Below, in pieces: positions 1-64,000 of a stretch of DNA of 64,000 nucleotides (position 1 is its first letter; every line of letters starts with the position of its first letter). The notes beneath the pieces are model-generated. The model was not told where the DNA came from. It ran no database searches and saw nothing but the letters and a program-made list of their open reading frames with translations. Source of the stretch: Hemileia vastatrix (lineage: Eukaryota > Basidiomycota > Pucciniomycetes > Pucciniales > Zaghouaniaceae). The translations under genes and the position numbers were made by a program. The stretch spans positions 5,289,001 to 5,353,000 of the forward strand of contig JASXTE010000008.1 in NCBI GenBank assembly GCA_030280995.1. Direction: 5' to 3'.

Positions 1-807
1 AACTGATGGTCTAGCTGAAAGAATGATTCAAACTCTGGAAGATATGATTAGAAGGTATTGTGCCTTTGGTTTAGAATATAAAGACAATGACAGATTTACT
101 CATGATTGGGTCACTCTTTTGCCTGGTCTTGAATTTGCATATAATAGCACTGTTCATTCTGTCACTGAGAAAAAGCCTTTTGAGCTTTGGTTAGGTTATG
201 TCCCAAACACTCCTGCTCAGATTCTCAATAATAAATTACCTAAGTTGGAACTACACCCTGGTGTAAAATCTTTTATGCAAATGCAACAGCTATGCAGAAA
301 ACATGCTCAGAGTTGTATTGATAAAGCATTTGAATATGAAAAGAAAAGATGGGATAAATCCCATAAAGAATACACATTTAACAAGGGTGATGAAGTGTTG
401 ATCTCTACTGTTCATTTCAATTTGCAAGGTAACCACAAATTAAAAGATCCTTTTGTAGGACCATTTGTTGTTAAAAGAATGGTTGGTGATAATTCAGTAG
501 AAGTTGTATTGTATTCTCCATATGATAGGAAACATCCTGTCTTTCCCATTTCTTTTCTTACCCTTATACTTCCAACAGTGACTTATTTCCAAAAAGAAGA
601 GGAAGACCTAAGAAGAACCCTCAGGAAGTCACAGAAACAGCAGAAATTGATAAAATTCTCAATGATAGAATTATCACTTCTGAAAGAGGTACTGAATATT
701 TATTGAGATATAAGAACAAATCATCTGAACATGATGCATGGATACCTGGCAAGGAAATTTCAAATCTGCCTACTCTGTTGAAAAAATACAAAAAGAAAAA
801 ATCTTAG
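1..807 (+). pseudogene. Ty3/gypsy element A: pol 3' end (integrase C-terminus and chromodomain), frameshifted
   Basis: The reading frame enters from the left edge within the integrase core, just before the catalytic-Glu segment (GLAERM). It continues through the GPF-type C-terminal module (DPFVGPFVV) into a chromodomain-like tail. Compared with the intact homologues at 3967-9840 and 33341-39364, one base is missing near 562 (Leu-Lys-Pro codons). The frame in use therefore runs off to a stop near 706, while the true tail, ending KKKKS-stop at 805-807, continues in another frame. In the family, integrase inserts the cDNA and the chromodomain is thought to guide it to chromatin. Only the end of the gene is visible, so the state of the rest is unknown. 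Assignment is by close similarity to the two better copies. Confidence 0.88.
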
Positions 808-842
808 AATTTTTTTTTATTGTTTTTTTTAGAGTGAGGGAG
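808..842 (+). other. U-rich box and polypurine tract of element A
   Basis: A T-run with a central ATTG is followed by the purine run AGAGTGAGGGAG and then directly by the LTR start TGTCAG. The same arrangement precedes the 3' LTR of the other gypsy elements here. The purine run is the expected plus-strand primer site. Confidence 0.75.
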
Positions 843-1795
843 TGTCAGCCAGGCTATTCCAGGAGTCCAGTAAATGATATGTAACTTATAAAACCTGAAA
901 GAGTGGGTAAGAATTGTATTTAATGAATATAAATTAATATTTTATTGCATAATAAAATTATATAAGTATTTTATTATATACAAGTGTTATATTAATTTTA
1001 TTGGTTATATAAATTTTTATATACATTTAAATTGAACATAATATAATATATTCTACAAATAATGACGCATTTTTATGTATTTAATAATTATAAATTTATA
1101 TTTAATTAATTGAAAAATATATATTATAATTATAAGTGTAAAATTGACTTATAATATATTTAAATTAATTATTTAAATTTATATATTAAATAACACCTTT
1201 CATATAATACTAAACAATAATTAATGACGCTTCTTTTGACCCTTAATTGTGTCAGGAAAAACCAATTAATTAATTTATACTAAATTGAGATTAATTACAT
1301 GTATGTTGTGTCAAAGTATTTTTATCATTTAATTGTGGTGATGTGAGAAAACATGAAAAAATAATGAATGAAAAAAAAAATTGTATTTAATATAGAAAAA
1401 AAATTAAATAATGATATAACCTGACAGTCAAAGCACAGTGACAAGACTTGGATCAATAAATAAAATTCTGAGGATAAATAATTAATCAGTCATTCTAGAG
1501 TAGTACAAATAGATTCTAAGATATTTATAAATAATGATTTTTGGGGTTTAAAGTCTCATTTTAGAGACCTTCAATAAATTTTAGGATTTTTTCCTTCTGT
1601 TTGCCATCTAAATAAACTTATGATAAATAATGGCAACAGGTAAGTTAAATATAAAAGGAAAGTGTGGAATTGGGACTGAAGTGGATAATGAGGGACCTGA
1701 GAGGTAGGGAAAAAAAGATGAGGGAGGTTAACAAAATAAAAGTAAAATTAAATTGTAAAAGAAAGTGTATGTGGAATCAGGTGTGATTATACATC
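843..1795 (+). repeat. 3' LTR of element A, left part
   Basis: It starts TGTCAGCCAGGCTA right after the polypurine tract. Its first bases match the start of the solo LTR at 27076-28249 (minus strand), and the body around 1221-1300 also aligns loosely by eye. The LTR does not reach a TGACA-type end before element A' begins at 1796. A stretch resembling the missing U5 end lies at 11525-11880, so A' appears to have landed in this LTR. The part from about 1560 to 1795 is poorly matched and may hold other inserted DNA. Confidence 0.65.
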
Positions 1796-3297
1796 TGTCA
1801 GCCTGTATATCTCCAGGACTGAGTAAAAAGTAATTATAAGTTATGTTAAACACATGAACTATACATGGGAATAATAAATAAGAGTACACAAATAGTATAC
1901 ATAAGTAAAATTATGATAATACACAAAAAATGCCATTATAACACCTTATATACACGCATATATCCACCTTTTATAGGTCTTATGTACTTAATATTAAGTT
2001 GGAGTATGTTAGGGTAATCTTAAGAACCTTAAGTATAAGGCTACATAATTTTTAAGTACACTTAAAGCTGTTATATTCATTGTTTTATGCAAAAAACAAG
2101 AAATGCGCTTTATTTCACTTAAAAGTTGACTATATGCGCTATAAAATTGAGAATATCAAAATTGCGCTTTGACAGATCAATTGGGCTCATTTAGAACTAT
2201 TGATTTGGCTATTTAAATGCATAAAAATAACACTTTTCAAATTTGGTGTTTTTTATGCCAGAAATGGCTTCTGTGTACTGGCCACATACTGCCTGCTTTT
2301 TTCCCGTGTGAATAGCTTCATTTTTAGCAAAGTTAGCTTTTTTCACACTATAATTACCCCACATTCTACGCCCACTGTGGGGAAACACACTAAAATAGGC
2401 GACAGGCGCTTATTTAGTGTCCTAGCTTAATTAATAATGCATTGACCTTATTTATATGCACTAATTTCATTAATAACCTCACTCTTGGCACTTTATTTCA
2501 TCACCATGCTTAAATTCGCCTAATTTTAGTCAAGGATTTACCCGTGCAAGCGCCTGCCAAGAACTGCATGTAGTTACCCCACATCTCACGCTCTTTTTTA
2601 AGTTTTTGGGTGGTTTCTCAGTCAATTTTGGTTATTTTTGAATGGGAATTTCACGTAGTATAATGTCAGGATTAGCCCCATTATTTCTACAGTCAATCCC
2701 CCTTATTATTAAGCTATTATTAACCTTAAAAGGTCTCCTTTAGTCTTTAATATTATTGTTTAATACGCATATACTCTCTTTTTGTCTTTTTCTTTAATTT
2801 TGATGGATTTCCCTTATTATTACAGGATTTTTGCCATTGTTACTCTTCTAATTATGTCATGGGTTACTAGGAATGTTGATGGGCATGTCTATTAGTTGTT
2901 TAGAGGCGTCATTAACTGTGTATTGGGTGGTACATCAAGGGAATCATTGGGGAACTCAGTGTGTATAAAAGGAGGAGGTTTTTGGGTTGTATTTCTTCAT
3001 TCTTTATCATTACAATTTAACCAATATAACCAAACCAATTACAATACATATCAATTAGTACTTTTATAAGACTTTTGAATAGTATCTGAATTTATATAAT
3101 CTATTTTTCTACCAACTATAAAGATTGTAAGCCATATATAAGAATAGTGAGAATTATATTACTGAGACCTTTATATTTGATTAAATTTTACAACTTAGTG
3201 GATTAGAACTACAGTATTCATATAGGACCATTAAAATCTTCTAGACAACTGACTATTCAAGCTAGTTCACGTCCTTGTACTTGACCCTAGCCTGACA
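1796..3297 (+). repeat. 5' LTR of A'
   Basis: TG...CA-bounded copy matching 10024-11524 throughout. It contains a clear TATA box at 2964. Confidence 0.93.
2964..2970 (+). promoter_or_regulatory. TATA box in the 5' LTR of A'
   Basis: TATAAAAGGAGG lies about 330 bp before the LTR end, and the same motif is at 11191 in the 3' LTR. It is the likely Pol II promoter core, placing the U3/R boundary near 2990-3000. Confidence 0.65.
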
Positions 3298-3314
3298 ATT
3301 GGGGACCTTTCCTC
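3298..3314 (+). other. Primer-binding-site candidate of A'
   Basis: ATTGGGGACCTTTCC follows the LTR directly. Elements B (32282) and E (near 62963, minus) carry almost the same segment although their LTRs are unrelated in sequence, which fits a functional primer site. I could not assign the primer. Confidence 0.5.
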
Positions 3315-3484
3315 AAGAATTCTGTTATAATCCTGTAAGTGAAATTTTCAAAAGAAGGTGCACGTAAATAATATCCCTATAGAAATATTTGGATAATTAC
3401 AACAGGTTGGGGTCACTTATATAGTGATTTCAGAAAAAGAAGCCCTGTTATATTATAAAATTGTGATATTGAATCAACAATTTT

Positions 3485-3650
3485 ACCACTAATTTAACTT
3501 ATAATTGTTATTAGTGGGTCTGTCAATAGACCAATTAAATTTGAGATCTTTGCAGATAAAATTTTTACCACTAATTTAACATATAATTGTTCTTAGTGGG
3601 AGTCTGTCAATAGACCAATTAAATTTGTGATCTTTGCAGATAATAAACCA
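3485..3650 (+). repeat. Tandem 82-bp repeat with hairpins in the A' leader
   Basis: Two imperfect copies start at 3485 and 3567. Each begins ACCACTAATTTAAC and carries an inverted repeat CCACTAA...TTAGTGG, then TCTGTCAATAGACCAATTAA. It lies in the untranslated leader between the primer site and gag. Confidence 0.7.
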
Positions 3651-3966
3651 ATTAAACTGATTAATTGTTTTCTTTTAACAGGACTCTTAATCTTTTCTTT
3701 TATTGGTTTGTAAAATTCATTAAATATTGAGAAAGAATCATACTGACAGTTGTTTTCTTTTGAATATAAAAACACGGCTACATATTGTAGACCAGTTAAA
3801 TCAAGTGACCACATAAAAGCATATTTGACTTTTGGCACTTAAAATATTCACTTCATACCAATAAGTAAGCAATAAAATTGTCTTCAGTGGTATTGATAAA
3901 TACTGATAAAACTCCTTTTTGAAGTTTTCATATCTAAACTTTCAATTCTTTAAATTCCACGTAAAA

Positions 3967-4504
3967 ATGTGTGACAACAATGACATTGTAAGTAATAAGG
4001 TAAAACCTTATAACTTAAGACCTAGAGCTGAAAGACCTGTTACAGGACATTCAAATGGAGGGCCAGGACTCTCCCATAATCAACAACACTCCGTCAATGT
4101 CTCTGGAGGAAAGGGAAAAGCTTTTAAAGCAGGTTTCAATAAAGAAAACAAAAAATACTTTACAAGAACAAGTTCACTCCCTATCCACCCTACTGAACAC
4201 CTTGACAATAAGAGTCAACAATATAGTGGACCAGATCAACAATCTGGAAAAGAGAGCAGCTCAAGGTTTCATAGAGGTCAACCAAGCTCTAGTGGACATA
4301 AAGACTCAACCACCAACAGTGGCACCCAACAATTCCATAGCAACACCTCCAGCCCAAGAGGAGGACCAAAAAATTACTGTAAGCAAATGGAAATGGGATT
4401 GGTACGCCCAAAACTACAACAATCCTCAACAGCAGGGCTCCAGCAGTCACCCTTACAGGGGAAAGGCAAGGAGAGGCAGGGGAAGTGGGATAAGACCTTG
4501 GTAA
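3967..4504 (+). CDS. ORFx of A': spliced +1-frame protein overlapping gag (join 3967-3987, 4046-4504; 159 aa)
   Basis: I do not recognise this protein. The +1 frame is open from 4046 to a TAA at 4502-4504 and begins with a conserved MEGQ near 4055. An intron-like segment 3988-4045 (58 nt, GTAAGT...TTACAG) would join the Gag ATG (exon 1: MCDNNDI) in phase to this frame. Visible features are a charged helical region (SLEEREKLLKQVSIKK, then LQEQVHSL), the motif KWKWDW at 4385-4402, a basic HPYRGKARRGRG tail and a final Pro-Trp. The same motifs recur in the same relative frame in elements B, C and E. No membrane segment or signal peptide is seen. Splicing is inferred, not shown. An alternative is internal initiation at ATG 4055. 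Confidence 0.6.
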
Positions 4505-7500
4505 GTCATCCAACTTCTTATGATCAATTATATCAACCTGAAAATAAATTACTTATAGGTAATGAGATTGATAAGGAAATATTGGATATTATTGATAAGG
4601 ATTTAAAGGATTATTCATTTGAACAGAATATGTTAAACTTGTCTTTACATGAGGACAATGTAAATAGTTTTATTGATCACCAGGGAAATACTATTAATAT
4701 AAAAATGGAATCAAATGAATTAAATCTTGGCCCTGATAATGAGTCTTCTGAATTGGACACGGAAAAAATAGAATATTTTTTAAAAGAGAATCCAATGGAA
4801 TCAAAAATAATAAGTAAATTATTATTGAGAATTGAAAAATTGGAAGAGTTCTCAAAAGAGTCAAACATTAATACAGAAAGTGTATTATTACAACTAACAC
4901 AATCATTGAGTACCACAGCCAATAAATTAAAAATTATTGAAAATTCAAATAATGAATTAATCAATGAGAATAAAAGATTAAAATCTGAGATTAGAAATTT
5001 AGAAAGTAAATTAGAACACTCTCAGAATATTATGGCTACCATAGAGGGACGTGTAAAATTGTCTTTTTCAAATATAAATGATACCTTAAATCATGTACCT
5101 GTGATAAAAGATAGGTTACAAAGAGTAGAAATTGAAGTAGCTAACATTTTGAAAAATACTGAAACAATAAAAGATAATACCTCTTATGTAGAAAGAGTAC
5201 CAGTTTTTATGAAACACTCTGATGATAAACCAATGATTGAACATGAACATAGTGTTATGGGCTCTGAGAATATAAAATCAGTAAAAGATGAAATAAATGA
5301 TCATCTTTCTAAAGTAAGTGAATTACTCAATATTCCTCAGGTTAGGGAAGCAAAAACTAGCCAAAAGAACTGGCCTAAGTTAGATCAGTACCCTTCTTTT
5401 GACGGGGATTCAAAATCTGATTGGCAACAATTCATACAAAGAATTGATAACTTAAAATTTTCATATAAATTACCTGATGAAGAAATTACTTCAAAGTTAA
5501 TATCTTTATTTACAGATTTGGCCTTATTATGGTTTGAATCTGTATTGAGTGAGGGAATTAATTACTCCTGGAATGAATGGAAGGCACTAATTGAAAGGCA
5601 ATTTGGTGGCCCAAAATTTAGAATCACTCAACAAAGACTGTATGAAAGGGCCAGATATAATCCAAATGCTGGAGATAAACCCATGGTCTTCTTAATGAAT
5701 TTAATAAAAATCATGAAAGCTATGGATCCAAAAATGGATTATGAAGAGTGGAAAGAAAAAATAATATACAAATTGCCTATATCAGTTAGAGACATTATTG
5801 TTGCTAGAACTGAAACTGTCAGAGACACCTCTGGATTCATTAATATATGCAATGAGATATTATTAAACCACAAATATGAAACCAAGTATAGTAATTACAG
5901 ACAAAGTGTTGACGTGGTAAAACCTACTACAAGTAAGTTACCAGTGGAAAAGAAAAAACCTTCAGCTCCCCTTGTCCCTAAGAGACAAGAAAATAACACT
6001 TGTTACAAATGTAATGAACCTTGGGTTAAAGGTCACACGTGTAAGAAAAGAATAAATGTTATTGAAACCTCACAGAATTCTGAACCTAGTAATCATGAAG
6101 ATGAGAATGTGGAATCCAGTGAGGATTGCAAGAGTAACATATCTTACAGTGATGATGAAAATGAGATATTTGTATTAGAACAGGATATAATGTTCCTGAA
6201 TGATGCTATACCTCATACAGACACATCTTTAACTTTTATAGAGGAAGCTGAAATAATTAAAGATGTATCTCATGATACTTACAAAATAACACCTATCAGA
6301 GCACCTATTATCATATGTGGAAAAGAAATGAATGCCATTCTTGACACTGGGGCTGCAGGTAGTGTAGTTTCACTTAATGCATTAATGAAACTTGATAGTA
6401 AGTACCAGGAAAAACTAGAACCTGTTCAGACAAAGAACTGGAGGGGTTTTGGTTCAGTATTAAATCCAATTGGCAAATACAAAACTGCTGTATTCTTTAA
6501 ATATAATAATGGATATGTTAGAGCAGTTTGTGAATTTGTAGTAATGGATAATAATAATTGTAGTGATTGGTTTATTATTGGCAATGATTTATTGACAAAA
6601 TTTGGCATTAAACTAGATCCTGCAAACAGTTGTTTTACCATAGGGGTGAATGGTAAAAGAAAATTCAAAATATGTTCTGAAAATTCAGTATATACCATTT
6701 CTCCTAGAGAAGAACAACTGCAAGGTGGAAGAACCACCAATGAAGTGGGTGAATTGGAAAATGAAATCCAAAAGGCCTCTTTCAGTCCTCAACTCTCAAA
6801 AATTGAACAAGAAGATATTTTGAGATTGATTAAATCATATCCTATGGCATTTGCTCATGGCTCAAATGAACTAGGATTGGTCAAAGACCATGAGATGAAA
6901 ATCTCTTTAAGCTGTGATCTGGATAATATTCCTGGAAGTTTAAAAAAGAAACCTTACCCAGCATCTCCTGCAAAAAGGAAAGATATTGAAGACAATATAA
7001 AATTGTTGTTGGAAATGGGTATTGTTGAAAAAGTGGACACAACACCTAAGTATTGTGTCATTTCACCAGTATTAATCTCTTATGAAAAAGATAAGGCAAG
7101 ATTATGCGGTGATTATAGAGCTCTGAATACATATACAGTAGATGATATTTACCCTCTACCAAGGATAGCTTCTATCCATGCTACCTTACAAGGAGCAAAA
7201 TATATTTCCTGTCTGGATGGGAACAAGGGTTACCACCAGATTCCTGTGGAAAGAAATTCTCAAAATTACTTATTAATAACCACACATATGGGTATATATA
7301 AGTATGTGAGAATGCCATTTGGCCCAAAGAATGCCCCTTCAGTCTTCCAAAAATTGATGGATAGTGTTTTTCATCAGGAAATGGTTGAAGGATGGTTATT
7401 GGTCTATATTGATGACATCATAGTGTTTTCAAAGACATATGATGAACATTTAAATCACCTGAAAAGAGTCTTTCAAAAAATGGATGAAATTAATATGACT

Positions 7501-9840
7501 ATTGCATTAAAGAAATGTAAGTTTGGATTTCAATCCTTGAAAGTACTTGGACATGTTGTATCTGGATTAAAAATTTGTGTTGACCAGAATAAAGTGGCAG
7601 CAATTAAAAACATTGGGATACCTAAAAATGTAAAAGAGGTTCAAAGTTTTTTGGGTATGTGTGGATATTATAGACAATATATTAAAAATTACCAATCCAT
7701 TGCAGCCCCTTTGACAACATTAATCAGGAAGAATGAAGCTTTCATTTGGAATAATGAAAGACAACACGCCTTTAATAAATTAAAGGAATGTTTAATGTCA
7801 GCTCCAATATTAGGACTGCCAGATTTCACCCTACCTTTTATCTTTTACACTGATGCAAGTTTCATAGGTTTGGGTGCTGCTTTACAGCAGAAACAGATAA
7901 TAAATGGAAAATTATCTGAAGTAGTTATCTGTTATATATCCAGAACCTTAAGAAAAACAGAATTAAGGTATGGTGCCACACAGCTAGAATGTTTAGCCGT
8001 GGTGTGGGCTTTGGAGAAACTTCATTACTATCTGGAAGACCAGAAGTTTGAACTTATAACAGATTGCAGTGCAGTAAAATCATTACTAAACATGAAAACA
8101 CCTAATAGGCACATGTTTAGATGGCAACTAGCTGTACAAGAGTACAGAGGAAGAATGACAATCACTCACAGAGCAGGAACATTGCATTCAAATGTGGATT
8201 TATTATCCAGAAGTCCTTTGCCAAATGATGCTGACAACCCAGCTTATGTACCTGAAAATGAGGTTATACATATATTTGGGATTTATATAGTGGATTTAGA
8301 AGAAGAGTTTATGCAAACTATATTGGAAAATTATTCATCTGATAAAGATTTGTCTAAACTATCTACCATTCTTAATGATCCAACAAATGCCTCCATGAGT
8401 GCATTAATTAAAACCTTGCCTCCAAAGTATAAAAATGCGTTGGAAAAAGGTAAACTATCAATTGAAGATGGATATATATATTACAGGAAAAAGTTAAGCA
8501 ATGTAATAGTAATACCACCTTCTATGAAAGAGTTAATGTTGAGTACTTGTCATGACGACATCTTAGCTGGTCATTTCGACTTTAACAAAACATTAACCAG
8601 AGTTAAAAATACAGCCTGGTGGATAAACATGAAAGAGGATGTACAAAAATACATTGAAACATGTGACTCTTGTCAGAAATCTAAAAGATTAACTGGGAAG
8701 AGAGCTGGGTTGTTACAACAAATAGAGCAGCCAAAAGCTCCATGGGAAATTATAAACATGGATTTTGTAACTGGCTTGCCATTAGCAGGAAAAGAAAGTT
8801 TCAATTCTTGCTGGGTAATAGTGGATAGATTAACAAAAATGTGTAAGTTTATCCCTACCCATAAAGAGGTATCTGCTAAAGACTTGGCGTTACTATGGTG
8901 GACTCAAATGATGAATACTGCTGGGTTCCCCAAAGCCATAATCTCTGACAGAGATCCTAAATTTACTTCAGAGTTCTGGACATCTTTGATGGAAGTATCA
9001 GGTTGTCAATTAAAATTGTCTACAGCACACCATCCACAAACTGATGGGCTGGCTGAGAGGATGATACAAACTCTAGAAGACATGATCAGAAGATATTGTG
9101 CCTTTGGATTAGAATACAAAGACAATGAGAAATTCACACATGACTGGGTAACATTAATTCCTGGCCTTGAATCATCTTATAACAGCACAACTCATTCTGT
9201 AACAGAGAAGAAACCATTTGAACTCTGGCTGGGATATGTACCAAATACCCCAGTAAATCTTTTAAATAAACTACCAAGGTTGGATATACACCCTGGCACT
9301 AAATCCTTTATTCATATGCAGCAAATGTGTAGAAAGCATGCAGAAGAATGCATCCAAAAAGCATTTGAATATGAAAAGAAAAGGTGGGACAAATCTCATA
9401 AAGAATTTGAATTTAAAAAGGGAGATGAAGTCCTCATATCAACACTACATTTTAACTTACAAGGTAATGTTAAATTAAAGGATCCCTTTGTAGGACCTTT
9501 TGTAGTAAATAAAATGGTTGGGAATAATGCAGTGGAAGTCATATTATATGCTCCATATGATAGGAAACATCCAGTTTTCCCTATCTCATTATTAAAACCT
9601 TACCATGCAAATGATCCTGACTTATTTCCAAAAAGAAGGGGAAGGCCTAAAAAGCAACCTGAAGAAATTTTGGAAAAAGCAGAGATTGAAAAAATACTCA
9701 AGAAAAGAATCCTTACTAAAGAAAAAGGAACTGAGTATTTACTAAGATTTAAAGGGAAATCAAATGAATTTGATAAATGGATACCTGAAAAAGAAATTTC
9801 TAATTTATCCACCCTTCTTAAAAAATTTAAACAGAAATAA
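3967..9840 (+). CDS. Gag-Pol polyprotein of A' (intact, 1957 aa)
   Basis: One uninterrupted frame. ATG 3967 is chosen because upstream in-frame codons are only TTG and because homologues start at the same place. Residues 1-200 are low-complexity and overlap ORFx. About 470-640 is a retrotransposon Gag capsid-like region. A zinc knuckle (CYKCNEPWVKGHTC) spans 679-692. The aspartic protease DTG is at 793-795. Reverse transcriptase spans about 990-1190 with YIDD at 1147-1150. RNase H acidic residues are near 1296, 1341 and 1366. The integrase H2C2 finger begins near 1529. The integrase triad is D1599, D1661 and E1697, with 35 residues between the last two. A GPF module is near 1840 and a chromodomain near 1908-1955. 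All catalytic residues I looked for are present. Gag and Pol share one frame, so the ratio may be set by processing. Confidence 0.95.
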   Translation: MCDNNDIVSNKVKPYNLRPRAERPVTGHSNGGPGLSHNQQHSVNVSGGKGKAFKAGFNKENKKYFTRTSSLPIHPTEHLDNKSQQYSGPDQQSGKESSSRFHRGQPSSSGHKDSTTNSGTQQFHSNTSSPRGGPKNYCKQMEMGLVRPKLQQSSTAGLQQSPLQGKGKERQGKWDKTLVSHPTSYDQLYQPENKLLIGNEIDKEILDIIDKDLKDYSFEQNMLNLSLHEDNVNSFIDHQGNTINIKMESNELNLGPDNESSELDTEKIEYFLKENPMESKIISKLLLRIEKLEEFSKESNINTESVLLQLTQSLSTTANKLKIIENSNNELINENKRLKSEIRNLESKLEHSQNIMATIEGRVKLSFSNINDTLNHVPVIKDRLQRVEIEVANILKNTETIKDNTSYVERVPVFMKHSDDKPMIEHEHSVMGSENIKSVKDEINDHLSKVSELLNIPQVREAKTSQKNWPKLDQYPSFDGDSKSDWQQFIQRIDNLKFSYKLPDEEITSKLISLFTDLALLWFESVLSEGINYSWNEWKALIERQFGGPKFRITQQRLYERARYNPNAGDKPMVFLMNLIKIMKAMDPKMDYEEWKEKIIYKLPISVRDIIVARTETVRDTSGFINICNEILLNHKYETKYSNYRQSVDVVKPTTSKLPVEKKKPSAPLVPKRQENNTCYKCNEPWVKGHTCKKRINVIETSQNSEPSNHEDENVESSEDCKSNISYSDDENEIFVLEQDIMFLNDAIPHTDTSLTFIEEAEIIKDVSHDTYKITPIRAPIIICGKEMNAILDTGAAGSVVSLNALMKLDSKYQEKLEPVQTKNWRGFGSVLNPIGKYKTAVFFKYNNGYVRAVCEFVVMDNNNCSDWFIIGNDLLTKFGIKLDPANSCFTIGVNGKRKFKICSENSVYTISPREEQLQGGRTTNEVGELENEIQKASFSPQLSKIEQEDILRLIKSYPMAFAHGSNELGLVKDHEMKISLSCDLDNIPGSLKKKPYPASPAKRKDIEDNIKLLLEMGIVEKVDTTPKYCVISPVLISYEKDKARLCGDYRALNTYTVDDIYPLPRIASIHATLQGAKYISCLDGNKGYHQIPVERNSQNYLLITTHMGIYKYVRMPFGPKNAPSVFQKLMDSVFHQEMVEGWLLVYIDDIIVFSKTYDEHLNHLKRVFQKMDEINMTIALKKCKFGFQSLKVLGHVVSGLKICVDQNKVAAIKNIGIPKNVKEVQSFLGMCGYYRQYIKNYQSIAAPLTTLIRKNEAFIWNNERQHAFNKLKECLMSAPILGLPDFTLPFIFYTDASFIGLGAALQQKQIINGKLSEVVICYISRTLRKTELRYGATQLECLAVVWALEKLHYYLEDQKFELITDCSAVKSLLNMKTPNRHMFRWQLAVQEYRGRMTITHRAGTLHSNVDLLSRSPLPNDADNPAYVPENEVIHIFGIYIVDLEEEFMQTILENYSSDKDLSKLSTILNDPTNASMSALIKTLPPKYKNALEKGKLSIEDGYIYYRKKLSNVIVIPPSMKELMLSTCHDDILAGHFDFNKTLTRVKNTAWWINMKEDVQKYIETCDSCQKSKRLTGKRAGLLQQIEQPKAPWEIINMDFVTGLPLAGKESFNSCWVIVDRLTKMCKFIPTHKEVSAKDLALLWWTQMMNTAGFPKAIISDRDPKFTSEFWTSLMEVSGCQLKLSTAHHPQTDGLAERMIQTLEDMIRRYCAFGLEYKDNEKFTHDWVTLIPGLESSYNSTTHSVTEKKPFELWLGYVPNTPVNLLNKLPRLDIHPGTKSFIHMQQMCRKHAEECIQKAFEYEKKRWDKSHKEFEFKKGDEVLISTLHFNLQGNVKLKDPFVGPFVVNKMVGNNAVEVILYAPYDRKHPVFPISLLKPYHANDPDLFPKRRGRPKKQPEEILEKAEIEKILKKRILTKEKGTEYLLRFKGKSNEFDKWIPEKEISNLSTLLKKFKQK
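3988..4045 (+). other. Predicted retained intron at the gag start of A'
   Basis: 58 nt, donor GTAAGT, acceptor TTACAG. The length is not a multiple of three, so removal shifts frame by +1 while retention keeps Gag-Pol open. The counterparts in B and C are also 58 nt, and that in E is 55 nt. Confidence 0.6.
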
Positions 9841-9989
9841 ATTTCTGTTCAACCAGCTGAGGGGTTAAAAAACCAGTACTCATAATATTTTATTATGTTT
9901 TATTTCTTTAAAGTTGAATCTTTAATGCTACAGATTTATTCTGAATACCTGAAAATTACAAATTAAATAAAATAAAATGTATAACTTAT

Positions 9990-10023
9990 CATTTTTTTTA
10001 TTGTTTTTTTTTGGGTGGGCGAG
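9990..10023 (+). other. U-rich box and polypurine tract of A'
   Basis: T-rich run with central ATTG, then GGGTGGGCGAG directly before TGTCAG of the 3' LTR. The purine tract has one C. Confidence 0.7.
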
Positions 10024-11524
10024 TGTCAGCCTGTATATCTCCAGGACTGAGTAAAAAGTAACTATAAGTTATGGTAAACACATGAACTATACATGGGAAT
10101 AATAAATGAGAGTACACAAATAGTATACATAAGTAAAATTATGATAATACACAAAAAATGCCATTATAACACCTTATATACACGCATATATCCACCTTTT
10201 ATAGGTCTTATGTACTTAATATTAAGTTGGAGTATGTTAGGGTAATCTTAAGAACCTTAAGTATAAGGCTACATAATTTTTAAGTACACTTAAAGCTGTT
10301 ATATTCATTGTTTTATGCAAAAAACAAGAAATGCGCTTTATTTCACTTAAAAGTTGACTATATGCGCTATAAAATTGAGAATATCAAAATTGCGCTTTGA
10401 CAGATCAATTGAGCTCATTTAGAACTATTGATTTGGCTATTTAAATGCATAAAAATAACACTTTTCAAATTTGGTGTTTTTTATGCCAGAAATGGCTTCT
10501 GTGTACTGGCCACATACTGCCTGCTTTTTTCCCGTGTGAATAGCTTCATTTTTAGCAAAGTTAGCTTTTTCACACTATAATTACCCCACACTCTACGCCC
10601 ACTGTGGGGAAACACACTAAAATAGGCGACAGGCGCTTATTTAGTGTCCTAGCTTAATTAATAATGCATTGACCCTGTTTATATGCACTAATTTCATTAA
10701 TAACCTCACTCTTGGCACTTTATTTCATCACCACGCTTAAATTCGCCTAATTTTAGTCAAGGATTTACCCGTGCTAGAGCCTGCCAAGAACTGCATGTAG
10801 TTACCCCACATCTCACGCTCTTTTTTAAGTTTTTGGGTGGTTTCTCAGTCAATTTTGGTTATTTTTGAATGGGAATTTCACGTAGTATAATGTCAGGATT
10901 AGCCCCATTATTTCTACAGTCAATCCCCCTTATTATTAAGCTATTATTAACCTTAAAAAGTCTCCTTTAGTCCTTAATATTATTGTTTTATACGCATATA
11001 CTCTCTTTTTGTCTTTTTCTTTAATTTTGATGGATTTCCCTTATTATTTCAGGATTTTGGCGGTTATTACTCTTCTAATTATGTCATGGGTCACTGGGAA
11101 TGTTGATGGGAATGTCTATTAGTTGTTTAGAGGCGTGATTAACTGTGTATTGGGTGGTACATCAAGGGAATCATTGGGGAACTCAGTGTGTATAAAAGGA
11201 GGAGGTTTTTGGGTTGTATTTCTTCATTCTTTATCATTACAATTTAACCAATATAACCAATCCAATTACAATACATATCAATTAGTACTTTTATAAGACT
11301 TTTGAATAGTATCTGAATTTATATAATCTATTTTTCTACCAACTATAAAGATTGTAAGCCATATATAAGAATAGTGAGAATTATATTACTGAGACCTTTA
11401 TATTTGATTATATTTTACAACTTAGTGGATTAGAACTACAGTATTCATATAGGACCATTAAAATCTTCTAGACAACTGACTATTCAAGCTAGTTCACGTC
11501 CTTGTACTTGACCCTAGCCTGACA
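10024..11524 (+). repeat. 3' LTR of A'
   Basis: Matches the 5' LTR (1796-3297) over its whole length. The TATA box is repeated at 11191. Confidence 0.93.
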
Positions 11525-11880
11525 ATAATCCCCTGTAGCCTCATCACTTATTATACACTCCACAAATTAAATACAATTTTATTATGTTTATATTTTTTTT
11601 ATTAGTAACACAATTCTAATTAAAATTTTATATAACAATTTAAAGGTTGCTTTAAGTCTGATAGTAATTAAAAGTGTTTGCCGCGCAGAACCCTTACCTT
11701 AAATAATATTATTATTAATAAAGTCTAAGTTTTTGTCATCTCTCAAGTTACTCGCTGTTGTTTTCCTTTTAAATAAATTAAATATTCTATTATAGTTTAT
11801 TTCTTTTATCTTTTCCCTTGTCCTCCTCCTTTTTCCTCCTTTTCTCCTCTTTTCCTTACCTTCTTCTAGACGACTGACCA
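11525..11880 (+). repeat. Probable remaining U5 end of the element A LTR
   Basis: Its content follows the last 350 bases of solo LTR S1 read on the minus strand: CATCACTTA(T/C)TATACACTC, Pol II-like T/C-rich run, then CTAGACG near the end. It ends CTAGACGACTGACCA at 11880. It would complete the LTR begun at 843. The match is by eye and moderate. Confidence 0.5.
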
Positions 11881-13605
11881 ACAATATAAGTGAGGATGGA
11901 AGGAAGGTGATGGGAAGCTGATTGGGAGGATGTGGGTACTTGTGGGCTGATTTGTGGCTAAGAAAATTGTACAAAAGTAGGACATATTTGACCCCATGTT
12001 TGAGACCCCAAGTACCAAATCAGCCATGTTTCACGGTGTGTTTGTGTGACATTTTTCAAATGAAACATGCTAGGTGTGTTTGGTAATGTTTGAGACCACC
12101 TATTAGCGGGTCTCCAGCATTACCAAATATGTCACATAAAAATGCTACAAAAGATTTTCCAAATCTGCCATTTAAAAAATGAAATATACCTGCCCTGGTA
12201 AGGTGTATTTTGACAGCTTGTTTGCCCCCAAACACACTTTCTTTTGGGTAAAACAAGTCATCAAAACACTTCGATTTGTATTGGTGGGCAGAATTTTGTC
12301 TGAGAAATGGCACAAAAGTAGGAAGTATTGGACCCAATTTTTTTTGAGACCCCAAGTACCAAGTCAGCCATGTTTCATGGTGTGTTTGTGTGGTGTTTTT
12401 CAAATGAAATCCGCTAGGCGTGTTTGGTAATGTTTGAGACCCCCTATTTTGTATTCCCGGCAACAAATCTTAGAAATAAATTTGCATTAGAGATGCTTAC
12501 CTCAATTTTGGAATTCCCACTACTGCTTTTAACTGATTTTTTTGGCAGAATTCATGATGTTTTTTTCAGTATTTTCTCGTTTTATAGGATTTTGGGTACT
12601 CATCCAAAATTTATTTCCATTCCCCTTTATTCATTTTCTTATAAAGTCTCATTTACACATTTGTTTTTATATTTACCTGGTCAATGAATAAAAATGAGTC
12701 ACATTCTCACCAGACTTGGCAATTTATCTACAATTAGCTTATCATTCCTCATTATTTAGCTTCTATTTCAAAACTGTAGCAAAATCGTTTAGTTTGATTT
12801 GATAACGATACAAAAATAGCTTATGATGTCAGTTGCTGTGAACGAAATTACAGAGTGGGATTCCTTGTTCTGTAGTTTGTATGGACACGGCTTGGTTTCG
12901 AATGTGCCTCGATGATTTTTCCTAAAGTGCCGTCGACCGTTTTTATACTTTTTTTAAAAAAAATCTAAATTCATACAGTTATTCAACCCTTGTTCATGAA
13001 GTTTTATTATTGTCTTAATGTCTCAGCCTGATTTCGCGCGATTAAATATTTGATTATTTAAAAAAGAAATAGTAAATGACATTTTTTTTGTTCAAGAAGT
13101 TAGATTCAAATATGAAAATATAGCAAATAGTATGCAATATACTTGTATATGTAAACTCACCCATGTTCAAGTTTACCTATCAACAAACCGATAATGTGCA
13201 AGTAAGAATCCTGTAAATACAGACTGCTTCAAATAGATAAATCTTTTAGAGTTAAGGAAAGTAGTAGATATTACATAAAAATTAACAACAGTTTCAAATT
13301 AAAAAGTGATGGCCGGCGAATAAAAAATTACCGTGTCACGTTCTCTTTAGAAAAATAAATACAGCTACCTAATACAGATTCTTTTCTACTCTTTAAAATA
13401 ATGAATGAAAAAGCGTAAATTTTTGTTTTTTGGTCATACAAGTTATTAATAAATTTAAAAAAGAAATTGTCCTCCCTAACATCGAGTTCTCTTGAAAAAA
13501 CTAAATTTTTCCCAAGAGTTGTAGAATCATTTAAACTTTTACTGCACTTCATGAATTTTTAACTTTTTAAGAAAAGTTGTGCTGCGTGACTTGCTCCAAA
13601 CCGCA
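11881..13605. other. Intergenic stretch with a duplicated repeat module
   Basis: No gene is recognised. Two copies of a roughly 155-bp module lie at about 11944-12097 and 12286-12444. They share CACAAAAGTAGGA-type, TGAGACCCCAAGTACCAA and TCAGCCATGTTTCA segments and end GTTTGGTAATGTTTGAGACC. After copy 1 this end is followed by its own inverse (GGTCTCCAGCATTACC, 12110-12126), a potential hairpin. The remainder to 13605 is AT-rich with only short chance frames. Confidence 0.55.
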
Positions 13606-15477
13606 TCACCGATTTTCTATTTCTACTGTGATATCTCGAGTAACTTGAATATTGCAAGGCGGCTTGAAAACATTTAATATTGTTGCTTCCTGCACCATAG
13701 TTTCCAACGTTGAATCTGGTACGTGATATTCTGCCAACGTTGCCACACATTGATCAACCCCGTTGCTATCCCCTTTTTTGCAGATAAAGCTGCAAACTAA
13801 AATAAAAATAAAAATAATTATTGATGAGTCATGGGTAAATTTATTTACCCTAGACCAGTATATATCTACAGGTTTTCTTTAATCATGATTTTTAAGATTT
13901 TTCCTTTTTTAACTAAACCTATGGGTTTTAAGTTCAATGAAGTAAATTCTAAGCCCAAACTTACAAAAAGAGATTAAGTAAATTCTGGATAGATAAGAAT
14001 TGATAATCAGAGAGGCGCTGACAAACTTCAAGGTTGATTCATAATTTACACCGGAGATAAATTGTGGTACTGAAAAGTATTGAAAAATGAAAATTTTATG
14101 TAACTTTTTAGAACTTATTTCTTTGAAAAGTTTTTTTTACTTAAAAAAAACTCACTTAAGACGCATAAAAGCGAAGAGAAAGTTAAAATAGTCGTCAAAA
14201 CAAAAGTTCTACCAAAAGTCATGTAATGTTGATTTTTTTTAATTAGTATCCACTCCGTAAACGGTTGCTCATTATAATAAACTTCTCTTTTTCCAAATGC
14301 AAACAAATGTATCAAGAAACCAACAACTAAACTGCATGCTTAGTAACATTAACCGCCGTAATACGGAGCTGATCGATCGATGAATTACCGTAGAGCGCCG
14401 CCGACTTATTCGCACTGACAGTACAACAGTCATAAACATATCAAGGACCCCCGTAGTAGAAAGCCATAAAGAATAAAACCAGATTAGGTAAGAATCGAAA
14501 TGAAATGAATATTCGTAGCGAATTCCATGCTGAGAGACAATTTTCAAGAAGATAATCCCTGTTCCAAATCCCCCGACAGCCGAAATTATTCCTAGTGTTA
14601 CAGGTATAGGATACCACCAACACGGTTTTGACAATACAGCATATGTAATTCGACAATAGTGTGCTCTAGGGGAGAAAAATCATAAAAATAAATTGTTTGG
14701 CTCTATTTCCACAGTACAATTAGTTAATGGTTGCACAAAACTGGATTAAAAGTGTAGTGAAGGAGCTAAATATCACTTCAACCCCTTCATAAGCATAAAA
14801 GCTAAATGGTTCCACTGAAATCCAAGTGAGTGCGGCCGTGGTTAACACCTGAACAAAAATTAGGAATCTTAGAGACAAAATCTCAAAAAGGAATATCTTG
14901 CACCAGGGGAAAAATGATGCACTTGACGTCTAGTGGTTTTTTTGTCCGTGTTGAAACCTGTGGAGTAACCTTAGTTCACTCCCTCCCTGCACATTAACCT
15001 TTTGAAAGAGGACAATGGGGCTTCAAAATGAGTGCAATGAGGCCCAACAGGGTCATTACCTGAAGCCAAAAAAACCATAAGACGCCTAGTGCTGGTTTTT
15101 CCCCCTGTCTTGTAAGATAGAATCCAAATGTAACCCTAGAACCACAAGCTTCAAAGCTTACCACAATCTCCCAAATATATTGAACTACATGCAAGAAAAC
15201 AGTGATGATGGCTGCACGACGGACAAAAGAAACCTTTCTATCTTGACATGGATGACTTAGAAAGTTTACCAATTGCAAAATTATGATTCCTGTGAGGAAG
15301 CAAGATCCAAACTAATCAGGATAAAAAAGTGTTTGTAAGAAACGTAGAAGTGTCAAGAATAATTTGGGAAAAAATTTAAGCACAAAAATAACTTACAATA
15401 ACTATGGGGATGAGTGTTGAATCAATGACACGATGGATGCGAATCCGCTCCAAATCTTTCTCTATTAATGAATCCAT
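13606..15477 (-). CDS. Multi-exon membrane protein resembling the fungal DUF6534 family
   Basis: Coding-like pieces on the minus strand join in order. Exon 1 is 15397-15477, starting MDSLIEKDLERIRIHRV, with donor GTAAGT. Exon 2 starts at 15311 and contains a membrane segment, then QDRKVSFVRRAAI. A later exon after TTCAG at about 14859 contains an EVIFSSFTTLLIQFC segment. Next comes SKPCWWYPIPVTLGIISA with a glycine-rich GGFG helix. Then STTGVLDMFMTVVLSVRISRR leads to a final exon ending IQVTRDITVEIENR and TGA at 13606. The order of hydrophobic helices and the loop after STTGVLDM resemble DUF6534 proteins, many-pass membrane proteins of unknown function in basidiomycetes. Exon joints between 14115 and 14900 are uncertain, and one intron carries repeat DNA, so it could be a pseudogene. 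It is the only candidate host gene here. Confidence 0.5.
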
Positions 15478-16605
15478 TGGCGAAACGCTTTCTATTTGAT
15501 GCTGGATGTGGGTGGATTTCAATTTATTTGCTCGTGAATAGCAAGACCTTTTACCAGTTGTTTGGAAAGACACCCATTGGATGACAGCGCAGAGCAAGCT
15601 GAAGTAGTCTGGGTAATAGTTATTTTCAAATGAAACAGGCAGAAATCAGAAAGAAAAAAAAATTAATTAACAATGTTTTTTCATATAATTCACTATTGAC
15701 ACCTTTTTATGACAAAGGTAAATTAAAGATGGGAAAGATATATCTAAACCACGCGGTATTTAGAGCCAGCACTCAGGTAGTTGCCATTTTTTGAACGGTC
15801 TCTCTTGTCTAAAATTTTTGAGTTCACGATTCTCATTCAAGGCTAAACGACTTGCTGATTTATGCGATTAAAAATACATTGGTGCAATAGTATTCTTTTG
15901 GCTTTTTATGATTTTTGATATGAGATGAATTCCAAACTTCCAATTACCAGCCTAAGGATCCTACTTTGCTAGGAATGTGGACACTTTGATGGCTACGTGG
16001 TTTTGTCTAAATTTCATGCTCAAACTAGGACTAAATTTTTGTTAATTCGAGCTTGAGATGAGATGAATTTATGAGTTTCAGAAGTGAAAGTGAATAGGTC
16101 GAACGCAAGATGCATTTATGCACAATTTTTAATTAAATTGGAAAAGCGTTAAATATGAAGTAGGCAGTGTAAAGTCAAAAATCTTCCGCAATTGCGAGAG
16201 CTTTAATTGCGAAGGGATTTTGTTTGTGCTTTCAACCTCAACTCCATATATATTTCCGTTTTGGGAGCTAAATTTAACACTTAGCTGGGAATGTAGATAG
16301 CTCGATTAACCAAATTCATATTTTACATTGAGATGGTTTAAGGGCCTGGAAGAGAAACAAGTCGCAATTTCATAAAAAAAACAAGAAAATCAACACAGCA
16401 TACACTACCAACACTACTTTATTTTTTTAAATTTCTAACAATCTCCCCCAGCTAGGGGCATGAAGGCATTGTAGACTAATAGACTAGGTACAATTGGGGA
16501 GTAATGAACGTAATGGGTTAGGTGTCTGGGCAATTATGAGGTTAACAGGGGGAGCCAGGTGTCTTGAGGACACAGATGGGGTTGCCATAGGGGGGGAATA
16601 CCAAC
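15478..16605. other. AT-rich intergenic DNA
   Basis: Upstream of the DUF6534-like gene and probably containing its promoter. I see no further gene, repeat boundary or RNA gene. Confidence 0.4.
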
Positions 16606-16725
16606 CACCACGCAATATTTGGGGGGGACTTGCTAGCAAGTCCTCAACTTGAAGTCAGCTGAAACTCAGATGGAACTCAGAATGAACTCACACTGAACTC
16701 AGACTGAAATCTTCCTGAAATAAGC
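16606..16725. mobile_element. Terminus of a CACTA-like element
   Basis: It starts CACCACGCAATAT, then a G-run and the perfect 18-bp palindrome GGACTTGCTAGCAAGTCC (16626-16643). About six imperfect 11-bp repeats of the type GAACTCAGATG follow. MITE M2 at 60290-60550 has the same order of parts. No matching second terminus was found in the window. Confidence 0.6.
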
Positions 16726-17155
16726 TTGAAATATTCACAAAACATGGGTGGTTTTTTATTGAAAGCAATATGAAAAACTATTCAAATCTGAATGGAAATA
16801 AGAATATAAAAGCTTTTGAAATCTTCTCAATAAACAATGTTTTTGATGAAATGTAATCAGATGATCTTTTTGAATGAAAATTTAAGAATAAAAATACATG
16901 AATATAAATTCTTTTTTCTTAAGTATAAATTTTAATCATTCTAAGAAATATACTACATATTTTTGAAAAAATTTAAAAAATATTTCATGACTTCTTAATG
17001 TAGAAAACATCCATTTTTTCATAGTACAAATCCATCATTTTTTATAGAGTATGTAAACTGAATTATTCTCAATTTTTTTTTCAGAATTTTAAGCTTATGT
17101 AATACATTTTTTTATAAAAATTAATTATATAACTAACAAATTAAGCCATAGTTCC
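16726..17155. other. AT-rich DNA without recognisable feature
   Basis: It may be the interior of the CACTA-like element whose end is at 16606, and it was continuous with 29439 before element C inserted. Nothing else is seen. Confidence 0.35.
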
Positions 17156-17946
17156 TGTCAAGGGGTCCTTTTGGTCTAGAAGATTTGTTCGAGGTTTATA
17201 CGAGGATTTTACGGGATTAAATTGACTCTCAAGACAATGTACGTATTTCTTTATCACTTTGATTATTTTACTCAAATAATAAGAGGTAAAGTCAAATATT
17301 AATATAAGTTATAGATTAGAATTACGTTGATGTAAATACTAATGATATAAAGTATAGAAATAATAGTAGTATTGTAAATGTAAAAAAAGTAAGGTAATCA
17401 AGGAATGTCCTCAAAAGCACAAAAGTAAGGGGCCTTTTATAGGCAAAACATGAGGGAATTAAAAATACGGAATTTACACCATCTACTGTAAGAATGTGAG
17501 AAAAAGGATGACTAAAAGGAGTACATACATTACATAAGAAAATAAATGAATTGGTACATCAACAAGGGCATCAATTTTATTAGCAATAAAGTATGAGTTC
17601 CTTGGACTGTCAAAATAAGTTACATAACAATTAATTAATTATATTACTTTCACGGAATTCCAGATCTCTCTATGAGGTAATATAATAATCTTAAAGTTTT
17701 TTTTATTATAATTTTATTATTAATTTTTATTCCCAATCAACTTATACTATTGAGCACGGTGTTAGGGAGTAAAAATGTAGGGGAAATTTATTTACATTAA
17801 TTATTTATACTACTTAATGTACTTAACTAGTTAGTTGTAAGTAATACTTAAGTAAATAATTAATTGTTAGTAAGAAGAAGGGGCGTGGCTTCAACTCAGT
17901 AAAATAATTAATTATTTTACCGGGTAAGTCTAGTAGCCTGGCTGAC
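17156..17946 (-). repeat. 3' LTR of element C
   Basis: Reads TGTCAGCC...TGACA on the minus strand. It contains a TATAAAAGG box on the minus strand near 17441. Confidence 0.88.
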
Positions 17947-18457
17947 ACTTCCTCACTCTAAAAAAAACAATAAAAAAAATGCTATGATTTTTTCTTTTTA
18001 TACTTTTTTAGTAGAGTAGGAAGATTAGATATCTCCTTCCCAGGTATCCAAGAATCATATTCAGATGATTTATTCTTGAATCTCAATAAGTATTCTGTAC
18101 CTTTTTCAGCAGTGACTATTCTGTCAATTAGAATTTTTTCAATTTCTGCTGTTTCAGTGATTTCATTTGGGGTTTTCTTTGGTCTTCCCCTCATTTTTGG
18201 AAATAAATAACTATTGGATGTGTAAGGTTTCAGAAGAGATATTGGAAAAACAGGATGTTTTCTGTCATATGGAGAATACAAAATAACCTCAACTGCATTA
18301 TCTCAAATCATTCTTCTGACAACAAATGGACCAACAAATGGATCTTTCAATTTGTTATTACCTTGTAAATTGAAGTGGACTGTAGAAATCAACACTTTAT
18401 CACCCTTTTTAAAAGTGTATTCTTTATGGGATTTTTCCCATCTCTTCTTCTCATATT

Positions 18458-18540
18458 AGGGGGTGTCAGTTCTGGAAAATCCGCACTTACAAATCCGCAC
18501 TTAAATTTGACCAAATCCGCACTTAAATAAGTGCGGATTT
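18458..18540. repeat. Left terminal and subterminal motif array of H1
   Basis: After the inverted repeat, AAATCCGCACTTA occurs three times in direct order and once inverted. The last two form a palindrome with 13-bp arms. The right end (about 20985-21065) carries the same motif, also as a palindrome. These are likely transposase binding sites. Confidence 0.7.
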
Positions 18541-18765
18541 CCAAAACACACTAGCCCCAATACTGGTGGATTTCAAAATGAAATAAGTCACTTATTTCAC
18601 TCAAATCCGCACTTTCTCAACCAAAAGTGCTGATTTCACCATCAAGTCCCATTTCACTGATTTGTCAGCATCATCCCATTCATACGCAGCACTCCGCAGA
18701 ATAACACTTCATAACTCAAAACATCGTACATCACTTACATCTTCATATCATATCATATAAGAGTC

Positions 18766-19240
18766 ATGCCTTCCTCACTTTCAAATCGTGATAAATTACA
18801 TAAAGCAATGACTTTCATGGCGCTTGAACTGCTCTTGGACTCTGATTCCGATTCTGATCTAGAAGAAGATTTTGTCGTTTTATCAAAAATGGCCAGGAAA
18901 CGTTACCTTCTTCCCAGAAAGCCTCAAGTACTTCATACCCCCAAGTACACCATCCAAACACTTCTTAACCTATCTACACCCAGTTTTAGACAGCTGTTCA
19001 GGACTTCTCAGGAATTTTTCCTTAAATTGCTTGAGCTTATTCAGGATCATCCCATATTTCACAATAATTCTCAAAAAGAACAACGACATCCTTCAATTCA
19101 ATTGGCCATCACACTATGCCGTTTGGGTTCAAATGGTAATGGAGCCGCTTTGAAACGTTTAGAAAATGTCTTTGATTTAGGGTATGGTTCAGTTAACACT
19201 TATACCAAACGATGTATCACTGCCATCAACTCCTTGGAAT
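18766..19240 (+). pseudogene. HARBI1-like transposase, N-terminal fragment (H1)
   Basis: The frame opens at ATG 18766 with an acidic segment and a PRKPQ stretch. A helical region follows (FRQLFRTSQEFFLKLLELI, then HPIFHNNS, then SNGNGAALKRLENVFDLGYG). It matches the N-terminal, DNA-binding part of the transposase of G (40783-42045) along its length. After about 19240 the homology stops inside the segment ...NSLESS and the frame runs into proline-rich low complexity. None of the catalytic DDE residues are present, so this fragment cannot cut DNA. It could at most bind DNA. Confidence 0.8.
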
Positions 19241-19374
19241 CATCCCCCTTTTCCCCCCTTTGGCTGCCTCATTCACCCCTCCTTGGCTCACTCTAACCTC
19301 CCTATTCTCCCTCTTTGGTCTCATCTCTCCCTTTCTCCCCCTTCTTGGTCTCCTCATATCTTCCCCTCATTCCA

Positions 19375-19512
19375 CTCCACCCCCCACCAAATCCCCCAAA
19401 TCATCCCTCCAAATCCCCACCAAACCCGCCTCTAACCCCCCCTCCAAACCCCCCCTCCAAACCCCCCCTCCAAACCCCCCCTCCAAACCCCCCCTCCAAA
19501 CCCCCCTCCTAT
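19375..19512. repeat. C-rich 13-bp tandem array
   Basis: From about 19436 the unit CCCCCCCTCCAAA repeats about five to six times, preceded by looser pyrimidine-rich DNA. The minus strand has regularly spaced runs of seven G. Frames across it encode only proline-rich low complexity. Confidence 0.8.
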
Positions 19513-19536
19513 CCCCCTCAAAACTCCCTCTTTTTA

Positions 19537-19846
19537 AACAGAGTGTGAAAATAGGAGGATGAACTCTGTTCTTCGGGCGAAGAACAGAGTTCACTTCCAT
19601 TCACTTATATTTCTTTTTTCTCAACTCATCTCTCCAGGTAAGTCATTTTATTTTTTTTAAACAGAGTGTGAAAATAGGAGGATGAACTCTGTTCTTCGGG
19701 CGAAGAACAGAGTTCACTTCCATTCACTTATAGTTCTTTTTTCTCAACTCATCTCTCCAGGTAAGTCATTTTATTCTTTTTAAACAGAGTGTGAAAATAG
19801 GAGGATGAACTCTGTTCTTCGGGCGAAGAACAGAGTTCACTTCCAT
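19537..19846. repeat. Three 123-bp direct repeats, each with a perfect 15-bp hairpin
   Basis: Copies start at about 19537, 19659 and 19782, and the third is partial. Each contains GAACTCTGTTCTTCG, two G, then its exact inverse. Each unit begins AACAGAGTGTGAAAATAGG, and the complete units contain CTCTCCAGGTAAGTCA. Confidence 0.85.
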
Positions 19847-20167
19847 AAAATATTAGCTGAAACATAGTTTTCAATTCTGTAAAAACAGTTGTAAGTAATA
19901 GAAAAAGTCACTGATTTTTTTTATATGTAATCTGAAATTTTTTAATAAAATTATTGTATTTAAGAATTGCAATATTGTCAATCAATCTTTATTGATCAAC
20001 TTAATTTAATAAAGTATTATTTAAATAAGTTGCTTCAAAAAATACTTTGCATTGAACCTAGTTTCTAGACTTGATCTGCATTTTGGCTTAAGGAATTGTC
20101 ATTACTTTAAAAGTAGTATACTTGACATATCTTATTTATATATTAATTAATTTATGTAATTATATTG

Positions 20168-20360
20168 TATTTTGATGACTTTCACCCTTTACTTCAATAA
20201 AATGCAGGGGAGGGTATTGCCAATTTTTTAAATCTGACATGTGAAATTGATGACTTAGAAAAATTTGGTGGTACCCACCCCTTGTTTCAATAAAATGCAG
20301 GGGAGGGCATTGCCAATTTTTTAAATCTGACATGTGAAATTGATGACTTAGAAAAATTTA
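20168..20360. repeat. Minisatellite of the Harbinger lineage (H1 copy)
   Basis: Two units with CACCCCTT(A/G), TTCAATAAAATGCAGGGGAGG and GACATGTGAAATTGATGACTT segments. The same unit occurs in four to five more divergent copies in G (52776-53215), in the same position relative to the minus-strand ORF. Confidence 0.75.
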
Positions 20361-20513
20361 GATAAGCAAACTTATTGACTAGAAAGTAAAGATAGAAAAT
20401 TTTTATTATACATTCAAATTTTTGTCAAAAATAACGTACTATATTCTTTTCCTTTTATAAGTCAGCATATAAGAAAATATTACCAAAATTAAATTAACTA
20501 GAAAAACAATTTA

Positions 20514-20744
20514 TCAATTGAAAAGGTCAAGTAATTTTTTAATGTCCTCATAAGATTGGCCATTTTTAACACATTCCATAATGAAATCTTTTTTTTTAAA
20601 ACTCTCTTGTTTTTCCAATTCACAAGTAGCCATTTCTCTTTGAAATTGACGGTCATTTACTCTTTCCATCTGCTCTACCTCAAATTTTTTTTCTTCCAAA
20701 TCTAAGGCTTGCTGATCTTTCCTTAGCATATGATCAAACTTCAT
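20514..20744 (-). pseudogene. C-terminal coiled-coil exon of the second Harbinger ORF (H1)
   Basis: A 76-codon charged helical frame with LDLEEKKFEVEQMERVNDRQ and a C-terminus KKKDFIMECVKNGQSYEDIKKLL. The C-terminus is homologous to that of the longer second ORF of G (53354-54701, KKKDFLIKCIKAKKSVEEI). In PIF/Harbinger elements this second protein is a Myb/SANT-like DNA-binding partner of the transposase. The Myb/SANT part is deleted here. An acceptor-like site could precede it near 20745. Confidence 0.65.
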
Positions 20745-23700
20745 CTAAAAAAGAATGTAAACATGCCTGGTCAAAATATTGAAAATGTCAGGAAGGGGTG
20801 TGTGCCGAGGATTGATGGGTAGGTAGCGAGGAAGGTCAGTGTGTCACATGTGACAGGGATGGGGTAAGAAAGGAAGGGATGTTTTGTGGCCAAAATGTGG
20901 TTGTGAAAAAAAACGGGAAAAAAGTGCTGATTTGAGGTCATAACTGACACCCTTTTTTGAAATAAGTGACTTTTTTGCAAAATTTAAGTGCTGATTTGTA
21001 AGTGCTGATTTGGTTTGAAATCCGCACTTAATTTAAGTGCGGATTTGCCAGAACTGACACCCCCTATTCAAATGATTTTTCAATACATTGTTGAGCATGA
21101 TTTCTGCACAGTTTTTGCATTTGAAGAAAAGACTTTACACCAGGATGTATATCCAATTTAGGTATTTTGTTATTGAGAATTTGATAAGGAGTATTTGGAA
21201 CATATCCAAGCCAGAGCTCAAAAGGCTTTCTTTGAGTAACAGAATGAACAGTGCTATTATAAGCAAATTCCAACCCAGGAAGTAAGGTAACCCAATCATG
21301 AGAGAATCTGTCATTATCTTTATACTCAAGGCCAAAGGCACAATACCTTCTTATCATGTCCTCTAAAGTCTGAATCATTCTTTCAGCTAAGCCATCAGTC
21401 TGTGGATGATGGGCAGTAGAAAGTTTCAGATCACAAGCACAAACATCCATCAGAGACATCCAAAATTCAGAAGTAAATTTAGGGTCTCTGTCAGAGATTC
21501 TTTCTTTAGGAAAACCAGCAGTATTAAACATATGAGACCACCATAAGAAAGCTAATTCTTTAGTGGAAACATCCTTGTGGGTAGGGATAAATTTACACAT
21601 TTTTGTGAATCTGTCCACAATAACCCAACAATAGTTATAACTGTCTTTTCCAGCAATAGGTAATCCTGTTACAAAATCCATGTTTATTCTCTGCCATGGT
21701 GCATCAGGAGGTTCAATATGTTGCATTAATCCTGCTCTTTTACCAGTCAATCTTTTTGATTTTTGGCAAGAATCACAAGATTCAACATATAATTTTGTGT
21801 CTTCAGACATATTAACCCACCAAGCAGTGTTCTTAATTCTGATCATTGTTTTTTCAAGATCAAAATGTCCAGCTAATATGTCATCATAACAAATTTTCAA
21901 GATTATTTCTCTCATAGAAGGAGGAATAACAATAACATTACTCAACTTCCTCCTATAATATATATATCCTTCATCAATTGAAAATTTACCTTTTTCCAAA
22001 GCCTTCTGGTACTTTGGTGGAAGGGTTTTAATTAATGCTTTTATTGAAGCATTCTTTGGATCATTTAATATGGTGCATAACTTTTTAAAGTCAGTGTCCT
22101 TATCATATGCATCCAGAATAAGCTGTAACAGCTCTTCCTCCTTATCAACCACATATATCCTATGTATATGAATAATTTCATCCTCAGGATCATAAGCAGG
22201 ATTAGAGTCATCATTTGGTAAAAGTAACCTTGATAACATATCCACATTTGAGTGAACAATACCAGCCCTATGAATAATTGTCATTCTCCCTCTGTATTCT
22301 TGAACAGCCAAATGCCATCTGAACATATGTCTGTTTGGTGTTTTCAAGTTTAAAAGGGATTTAACTGCACTGCAGTCAGTGACAAGTTCAAATTTCTGAT
22401 CATCTAGGTAATAATGTAGCTTTTCTAGATCCCACACTACAGCTAAACATTCTAATTGAGTAGCACCATATTTCAACTCACCATTTCTCAAGGTTCTTGA
22501 AATATAACAAATTACTACTTCTGAAACTTTACCATTTATCACTTGTTTTTGATGGAGGGCAGCACCAAGACCAATGAAACTGGCATCAGTGTACAAAACA
22601 AATGGTTGATTAAAGTCAGGTAAAGCAAGAATTGGTGCTGACATCAAACAGTGTTTCATAGTGTCAAAGGCTCTTTGTCTTTCAGTATTCCAGACAAAAG
22701 AAACATCCTTTCTAGTTAATTGGGTAAGGGGTAAAGCTATGACTTGGTAATTTTTAATATACTGTCTATAGTATCCACACATTCCCAAAAAACTCTGTAG
22801 CTCTCTAACTGTATTAGGAGCCTTCACCTGTTGTATGGCTGCCACTTTGTTTTGGTCAACACATATCTGTAAGCCTGAAAAAACATGACCAAGAACATTT
22901 AAAGAATGGAACCCAAATTTAAATTTCATCAAAGCAAGTGTCATATTTATTTCATCCATTTTTTGGAACACTTTACACAGGTGGTTGAGATGATCCTCAA
23001 ATTTTTTTGAGAATATAATGATATCATCAATATAAACCATCAGCCATCCTTCAATTATCTCTTGATGGAATGTGTTATCCATGACTTTTTGAAAAACTGA
23101 AGGGGCATCTTTAGGGCCAAATGGCATCCTAATATTCTTATAAATACCCATATGAGTAGCAATCATCAGAAAATTCTGAGAATTTTTCTTAACAGGTACC
23201 TGGTGACATCCCTTATTACCATCCAAACAGCTGATATATTTAGCACCCTGTAAGGTAGCATGTATAGAGCTAATCCTAGGCAAAGGATAGATATCATCAA
23301 CAGTATAAGTATATAGTGCTCTATAATCCCCAAATAACCTGGCTTTATCTTTCTCATAAGAAATTAGGACAGGTGAGATAACACAATATTTAGGTGTTTC
23401 AACTACCTTTTCAATAATATTCATTTTCAAAAGGGTAGAGATATTGTCTTCAATATCTTTTCTCTTTGTGGGAGAAGCAGGATAATGCTTCTTCTCTAAA
23501 CTAGGTGGTATATCAGCTAATGGACAAGACAATGAAAGTTTCATTTCCTCTTTAACTAATCCTAGCTCATGGGACCCATGAGCAAAGGCCATTGGAAAAG
23601 ACTTTATCAAGTTAATGATGGAATCTTTATCCTCACCAAAAAGTTGTTCTCCGAAAGAAGCACTTTCAATTTCAGACATAAGGGCATGCATTTCTTTTTT

Positions 23701-26168
23701 AGATCTTCCTTTATATTGAACCACAGAATTACATCTGTAAAATTCTGGTTTTAATACTTTTTTGGAGGGAGAAATCTTAAATTTCTTCTTCCCATTCATC
23801 CCCATTGTGAAACATTGGTTTGAGGGATCCAATTTTATGCCATACTTGGTTAAAATATCATTCCCTACAATAAACCAATTGCTCAAGTTATCATTTTTCA
23901 TGACAAAAAAATCACAAATAGCTCTTACAGAACCATGGTTATATTTAAAAAACACTGTGGCTTTGTATTAACCAATGGGGGACAAAACAGAGCCATACCC
24001 TCTCCAATTTTCAGAAATGATAGGCATCCGTTTTGATTTATAGTCCTGATCCACTGAAGCAAGTGCTTTTTCAGATACTACACTTCCTCCAGCTCCAGAA
24101 TCCAGAACAACTTCAATTCTGGTTCCATTGATCAAGACTGGTGCCTTGAGAGGGGCAATAACAATTGAGCTATCCTCAATGTTCTTTATGATCTCAGAAT
24201 CTTCAACTGTAGATAAATCATTATTATCAATATCAATAGCATTTAAATAATGGATATCCTTTTCCAGCATCAAGATTTCTTGTTGAGATTCATATGAAAT
24301 ATTGCTGGCACAATCACTTGAAGTATCCTCCAGTGCTACTGTGTCATCAGCATGCTCCTCTGTTTGTTCTACAAGATTTATCTTCTTGTCACAAACATGG
24401 TCCTTTTGCCAAGGTTTGTTGCACTTGAAAAAAGTGTTTGTTGCATACTTTTTAGGTGCAACAGGGGCAGAAGGCTTCCCAACCTTTTCCAGAGGTTTCT
24501 GTTGAAAAGTTGAGGGTTTTTCTCAAGTGGTTCTAGGAATGAATCTTCTGGCATCATACTTGTTGTTTAGAAGAATCTCATTACAAGTATTGATGAAAGA
24601 AGAAGGTTCTCTGCTGAACTCAGTCCTAGCCACTATCAAGTCTCTCAAAGACATTGGTAATTTATAAAGGATCCTGTCCTTTCATAACTCAAACTCCATT
24701 TTTGGGTCCATAGCTCATAAGATTTTTACAAGTTTCATTAAGAACTCAATAGGTTTATCAGTAGAAGAACTATATCTAGTTTCCTCAAACTGCCTTTGTT
24801 GAGCCATCCTAAACTTGGAGCCCCCAAATTGTGCTTTAATTAATTTCTTCCAATCTTCTCATGAGTAATCATTCCCATATAATAGGACAGATTCATACCA
24901 CATAAGGGCTACCTTGGTAAATAAAGAAATTAACTTAGACACAACTTCCTCATCTGAGAGTTTGTAAGAGTTTTTCAAGTTATCAATTCTTCAAATAAAT
25001 TGTTGCCAATCAGAAGAAGAATCACCATAAAATGTTGGGTATTGGTCAAGTTTTGGCCAATTCTTTTGATTTGAAGGAGTCTCCTTAGTACTAGCTTGTT
25101 TCTGAGTAAGAATCAGCTGTAACTTCTCTAATTGGGCTTTAATCTCATTGTTCAATCCTTCTTTTGAAGATCCTGGTGCATCATAAATTTTTGATGGAAA
25201 CTCAGTGGTATCAACAGGTATTTCTGGAACTATTTTTACTTTAGATGAACTAGCCACAGGTAATATTTGAGCATCCTGCACTATATTTTCCTTTAAAGAA
25301 ATGTCAGAATATTTCTGGTCATTCAACAATGAGTTCAATTTTTCTTCAATGGTTGTTAGTCTTGTTTTTATTCTTGGAAGACTAGATAAACTCTCATTGA
25401 TAGTTGCAAAAGATAACTGATTTTTATTTTGAAAAGATGAATAATGGTCATTCAATCTCTTCAGATTCATCTTATCTATCTCCAGCTCTTCACAACAGAT
25501 AGATACAGTCTCTTTTAATTTGGACAAATCATTTTTGATATTTTGCCACAAAGAAACCTTCTTTTCATATGTTGCCTTATAATTAAACAAATCATCAGAG
25601 ACTTTCTGCAATTCACTCCTTAAGGATTGATACCCTTTCTCAGTTAATAAACCATTAAACTTCTGAGTTAATTGCATATTGTTCATAACATGATTCTTTT
25701 TTGCAATAATATCTCTCAAGTACTCATCATTATTCTTTGATACATCTGGAGTGTTTCTCAATAAGGAAACTGAGTAACTTTCCAGAATCTCATAAAACTC
25801 AGGGTCAAGAGTTTCAGCAATTACAGCCATATCAGGGTTAATCATTGAAGTAGCAATTAAAAGTAATGGATTAGATACATGAGTTATTTGTCTACTGCTC
25901 CCAGCCTCTACTGGTCTCAAGGTTTCTTCTTCCCTCTCAGATTTACCTGAAGGAACAGAATCAGCTACAAGAAATGGCACTTGAGAATCAATAGAGGGGC
26001 TTACCAGGGTTTTCTGGGTATAACCATATTGGGTTTTCTTCTTCTTTTGCCTCCTTGATAGGGATGAGGAGGTGTGGGGTTGACCTGGCTGGGTCTTGAT
26101 GGACCTGCCTGAGGTAACTGATGCTGATTTTGAGACAGGTTGTCCCACTGAGTGTTTAACCAATCCCA

Positions 26169-26616
26169 CTACCACTTGGACACCTCCACTTTTTCTTGCT
26201 GCTGAGGAGCCAATGGTTGATGATCCCTGGGGGGAAGAGGTTTCTTCTTCTCTTGAAGAAAGGTATCTATCTTCCTCAACTTTTCTTCCAGAGCATCTAC
26301 CCTTGCCCTTACTCTCAAGTTTTCTGTCCTTAGCTCCTTTATGTGAGTTAACAGATTCTTTACCTGTTGAGGCAATGGCATCTTTTTTATCCTGAATCCT
26401 TTTGGAAGTTCTTCTGGTGGGTTTATTACAGGTTTCTGATCCTGAGTTGTGTCAACCAGGATTTCCACTTCTTCCATCTCCACATCCTGTTTGGGGCAAG
26501 GATTTATTAATTTGAGAAATTCTCCTTGTTAAAGGAGAACTTACAGAAGTAGGCTCATCATAATCAATTAAGTCTAGTTCCTCTTCACATGCAGCAGAAC
26601 CACTTTGGTCAGTCAT
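26169..26616 (-). pseudogene. ORFx of element C: spliced frame with premature stop (join 26616-26545, 26486-26169)
   Basis: Exon 1 (MTDQSG..., 24 codons) ends at donor GTAAGT (26544). A 58-nt intron-like segment (26487-26544) ends CCAAACAG. Exon 2 starts GATGTGGAGATGGAAGAAG and is in phase, giving a frame homologous to ORFx of B. It runs to TAG at 26169-26171, which replaces the CAG of the B copy inside the motif KWQWDW. So the protein would stop after KW, before the basic tail. Past that stop the same frame still keeps WDW and, further on, a Pro-Trp followed by TAA. The splice sites match those of B in position and length. Confidence 0.55.
26487..26544 (-). other. Predicted retained intron at the gag start of C
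   Basis: 58 nt, GTAAGT...AACAG, at the same place and of the same length as in B. Removal shifts frame by +1 into ORFx. Confidence 0.55.
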
Positions 26617-27075
26617 TCTTTTAAGATTTAACTGAAATGAAGAAGAGAGACAATAAGATGAATTAGTCTTTATTTTTAATTTTTATTTAACAGAAATAAA
26701 ATAAAAATAATAATAAAAAATTCTTTTTAGGATAAAAATCAACTGAATAATAATTAATTTATTAATTTAAAATAATTTAAAACCAGGATTATAAAATAAT
26801 CAACTGAAGAAATAAATTAAAATTTTTATTAATAATTTTAAGATAATTATTTTCATGGATTTAAATTAACTAATTAATTAACTACAAGGACTTAATATCA
26901 ACTGAAGTAATTAAATATGAATTTTATTAAATTAAAAAAAAATTTATTGTCAGGACAATTTGTCAACTGGAACAAATAAAATTTAAATTATCAGGACAAA
27001 ACGTCAACTGAAAATTATAGTAATTAATATTAAAATATAATTCTTTATTACTTCTGGGACTCAGAACACCATTGC

Positions 27076-28249
27076 TATCAGCTGGACGTCTAGGAGAATG
27101 AAGAAAAGAAGAGGGATAATAGAGAGGAGGAAGGGAAATTATGAGATAATAAAATATTATGTAATAAAATATTTGTAATTCAGGGAAGTAAAATGACGAG
27201 ATGTTTGAGATTTGACAAAGTTGTAAGAGTTTACTTAAATTGTAAAATATTATAATTTATAATTAATGTTCAAAGCTCGACAGTTCAATGGTAGTATTAT
27301 AAATCTTAAAGTAACCTATAATTATTTATGTAGTATTTAAATTAGAAGTATTGAACTAATAAAAATAATAAATAAAAGAGATGTATTTAAAATATGTGAA
27401 GTGAGTGTATAGTAAGTGATGATCTACCAGAAAGATTTCTAAAGCTATTATATAGGCAAGGAGGTCTGTCTAGAGCGTCCTAAATGTAATTTACAAAAAA
27501 AGTAAAGTGAAAGAAATAATTAAAAGAAATTAATTAAAAAAAAACAATAAAAATTAAACCCAGGATTAAACAAGTATCTTTCCCATCAGAAATTCTAAAA
27601 AAGAATAGAACTAATATAGAAAATGACTACGTGAACATGTAATATGAGAATTATGAGAAAGAACTCTAAATAGGGAATAGAAATAGCTAAAAAAAGTATA
27701 ATTAAAATAAAAGGAATTATTTTTACAGTTTTAAATAACCTTAAATCAGTATAAGTAAAAGTAATTTAATTATTTTAACTATTCCAAGTAATTTAATGAT
27801 TAAATTAATTGAAACAATTAATTAATTTAATAAGGAACTTATTTAAAATGAGAATTTAAATTTAATCACATTAAATAAAAAAGCTTTTAATTGAGTTAGT
27901 AATTTCAATGATAAAATTAAGAGTCAAGAAAGGGCCAAATATTTATGGATATTATTATATGATGAGTTGTACTTAGTTTATATAAATGTTATTATTAAAA
28001 TGGTATTAAAGTGTAAGTTAAATTTACACTTATAATATAATTTTAAATAATTTATTTATACATACAAATTACGCCATGATATTATAGAATATTATATTTC
28101 TTTATGTAATACAATTTATTTAATAATAAATTAAGTATAATAATTATTTTGTTTAAATAATTTTTTGTAATTACACAAAGTTATTCCTCTATATGATTAC
28201 AGTAATTTATTGTATAAATTACTGGACTCCTGAGATAGCCTGGCTGACA
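27076..28249 (-). repeat. Solo LTR S1 (element A type) in the leader of C
   Basis: On the minus strand it reads TGTCAGCCAGGCTATCTCAGG...CCAGCTGATA, 1174 bp, flanked on both sides by ATTGC (27071-27075 and 28250-28254). The leader of B is continuous across this point, so the insertion is proven by comparison. Its start matches the LTR at 843. No internal region remains, as expected after LTR-LTR recombination. Confidence 0.9.
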
Positions 28250-28479
28250 ATTGCTCTATTATTGTCAACCAGGAAAAATAAAAAAAATATAATAATAAAA
28301 AATTAAATCCAAATTACCAGACACCTCCCCCTGTGAAATGAGCAAATTAATGCCACTTACAGAGTGCTGAGTAAAAGGAAATACGTAGCAGATAAAGAGT
28401 GCAAAGTGACCCACAAATAGTAATATTGATAATTACCACAATATATACGACATTTAGTCAATATATGAACCCAATTTTT

Positions 28480-28508
28480 GGAGCGCGGTTTGATTCCCGT
28501 TCGCAGCA
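28480..28508 (+). other. tRNA-like 3'-half segment, antisense to element C
   Basis: GAGCGCGGTTTGATTCCCG followed by TTCGCAGCA resembles a T-arm and acceptor 3' strand, with one change from the Pol III B-box consensus. The copy in the leader of B (32421-32449, minus) has a perfect B box. The T-stem pairing is poor, so it is not a functional tRNA. Confidence 0.4.
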
Positions 28509-28646
28509 AAAAATTTTGCCATGTGACGTATGATGTTTGTCATTTTGTCGCTCTCTCGTCCTTACAGGCACTCGAATGGCGATGGTCCCTTCAATTTATG
28601 CCCTCAAATCACAATGCGCCATCAATAATTCGGGAAGGCCTCCAAT

Positions 28647-29438
28647 TTACAAGGGGTCCTTTTGGTCTAGAAGATTTGTTCGAGGTTTATACAAGGATTT
28701 TACGTGATTAAATAGACTCTCAAGACAATGTACATATTTCTTTATCACTTTGATTATTTTACTCAAATAATAAGAGGTAAAGTCAAATATTAATATAATT
28801 TATAGATTAGAATTACGTTGATGTAAATACTAATGATATAAAGTATAGAAATAATAGTAGTATTGTAAATGTAAAAAAAGTAAGGTAATCTAGGAATGTC
28901 CTCAAAAGCACAAAAGTAAGGGGCCTTTTATAGGCAAAACATGAGGGAATTAAAAATACGGAATTTACACCATCTACTGTAAGAATGTGAGAAAAAGGAT
29001 GACTAAAAGGAGTACATACATTACATAAGAAAATAAATGAATTGGTACATCAACAAGGGCATCAATTTTATTAGCAATAAAGTATGAGTTCCTTGGACTG
29101 TCAAAATAAGTTACATAACAATTAATTAATTATATTACTTTCACGGAATTCCAGATCTCTCAATGAGGTAATATAATAATCTTAAAGTTTTTTTTATTAT
29201 AATTTTATTATTAATTTATATTCCCAATCAACTTATACTATTGAGCACGGTGTTAGGGAGTAAAAATGTAGGGGACATTTATTTAATTTAATTATTTATA
29301 CTACTTAATGTACTTAACTAGTTAGTTGTAAGTAATAATTAAGTAAATAATTAATTGTTAGTAAGAAAAAGGGGCATGGCTTCAACTCTGTAAAATAATT
29401 AATTATTTTACCAGGTAAGTCTAGTAGCCTGGCTGACA
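28647..29438 (-). repeat. 5' LTR of element C
   Basis: Matches 17156-17946 closely. The minus-strand end is TTGTAA instead of TTGACA, one sign of decay. Confidence 0.88.
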
Positions 29439-30216
29439 GTTACTGTCCCATATTATATTCTAAAGTTCTGTATAAAAGACACAAAATTATAAAAATTAAA
29501 TGCAGTTTTTTTTTCAAAAGATGGACATGATAAAGCAACATCATTTCTCCTTTCTCCCAATAAATAAAAATTGAAGAGTGAGATTATATATGTTAAACAA
29601 ACAAAAAATTCTTCAAGTGGTAAAGTCTAATATTTTTTTATAAAATTCAAAAATGCAAGAAAATGATACAAACAGTAAGTAAAGTAATTTTAGTCTTTTT
29701 TAAGATAAAATGTGCTCAAATTCAAAAGCATTTTATGTTAGATTTTTAGTAAATCCAATACGTTTCATAATTATGAAGCAATTTTTATCAAATCCATAAA
29801 TATTATTTAGGTGAATTTTCATTCTTTAAATTAATTTGATCAAGTCACAAAAATTAACTTCTACTCAGTGAAATTTTGTTCTTAAAATCATTTAATTAGA
29901 AGGAATACAAAATATCAATGGGAAAATTAATATAAATCACCAAATATTCTTTAGATATGTAAGCTGAATGCTTTATTTTTCTTGAATTCAATAACTGATG
30001 ATATCAATATTTTTCACCTGGGATTACACAGCACAAACTAAACAGATTTCTATCATGCACTATGAGAGTTTTTGAATTTAAATATCAAGTTCTACTATTT
30101 TTCACAGACTCTATATTATGTGTTAAAGTGAATTTTTATGTATCAATGCATGATTATATTTATAGAAGAATAGAGAGTATAGTTTGAAATGAGAAAAATT
30201 ATATATTTATACTGAT
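29439..30216. other. AT-rich DNA between elements
   Basis: No gene, RNA or repeat boundary is recognised. It was joined to 17155 before element C inserted. Confidence 0.4.
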
Positions 30217-31472
30217 TATCGGGTACTCCTTTTGGTCTAGAAGATTTTTGGTGGAGGTTAACGGTATTGGAAGGTGGATTTCAAAGGTCTCAAAGTCAAA
30301 GTACGTATTTTATCCTTTAAGTTACTTAACTCAATTAAAAGAGGTAGAATTTTTATAAATATTATTATAATTTATGACTTTGAATTTCGTTATTGTAAAT
30401 ACTAAAGAGATAAATAATAGTAATAAGTATTTAATGTAATAAATGTTTTAATAAAATAGTAAGTAAGGAATGAATAAAACAGCACAAAAGGGAAGGCCTT
30501 TTATAGGCAAAAGGAGAGAGAGAGCACATGGATTTAACAAGTCTACATAGAGGAGTGTGAGAGTAAGACTATTCCAAAAATAAGAATGTGCAAATAACAA
30601 AAGTGTGTGATAAGGATGTGTCAATAAAATATATTAATTTATTTGATATATTTTAGAGTTCACTTTCAACTGTCACACTTAGTAAAAAATAGTTTAAATT
30701 AAATTTTTTGTATTAATAGAATTTTAAACTTTTAAATAGGGGGTATCAATGTTCACGGATCTGCAATTAAATTAATTGCAGATAAAAATCCTTATACCCC
30801 AATTATCTTCCGCAATTATTTTTGCTAATAATTGGGTTATTAGACATTTATGTGTCAATGTTCACCTCTTATCCAACATTTTTCTACTCAATTTTTCATA
30901 ACCACATATCGGACAGCTTTCTGTCATAACCACATCTTAGCCTACTTTCATTCATAACATCTGCAATTATATGTAATGTGACTTGCATAAAAATCAATCA
31001 TGGATGTGATGAGTTTGGGATCAGGAATTAGGAATGAAAATTGGGGTATAAGAGGCGGGATAATGCATGATTGTGGATTCCTTATCCACTAGCTCTGGGG
31101 ATAGTGGATAAGGATCTTCCACAATTAATAATGTCTGATCCTGGGAAAAAAAATTCCTGATCCCTAATTGTGGATCCCTGAACATTGGTACCCCCTAATA
31201 AAGGAATTTGAATTCTTAGAATTTGGTATTAATATATTTTTATTTCTCTTCCAACCTGTTAATGAGCACGGTGTTAGGGATAAAAATATGAGGGACATTA
31301 TTATTAATTTTAAATATTTACTAAATTTACTTATTGTAATTAGTTAGTTTATTGCAAGTAATAAATAAGTAAATATAATATAATTAATAATATAATAAGA
31401 AATAATAGGTGTGGCTTCATCTCAGTAAATAATTTATTATTTTACTGGGTAAGCCTAGTAGCCTGGCTGACA
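30217..31472 (-). repeat. Solo LTR S2 (element C family), carrying MITE M1
   Basis: On the minus strand it begins TGTCAGCCAGGCTACTAGGC at 31472 and ends near 30217 with the CTAGACCAAAAGGAGTACCC-type end. It shares the TTAGGGA and ATGAGCACGGTG segments of the C and B LTRs. It is longer only because M1 sits inside. No internal region is next to it. The left boundary and target duplication are uncertain (CTGAT before, GAGAT after). Confidence 0.75.
30738..31196. mobile_element. Harbinger-type MITE M1
   Basis: A 459-bp element with inverted termini AGGGGGTA(T/C)CAATGTTCA, flanked by AAT (30735-30737, 31197-31199). Its left half matches the right subterminal region of G in inverse orientation, and its right half matches the left end of G (40403 onward). 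It is therefore a deletion-type MITE of the G family. The left end carries a palindrome ATCTGCAATTAA with a one-base centre. No coding capacity. Confidence 0.9.
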
Positions 31473-31477
31473 GAGAT

Positions 31478-32281
31478 TGTCAGCCAGGCTACTAGACTTA
31501 CCCAGTGAAATAATTAATTATTTACTGGATGAAGCCGCACCCTATCATTTTTAATTATCATTTAATTATCATTTAGTTACATTAAAATTAGTTATAATAA
31601 ATTAACTAATTACAAAATGTTAAAATTAAATTAATTAATTAAATAAATAATTAAAATTAAAATTATAATTTTGTCCCTTATATTTTTCTCTAACACCGTG
31701 CTCATTTGACAGGTTGGGAAAAAATAAAATTTTATATTAAAAAATAAATACAAAAATAAAATAAGATTTAAATATTCAAATAAATCAAATTTCTTATTTA
31801 GGATTGACTTTTACAGTAAATATTAAAATTATTTATGTATTTCTGACATACTCTGTAAATACATCTTTTTGACGCCTTCTTTTTGGAATAACTTTATTAT
31901 TTGAAATACTCTTTCTGGAATGTTCTTTTTCTCTCTTTTTTCCTACTGTTTTTAGAATTTGATTTCCGTGCTTTGTCTCTCCTTTGCCTATAAAAGGCCT
32001 CTCTTTTTGTTGTCTTTTGATCATTCTATTTTACCAACTCATTTTATTACAACAATAACTTACTAAACACTTATTCTTATATTCTATATTATTAGTATTT
32101 ACAATAGCGTAATTCTAAAGTATAATTTATATTAATATTTTAAAAACCTACCTCTTTTATTGAGTAAAAAATTCAACTTGAATTAAGAAATACGTACAAA
32201 TCTGTTGAGAACCCTTTATAGCCTTTTAAATCCTCGTAGAACTACGTACCAAATCTTCTAGACAAAAAGTATACCTTGACA
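31478..32281 (+). repeat. 5' LTR of B
   Basis: TGTCAGCC...TTGACA. TATA box at 31989. Confidence 0.95.
31989..31996 (+). promoter_or_regulatory. TATA box in the 5' LTR of B
   Basis: TATAAAAG within CCTATAAAAGGCC, about 290 bp before the LTR end. The corresponding box is present in the C LTRs on the minus strand. Confidence 0.65.
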
Positions 32282-32297
32282 ATTGGGAACCTTTCCG
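32282..32297 (+). other. Primer-binding-site candidate of B
   Basis: ATTGGGAACCTTTCC directly follows the LTR and is one base different from the segment in A'. Confidence 0.5.
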
Positions 32298-32420
32298 AAA
32301 TATCGACGGCGCAACGTTACTTGAGGCGTAATCGAGAGGACCATCGGCGTAGAAGCACCTGTAAAGGACGAGTGGAGGCAAGAAAACGACGAACGTCATA
32401 CGTCACGTGATAAAAGTTTT

Positions 32421-32449
32421 TGCTGCGAACGGGAATCGAACCGCGCTCC
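32421..32449 (-). other. tRNA-like segment with a perfect B box, antisense in the leader of B
   Basis: On the minus strand it reads GGAGCGCGGTTCGATTCCCG and then TTCGCAGCA. GGTTCGATTCC fits the Pol III B-box consensus. The 5' half of a tRNA is not visible. Confidence 0.45.
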
Positions 32450-32741
32450 AAAACTTAAGTTCATATACTGACTAAAGATCGTATATATCGTGGTAATTAT
32501 TGTTATTACTATTTGTGGGTTACTCTTCACTTTTCATTTGCTACGTATTTCCTTTTACTCAGCACTCTGTAAGTGGCATTAATTTGCTCATTTTGCAGGG
32601 GGAGGTGTCTGGTAATTGGAATTTAATTTTATTATTATTATTTTTTTTTTTTTTCCTGGTTGACCATAATAGAGCAATAACTGTTCTTAGTCCCAGAGGT
32701 AATAAAATAATTATATATTAGTATTAATTATTATCATTTTT

Positions 32742-33240
32742 CAGTTGAAAATTGTCCTGATTAATTTGAATTTTAATTGTTCCAGTTGACAAACTGTCCT
32801 GACAATAAAATATTTTATTAAATAAAATAATTATTATAATTTTTCAGTTGACATTTGTCCTGATTAATTAATTGTTCCAGTTGACAAATTGTCCTGACAA
32901 TTATATTTTTTTTAATAAATAATTAACATTTCATTACTTCAGTTGACTTTGAGTCCTGGTAATCCAATAAATCTTTTAAGTAATAAAATTCATATTTAAA
33001 TTACTTCAGTTGACATTAAGTCCTGGTAGTTAATTAATCAGTTAAAATAATTTTTATTGATAAAGATTCATATTTGATTATTTCAGTTGACAATAAATCC
33101 TGGTAATAAATTAGTTGATTTAAATCCTGAAAATAAAAATTAATAGAAATTCTAATTTATTTCTACAGTTGATTGCATTATCCTGGTTTTAAATTTGTTT
33201 TTATTAATTTTATTTAAGTTGATTTTTATCCTAAAAAGAT
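32742..33240 (+). repeat. Array of about ten CAGTTGAC-N5-GTCCTG motifs in the leader of B
   Basis: Motif starts are near 32742, 32783, 32845, 32878, 32940, 33007, 33084, 33112, 33166 and 33217. Spacing is irregular, with AT-rich DNA between. Many copies contain a small inverted repeat, for example GACTTTGAGTC. The leader of C shows the same array. It lies just before gag, where packaging signals often lie in retroelements. Confidence 0.7.
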
Positions 33241-33340
33241 TTTTTTTTATTTATTTTTATTTTATTTCTGTTAAATAAAAATTAAAAATAAAAGACTAAT
33301 TAATTTTGTCTCTTTTTCTTCATTTCAGTAGAATCTTAAA

Positions 33341-34040
33341 ATGACTGATCAAAGTGGTTTTACTGCACGTGAAGAAGAACTAGACTTAATTGATTATGAT
33401 GAGCCTACTTCTGTAAGTTCTCCTTTAACAAGAAGAATTTCTCAAACTAATAAATCCTTGCCCCAAACAGGATGTGGAAATGGAAGAAGTAGAAATCCTA
33501 GTGGACAATACTAAGGATCAGAAACCCAAGACAAACCCACCAGAAGAGCTTCCAAGAGGCTTCAAGATAAAAAAGATGCCGTTGTCCCAGCAGATAAAGA
33601 ATCTGTCAACCCACATAAAGGAGTTAAAGACAGACAGCTTAAAACTAAAGGTAAGGGTAGATGCCTTGGAAGAATGGGAGAAAAGAAAAAATACTTCTCT
33701 CCAAGAGAAAAGGAAACCTCTTCCTCCCAGGGATCAACAACAATTGGCTCCCCAATCCCAAGAGATGGTAGAAGTGTCCAAGTGGCAGTGGGACTGGCTC
33801 AACACTCAGTGGGACTACTTGGCTCAAAACCAGCATCAGTTACCTCAGGTAGGTCCATCAAGGCCCACCCAGACCAATTCCACTCCTCCCCACCCTTATC
33901 AAGGAGGCAAAAGAAGAAGGAAGCCCAATATGGTGATACCCAGCAAACCCTGGTACGTCCCTCTATTGATTCTCAAGTGCCTTTTCTTGTGGCTGACTCT
34001 GTTCCTTCAGGTAAATCTGGAAGGCAAGATGAAACCTTGA
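33341..34040 (+). CDS. ORFx of B: spliced +1-frame protein (join 33341-33412, 33471-34040; 213 aa)
   Basis: I do not recognise the protein. Exon 1 is 24 codons (MTDQSGFTAREEELDLIDYD...). The intron-like segment 33413-33470 is 58 nt, with donor GTAAGT, a branch-like ACTAAT and acceptor AAACAG. Exon 2 continues in phase with DVEMEEVEILVD. A predicted helical region follows (FKIKKMPLSQQIKNL through KVRVDALEE), then KWQWDW (33780-33797) and a basic HPYQGGKRRRK region. The usual end Pro-Trp-stop is changed: TAA has become TAC at 33954, so the frame runs about 28 codons further into hydrophobic residues and stops at 34040. Unlike the Gag frame, ORFx has no internal stop in this copy. Confidence 0.6.
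33413..33470 (+). other. Predicted retained intron at the gag start of B
   Basis: 58 nt, GTAAGT...CTCAAACTAATAAATCC...AACAG. This is the best-formed intron of the set, together with that of E. Confidence 0.65.
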
Positions 34041-37000
34041 GACCTATAGAGGCTGGGAATAGTAGACAGTTATCTCATGTATCCAATCCATTACTTTTAA
34101 TTGCTACCTCAATGATTAATCCTGATATGGCTGTGATTGATGAAACTCTTGACCCTGAGTTCTATGAGAGTCTAGAAAGTTACTCAGTTTCCTTATTGAG
34201 AAACAGTCCGGATGTAGCAAGAATTAATGATGAGCACTTGAGAGATATTATTGCCAAGCAAAATCATATAATGAACAATATGCAATTGACTCAGAGATAT
34301 AATAGTTTGTTAACTGATCAGGGTTATCAAGCATTAAAAAGTGAAGCACAGAGAGTCTCTGATGAATTGTCTCATTACAAAGCAACACATGAAAAGAAAA
34401 TTGCTTTATGGCAAAATATAAAAAATGATTTGTCTAAACTAAAAGATACTGTATCTGCCTGTTGCCAGGAGGTAGAGATAGATAAGATAAATCTGAAAAT
34501 ATTGAGTGACCAGTTGTCATCTTTTCAACATAAAAATCAATTATCTTTTGCAACTGTCAATGAAAGTTTATCTAGTCTTCCAAGAATGAAAACAAGACTA
34601 ACAACCATTGAAGAAACATTGAACTCATTGTTAAATGACCAAAAATATTCTGACAATTCTGTGAAGGAACATATAGTGCAGGATTCTCAACCAGTACCTG
34701 TGGCTAGTTCATCTAAAATAAAACTTGATCCAGAAATACCTGTTGATAACACTGAGTTTCCATCAAAAACTGATGATGCACCAGGATCTGCAACAGAAGG
34801 ATTAAACAATGAGATTTCAGCACAATTAGAGAAATTACAGCTGCTTCTTACTCAGAAACAAGCTGGTACTAAGGAGACTCCTTCAAATCAAAAGAATTGG
34901 CCAAAACTTGACCAGTACCCAACATTTGATGGTGATTCTTCCTCTGATTGGCAACAATTTATTTGCAGAATTGATAATTTAAAAAATTCTTACAAACTCC
35001 CAGATGAGGAAATTGTGTCCAAATTAATTTCTTTGTTCACTAATGTTGCCCTGATGTGGTATGAATCTGTTCTCCTGGATGGGAATGACTATTCATGGGA
35101 GGATTGGAAGAAATTAATTAAAGCACAATTTGGTGGCTCCAAGTTCAGAATGGCTCAACAAAGGCAGTATGAGGAAACCATATATAGCTCTTCTACTGAT
35201 AAACCTATTGAGTTTTTAATGAAACTTGTAAAAATCTTAAGGGCAATGGACCCAAATATGGAGTTTGATTTATGGAAGGACAGGATCCTCTATAAATTAC
35301 CAATGTCTCTGAGAGACTTGATTGTGGCTAGGACTGAGTTCTCCAAAGAACCCTCTTCTTTCATTAATACTTGCAATGAGATACTTCTAAACAATAAGTA
35401 TGATGCAAGAAGATTCATTCCTAGGACCCCTTTGGAGAAACCCTCCACTTACCAACAAAAACCTCTGGAAAAGGTTGGTAAACCTTCTGTCCCTGTTGCA
35501 CCAAAGAAGTATGCAACAAACACTTGCTTCAAGTGCAACAAGCCTTGGCAGAAAGGCCATGTTTGTGACAAGAAGATAAATCTTGTGGAACAAACAGAGG
35601 AGCATGCTGATGACACAGTGGCACTGGATGATACATCAAGTGATTGTGCCAGCAATATTTCATATGAATCTCAACAAGAAATCTTGATGCTGGAAGAAGA
35701 TATTCATTATTTAAATACTATTGACGTTGATAATAATGATTTATCTACAGTTGAGGATGCTGAGATCATAAAGAACATTGAGGATAACTCAATTGTTATT
35801 GCCCCTCTTAAGGCACCAGTCTTGATTAATGGAACCAGCATTGAAGTTGTTCTGGATTCTGGAGCTGGAGGAAGTGTAGTATCTGAAAGAGCACTTGCCT
35901 CAGTAGATCAAGACTATAAATCTAAACTGTTGCCTATCATTTCTGAAAATTGGAGAGGGTATGGCTCTGTTTTGTCCCCCATTGGTAAATACAAAGCCAC
36001 AGTGTTTTTTAAATATAACCATGGTTTTGTAAGAGCTATTTGTGATTTTGTTGTCATGAAAAATGATAACTTGAGCAATTGGTTTATTGTAGGGAATGAT
36101 ATTTTAACCAAGTATGGCATAAAATTGGATCCTTCAAACCAATGTTTCACAATGGGGTTGAATGGGAAGAGAAAATTTAAAATTTCCTCCCCTAAAAAAT
36201 TATTAAAACCAGAATTGAACACATGTAATTCTGTGGTTCAATGTAAAGGAAGATCTACAAAGGAAATGCATGCCCTTATGTCTGAAATTGACAATGCTTC
36301 TTTTGGAGAACAACTTTCTGGTGAGGATAAAGATTCCATCATTAACTTGATAAAATCTTTTCCTATGGCCTTTGCTCATGGGTCACATGAACTGGGATTA
36401 GTTAAAGAGGAAATGAAACTTTCATTGTCTTGCCCATTAACTGATATACCACCTAGTTTAAAGAAGAAGCCTTATCCTGCTTCTCCCACAAAGAGAAAAG
36501 ATATTGAAGATAATATCTCTACCCTTTTAAAAATGAATATTATTGAAAAGGTAGTTGAAACACCTAAATATTGTGTTATCTCACCTGTCCTAATTTCTTA
36601 TGAGAAAGATAAAGCCAGGTTATGTGGTGATTATAGAGCACTAAATACTTATACTGTTGATGATATCTATCCTTTACCTAGAATCAGCTCTATACATGCT
36701 ACTTTACAGGGTGCTAAATATATCAGCTGTTTGGATGGTAATAAGGGATATCACCAGGTACCTGTTGAGAAAAACTCTCAGAACTTTCTGATGATTGCCA
36801 CTCATATGGGTATTTATAAGTATATTAGGATGCCTTTTGGCCCTAAAAATGCCCCTTCAGTTTTCCAAAAAGTAATGGATAACACATTCCATCAAGAGAT
36901 AATTGAAGGTTGGCTGATGGTTTATATTGATGATATCATTATTTTCTCAAAAACATTTGAGGACCATCTTAAACACCTGTGTAAAGTATTCCAGAAAATG

Positions 37001-39364
37001 GACAAAATAAATATGACACTTGCTTTGAAGAAATGTAAATTTGGTTTCCATTCTTTAAAAGTTCTTGGTCATGTTGTTTCAGGCTTACAGATATGTGTTG
37101 ACCAGAACAAAGTGGCAGCCATACAACAGGTGAAAGCTCCTACAACAGTAAGAGAGCTCCAAAGTTTTTTGGGAATGTGTGGATACTATAGACAGTATAT
37201 TAAAAATTACCAAGTCATAGCTTTACCCCTTACCCAATTAACTAGAAAGGATGTTGCTTTTGTCTGGAATAGTGAAAGACAAAGAGCCTTTGACACTATG
37301 AAACACTGTTTGATGTCAGCACCAATTCTTGCTTTACCTGACTTTGATCAACCATTTGTTTTGTACACTGATGCCAGTTTCATTGGTCTTGGTGCTGCCC
37401 TCCATCAAAAACAAGTGATAAATGATAAAGTTTCAGAAGTAGTAATTTGTTATATTTCAATAACCTTGAGAAATAGTGAATTGAAATATGGTGCTACTCA
37501 ATTAGAGTGTTTAGCTGTAGTATGGGCTCTAGAAAAGCTTCATTACTACCTAGATGACCAGAAATTTGAACTTGTCACTGACTGCAGTGCAGTTAAATCC
37601 CTTTTAAACTTGAAAACACCTAATAGACATATGTTTAGATGGCAGCTGGCTGTTCAAGAGTACAGAGGGAGAATGACAATTATTCACAGAGCTGGTATTG
37701 GTCACTCAAATGTGGATATGTTATCAAGGTTACCCTTACCAAATGATGACTCAAATCCTGCATATGATCCTGAGGATGAAATTATCCATATCCATGGGAT
37801 ATATGTGGTTGATATGGAGGAAGAGCTATTACAGCTTATTCTGGAATCATATGATAAGGACACTGACTTGAAAAAGTTATGCACCATATTAAATGATCCA
37901 AAGAATGCTTCAATACAAGCATTAATTAAAACCCTTCCACCAAAGTACCAAAAGGGTTTGGAAAAAGGAAAATTTTCAATTGATGAAGGATATATATATT
38001 ATAGGAGGAAGTTGATTAATGTTATTGTTATTCCTCCTTCTATGAAAGAAATCATCTTGAAAATTTGTCATGATGACATATTGGCTGGACATTTTGATCT
38101 TGACAAAACAATGATCAGAATTAAGAACACTGCTTGGTGGGCTAATATGTCTGAAGACACAAAATTATATGTTGAATCCTGTGATTCATGCCAAAAATCA
38201 AAAAGATTAACTGGTAAAAGAGCAGGATTAATGCAACATATTGAACCTCCTGATGCCCCATGGCAAATAATAAACATGGATTTTGTAACAGGATTACCTA
38301 TTGCTGGTAAAGACAGTTATAACTCTTGTTGGGTTATTGTGGACAGATTCACAAAAATGTGTAAATTTATCCCTACCCACAAGGATGTTTCCACTAAAGA
38401 ATTAGCTTTCTTATGGTGGTCTCATATGTTTAATACTGCTGGTTTCCCTAAAGCCATAATCTCTGACAGGGACCCTAAATTTACTTCTGAATTCTGGATG
38501 TCTCTGATGGATGTTTGTGGTTGTGATCTGAAACTTTCTACTGCCCATCACCCTCAGACTGATGGTTTAGCTGAAAGAATGATTCAGACTTTAGAGGACA
38601 TGATAAGAAGATATTGTGCCTTTGGCCTTGAGTATAAAGATAATGACATATTCACTCATGATTGGGTTACCTTACTTCCTGGGTTAGAATTTGCTTATAA
38701 TAGCACTGTTCATTCTGTTACTCAAAGAAAGCCTTTTGAGCTCTGGCTTGGATATGTTCCTAATACTCCTGCCCAAATTCTCAATAACAAAATACCTAAA
38801 TTGGATATACATCCTGGTGTAAAATCTTTTCTTCAAATGCAACAACTATGCAGAAATCATGCTCAAAAATGTATTGAAAAATCATTTGAATATGAGAAGA
38901 AAAGATGGGACAAATCCCATAAAGAATACACTTTTAAAAAGGGTGATGAAGTGTTGATTTCTACAGTCCACTTCAACTTACAAGGTAATAACAAATTAAA
39001 AGATCCATTTGTTGGTCCTTTTGTTGTCAGAAGAATGATTGGAGATAATGCAGTTGAAGTTATTCTGTATTCCCCATATGACAGAAAACATCCTGTTTTT
39101 CCAATATCTCTTTTGAAACCTTACACATCCAATAGTGATTTATTTCAAAAAAGGAGGGGTAGACCAAAGAAAACCCCAAATGAAATCACTGAGACAGCAG
39201 AAATTGAAAAAACTTTAAATGACAGAATAGTCACTGCTGAGAAAGGTACAGAATACTTATTGAGATTCAAGAATAAATCATCTGAATATGATTCTTGGAT
39301 ACCTGGGAAGGAGATATCTAATCTTCCTACTCTACTAAAAAAGTATAAAAAGAAAAAATCATAG

Positions 39365-39397
39365 CATTTTTTTTATTGTTTTTTTAGAGTGAGGGAG
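39365..39397 (+). other. U-rich box and polypurine tract of B
   Basis: T-run with central ATTG, then AGAGTGAGGGAG directly before TGTCAG of the 3' LTR. Confidence 0.8.
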
Positions 39398-40201
39398 TGT
39401 CAGCCAGGCTACTAGACTTACCCAGTGAAATAATTAATTATTTACTGGATGAAGCCGCACCCTATCATTTATAATTATCATTTAATTATCATTTAGTTAC
39501 ATTAAAATTAGTTATAATAAATTAACTAATTACAAAATGTTAAAATTAAATTAATTAATTAAATAAATAATTAAAATTAAAATTATAATTTTGTCCCTTA
39601 TATTTTTCTCTAACACCGTGCTCATTTGACAGGTTGGGAAAAAATAAAATTTTATATTAAAAAATAAATACAAAAAAAAAATAAGATTTAAATATTCAAA
39701 TAAATCAAATTTCTTATTTAGGATTGACTTTTACAGTAAATATTAAAATTATTGATGTATTTCTGACATACTCTGTAAATACATCTTTTTGACGCCTTCT
39801 TTTTGGAATAACTTTATTATTTGAAATACTCTTTCTGGAATGTTCTTTTTCTCTCTTTTTTCCTACTGTTTTTAGAATTTTATTTCCGTGCTTTGTCTCT
39901 CCTTTGCCTATAAAAGGCCTCTCTTTTTGTTGTCTTTTGATCATTCTATTTTACCAACTCATTTTATTACAACAATAACTTACTAAACACTTATTCTTAT
40001 ATTCTATATTATTAGTATTTACAATAGCGTAATTCTAAAGTATAATTTATATTAATATTTTAAAAACCTACCTCTTTTATTGAGTAAAAAATTCAACTTG
40101 AATTAAGAAATACGTACAAATCTGTTGAGAACCCTTTATAGCCTTTTAAATCCTCGTAGAACTACGTACCAAATCTTCTAGACAAAAAGTATACCTTGAC
40201 A
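39398..40201 (+). repeat. 3' LTR of B
   Basis: About 99.5 percent identical by eye to 31478-32281. Confidence 0.95.
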
Positions 40202-40782
40202 GAGATACTCATAGAAAAGGCTAATATTAGAATAATTGAATTTTTATTAATTAAAAGTTAAGAAAATATTTTAAATAGAAGCATGAAATATTTCAATTTT
40301 TTCTTTTTTTCTTTAAATTGAGTATAGTAGTGCAGAAATACCTTTTTTTTTCAAGAACAAGAGTATTGACCATGTTAATTTACAATACCCAATTCAAACA
40401 TTAGGGAGTATCAATGTTCAGGGATCCGCAATTAGGGATCAGGATTTTTTTTTTCTGGGATCAGACATTATTAATTGTGGAAGATCCTTATCCACTATCC
40501 CCAGAGCTAGTGGATAAGAAATCCACAATAATGCATTATCCCGCCTCTTATACCCCAATTTCCATTCCTAATTCCTGATCCCAAACTCATCACATCCATG
40601 ATGGATTTTCAAGAAAGTCACATGACTCATAATTGCTGATGCCATCCTTAAGTCTTTCCTTACTCTATGCCACTTAATTTTGGTGGCAAACACTTAAGTT
40701 TTTTTTCTATCTACACACCCCAACTGCACATTTGGCGGTGAATTCCCACTTCCCTCATCACATAACCCTTCCACAGGCAACA

Positions 40783-42045
40783 ATGAAACACCTCTCTACT
40801 AGGAAGCTACTTCACTCAACAATGAATGCTATTACTTTTCTTTTAGTTCTTTACAATAAATCTGACTCTGATTTGGAAGATGCTTTAGCTTATATTTTTT
40901 TTCTTTCCAAAAAGCGTTACATCATCACCAGGGGGCCAAATCTTTATCATGATCCCCCATATGATCTGGCCTCCATTCTCAACATTCCTCATTTAAACTT
41001 CATGCAACTTTTTAGAACTTCTCCCAATTCTTTCTTCAAACTTTATCCACTCATTTCTGAACATCCTATCTTCCATAACAACTCTCATAACAAAAAGCGT
41101 AATCCTGCCATCCAACTTGCTGTTGCTCTATGTTGCTTTGGCTCAAACGGAAATGGTGCTGCCGTAAGACGTTTGGATAATCTCTTTAACATAGGATATG
41201 GTACCGTGATATTATACACCAAACGCTGTATGATTGCTATCCTTTCCCTCAAGTCTCAAACACTTGCTTGGCCAACTCCAGAACAGTGACTTGAATCCTC
41301 TCAAGTAATGCAAGCCAAAGGTTTCCCTGTCTGTGTAGGATTTGTTGATGGCACAGCTATACTTTTGAGTCAAAAGCCTGCTCATGATGGCAACCATTAT
41401 TTTGATTGCGAAAAAAGGTTTCTTCAAAATCTTCTCCAAGCTCTCATCTTTCACAATCTAACTTTTTATCTTCTTTCTAGATACTCTATTGCCGTTCAAC
41501 TTGTATGCAATTTCAATAGAGAATTTATTGCTTTTCACAGTGGCTGCCCTGGACCATGTCATGACTCTTCCGTCTTCCAAAGAATGAGGATTTTTCAATC
41601 CCCTGACTCATACTTTGACAAATATCAGTACCCCCTTGCAGACTCAGCATATGAAAGTGGAAAGTACATTATACCTGCTTTCCATGGTGCAACTTCAGAA
41701 AATGAACCCAAAACTGCCTTTAATTATCACCTTGCACAATCAAGAGTATAAATTGAACATGCTATAGGTATTTTAAAGGGACAATTTTCTAGTCTTCAGG
41801 AGCTCAGAATCCAATTTCAAAAAAAATTGGAGATCAAAACTGCAAATCATTGGATCTTGACTTGCGTAATACTCCACAATATTCTAGCTGATTTAAAGGA
41901 TGAGTGGAATGATCTTTATGAAGAAGAGGATCCTGAACAACCACCGGCACTCCCCTCCCTTGATTCACAAATCATTCAATCAACTGGCATACGCTCCATT
42001 ATAATGCCAATTACTCTCCAACATTTCACTTCACAATGCTTATAA
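40783..42045 (+). pseudogene. HARBI1-like (PIF/Harbinger) DDE transposase of G, two nonsense codons
   Basis: The frame from ATG 40783 covers the N-terminal region shared with H1 (MQLFRTSPNSFFKLYPLI, SNGNGAAVRRLDNLFNIGYG). The catalytic part follows: GFVDGT (first Asp) near 41336, HDSSVF (second Asp) near 41560, and IEHAIGILKG (Glu) near 41752. An AT-rich stretch 41418-41480, with a CTAAC branch-like site and TCTAG acceptor, looks like a 63-nt intron. Two in-frame stops remain: TGA at 41287, replacing an expected Trp after PTPEQ, and TAA at 41749, just before IEHAIG. The enzyme cuts and rejoins the element's ends in functional relatives. This copy is dead unless the stops are read through. Confidence 0.88.
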
Positions 42046-42890
42046 TTTTTAATTTTTATGTTTTCATACTTTCCAAATTTCCTCTTTGTGTACTTTATTC
42101 ACTTGGTTTTGTATTTTGGTTTGTTGCATATTCATTTTTTTTTGAATTTATCACAGGAGAAAAAAACAGTGAACTAGACGTCTAGTTGTTTTTTTGGTCC
42201 TTGTTTGAGCCCTGGTTGTGATTCTGCTCAATAACTTGGAGTGACCTTGGTTGAGCTCATCCCCTTTCACTTTCTGTCAACATTCACTTGTTTACTCACT
42301 TACACACTCACTTCTTTTCATTCTCCCTTTCTTGCTTGTTCACTCTTGTTTTTCTTGCCCCCTTCCCCTTGTAATTTATTGCTTGATCTTTCCTTTTTTT
42401 TTCTGCCTTCTTTCTCCATCTCTCTTTTACTTATCTGTTGCCTCCCTTGCTCTTCTTCTTACTTGTTCACCCCTTCTCTGTTTTTTTATCTATGCATTCC
42501 CACTCCCTCTCTTCTTCCACTAGCACAGGTGTATCAAGCTCCACTCCATGCCTGCTAGTACTCTTTCAAAAATTTCAATTATTTAATCACTGATCATTGT
42601 TATGATTTTTTCAAACATTGACAGTCCCACTCATCATTTTCATTTCTTTTTTTGACACTCTTGCTGTTATATTAGTTAGTATATCATGTGAATATATACT
42701 TGTTACCACAATTCACCAGCTCATGTGTTTTTACAAGTTCTTTTGCTAATCCTATTTCATGTTTCCAGCTTTACCAACATGATCTTATCCATTATTTAAA
42801 ATACCACCTGACATGTATCCCTTCTAAAATTTTCTATGATTGCCTTGAAATTTTATTACCCTAAAATTTAGTTGTCAAATGTTTTAAAAT
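42046..42890. other. Non-coding stretch inside G with a pyrimidine-rich tract
   Basis: 42240-42560 is strongly T/C-rich on the plus strand and gives only leucine/serine-rich chance frames. 42165-42250 shares an approximately 80-bp motif (ACTAGACGTCTAGT, then GTTTTTTTGGTCC) with an intron of the DUF6534-like gene at 14920-15000. No gene is seen. Confidence 0.5.
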
Positions 42891-43829
42891 TTATGTAAAC
42901 TTAGCCAAGGCATATATCACTGTCTCTGGGCTCTGGTCAGTGTGCAAAGCCTTGTTTCCATATCTTTTAAGTTCATACCAAATTGTATGAAATTGGCTTT
43001 TTTGCAAGTTTGACAAGTAACAAGGTGTTGCTAAATAAGTTTCTTTGAAGTAGTCATTATTGTACTTTGTAAAATATTTAAGATAAAAATAAAAATATTG
43101 ATGAAGCACATTAAATAATAAGTTAAGCAATAAGTAACCTTCCACTGACACTCCTCACAATTTTCTTGCAACACTGCTATCCTCAGGCAACTGAAAAAGC
43201 CATTGCAACTTCATCAGAATGTTGAATTACGAAAATGAGTCAAGATAGAGAATTATAACTAATTTTTGTTGCACAATCAATTGAAACAGGTAAAAACTTA
43301 CAGATATTGAAATTTCAAAACTCTTAATGCCCTTTGATTCAGCAACTTTTTGAGCTTGACCTGACCATTGATCTTTTGGTAAGAAATTCATTGAATTTTT
43401 GATAGCTCTGCAGGGTTTAAGTTTTTAAGTCAGTTGATTATAACAAGCAGAAATAAATTCAAAAACTAAGCACTTACTGCCTGTTCTCTGGCAAAACATT
43501 TTCTCTTGTATAAATCAGACTCTTGAGGATCCAAAACACCAGGTAAATAATCAGGATGTACAAGAAGAATTTGTCCACTGACTTGTCCAAACCCAAACAA
43601 AGTTAAGAGTCCGGCTTTAATATCATCAGTCTGAATCAATTTGGACAAATACAATAGGGATTTGAATTCTTGCATTTCTGGTCCAATATTGTTGGCATTT
43701 TGGTTGCCAGGAATAATTCCATCCAGAATGGCTTGTGTGACACCATTTGTCATCCAAGCTGCGGCACCACCTTTGGGATGTCCTGTAAGCCACTTTCGAT
43801 AAATAGCTGGTACAGCATTTCCTGTAGAT
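42891..43829 (-). pseudogene. 3' end of a fungal fatty acid synthase subunit alpha gene, captured with introns
   Basis: Minus strand, three exon-like pieces. About 43478-43829 is an open stretch containing LTGHPKGGAAAWMTNG, IPGNQNANNIGPE, IKAGLLTLFGFGQVSGQ and HPDYLPGVL. This is the end of the ketoacyl synthase domain of fungal type I FAS alpha, and it ends at a GTAAGT donor. About 43302-43370 gives QAQKVAESKGIKSFEISIS and another GTAAGT donor. About 42891-42950 gives ALHTDQSPETVIYALAKFT and a TAA stop. The last two resemble the C-terminal phosphopantetheine transferase domain. Most of that domain and everything upstream is absent, so it cannot encode a working synthase. Kept introns show capture at the DNA level. 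No in-frame stop was seen in the exons. Confidence 0.72.
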
Positions 43830-44009
43830 TGTCATAGATGCTTGAACTGACTGTTGTAAACAGCACTTCCAATAGAATAAATTTCAAATTAACCTAGTCT
43901 TTTTCAAAAACCAATAAATCAGTGCAAAGTAAAGCAATATATAGGTTGAAGTAAGATTCTGTTACTTTAGTCTGACATTAAACCAAATAATGAAATTAAA
44001 ACAAAATAT

Positions 44010-44985
44010 ACCATAGGAGCCTTCTGGAAATCCGTACTAAGAGATGGCACTGGGCCTCGAGAATGAGATGTAGAAGCATCATCCCTAGTACTAAGCTTGA
44101 CTGTTCTCATTAAATTCTAAAGCATACACACACATACACAAGACACACAATATCAAAGGTGAGATATTTTTAGACTACAAGAAACTTTGTATGTTCACAC
44201 ATCACTCACCATTGTACCTTCTTTTATCAATGTATGATGTGGCTGCACCAAAGGCAAACGAAATTGATTACCAAATCTCTGTTGCCAATATAGCTGTTAT
44301 CAAAGTCCAAGGTAGCATGAGTTATTTAAACTTACTAAAGATGATCATCTTAAACTACTCATTCATTAGCTTAATAATCGCTGACAACCTTCTGAATCCC
44401 GCTTTCGTTCATTCATTTCTGATGTAACGACACTAATAATATCTAAAGCCTGAGTCACCACTAAGTTGGGTTCATTTTCAACATCACCAGGAGTACAAGC
44501 AAGTAAACTTTCTAATAAGAGTTTATAACGCGGTAATATTTAAACTGGAAAGAGCAAGTAGCTTTTAAGATTAAGTTGTCCATGTTTTGGATGAGTTCGG
44601 CATCGCTTAAGATAACTTTTCAAATACCTTTTTTGACTTGCACTGAGAATAATGTTGTGATAAGCTGAGGTGGCAGAAGATTACCAGGCAGGATCAGGAG
44701 AATGAGAACCATTAGGAGTAGTTGAACCTGTCACAGTCCACTCACGCAAATACTCCAGTGCTATATCAAATTGAGTAATATAAGTTGAGTAAAGTTTAAG
44801 AAAAGCAGCATGACAAATAAAAACTTTGGCTACATCTTCTGCAGCCTCTTGAATTAGAAAGTTAGTGATACAATAAAAAAAAGGATTAGAAAATCAAAAA
44901 TGATAAAAAAAAGATTAAAAAAACTTACCATTGAACAGGTATGGGAAAGTGCTAAAACAAAATGGCTGATGTTGGCGGGGCAGGA
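44010..44985 (-). pseudogene. RhoGEF (DH-PH) gene fragment, captured with introns, two nonsense codons
   Basis: The main open stretch, 44870 down to about 44370, reads in one frame NFLIQEAAEDVAKVF, FLKLYSTYITQF, YLKSYLKRCRTHPKHGQLNL and PRYKLLLESLLACTP. These are the conserved helices of a Dbl-homology domain, which exchanges GDP for GTP on Rho/Cdc42-type GTPases. Two TAA codons interrupt it: near 44680, after PDPAW, and near 44545, within LFPV*ILPRYK, where a Gln is normal. Further pieces are FGNQFRLPLVQPHHTLIKEG (44204-44275, donor GTGAGT) and NLMRTVKLSTRDD (about 44070-44108), leading toward a PH domain. An upstream piece near 44930-44985 may be another exon. It lies directly upstream, in the same direction, of the fatty acid synthase fragment. 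Confidence 0.72.
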
Positions 44986-45075
44986 GCAAAATTGGATTGA
45001 CTCAAGGTTGGTTGAGGAGGGATGAGCATGTGATGGCCGTGCATGGTTGATCAGTGAGAGAGGAGCAAGTGATGG

Positions 45076-45995
45076 TGTAGACAATCCTATAGTACTAGCT
45101 ATAGGCCTTGACCAAGGTATTTGGAGTAAAACCAGAAAAAATAACCCCTGTCTCTTTAGAAAAACAAGTGAGATTTACCTGTTGCAGAAAATTGGAGATC
45201 TGTTTGCTAGACCCTCTAATTAAACACTCTTGACCCCTTTAAAAGTGAAGATAATAGTCCCAGACAGACTACCAGAAAGAGTTGAAATGAACAGTAATAT
45301 ATTCCAACAAAACAAAAGCCAATGAGACAGTGAGGAGCAGAGAGGCAATGAGTTAAAGAGATAAGATGATTCCCCTAAAAATCTTCCCACACATGCATCA
45401 TACAGCCAGTGCACAGACCACCCTGAAAAATTCCCCACCCAAAATCCAGCTTTCCCAGCCATTTTTCATGCATAAAAGTGCATTTTAGCGCCTCCCCAGC
45501 GCCTAGGTGGGCAGGCTGCTTGGGGGAAGCTCTGCTTAGGAGCAGGAGGGCCGCTTCTAGGCCCTAAAACACTCGTACAACCAATAAAAACCCTAAAAAC
45601 CCATAACTTCACTAATAAACAAGATAAAAACACATAAGACATACCAAAAATAAAAGAAAATAAAGGACAATAAGCTGAGACATAATAGGTTACCATAGCT
45701 TAAGCCTACATAAGCACCACTAAGCAATAAACATCCAATAAATACCAATAATAACACCATAACTACCCTATAAAACAAGGTAACCACCCATAAGGGATAC
45801 TAAAATGAAGAGAAAAGAAAGGAAATTAAGCTGAGACATAATAAGTGACCCTAGCTTAAGCCTCCATAAACACTACTAACTATCACCTAAAGATGAAAAA
45901 TAAACACTAATAACACCGTAACCCCAATAACACCCTACATAGCAAATACCCCCAAATATGCACTCCAAAGGCCTACCCAGGTTTGGATCACCACA
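45076..45995 (-). repeat. 3' LTR of F
   Basis: Matches 50041-50952 closely, with a few small insertions. Short frames within it are shared by both LTRs and are probably not genes. Confidence 0.9.
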
Positions 45996-46012
45996 TCCTC
46001 CCTCCAATCAAG
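45996..46012 (-). other. Polypurine tract of F
   Basis: On the minus strand GATTGGAGGGAGGA directly precedes TGTGGTGATCC of the LTR. Confidence 0.65.
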
Positions 46013-46312
46013 AATTTCCCCATTCTTCCTTTGCCATCAGCAATGTTTGAAAACCTTCCAGAATCTTTACAAGCAGCCCATTTCTCTCTTCCACCAGATC
46101 CTATTCCATCCTAAGTGAGCTTCTGAACCAGCAATCCAAGCTTCTTCTTTAAAACTTCTCTTGAACCATGACTTTAAATTAAATCTATCTCTGTGAAAAG
46201 AATATCTTTCTTCTGTTCCTGAATTCCAACTCTGGCTGTACCAGCCTCCAACAATGAAAAGTGATATCCAGTTGACAAGTCTTCCTGACTATAACCTTCT
46301 ACCAGAATAAAA

Positions 46313-47170
46313 ATTCCTCATTTTATAGTCTTGGGGGACGCACAACCCTCATTTTAAAGTCTTGGGGGACTAACAGCCCTCAGTTTAAAGTCTTGGGGGA
46401 CTAACAGCCCTCAGTTTATAGTCTTGGGGGACTGAAAAAACCTGAATCACAGAACCCAGAACCAGAGATCAACCAGAAAAAGATTTAGAGAAGTAACTAA
46501 CTTTCTGGGGTAACTGTATATAGAGCTGCCAGCCCATAAGTCACCCCCAAACTTGCCTTTACAAAATTCAGAAGTTCCCCCTTGGATCCTTCTGCCTTTT
46601 AAACTTCCACATCACACTGCCTCCCATTCCTCAGTTTATAGTCTTGGGGGACTTCACCATCAACAATCCTCAGTTTAAAGTCTTGGGGGACTAACACAGT
46701 GTTCAGTTTAAAGTCTTGACAAACTACTTCTTGACAAAATCTTGATAGCAGCCAGATTAAAGTCTTGGAGGACTACTAGATCCACAGTAGTCAAATTAAA
46801 TTCTTGAATAAATCTTTTAAAACCAGCCAGTTTTAAGTCTTGGAGGACTAACAGAATTTTAAGTTTAATATCTTTATGGACTTACAACCCTCAGTTTAAA
46901 GTCTTGGGGGACTAACAGCCCTCATTTTAAAGTCTTGGGGGACTAACAGCCCTCAGTTTATAGTCTTGGGGGACTCCAAAAATCATCATTTTATAGTCTT
47001 GGGGGACTTTCCATAAAAAGAAATCTTGAGCCCATAATTAAAAGATCAGTTTAAAGTAATGAAGGACTTTCCAGAAAATAAAATCTTGAAGATATATCCC
47101 ATAATTAAAAAAAAAATCAGCTTGAAGTCTTGATGGACCTTCCAGAAAAAATCTTGAAGATATAGCCCAT
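46313..47170. repeat. Degenerate minisatellite in F
   Basis: About a dozen copies of a roughly 31-bp unit, AGTTTAAAGTCTTGGGGGAC followed by TAACAGCCCTC, partly in tandem (46313-46430, 46640-46720, 46870-47010) and partly scattered. Weaker copies reach 47640 and 47890. It lies downstream of the gag-like gene on the minus strand, probably in the 3' untranslated part. Confidence 0.85.
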
Positions 47171-48514
47171 AAATCCCCAAACCAAGAACCATCAAAGCCA
47201 AAAAATTTAACTTCCTTTAACAAATAAAAAAAAATAAAATGGTATCCCCCAGCCAATTGATGAGCTGATCCCCTGATACCTTACCCACATCCAAGTGCAC
47301 CTTGATGTGGTCACACCAAAAAAATTTAATTTTTTTATTTTTATTTTGACTCCTCTTCTACCAAAAATATTGCCAGAGCCCTATCTTGAGCCTTTGAACA
47401 AACATAGCCTCCATAAAAAAATAAAAAGAAAAAAAAGAGAAAAAAAGAAAATAATCTTGAATCCACCACTTTCACGGCCAACACCCTAGAACCACATAGC
47501 AAAGCCAGCTCCAGGTCAATAGAAGAGATCACTGGGTGTGCTCCCTACAATAAGTAAGAATGATGGGAGACCACCAGTGATCCACAGCCACTCCAAGGAA
47601 ATACAGAAGCCAGTCCAGAGCTAGTTTAAAGTCATAGTGGACTAAAACCTGAATAACAAAACCAGAACTAGGATTCAACTAGGACAAACAAAATACTTGA
47701 AACAGACATTATGGGGTAATGGTTCTACAGAGCAGCCAGCTCATCATTTACCCCCACACTTGCCAAAATAAAATCTAGAAGCCCCCCCTGGGTACCTTCT
47801 AACAAAAACACAACATCCAACAAAATTAAACAAAACCAATAAGCATGAGGGGTCCAACACTTGAAGACCAAAAGAATTTCCAGTTTAAAGTCATGGTGGA
47901 CTAAAAACCTGTTAAAGAAAAAAAACCAATACTAGAATTCAACAAAGTTAAGAGAAGGGGTTGGAAACAGACAATCTGGGGTAACTGTTGATAAAGCAGC
48001 CAGCCCATCAGTAACCCCCACACTTGCCAAAAAAAATCGAGAAGCCCCACCCCTGGGTACCATCTAACAAAAAGGATTTTCCAACACAAATCTTCTCCCA
48101 TAAAAAACCAAAACCATTAAAATTCTTGAAAGCCAAAAAAAATCCAATTTAGAAATAAAATTTTACAGTTTAACCTCATGCTGGAGGTGAAATAAAACCA
48201 ATAATCTTCATTTTTATCTTCATTATCTTTTAAATAAAATACCCATCTTCACTTGAATTTTTCTTTTCTTCCATCTTCATTATACTAAGATTTTTTTTAT
48301 TATTTCCCTTTTTTATATAGAGACTTGAAACAGAGAGACTGATAAGAATTGGACAAAACAAAAAAAATCCTGACCAAATACATAGAGGACAAATTAAACA
48401 AAACCAAAACAAATTACATAGTTTATCCTCATTTCGGAGGAGTCAGATTCTTGAAATCCCAAGGTTTAAACCAATAAGTTTGCCCCTAGGGCTTGAACCC
48501 CCTAGGCTCCTCTT
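47171..48514. other. Non-coding interior of F
   Basis: AT-rich with scattered weak minisatellite copies. Two similar blocks at about 47580-47810 and 47880-48060 share GTTTAAAGTCATGGTGGACT-type, CAGCCAGC and ACCCCCACACTTGCCAAAA segments, so part of this region is itself duplicated. No gene recognised. Confidence 0.5.
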
Positions 48515-48911
48515 TCAATTTTGATATCCCAACATCATACCTCCAAACAAATCTTCCATCCTCCTCCATACACTGAGTCTACCATAGTTCACATTACCAG
48601 AATCCATAAATTCTCCACCCTGTGAAACATCTGGAACCTCCACCACATCTTTAAAATCAACCTCCATACCAGTGACATCCAAAACATCACAATTCTCCTC
48701 TTCCCTATAGGAATCTTGCTTAGAATCTGCAAAATCCTCCAGAATAACATCCATAACATCAAAATAAAAAATCCTCCTCCAAGCAGAGACCTTCTGATCT
48801 TGAGGGAACCACCTAAAAATAATCTTCCTCTATGAGAAAAAGATCCAAGACAGAATCTTTCTGTCCATCCAAAAATTAAACTGATACATCTTCCTCCAAT
48901 AAGCCATTATC

Positions 48912-49790
48912 TCAACTTGAGAAATAAAAATAATCATCCTTCAACAACCATTCATCCACCACAGATTCCTTCTCAATATTCCAAAATCCTTCTTCATGAC
49001 CAGACAAGTCCTCCTTCCCACATAATTCATCCAACCTTGAGGAAATACACTGATCCTCCAGAGTGTACATTTCCAAAACATCCAGTGAAGCACATTCCTG
49101 GGATTCTATGGCATCCTTTGGAAAAGAAAAATTAGTTTCACAAACATCATCAGAGTCCCCATCTTCCAAAATTGATGGCTCCAACACCTTTCCAGAAACA
49201 GAATTTTCCACCACAGTCTCCTGAACCTCTCCATCCAACAGGATTTCCTCTCCAGATTCCACATCCCTATCCTTCATAGCATCCAAATATCCCGAAATAA
49301 CATCCTTTAAAACAGCCATAGCAGGGATCCTATTTTCCCCATTTGGAAGAGTCTTCATCAAGTCAGCCTTGAAAAGAATTTCCATAACCTCCAACTTTAC
49401 ATTCCTACCCATGGCACTCCAAAATACATAATTGGCCCCATCTTCATGTGGTAATATATCATTATATACCAGATGATCCAGAGCCTCCCCAAACTCCTCC
49501 ATAAATTCCCCATACTGAGAAAGAGAAGTTACACCACCTTTCAATTCCCACTTCCTAGCAATCCTGTGAAGATCCACCATTGAGAAAGTAGTAGGCCACC
49601 TTTTAACCATTTCAATCTTCAACTTTCCCCAGTCCAGACTCCTATATCCTGCCATGCCAGAAACTTCTTTCTCCACCTCCCTATTACCAATGAAAAAGAT
49701 TACTTGCCTAACCATGTCCAACAGTGAGGCCCCATCAATCTCAGCAGCAACCTCAAACCTAGCCAAAAACCCCTTTGCATCCTCCCCCAA
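48912..49790 (-). CDS. Gag-like protein of element F
   Basis: An open frame of 292 codons whose first in-frame codon is TTG at 49790. An in-frame TAG lies about 15 codons upstream and no ATG precedes the conserved part, so the true start may come from an upstream exon or be lost. The N-terminal half (GFLARFEVAAEIDGASLLDM, VIFFIGNREVEKEVSG, DWGKLKIEMVKRW) resembles the capsid-like gag region common in rust-fungus LTR elements. The C-terminal half is acidic and low-complexity. There is no zinc knuckle, and no protease or polymerase follows. A further short acidic frame at 48515-48754 may be a separated tail. Its likely role is particle assembly with Pol supplied by another element. Confidence 0.6.
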   Translation of the reverse strand: MGEDAKGFLARFEVAAEIDGASLLDMVRQVIFFIGNREVEKEVSGMAGYRSLDWGKLKIEMVKRWPTTFSMVDLHRIARKWELKGGVTSLSQYGEFMEEFGEALDHLVYNDILPHEDGANYVFWSAMGRNVKLEVMEILFKADLMKTLPNGENRIPAMAVLKDVISGYLDAMKDRDVESGEEILLDGEVQETVVENSVSGKVLEPSILEDGDSDDVCETNFSFPKDAIESQECASLDVLEMYTLEDQCISSRLDELCGKEDLSGHEEGFWNIEKESVVDEWLLKDDYFYFSS

Positions 49791-50012
49791 AAACCTTGAA
49801 CCATCCTAGCAATTCCAAGTTACAGCCTCCAATCTCCACCAACGATAGCCAAAGTCCCCCCAAGAGCTTAGAGACCTAGGAGGGACCAAATCCAACAGAA
49901 AAGAAGACCCCTAGACCAACCACAAGGAGATATAGCACCAAATCTAAAATCCACCAAAGGAGATCCACCAAAGAGAGAAGCCTAGATCAACAGAGATTCC
50001 AAAAAGCCAACA

Positions 50013-50034
50013 GATTCGACCCCACGTTGGGCCA
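50013..50034 (-). other. Primer-binding site of F
   Basis: On the minus strand TGGCCCAACGTGGGGTCGAA resembles the lysine-tRNA type site TGGCGCCCAACGTGGGG, with two bases missing near the start. It ends in a T-loop-like TCGAATC. Confidence 0.6.
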
Positions 50035-50040
50035 CAGAAA

Positions 50041-50952
50041 TGTAGACAATCCTATAGTCCTAGCTATAGGCCTTGAACAATGGAGTTGGAGTAAAACAAG
50101 AAAGAATAACCCCTGTCCCTTTAGAAAAACAAGTTAGATTTACCTGTTGCAGCAAATTGGAGATCTGTTTGCAAGACCCTCTAATTAAACACTCTTGACC
50201 CCTTTAAAAGTGAAGATAATAGTCCCAGACAGACTACCAGAAAGAGTTGAAATTAAAAGTAATATATTCCAACAAAACAAAAGCCAATGAGACAGTGAGG
50301 AGCAGAGAGGCAATGAGTTAAAGAGATAAGATGATTCCCCTAAAAATCTTCCCACACATGCATCATACAGCCAGTGCACAGACCACCCTGACAAATTCCC
50401 CACCCAAAATCCAGCTTTCCCAGCCATTTTTCATGCATAAAAGTGAATTTTAGCGCCTCCTCAGCTCCCAGGCCGTCAGGCTGCTTGGGGGCGGGCAGGA
50501 CGCTTCTAGGCCCTAAAACACCCATACAACCAATAAAAACCCTAAAAACCCTAAAAACCCATAACTTCACTAATAAACAAGATAAACACACATAAGACAT
50601 ACCAAAATGAAAAGAAAATAAAGGAAAATAAGCTGAGACATAATAATTGACCCTAGATTAAGCCTACATAAGCACCACTAAGCAATAAACATCCAATAAA
50701 TACTAATAATAACACCATAACTACCCTATAAAACAAGGTAACCACCCATAAGGGATACCAAAATGAAGAGAAAAGAAAGGAAATTAAGCTGAGACATAAT
50801 AAGTGACCCTAGCTTAAGCCTGAATAAACACTACTAACTATCACCTAAAGATGAAAAAAAACAGTAATAACACGATAACCCCAATAACACCCTACATACC
50901 AAATACCCCCAAATATGCACTCCAAAGGCCTACCCAGGTTTGGATCACCACA
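50041..50952 (-). repeat. 5' LTR of F
   Basis: Pair of 45076-45995. A 20-odd-bp GC-rich segment differs between the two near 45500 and 50480. Confidence 0.9.
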
Positions 50953-51378
50953 AGGGGTGTGCCCTGAATGTCAAAATTTAAGGTTATTATTTTTTCTCCG
51001 GTGAGTTACTTTGCACTATTTGTCTATAAAGAAAACCTTCTATTACCTCTACAGGCTATTGATTCTGTAAATTACATTAATTACCTGCCTGATTCATTAA
51101 CCTCCATTTCACTTATTACCCTTATTAATTTTGCATTCTGTTATCCCAACTCAAAATAACGTGTCCTTACCCCTGTGCCCAATTACACCATACACAACCC
51201 ACACGCTAACGGCTCCAGGCCTGTTCCAATTTTCACAGTAGGTTGATTTAACAATTATAAAAATTAACCCAGATTGAGGGCACAAGCCATCTGTGCTAGT
51301 TAATTTGTTTCACTACCAAATTCTTTAATAATATTTTCCTGACTATTTATTATCTTTTTTCCCAGATAATTTCCCTTG

Positions 51379-52624
51379 ATGGCACATAAAAAGACAAATA
51401 GAGGTAAGAACAATAGATATGCCAGAAAAGCAAAGATGGGCAGGGAGTTAGGGGTGGATATTGGTTGCTCTTCAAAAAAAGTATTTTATTATGAGGAGGA
51501 CTTTATTGGTGGTGCTACCTTTAGAAGTGGACCCTTCAATGATCCAGTTATTATTAATACTGTTACCATGGAAAAAAACTCAGAAATGGTGTTTACAATG
51601 TTTTTAGGCCTGGTACTACTTTTATCAGAATAAAGGACCAACCTATACTACCTGTTGTTTTTCAATCCTACTCTCTGGAGGAACTTGCTGATATAGGTAA
51701 ATTAGAGGATATTAGAGAGTGTTGTAATTATTTAAAGATGCTGGAAAACCCAATAACAATAAATAAATCACACAAAAATGGTGGAATTTGTGGAAAAATG
51801 TCTGCAGCTGATAAAAGATTTGCCTTTGATTTCATTTTTGATATTGGTATGTCACAGCATCTTTTACTTCAGCAATTTACTAACTCAATTATTCAGATTT
51901 TTATAAAAATAAAAATTTCTCTCCTGCACAAATGAAAGAAGCATTGTTATTTATCTACAAACTATATGCCTACTTTTTTAAAAAACTCTCCTCAAAATAT
52001 TACCAGCGGGCTTTAAGCTTTTGCAGTGATTTGGGGCTCCCAAATCATGGGGATCAGCAGGATTTTGGTGGCAATATAACATGGACCAATTCTGGTTTCA
52101 GTAATGAGGCTCATATAGACAGGGATTCCAGTGACCTTGCCTTTGGGGTCTGGATCCCCACAACCAAATCTGGTCACCTCTCAGAAGACTCAAGCTTCCC
52201 CAGACAGGAGGGTGGACACTTTTTGATGCCAGAAATTGGTTGGATTCTGGATATGGATGTATGTAACGGTGTATGGGTTGGATTATGGCCAGAAAAAACT
52301 CTGCAACATTATACCAGCTTCTGTACTGAGTATGGTGCTTTCACCAGGTTGGGATGTTCTATTCAGGTTTCCAGGTGATTATGCTCTAGCCTTAGAAATC
52401 TTAAATTAATAGTTCCAGATGTTCCAGGATTTATAGAAATGTATCCATTGGCCAAGCATATCTGTCTCATTAATCATTTAAGTAGATGTTTAGTTCAATA
52501 TCCAACAAATTTGGATTATATGGATTATAATCAAAAGGCATCTTCTTCCATGGTAAAGTATCAAAAAGAGGAGGAAAGAAAAAGGATGTCTGAGGTGAAG
52601 GGGATGGGGGAAAAAATCTTATAG
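51379..52624 (+). pseudogene. Tet/JBP-like 2OG-Fe(II) oxygenase relic
   Basis: Pieces in three frames: 51379-51600 (MAHKKTNRGKNNRYARKAKM, then YEEDFIGGATFRSGPFNDP), about 51601-51900 (KMSAADKRFAFDFIFDIG) and 51932-52378. The last contains WTNSGFSNEAHIDRD with the His-x-Asp iron ligand pair, FAFGVWIP-like strands (here LAFGVWIPTTKSG), a later LQHYT His and a C-terminal ...TRLGCSIQVS. This order matches the Tet-like oxygenase family abundant in basidiomycete genomes, where it is linked to transposons and may oxidise 5-methylcytosine. At least two frameshifts (near 51600 and 51905) disrupt it. Its start abuts the F LTR. A final 60-codon charged frame (52439-52624) may be its tail. Confidence 0.7.
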
Positions 52625-52775
52625 TTTACAGGGGTGTGCTTTGTGTAATTAAATTATAAATTTTTTTGGATTTAAAAAGTTAACTTCCCCCCATTATTTA
52701 TTAAGTGTGATAGATGAACATAATTCCAACTGGGTTTGCTCTCCATTAATATAATTTTTAAAAGGTAATTATACT

Positions 52776-53215
52776 AAATTTTGATGACTTCCACCCCTTA
52801 CTTCAATAAAATTCAGGGGGGGGGTATTGCCAAATTTTAAATCTGACATTCAAAATTAATGACTTGTAAAAATTTTGGTGATACCCACCCCTTGCTTCAA
52901 TAAAATGTAAGGGGGGGTATTGCCAAATTTTCAAATGTAACATGTAAAATTTTTGACTTGTAAATATTTTGGTGAAAATTTTTTGGTGATACCTGTCCCT
53001 TACTTCAATAAAATGCAGGGGGGAGTATTACCAAAATTTCTTATAAAACTTGTGAAATTATTGATATGTAAGAATTTTGGGGATACCAGTAAAATGCAGG
53101 GGGTAGTAACGCCAAAGTTTCATATAAGACTTTCAAGACTCTTGACATGAAAGAATTTTGGTGATACCCACCCCTTACTTCAAAAAAATGCAGGGGTGGG
53201 GGTTTGGCAAATTTT
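52776..53215. repeat. Minisatellite of the Harbinger lineage (G copy)
   Basis: Four to five diverged units of about 75-110 bp. Each contains ACCCCTTACTTCAATAAAAT, GCAGGGGGG, a GCCAAA-type segment and GACTTGTAA(A)AATTTTGG. H1 has two units at 20168-20360. Confidence 0.78.
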
Positions 53216-53353
53216 CAAAGGAGACTTGAAAATTTTATTTAAAAAAAGAATATTTAACATTAAAATAATAAATTTCAAGAAATACAGAAAATAATTTTAA
53301 AATTTATGTAAAAATAAATATGAACACATGAAGTGTGAAAGAAATAAAAGAAA

Positions 53354-54701
53354 CTAGTCAACAAAAAATTTCATTAAATGTTCTATTTCTTCAACAGATT
53401 TTTTTGCTTTAATGCATTTGATCAAGAAATCTTTCTTTTTAGAACTTTCTTGGAGATCATTTTTATACTTCATCTGTTCCGTAAAGTTTTGATGCTCGAG
53501 TGTTTTTTCCTCTTTTTTGGATTTTTCAATACTAAGAGTTAACTCAAACTTCTTCTCCTCCAAATCTTGGACCCGATCATCCTTCCGTAAGGAGAGATTG
53601 TACTTCCTCTCTTCCAAATCTTCTACTCTGTCATCCATCCTTAAAGAGAGCTTATATTTCTTCTTTTCAAAGCTTAGAGTCTCTTTAGAAATTTCTACTT
53701 GTTCTAAAGTGAGAATAAAAATTAACATAAAGTAGAAGAAAAGCAGAGTAAATTAATAAGAGGTATGATATCACTTACCAGCATCATGTTTCTGTAAAAA
53801 CTGTTCCATCAAAGAAAAAGGTGTTTGTGATGAGGTATCACTTTTTTTTCTTCTTTGGAAGTGTAAATTTAGACTACTTAAAGCCCTTTGCTTTTTTTTC
53901 AACGTAGCATTTTCCTCCTCATCATTGTTGCTAGCTTTAAACTCAGTTGATTGTGGGTCCTGGTCTTGTTCATCAGCCTTTTAAGAAATAAGAAAATCTA
54001 AGTAAATAAAAAAAAGTATTGATAAGATAAAAGAAAAAAAAACAGACCTGAGTTAGATTGGGTTGGGTTAAATTGCCAATAGGATCAATAGAAAAGCTAT
54101 CTAGATTTGTAGAATTTAGAAGAGGGGAGGCTTGAGTGGAGGAAGAGGATGGGAAAAAATTTGCCTTGAAATCATGTTCGGAGATAGGATCTTCACCATC
54201 CAACATGTTTACAGGATTTACATTGGCTCGCTCTCCAAAAATTGCATCCATCTCTTTAAAGTAAGGACATAAAGTTTCAAGTTTATCCTCTATGTATTTT
54301 ATGCCCTTAGTTATATCGTTGTTGGTAACCCCAAAACCAGTGGAAGATGAAAGAGCCTTTGCCTTCTTGTATTTTTCTCAGTAATGCTTGAATCGTTCAG
54401 ACATCTGTTTAGGCAAAAGATCAATCCTTCCCTTGGTCTTATTCCATAATTCATTTGCCATTAGAAGATAGCCATTAACTTTTGATGCGGGGGGCCATCC
54501 TACTTTAGTGGTATACTCAGTACCAAAACAAGAATCATAGTTAGATTTGGTTTTCAGCCAGTTGATAAGAATGAGATGGTCATCATTTTTTAATTGAACA
54601 GTCTTTGATTTCTTGGCTGAGTGGGGGAAAGAGGAAGTAGTGGGAATTGAAGAACAACTGGGCGATGGCTGCCTTTGAGAAGATCTAGGATGACAAGGCA
54701 T
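53354..54701 (-). pseudogene. Myb/SANT-like second ORF of Harbinger G
   Basis: It starts at ATG 54701 with a Ser/Pro-rich MPCHPRSSQRQPSPSC. A Myb/SANT-like domain follows: DHLILINWLKTKSNYDSCFG, GWPPASKVNGYLLMANELW, LLPKQMSERFKHY. Then comes an in-frame TGA at 54378, where a Trp is expected before EKYKKAKAL. The frame continues through ITKGIKYIEDKLETLCPYF and an acidic region to about 54000. Later exons near 53790-53980 and 53354-53700 carry a nuclear-type basic stretch and a coiled coil with two copies of a roughly 20-residue repeat (DDRVEDLEERKYNLSLRKDD). In PIF/Harbinger elements this protein helps the transposase enter the nucleus and bind the ends. One nonsense codon makes this copy doubtful. 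Confidence 0.75.
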
Positions 54702-54739
54702 TTTATTATAAATGAAGATGAAAAGGAGCAGAAACAAGC

Positions 54740-55025
54740 AGATGAGATAGCAAGATGAAAAGGAGCAGAATCAAAGAGAAGAAATGAGGAGAAATTCTGA
54801 GTGGATCGGATGAGAATGGGAATGCGCAGCAAGGTAGAAGGCATATGCAGAGAGTAGTTCAAGATGTGGTTATGGCAGAAAGTAGGTCAATATGTGGTTA
54901 TGACAGAAGGTTATCCAAGATGTAGTTATGAAAAATTGAGTAAAAAAATGTCGGATAAGAGGTGAACATTGACACGTAAAGTGTCTAATAACCCAATTAT
55001 TAGCAGAAAAATTGCGGAATATAAT
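54740..55025. repeat. Right subterminal region of G, homologous to MITE M1
   Basis: Reads as the inverse of M1 bases from about 30790 to 31000 (GTGGTTATGACAGAA, GGATAAGAGGTGAACATTGA, AATAACCCAATTATTAGCA), then stops at 55025 where the E LTR begins. Confidence 0.8.
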
Positions 55026-56202
55026 TGTCAGTATAGTCTAGTAAATCAGTATGATATAATAGTGTTTATTTATGGTCCTACTACTTATTGATAAATGATT
55101 TAGTGATTAAACCTCAGGGGAAGACTAATAGAATAGTTATACTCAAATAAAACTCACAATACTTGGATTTTAATGCGTGCTTAGTGCTGGAAAATAGATA
55201 AATAAAATATAGTTATAGCTTATATAAAGATAAAATCAATTTATAGTGGCTTTATAATATATTTCTAAAGGTTAATAATTGTATATTAGTGTTTGTTAGA
55301 GTTGTAGTAATTGAATGATGATAAATAACCGGCAAAATCCCTCCTTACTTATACCCAAATCCACTGGAGTGCACAGACCTTCAATCCAGATGATGTCACT
55401 GCTATCCCCGGCAATTACAGCACTGTGAGGGCCCATCACCTCCCCATGGCGTCCTCTTCAAGCAGTTTCAACACCCATACCTCCAGTAAGGACCCTCCAT
55501 CACTATTAATAATAACACTGATCCATACCATAAATAGAAAATCCAGATAAAAGCGGATACCATAAAGAAACAGGTAAAATAAACAATCAAAAAGAGATTT
55601 AATGAAACTAAAAGCATATAAAGAAACAAATAAAATGTCCAAGCCCCCAATAACATCCCCAAGAATCCACATTAACCCAGAAACATCCCTCCAACCCATA
55701 AATCCGTGAATAACCATCCAAGGAAGTAATTTGAATTGTCCAAACTGGGTGTATGCACCTGATATAGGTGTCTATGCTTCTGTAGGCGTTGTGAGCCCAC
55801 TGATTTCGTCCATTTGACCTAAAATAAGCAGAAAAACAAAGGTTATAGGCTATTAAGGGGCTAAAACCCACTTATATACCTAAATATACATAATATACTG
55901 CATATTTCACTGAATATGAGATTTATGTATACATATAAGCTTATGTATGTCAATAATTACTTCATATCACTTAAGATAAGTATATTATGACTCCATTAAC
56001 ACCTTAATAAATATTATTAGGCCATGGATAAGCTATTTAAACTATTATAAGTTATATAATAGAATAATAATTATATATATATATAATAAAATAATATATA
56101 TTATTATTTTAACCTTATTTTTAAGATATAAGCCTAATATACTTAAGGTTATCTTATTTTAAGCATAAGAAATACTCAGTCGTAAGGATATTTAGGCTGA
56201 CA
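55026..56202 (-). repeat. 3' LTR of E
   Basis: Minus strand TGTCAGCCTAAATATCC...ACTATACTGACA. An internal GC-richer part (55330-55800) is shared with the other LTR and gives chance frames up to about 130 codons. Confidence 0.9.
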
Positions 56203-56240
56203 CTCCCTCACCCCAAAAAAAAACAATAAAAAAAATGTTA
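56203..56240 (-). other. U-rich box and polypurine tract of E
   Basis: On the minus strand a T-run with ATTG, then GGGGTGAGGGAG directly before TGTCAG. Confidence 0.75.
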
Positions 56241-59200
56241 AGACATTTTAATTAAAACTAAGGAGTGAAATTATAAAATAAAAAAAATAATTTTTATAAT
56301 ACATATACTGAATGAACAGTATTATTTAGATTTAAATGTTTTCAAGAGATTTTTAAGATCAGAGATTTCATTTTCTGGAATCCACTGGTCATATTCACTT
56401 GATTTATTTTTAAATCTTAATAGATACTCAACTCCCTTTTCTTTTGTAAGGTGTCTCTTTTTAAGTATCTTTTCAATTTCTGCCTTTTCAACTATTTCTT
56501 CAGGTTGCTGTTTATGCCTTCCTGATCTTCTTGGAAATAGAGAAGTATCATTAGAATGGTATGGTTTTATAAGAGAAATAGGAAATACTGGATGTTTTCT
56601 ATCATATGGTGCATATAGAATAACCTCAACAGCACTATTACCAACCATCTTTTTAACTACAAATGGTCCAATGAATGGATCTTTCAATTTAACATTACCA
56701 TTTAAATTGAAATGTAGCGTTGAAATAAGGACTTCATCACCCTCTTTGAACATTTGTTCTTTATGGGCTTTATCCCATCTTTTCTTTTCATACTCAAAAG
56801 CCTTATTTATACATTCTTGAGCATTTTTTCTGCATAATTCCTGCATCTGAAGAAAAGATTTAGTACCTGGATGGATATCCAATCTAGGTAACTTATTAAG
56901 AGTTTTAGCAGGGGTATTAGGCACATAACCCAACCATAACTCAAATGGCTTTTTGCCAGTGACAGAATGTACTGTACTATTATATGCAAATTCTAAACCT
57001 GGGATAAGGGTTACCCAATCATGCGTGAATTTGTCATTGTCTTTAAAATTAAGACCAAAAGCACAGTATCTTCTTATCATATCTTCTAAGGTTTTCATCA
57101 TTCTTTTTGCTAGCCCATCAGTTTGTGGATGGTGTGCTGTAGAAAGTTTTAATTGACACCCTGAAACATCCATAAGTGACGTCCAGAACTCAGAAGTAAA
57201 TTTAGGATCTCTGTCAGAAACTATTGCTTTGGGGAAACCTGCTGTATTTAACATTTGTGTCCACCATAAAAAAGCTAAGTCCTTTGCAGAAACCTCTTTG
57301 TGGGTAGGAATAAATTTACACATCTTTGTAAATCTATCTACAATTACCCAGCAGGAGTTATAACTCTTATGCCCTGCTATTGGCAAACCTGTTGCAAAGT
57401 CCATGTTAATGATTTCCCATGGAGCTTTTGGTTGCTCAATTTGTTGTAATAAACCAGCTCTTTTTCCTGTTAATCTTTTAGATTTTTGACAAGAATCACA
57501 TGTTTCAACATATTTCTGAACATCCTCAGACATGTTAATCCACCAAGCTGTGTTTTTTACTCTGGTTAATGTTTTATGGCTGTCAAAATGACCTGCTAAT
57601 ATATCATCATGACATATACTTAACATTAACTCCTTCATTGAAGGGGGAATTACAATTACATTACTTAATTTTTTCCTGTAATTTATAAAACCATCCTCAA
57701 TGGAAAATTTTCCTTTTTCTAATGCCTCTTTATACTTAATTGGTAATGTTTTTATTAAAACATTCATTGAAGCATTAGATGGATCATTTAATATTGTAGT
57801 TAATTTACTCAAGTCAGGATCTGAATTATAATTATCAAGAATTGATTGCATAAATTCATCCTCAAGATCTACAATATAAATGCCATAAATGTTAATTATC
57901 TCTGACTCAGGAACATAAGCAGGATTATCATCATTATTAGGCAGAGTTACTCTAGATAACAGATCTACATTAGAGTGCAAGGTTCCTGCTCTATGTGTAA
58001 TAGTCATCCGGCCTCTGTATTCTTGTACAGCTGATTGCCATCTAAACATGTGTCTATTAGGAGTTTTCATGTTTAAGAGTGACTTAACTGCACTACAGTC
58101 AGTTATTAACTCAAATTTTTGGTCTTCAAGGTAATAATTTAGCTTTTCAAGAGCCCATACTACTGCCAAACATTCAAGTTGAGTAGCACCATATTTCAAT
58201 TCACCACTTCTTAGAGTACGTGAAATATAGCAGATTACTACTTCTGACATTTTACCTTCAATAAGTTGCTTTTGATGCAAAGCAGCACCCAGTCCAATAA
58301 AACTTGCATCTGTATATAATACAAAAGGTAATTGGAAATCTGGTAAACCCAAGATAGAATCTGTCATTAAACATTCTTTCAACTTATCAAAAGCTTGTTG
58401 TCTTTCATTATTCCAAATGAAAGCTTCTGATTTCTTTATCAGTGTGGTCAGTGGTGCAGCAATTGATTGGTAGTTTTTTATATATTGTCTATAATAACCA
58501 CACATTCCAAGAAAAGATTGTACATCCTTTACATTTTGAGGAATTCCAATATTCTTTATTGCAGCCACTTTATTTTGGTCTACACATATTTGTAAGCCAG
58601 ATACAATATGACCAAGCACTTTTAAAGATTCAAACCCAAATTTACATTTTTTCAATGCAAGGGTCATTTTTATTTCATCCATTTTCTGAAATACTTTCCT
58701 TAAATGGATTAAGTGTTCATCCAAAGTTTAAGAGAACACTATGATGTCATCAATGTATACCATTAACCATCCTTCAATCATTTCATTATGGAATGTTATA
58801 TCCATTAACTTCTGAAACACTGATGGAGCATTTTTTGGTCCGAATGGCATTCTGACATACCTATAAATTCCCATGTGTGTTGTTATCAACAAAAAGTTCT
58901 GTGAATCCTTTTCAACAGGAATTTGAAGGTACCCCTTATTTCCATCTAGGCAACTTATATATTTAGCACCTTTAAGGGTAGAATGTATAGAGGCAATCCT
59001 TGGCAAGGGATAAATATCATCTACTGTAAATGTATTTAATGCTCTATAATCACCGCACAGTCTTTCTTTATCTTGTTCATAAGAGATTAGCACTGGTGAT
59101 ATTACACAATATTTTGGTGTAGTTTCAACCTTCTCAAGAATGTTCATTTTTAATAACATCTTAATATTATCCTCTATGTCTTTCCTCTTCATTGGTGAAG

Positions 59201-60289
59201 CAGGGTATGGTTTCTTTTTAAGACTAGCAGGAATATTATCCATATCACAGGTTAAACTAATCTTCATTTCATGATCTTTTACAAGGCCAAGTTCATTTGT
59301 ACCATGTGCAAAAGCCATTGGAAAAGCTTTAATTAATTCCAAAATATTATCTTTCTCAGTTTTACTTATCTGAGTGCCAAATGATGCTTTTGAAATTTCT
59401 GTTTCCAGAAGTTCCATCTCATTGGATTCTCTTCCTTTAGACGGGGAATTTGTTACTGACTCAATGTGTAAGACTGTGTTAAAAGAATTTATTTTAAATT
59501 TCCTCTTACCATTCATGCCAATTTTAAAATTGTTATTAGCAGGGTCTAATTTTACACCAAATTTAGTCAGAATATCATTTCCAATGATAAAACAGTTACT
59601 ACAATTAGTATTATCCATTACTACAAAGTCACAAGTTACCCTTACATAACCATGTTGGTGTTTAAAGAAAACAGCAGCTTTGTATTTACCAATGGGGTGT
59701 AGAACTGATCCAAAACCTCTCCAATTTTTATTTTGAAGTGGTTCAAGCTTAAACTTATATTCACTATCAATTTTCTGTAATGTATTAGTGGAAACAACAG
59801 AACCAGCAGTTCCTGTGTCCAGTACTATATTAACATTTTCACCAGAAATGATAGCTGGAACCGTGATAGGTGTCATTTTAAAGCTATCAGCTTGTATATC
59901 CTTAATGATTTCAGCATCCTCAAAATTCATTAAAGATTCATTTGAGTCCATATTTAATATTGGATTGTCAAAGATGGACAAATCATCTTCCAACATACAG
60001 ACTTCATTTTCATCACTATATGAGATATTGCTGTCATAATCACTTGATTCTTTACTTTTTTCAGTTTCACTTTCAGATTCATGTTGATTTTCAACAATAT
60101 TTATGTTTTTCTCACATTTGTGACCTTTGAACCAAGGTTTGTTACACTTATAACAAGTATTTGTTTCATAATTTTTAGGTACTACAGGTGCAGTAGGTTT
60201 TTTCTGCTTCTCCTGAAGTGTTTTTGAATTCTGAGTTTTTACAGGTTCAACATTTTGTTTATAAGTGGAATACCTTGTTTCATACTTAT

Positions 60290-60550
60290 CACTACGCAAT
60301 ATAGGGGGTGGACTTGCTAGCAAGTCCTCAACCTGAACTCAGATGGAACTCAGATGGAACTCAGACTGAACTCATACTGAACCCATACTGAACTCTACTT
60401 GAACACCCACCTAAAACTGTTCTTCTGAGTGGTGTTCATTCCTGATTGTATGGCTCCTTTATCAATAGCTCAATGTGTGTTCAATCTATGGTGAGTTTGG
60501 GTCCAAGGTTGCGGACTTGCTAGCAAGTCCGCCCCCCATATTGTGTGGTG
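60290..60550. mobile_element. CACTA-like MITE M2 inside the gag of E
   Basis: 261 bp. It begins CACTACGCAATAT and ends with the inverse of CACCACACAATAT, flanked by TAT (60287-60289, 60551-60553). Excising it with one TAT restores the codons for NHKYE seen in A'. Each terminus holds the perfect palindrome GGACTTGCTAGCAAGTCC (60310-60327, 60513-60530). Left subterminal DNA (about 60335-60405) has six to seven 11-bp repeats of the GAACTCAGATG type. CACT(A) ends, a 3-bp duplication and subterminal repeats are marks of the CACTA/EnSpm group. No coding capacity. Confidence 0.9.
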
Positions 60551-61906
60551 TATGGTTCAATAATATTTCATTGCAAATATTAATAAAGTCAGAATATTCA
60601 GTAACATTTAATGTTCTAGCTACAACAATGTCTCTGACAGATATAGGTAATTTATATATTATCTTATCTTTCCATAAGTTAAAATCCATATGAGGCTCAA
60701 TGGCTTTTAATATTTTGTTAAAATTCATTAAAAGTACCATAGGCTTGTCACCATTCAACGGATTATACCTAGTCTTCTCATAAAGTCTCTGCTTAGTAAG
60801 CCTGAATTTAGAACCTCCAAATTGTTTTTCAATAAGTTGTTTCCATTCAGCCCAAGAGTAGTCTCTACCCTCACTTAAGACAGCTTCAAACCATAATAAA
60901 GCAACATCCTTAAATAAAGAAATTAATTTTGATGTTATCTCTTCATCTGGTAACTTATATGAGAATTTCAAGTTGTCAATTCTTTGAATAAAATGTTGCC
61001 AATCAGAGCTGGATTCCCCATCATAAGTTGGGTACTGATCTATCTTAGGCCAGTTTTTCTAATTGGATTTTATCTCACTAATCTTAGGTAAATTCAACAA
61101 CTCATTCACTTTTGATAAATGGTCTTGTATTTCTTCCTGCACGGATTTGTGACTTACATTTTCAGATTTGACACTACCACCAGATGGTTTTAATTGTGGT
61201 GGTATAGGGAAGGAATGAGATTCACTTTTGCCAATGAAAGGATTATTATTATATTGATTATACTTATGATTATCCTGGTTCATTAGTAGATTGGCAGTTT
61301 CAATCTCAACTTTAGTTAATCTTTGTAGCAACTCAGAGACACTTTGATTTGTCTGGGCAAAAGATAACTTTGTTCTTGATTCAGTTTTCAATAAATGTGT
61401 TTCATATAATTTTTCCAACTCACAGAATTTGTTTGAAAGTTCATTATATTTATTACTCAATGAATCATATTTAAGAGTTAGAGACAAATTTTCTTTCTCT
61501 AATTCTTTGTTACGTGTTGCTAATTGAGAAATGTTTAATGTCAAGGAAGAAATTGTATCACTAGTGAGCTTAACTGTCTGTTCCTCACAATCAGTCATTC
61601 TATTCCACAATGCTGAAACAATTCTATGGACAGTTGGATTATTGTTAAAATATTCCATGTCCTCCTTTTCAATTCTTTCACTCTCCTGTGAACTTCTCAT
61701 CTCACTAGTAGGTGGTTGCAACTTAGGATTAACTTTATTATCATTGTAAATAGTACTGTTATTGTGGACAAAAGACAAGTCAGGTGTATCTACTCTAAAA
61801 CCTAAATTTCTTAAATCCTCCTCTATTTTTTGTACAGATTTAACATCAATAGAATTACCTATATTGTAATTATCAGTATTATGTTCAATCTGAGAGGGTA
61901 ATCTAC

Positions 61907-62453
61907 TTACCAAGGGATGGTTGCCAGTCCTGATTTTTGGCGCTTTTTTCCCTTGTAAGGGTGAGCTAAGGAAGTCAGATGAGGGGGTGGATCCCTGTTG
62001 CAACTGTGGCTTGTCCACTGGTGGTGAAACCAGTCCCATTTCCATTTTTCCACCAGGATTTTCTCCTGGGAGTGAGTTGACCCGCCTTGGGTAGGGGGTT
62101 GCTGATTTGATTGACTGGGCTGGCCTCCCTTTAATTCTGCCAATGCCTGATTCATCTGCTGAAACCCTACCTTTCAATTGTTTTGCAACTGCTCTACCTC
62201 TTTGAACATGAGAGATTTTGATTCCTCCAACTTCAGAACCTGTTTGGCCAGGTGGGACAGTTGATCCTGAAGAGGAGGAGACGTCTTTTTTATAGTTATC
62301 TTTTTTAAGAGGGCGTCCTTTTCCTCTATACTCATGCTTTCTGGCTGGGGGTACTGTTGGCCCTCCATGGTGATGTCCTGGAAAGTTTTTGTTAGCTTTA
62401 GACCTGGTATTATAAGCAGGCTTTTCACTTACACTGTCCTGGGGAGCACTCAT
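61907..62453 (-). pseudogene. ORFx of element E: spliced +1 frame with one nonsense codon (join 62453-62433, 62377-61907)
   Basis: Exon 1 (MSAPQDS) meets donor GTAAGT at 62432. A 55-nt intron-like segment (62378-62432), with a perfect branch-like GCTAAC and acceptor TTCCAG, leads to exon 2, DITMEGQQYPQPE, in phase. The frame shows SIEEKDALLKKITIKKT, LQDQLSHLAKQVLKLEE, then TGA at 62174 where A' is open. Beyond it come MNQALAELKG, the motif KWKWDW (62030-62047), a basic HPYKGKKRQK region and the final Pro-Trp with TAA at 61907-61909. Aligned with ORFx of A' the residues agree far better than the overlapping Gag frame does. One stop makes this copy inactive. Confidence 0.6.
62378..62432 (-). 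other. Predicted retained intron at the gag start of E
   Basis: 55 nt, GTAAGT...GCTAAC...TTCCAG. Length is one more than a multiple of three, as in the 58-nt introns of A', B and C. Confidence 0.65.
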
Positions 62454-62963
62454 ATTGTTAAGAATGAAAATATTTTACGTCTACAAAAGGAAAAAACTCT
62501 ATGGAATTAGTAGACAAATAGTATTAGCAATGATATTGATAATAAAAAAGCAATGGAGCTTACCCTGAATTTATATCTTTATTTATTTAAATAAAATGTA
62601 AGGAAATTTGAAAAAATCTGTTAAAAATATAATAATAAGTTTAACTAGACCTCTATCAGGGTGAATAATTAGCTTACCAAGCTTTAACCAAATACCAATT
62701 TAATTGGGTGTTATATTGGTGTCCAAATACCAAGTGAAATTGGGTTTATTTTGGGTACAGTTACTACTGTAAATATCTAATTTTTATGATAAAAAATTAG
62801 TACAATTATTTTAAGGGTTCTTTTCCGCAATCAATGAGTTATGATGACCCACTAATATGCAGCAGACCCAAATATTTGGTTAATTTTGAGCTGTACTAAG
62901 GTAAAAATCACGTCCCAAGGCTTATACTAAATAATAAGTAAAATATAAGGAAAGATCCCCAAT
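62454..62963 (-). other. Leader and primer-binding-site candidate of E
   Basis: Next to the LTR the minus strand reads ATTGGGGATCTTTCC, the primer-site candidate shared with A' and B. The leader has a short tandem duplication around 62685-62760 (CCAAATACCAATTTAATTGG and CCAAATACCAAGTGAAATTG). Confidence 0.55.
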
Positions 62964-64000
62964 TATCAGTAGAGTCTAGTATATAAGTATGATATAATAG
63001 TGTTTATTTATGGTCCTACTACTTATTGATAAATGATTTAGTGATTAAACCTCAGGGGAAGACTAATAGAATAGTTATACTCAAATAAAACTCACAATAC
63101 TTGGATTTTAATGCGTGCTTAGTGGTGGAAAATAGATAAATAAAATATAGTTATAGATTATATAAAGATAAAATAAATTTATAGTGGCTTTATAATATAT
63201 TTCTAAAGGTTAATAATTGTATAGTAGTGTTTGTTAGAGTTGTAGTAATTGAATGATGATAAATAACCGTCAAAATCCCTCCTTACTTATACCCAAATCC
63301 ACTGGAGTGCACAGACCTTCAATCCAGATGATGTCACTGCTATCCCCGGCAATTACAGCACTGTGAGGACCCATCACCTCCCCATGGCGTCCACTTCAAG
63401 CAGTTTCAACACCCAGACCTCCAGTAAGGACCCTCCATCACTATTAATAATAACACAGATCCATACCATAAATAGAAAATCCAGATAAAAGCGGATACCA
63501 TAAAGAAACAGGTAAAATAAACAATCAAAAAGAGATTTAATGAAACTAAAAGCATATAAAGGAAACAAATAAAATGTCCAAGCCCCCAATAACATCCCCA
63601 AGCATCCACATTAACCCAGAAACATCCCTCCAACCCATAAATCCTTGAATAACCATCCAAGGAAGTAATTTGAATTGTCCAAACTGGGTGTATGTGCCTG
63701 ATATAGGTGTCTATACTTCTGTAGGCGTTGTGAGCCCACTGATTTCGTCCATTTGACCTAAAATAAGCAGAAAAACAAAGGTTATAGGCTATTAAGGGGC
63801 TAAAACCCACTTATATACCTAAATATACATAATATACTGCATATTTCACTGAATATGAGATTTATGTATACATATAAGCTTATGTATGTCAATAATTACT
63901 TCATATCACTTAAGATAAGTATATTATGACTCCATTAACACCTTAATAAATATTATTAGGCCATGGATAAGCTATTTAAACTATTATAAGTTATATAATA
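62964..64000 (-). repeat. 5' LTR of E (truncated by the window)
   Basis: Matches 55026-56060 closely. Its inner end reads TGATA instead of TGACA. Confidence 0.9.

What the first reader, a model, noticed from the sequence alone, without database searches (positions are those of the whole stretch)
3967..4504. A retained intron switches the Gag start codon into a second, conserved protein (ORFx) in four gypsy elements
Seen directly: in A' (3967), B (33341), C (26616, minus) and E (62453, minus) the Gag ATG is followed after 7 or 24 codons by GTAAGT and, 55-58 nt later, by an AG. Every segment has length 3n+1. Removing it joins exon 1 in phase to a +1 frame of about 130-210 codons overlapping Gag. 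In all four the +1 frame encodes a charged helical region, KWxWDW and a basic HPYxGK stretch (C is cut short within the motif by one stop). Known: complex retroviruses and Drosophila copia use unspliced versus spliced RNA to make different proteins. Inference: unspliced RNA makes Gag-Pol and spliced RNA makes ORFx, a dual-coding system that I do not know to be described for chromoviruses.
Basis: partly seen in the sequence, partly recalled or inferred. Interest (0 to 1): 0.92.

Follow-up and report, generated by a model that had tools for sequence, protein, structure and literature searches.

The report
Retrotransposon intron switches between two proteins
Abundant jumping genes in what looks like a rust-fungus genome carry a small optional intron just after their start codon: keeping it should make the usual particle and enzyme protein, removing it a different conserved protein from overlapping DNA, and the genome holds dozens of natural copies of the spliced RNA that show the intron really is removed.

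Summary
The intron is used in two of three families. Genome-wide, the exact spliced junction occurs at 39 places for the B/C family (against 2,732 intron-containing) and 7 for E (against 2,664); reversed-pattern controls gave 0. I examined 15 spliced copies (8 of the 39, 7 of 7); all lack the predicted intron, and five also lack further introns, one of which, at the ORFx end, re-creates the TGG-TAA stop when removed. Trees scatter spliced copies among unspliced ones. Family A, at the given coordinates, shows 0 against 2,785.

ORFx is under purifying selection: shared-variant omega about 0.43 (B) and 0.17 (E), with near-neutral singletons. The overlapping Gag residues are not constrained, but that frame is open far beyond chance. 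The best reading is two overlapping frames from one ATG, chosen by splicing.

Closest precedent: C. elegans Cer1, whose spliced mRNA makes CERV, needed to export unspliced RNA (PMC10309623). An ORFx role in export is inference. No RNA data were available. Verdict: new variant of a known kind.

The parts
1796..3299 (+). 5' LTR of element A
   Evidence: 98.3% identical to 10024-11526
3967..3987 (+). A exon carrying the shared ATG (7 codons)
3988..4045 (+). A intron 3 (candidate retained intron, GTAAGT...TTACAG, 58 nt, 3n+1)
   Evidence: sequence; no spliced genomic copy found for this family
4046..4504 (+). A ORFx exon in the +1 frame, ending PW and TAA; internal ATG at 4055
   Evidence: conserved across families
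4501..4558 (+). A intron 4 signature (GTAAGT...TTATAG|GTAA, 58 nt, 3n+1); removal would re-create TGG TAA
   Evidence: its counterpart in B and E is absent from some spliced copies; not tested for A
3967..9840 (+). A Gag-Pol frame (RT, RNase H, integrase, chromodomain; protease match just under cut-off)
   Evidence: Pfam
10024..11526 (+). 3' LTR of element A
31478..32281 (+). 5' LTR of element B
   Evidence: 99.5% identical to 39398-40201, flanked by target duplication GAGAT
33341..33412 (+). B exon carrying the shared ATG (24 codons)
33413..33470 (+). B intron 3 (GTAAGT...AAACAG, 58 nt, CTAAT branch-like motif near its end)
   Evidence: precisely absent from spliced copies
33471..33953 (+). 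B ORFx exon (+1 frame) to W; unspliced at intron 4 the frame runs on to 34040
33953..34010 (+). B intron 4 (GTACGT...CTTCAG|GTAA, 58 nt)
   Evidence: absent from spliced copies L078 and L079
39398..40201 (+). 3' LTR of element B
26545..26616 (-). C exon carrying the shared ATG
26487..26544 (-). C intron 3 (58 nt)
   Evidence: C resembles B throughout
26004..26486 (-). C ORFx exon (+1 frame), broken by a stop at 26171-26169; 0 frame broken at 26454-26452
25947..26004 (-). C intron 4 signature (GTAAGC...CTTCAG|GTAA, 58 nt)
62433..62453 (-). E exon carrying the shared ATG (7 codons)
62378..62432 (-). E intron 3 (GTAAGT...TTCCAG, 55 nt, CTAAC branch-like motif)
   Evidence: precisely absent from 7 spliced copies
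61910..62377 (-). E ORFx exon (+1 frame), broken in the window copy by TGA at 62176-62174
61859..61910 (-). E intron 4 (GTAAGT...AATATAG|GTAA, 52 nt)
   Evidence: absent from spliced copy L073
62618..62677 (-). E leader intron 1 (60 nt)
   Evidence: absent from L073 and L075
62499..62563 (-). E leader intron 2 (65 nt, TACTAAT branch-like motif)
   Evidence: absent from L072 and L073, and from L075 with a later acceptor
61059..62453 (-). E Gag frame from the shared ATG (464 codons to a stop)
   Evidence: ORF list
62961..64000 (-). 5' LTR of element E, cut by the window end (partner 55023-56061)
   Evidence: 98.2% identical

Best explanation
These are Ty3/Gypsy chromodomain elements with one ATG and two protein outputs set by splicing. 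If intron 3 stays in, ribosomes read from the ATG through the intron and on as Gag-Pol. If it is removed (55 or 58 nt, 3n+1), the same ATG joins the +1 frame and makes ORFx: 7 or 24 start residues, a long predicted helix, a KWxWDW segment, a basic tail and a terminal PW; intron 4 begins in the last codon, and its removal re-creates the stop. Shown for B/C and E: splicing at these sites, reverse transcription of spliced RNA, selection on ORFx residues, and a Gag frame open beyond chance. Shown for A: the conserved sequence signature only. Inferred: both proteins are made, and ORFx helps the unspliced RNA (export, stability or packaging), as Cer1 CERV and retroviral Rev do. I put the two-output splicing at about 0.9 for B/C and E, and a CERV- or Rev-like role at about 0.35.
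Against: No RNA or protein was seen. Family A has no spliced copy found against 2,785 intron-containing places. Spliced copies are a small minority, so the amount of spliced RNA in cells is unknown. Gag residues in the overlap show no constraint (omega 1.2 and 3.1, Fisher P 0.47 and 0.18), and stops in that frame are not clearly depleted among shared variants (2 seen against 2.6 expected in B, 0 against 1.3 in E), so use of the shared ATG for Gag rests on the frame being open in the copies compared. With Gag residues of A fixed, its +1 frame stays open by chance in 1-8% of trials, so openness alone is weak for A. A script's automatic GT-AG placement for E intron 3 passed its mismatch limit in 4 of 7 copies; in the other three the same 55-nt gap was placed but flanking mismatches exceed the limit. 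ORFx has no detectable homologue of known function, and its leucine-rich and basic motifs are near chance levels.
Confidence: 0.82

Rival explanations
1. ORFx is real but is translated from its own internal ATG (MEGQ/MEEV) on unspliced RNA by leaky scanning; splicing is incidental.
For: An internal ATG followed by G lies 9 nt after the acceptor in all four window copies; in E its context is ACCATGG.
Against: The upstream shared ATG has A at -3 in all four window copies, the internal ATG of A has C at -3, and splicing puts the shared ATG in frame with ORFx through a D-[IV]-x-M-E stretch common to the four window copies.
Confidence: 0.1
2. The splicing serves regulation or host silencing of Gag-Pol (a poison switch); ORFx is a by-product.
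For: Splicing takes Gag-Pol out of frame with the ATG. Stalled spliceosomes on transposon introns feed silencing in Cryptococcus, as cited in PMC8892269 (passage).
Against: ORFx residues are under purifying selection in two families and conserved between three, which a by-product would not show.
Confidence: 0.05
3. Coding overlap alone: the +1 frame is open because of the composition of the Gag frame, and the GT/AG sites are chance.
For: With Gag residues of A fixed, the +1 frame stays open in 1-8% of trials; family A shows no spliced copies.
Against: 46 spliced-junction places against reversed-control 0, and ORFx is conserved where Gag is not.
Confidence: 0.03

Closest known systems
Cer1 retrotransposon of C. 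elegans and its CERV protein (PMC10309623: abstract, sections 6 and 15, and passages seen)
   Same: Gypsy-family element with no stop between gag and pol; a spliced mRNA makes a separate protein; one coding exon uses another reading frame; predicted leucine zipper in the N-terminal half; a splice acceptor precedes the predicted ATG; unspliced RNA is genome and Gag-Pol mRNA.
   Different: CERV is 517 aa from five exons, exons 1-3 in the gag frame, and its C-terminal half is a large ORF after pol; ORFx is about 160-185 aa, overlaps only the Gag N-terminus, and would share with Gag only the 7 or 24 residues before the intron. CERV's export role is shown by mutants in the paper; nothing is shown for ORFx. 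CERV's sequence was not compared.
BARE1 of barley (PMC3735527: passages seen)
   Same: A small facultative intron (104 nt) inside an otherwise single gag-pol frame gives a nearly full-length spliced RNA that encodes one protein.
   Different: The spliced product is Gag itself, ended by a new stop, not a second protein; [quoted passage not shown]
Arabidopsis EVD shGAG (PMC8892269 and PMC12786077: passages seen)
   Same: Unspliced GAG-POL RNA and a spliced short RNA.
   Different: The spliced RNA makes Gag in excess and ends early; no overlapping second protein is described in those passages.
Spliced plant Gypsy elements Ogre, CRR and Bagy2 (cited in a PMC3735527 passage; the Ogre paper is not held)
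   Same: Gypsy-family transcripts with functional introns; I recall that CRR is also a chromovirus.
   Different: As cited there, Ogre splices between ORFs, CRR removes RT and Bagy2 gives env; no retained intron at the Gag start is mentioned.
Complex retroviruses with Rev-type regulators (recalled, and a PMC10309623 passage)
   Same: Spliced RNA encodes a small regulator that self-associates on RNA; unspliced RNA encodes Gag-Pol.
   Different: No sequence relation tested; function of ORFx unknown.

Membership tests
Ty3/Gypsy chromovirus | Protease, RT, RNase H, integrase and C-terminal chromodomain in one element | tested here: met
   Pfam on A and B frames and on C and E pieces: RT, RNase H and integrase in all four; chromodomain in A, B and E, not in the C piece; protease matches just under cut-off in A and E, none in B at E 0.01
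Ty3/Gypsy chromovirus | LTRs and short target-site duplication | tested here: met
   LTR pairs for A, B and E, none found for C; GAGAT duplication for B, none seen for A
Cer1/CERV-type element (works like) | A spliced mRNA, with an exon in another frame, encodes a protein other than Gag | tested here: met
   Spliced genomic copies of B and E; for family A none found
Cer1/CERV-type element (works like) | The spliced product is needed for export of unspliced RNA | not testable with these tools
   Needs cell experiments
Cer1/CERV-type element (membership) | Sequence homology of ORFx to CERV | not tested
   CERV sequence not fetched; the ORFx profile search of about 5.8 billion proteins gave no hit at E 1e-3, but finds only relatives sharing short exact words
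BARE1/EVD shGAG type | The spliced RNA encodes Gag alone | tested here: not met
   Spliced copies read the +1 frame, ORFx, from the ATG, not the Gag frame

The most novel reading that the evidence does not exclude
Fungal chromoviruses run a complex-retrovirus-like programme: singly or multiply spliced RNA makes an overprinted, self-associating, basic regulator from the Gag start codon, which licenses export of the intron-retaining genomic RNA. This would be a regulator unlike CERV and Rev in position, and so another invention of the same switch, with its splicing history written as DNA copies in the host genome.
Probability: 0.33. Interest if true: 0.88.

Novelty: new variant of a known kind. 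Interest (0 to 1): 0.72.

Why it matters
A spliced regulator made from the RNA that, unspliced, encodes Gag-Pol is a hallmark of complex retroviruses, and Cer1 is the one Gypsy retrotransposon I found described with it. Splicing footprints in two very abundant families of a probable rust fungus, and the same sequence signature in a third, suggest that the strategy is more widespread or easier to evolve than thought. The overlap, in which one frame is conserved in sequence and the other is merely open, is a clear natural case of overprinting. The spliced DNA copies let splice isoforms of a retroelement be read from a genome without RNA.

Tried and rejected
Searches for ORFx relatives elsewhere failed: 771 word-sharing candidates in the protein collection, none at E 1e-3; in viral contigs 18 stretches matched a pattern, none confirmed; no Pfam match near a cut-off; PDB matches weak, best E 0.041 to a coiled coil. 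A within-family substitution count on copies listed by ORFx similarity was set aside as biased and redone on copies picked by a 26-nt pattern. That pattern covers the first 16 nt of the ORFx exon, which are therefore not free. In one search one of 20 pieces (L085) was fetched with wrong coordinates and dropped. The idea that the stops in window B and C show Gag does not start at the shared ATG was dropped when other copies proved open. An NES-like motif was found in A only, at a chance level of 0.06, and is not used. The 3' ends of spliced copies L072 and L073 were not found in the pieces fetched, so target duplications of spliced copies are untested. A search for intron-4 junctions in family A was sent 13 times and never answered, so it is untested; a motif search for more families was sent twice, never answered, and dropped.

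Full report
What is there. Elements A, B, C and E carry RT, RNase H and integrase of Ty3/Gypsy type; A, B and E also match a C-terminal chromodomain, the C piece does not. LTR pairs are 98.3% (A), 99.5% (B) and 98.2% (E, cut by the window end) identical; B has a 5-bp duplication, GAGAT; none was seen for A, and no LTR pair was found for C. The genome has 748 Mb in 791 contigs. Among the best 120 of 1,540 RT relatives, those with fungal names nearest in identity are Puccinia striiformis proteins (50-55%), and some unnamed metagenome proteins reach 52-66%; the top rows by score are mostly pseudoscorpion proteins of lower identity, 33-46%. A rust-like host is therefore an inference.

The observation. 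The GTAAGT...AG segments, their positions, lengths and phase are as described. Most other copies listed for B and E are open, so the stops are local damage; but that list is biased, and in 19 B copies picked by a short pattern 8 have a stop in each frame.

The intron is used. If spliced RNA is sometimes reverse transcribed, the genome should hold copies lacking exactly the intron. The first such copy, L049 (fetched again as L072), lacks the 55-nt segment and a leader segment. A search for the E junction found 7 places and for the B junction 39, with 0 for reversed patterns. Intron-containing places were 2,664 (E), 2,732 (B/C) and 2,785 (A). Rates are therefore roughly 0.3%, 1.4% and 0; the patterns differ in length and allowed mismatches, so these are rough. 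I examined 7 of 7 E places and 8 of the 39 B places (2 first noticed by their open-frame length, 6 chosen from the list). All 15 lack the ORFx intron; eight further losses in five copies are leader introns or intron 4; one 21-nt leader gap in L083 is unexplained. Combinations differ: L071, L074, L076 and L077 lost only intron 3; L072 leader intron 2 and intron 3; L075 both leader introns, one with a later acceptor, and intron 3; L073 all four; L078 and L079 introns 3 and 4; the other six B copies only intron 3. L081 has also lost its ATG. The B copies range from 74% to 98.5% identity to copy L011. Trees of the ORFx exon (short search) scatter spliced copies among unspliced ones. L072 and L073 start with the LTR end, which points to ordinary LTR reverse transcription.

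Intron 4. In all four window copies a donor begins inside the last W codon, and an AG|GTAA acceptor lies 52 or 58 nt on. Splicing turns TG|GT... into TGG TAA, so ORFx ends in PW and stop. In B, where the unspliced frame runs on past W, spliced copies L078 and L079 end at W as predicted.

What ORFx may do. The predicted fold from two sequences has one long helix (17-84, block means up to 97), a short helix over KWKWDW (103-121) and a disordered basic tail; mean pLDDT 67, pTM 0.32. No known family matches. A probably self-associating basic protein from a spliced RNA of an element that must export unspliced RNA recalls Rev and, closer, CERV of Cer1: a five-exon spliced mRNA, one exon in another frame, a splice acceptor before the ATG, and a need for genomic RNA export shown by mutants (PMC10309623). 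I therefore prefer an RNA-export or RNA-handling role, at about one in three, with an assembly or chaperone role next.

A may splice rarely, use other sites, or rarely package spliced RNA. Its ORFx is still conserved with E and B.

Literature. Ten searches of the held open-access library listed no paper that I recognised as describing an overlapping spliced protein in a fungal chromovirus; I saw titles and abstract starts only, and most subscription papers are not held, so this is weak evidence of absence. Papers not named in Closest known systems were seen in search listings only.

Noticed in passing
window 32773-33340: The B leader is a tandem array in which TTCAG TTGAC...CCTG GTAA-like units repeat, looking like very short exons between introns; not tested for splicing. 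Spliced copies L069 and L070 keep the last 400 nt of it.
   Followed up: partly
window 3481-3643: The A leader holds two copies of an 84-bp unit containing TTTGCAG, about 0.3 kb upstream of the Gag start.
   Followed up: no
window 230-801 and 9265-9840: A second, partial pol end 74-78% identical to that of A lies upstream of A's 5' LTR.
   Followed up: no
G000, whole genome: Each of the three families has about 2,700 close matches to its acceptor pattern, and 142 of 150 scored places encode a 149-aa ORFx identical to that of A: very recent bursts.
   Followed up: partly
L075: A spliced copy used a later acceptor for leader intron 2, so alternative splicing of the leader is recorded too.
   Followed up: partly
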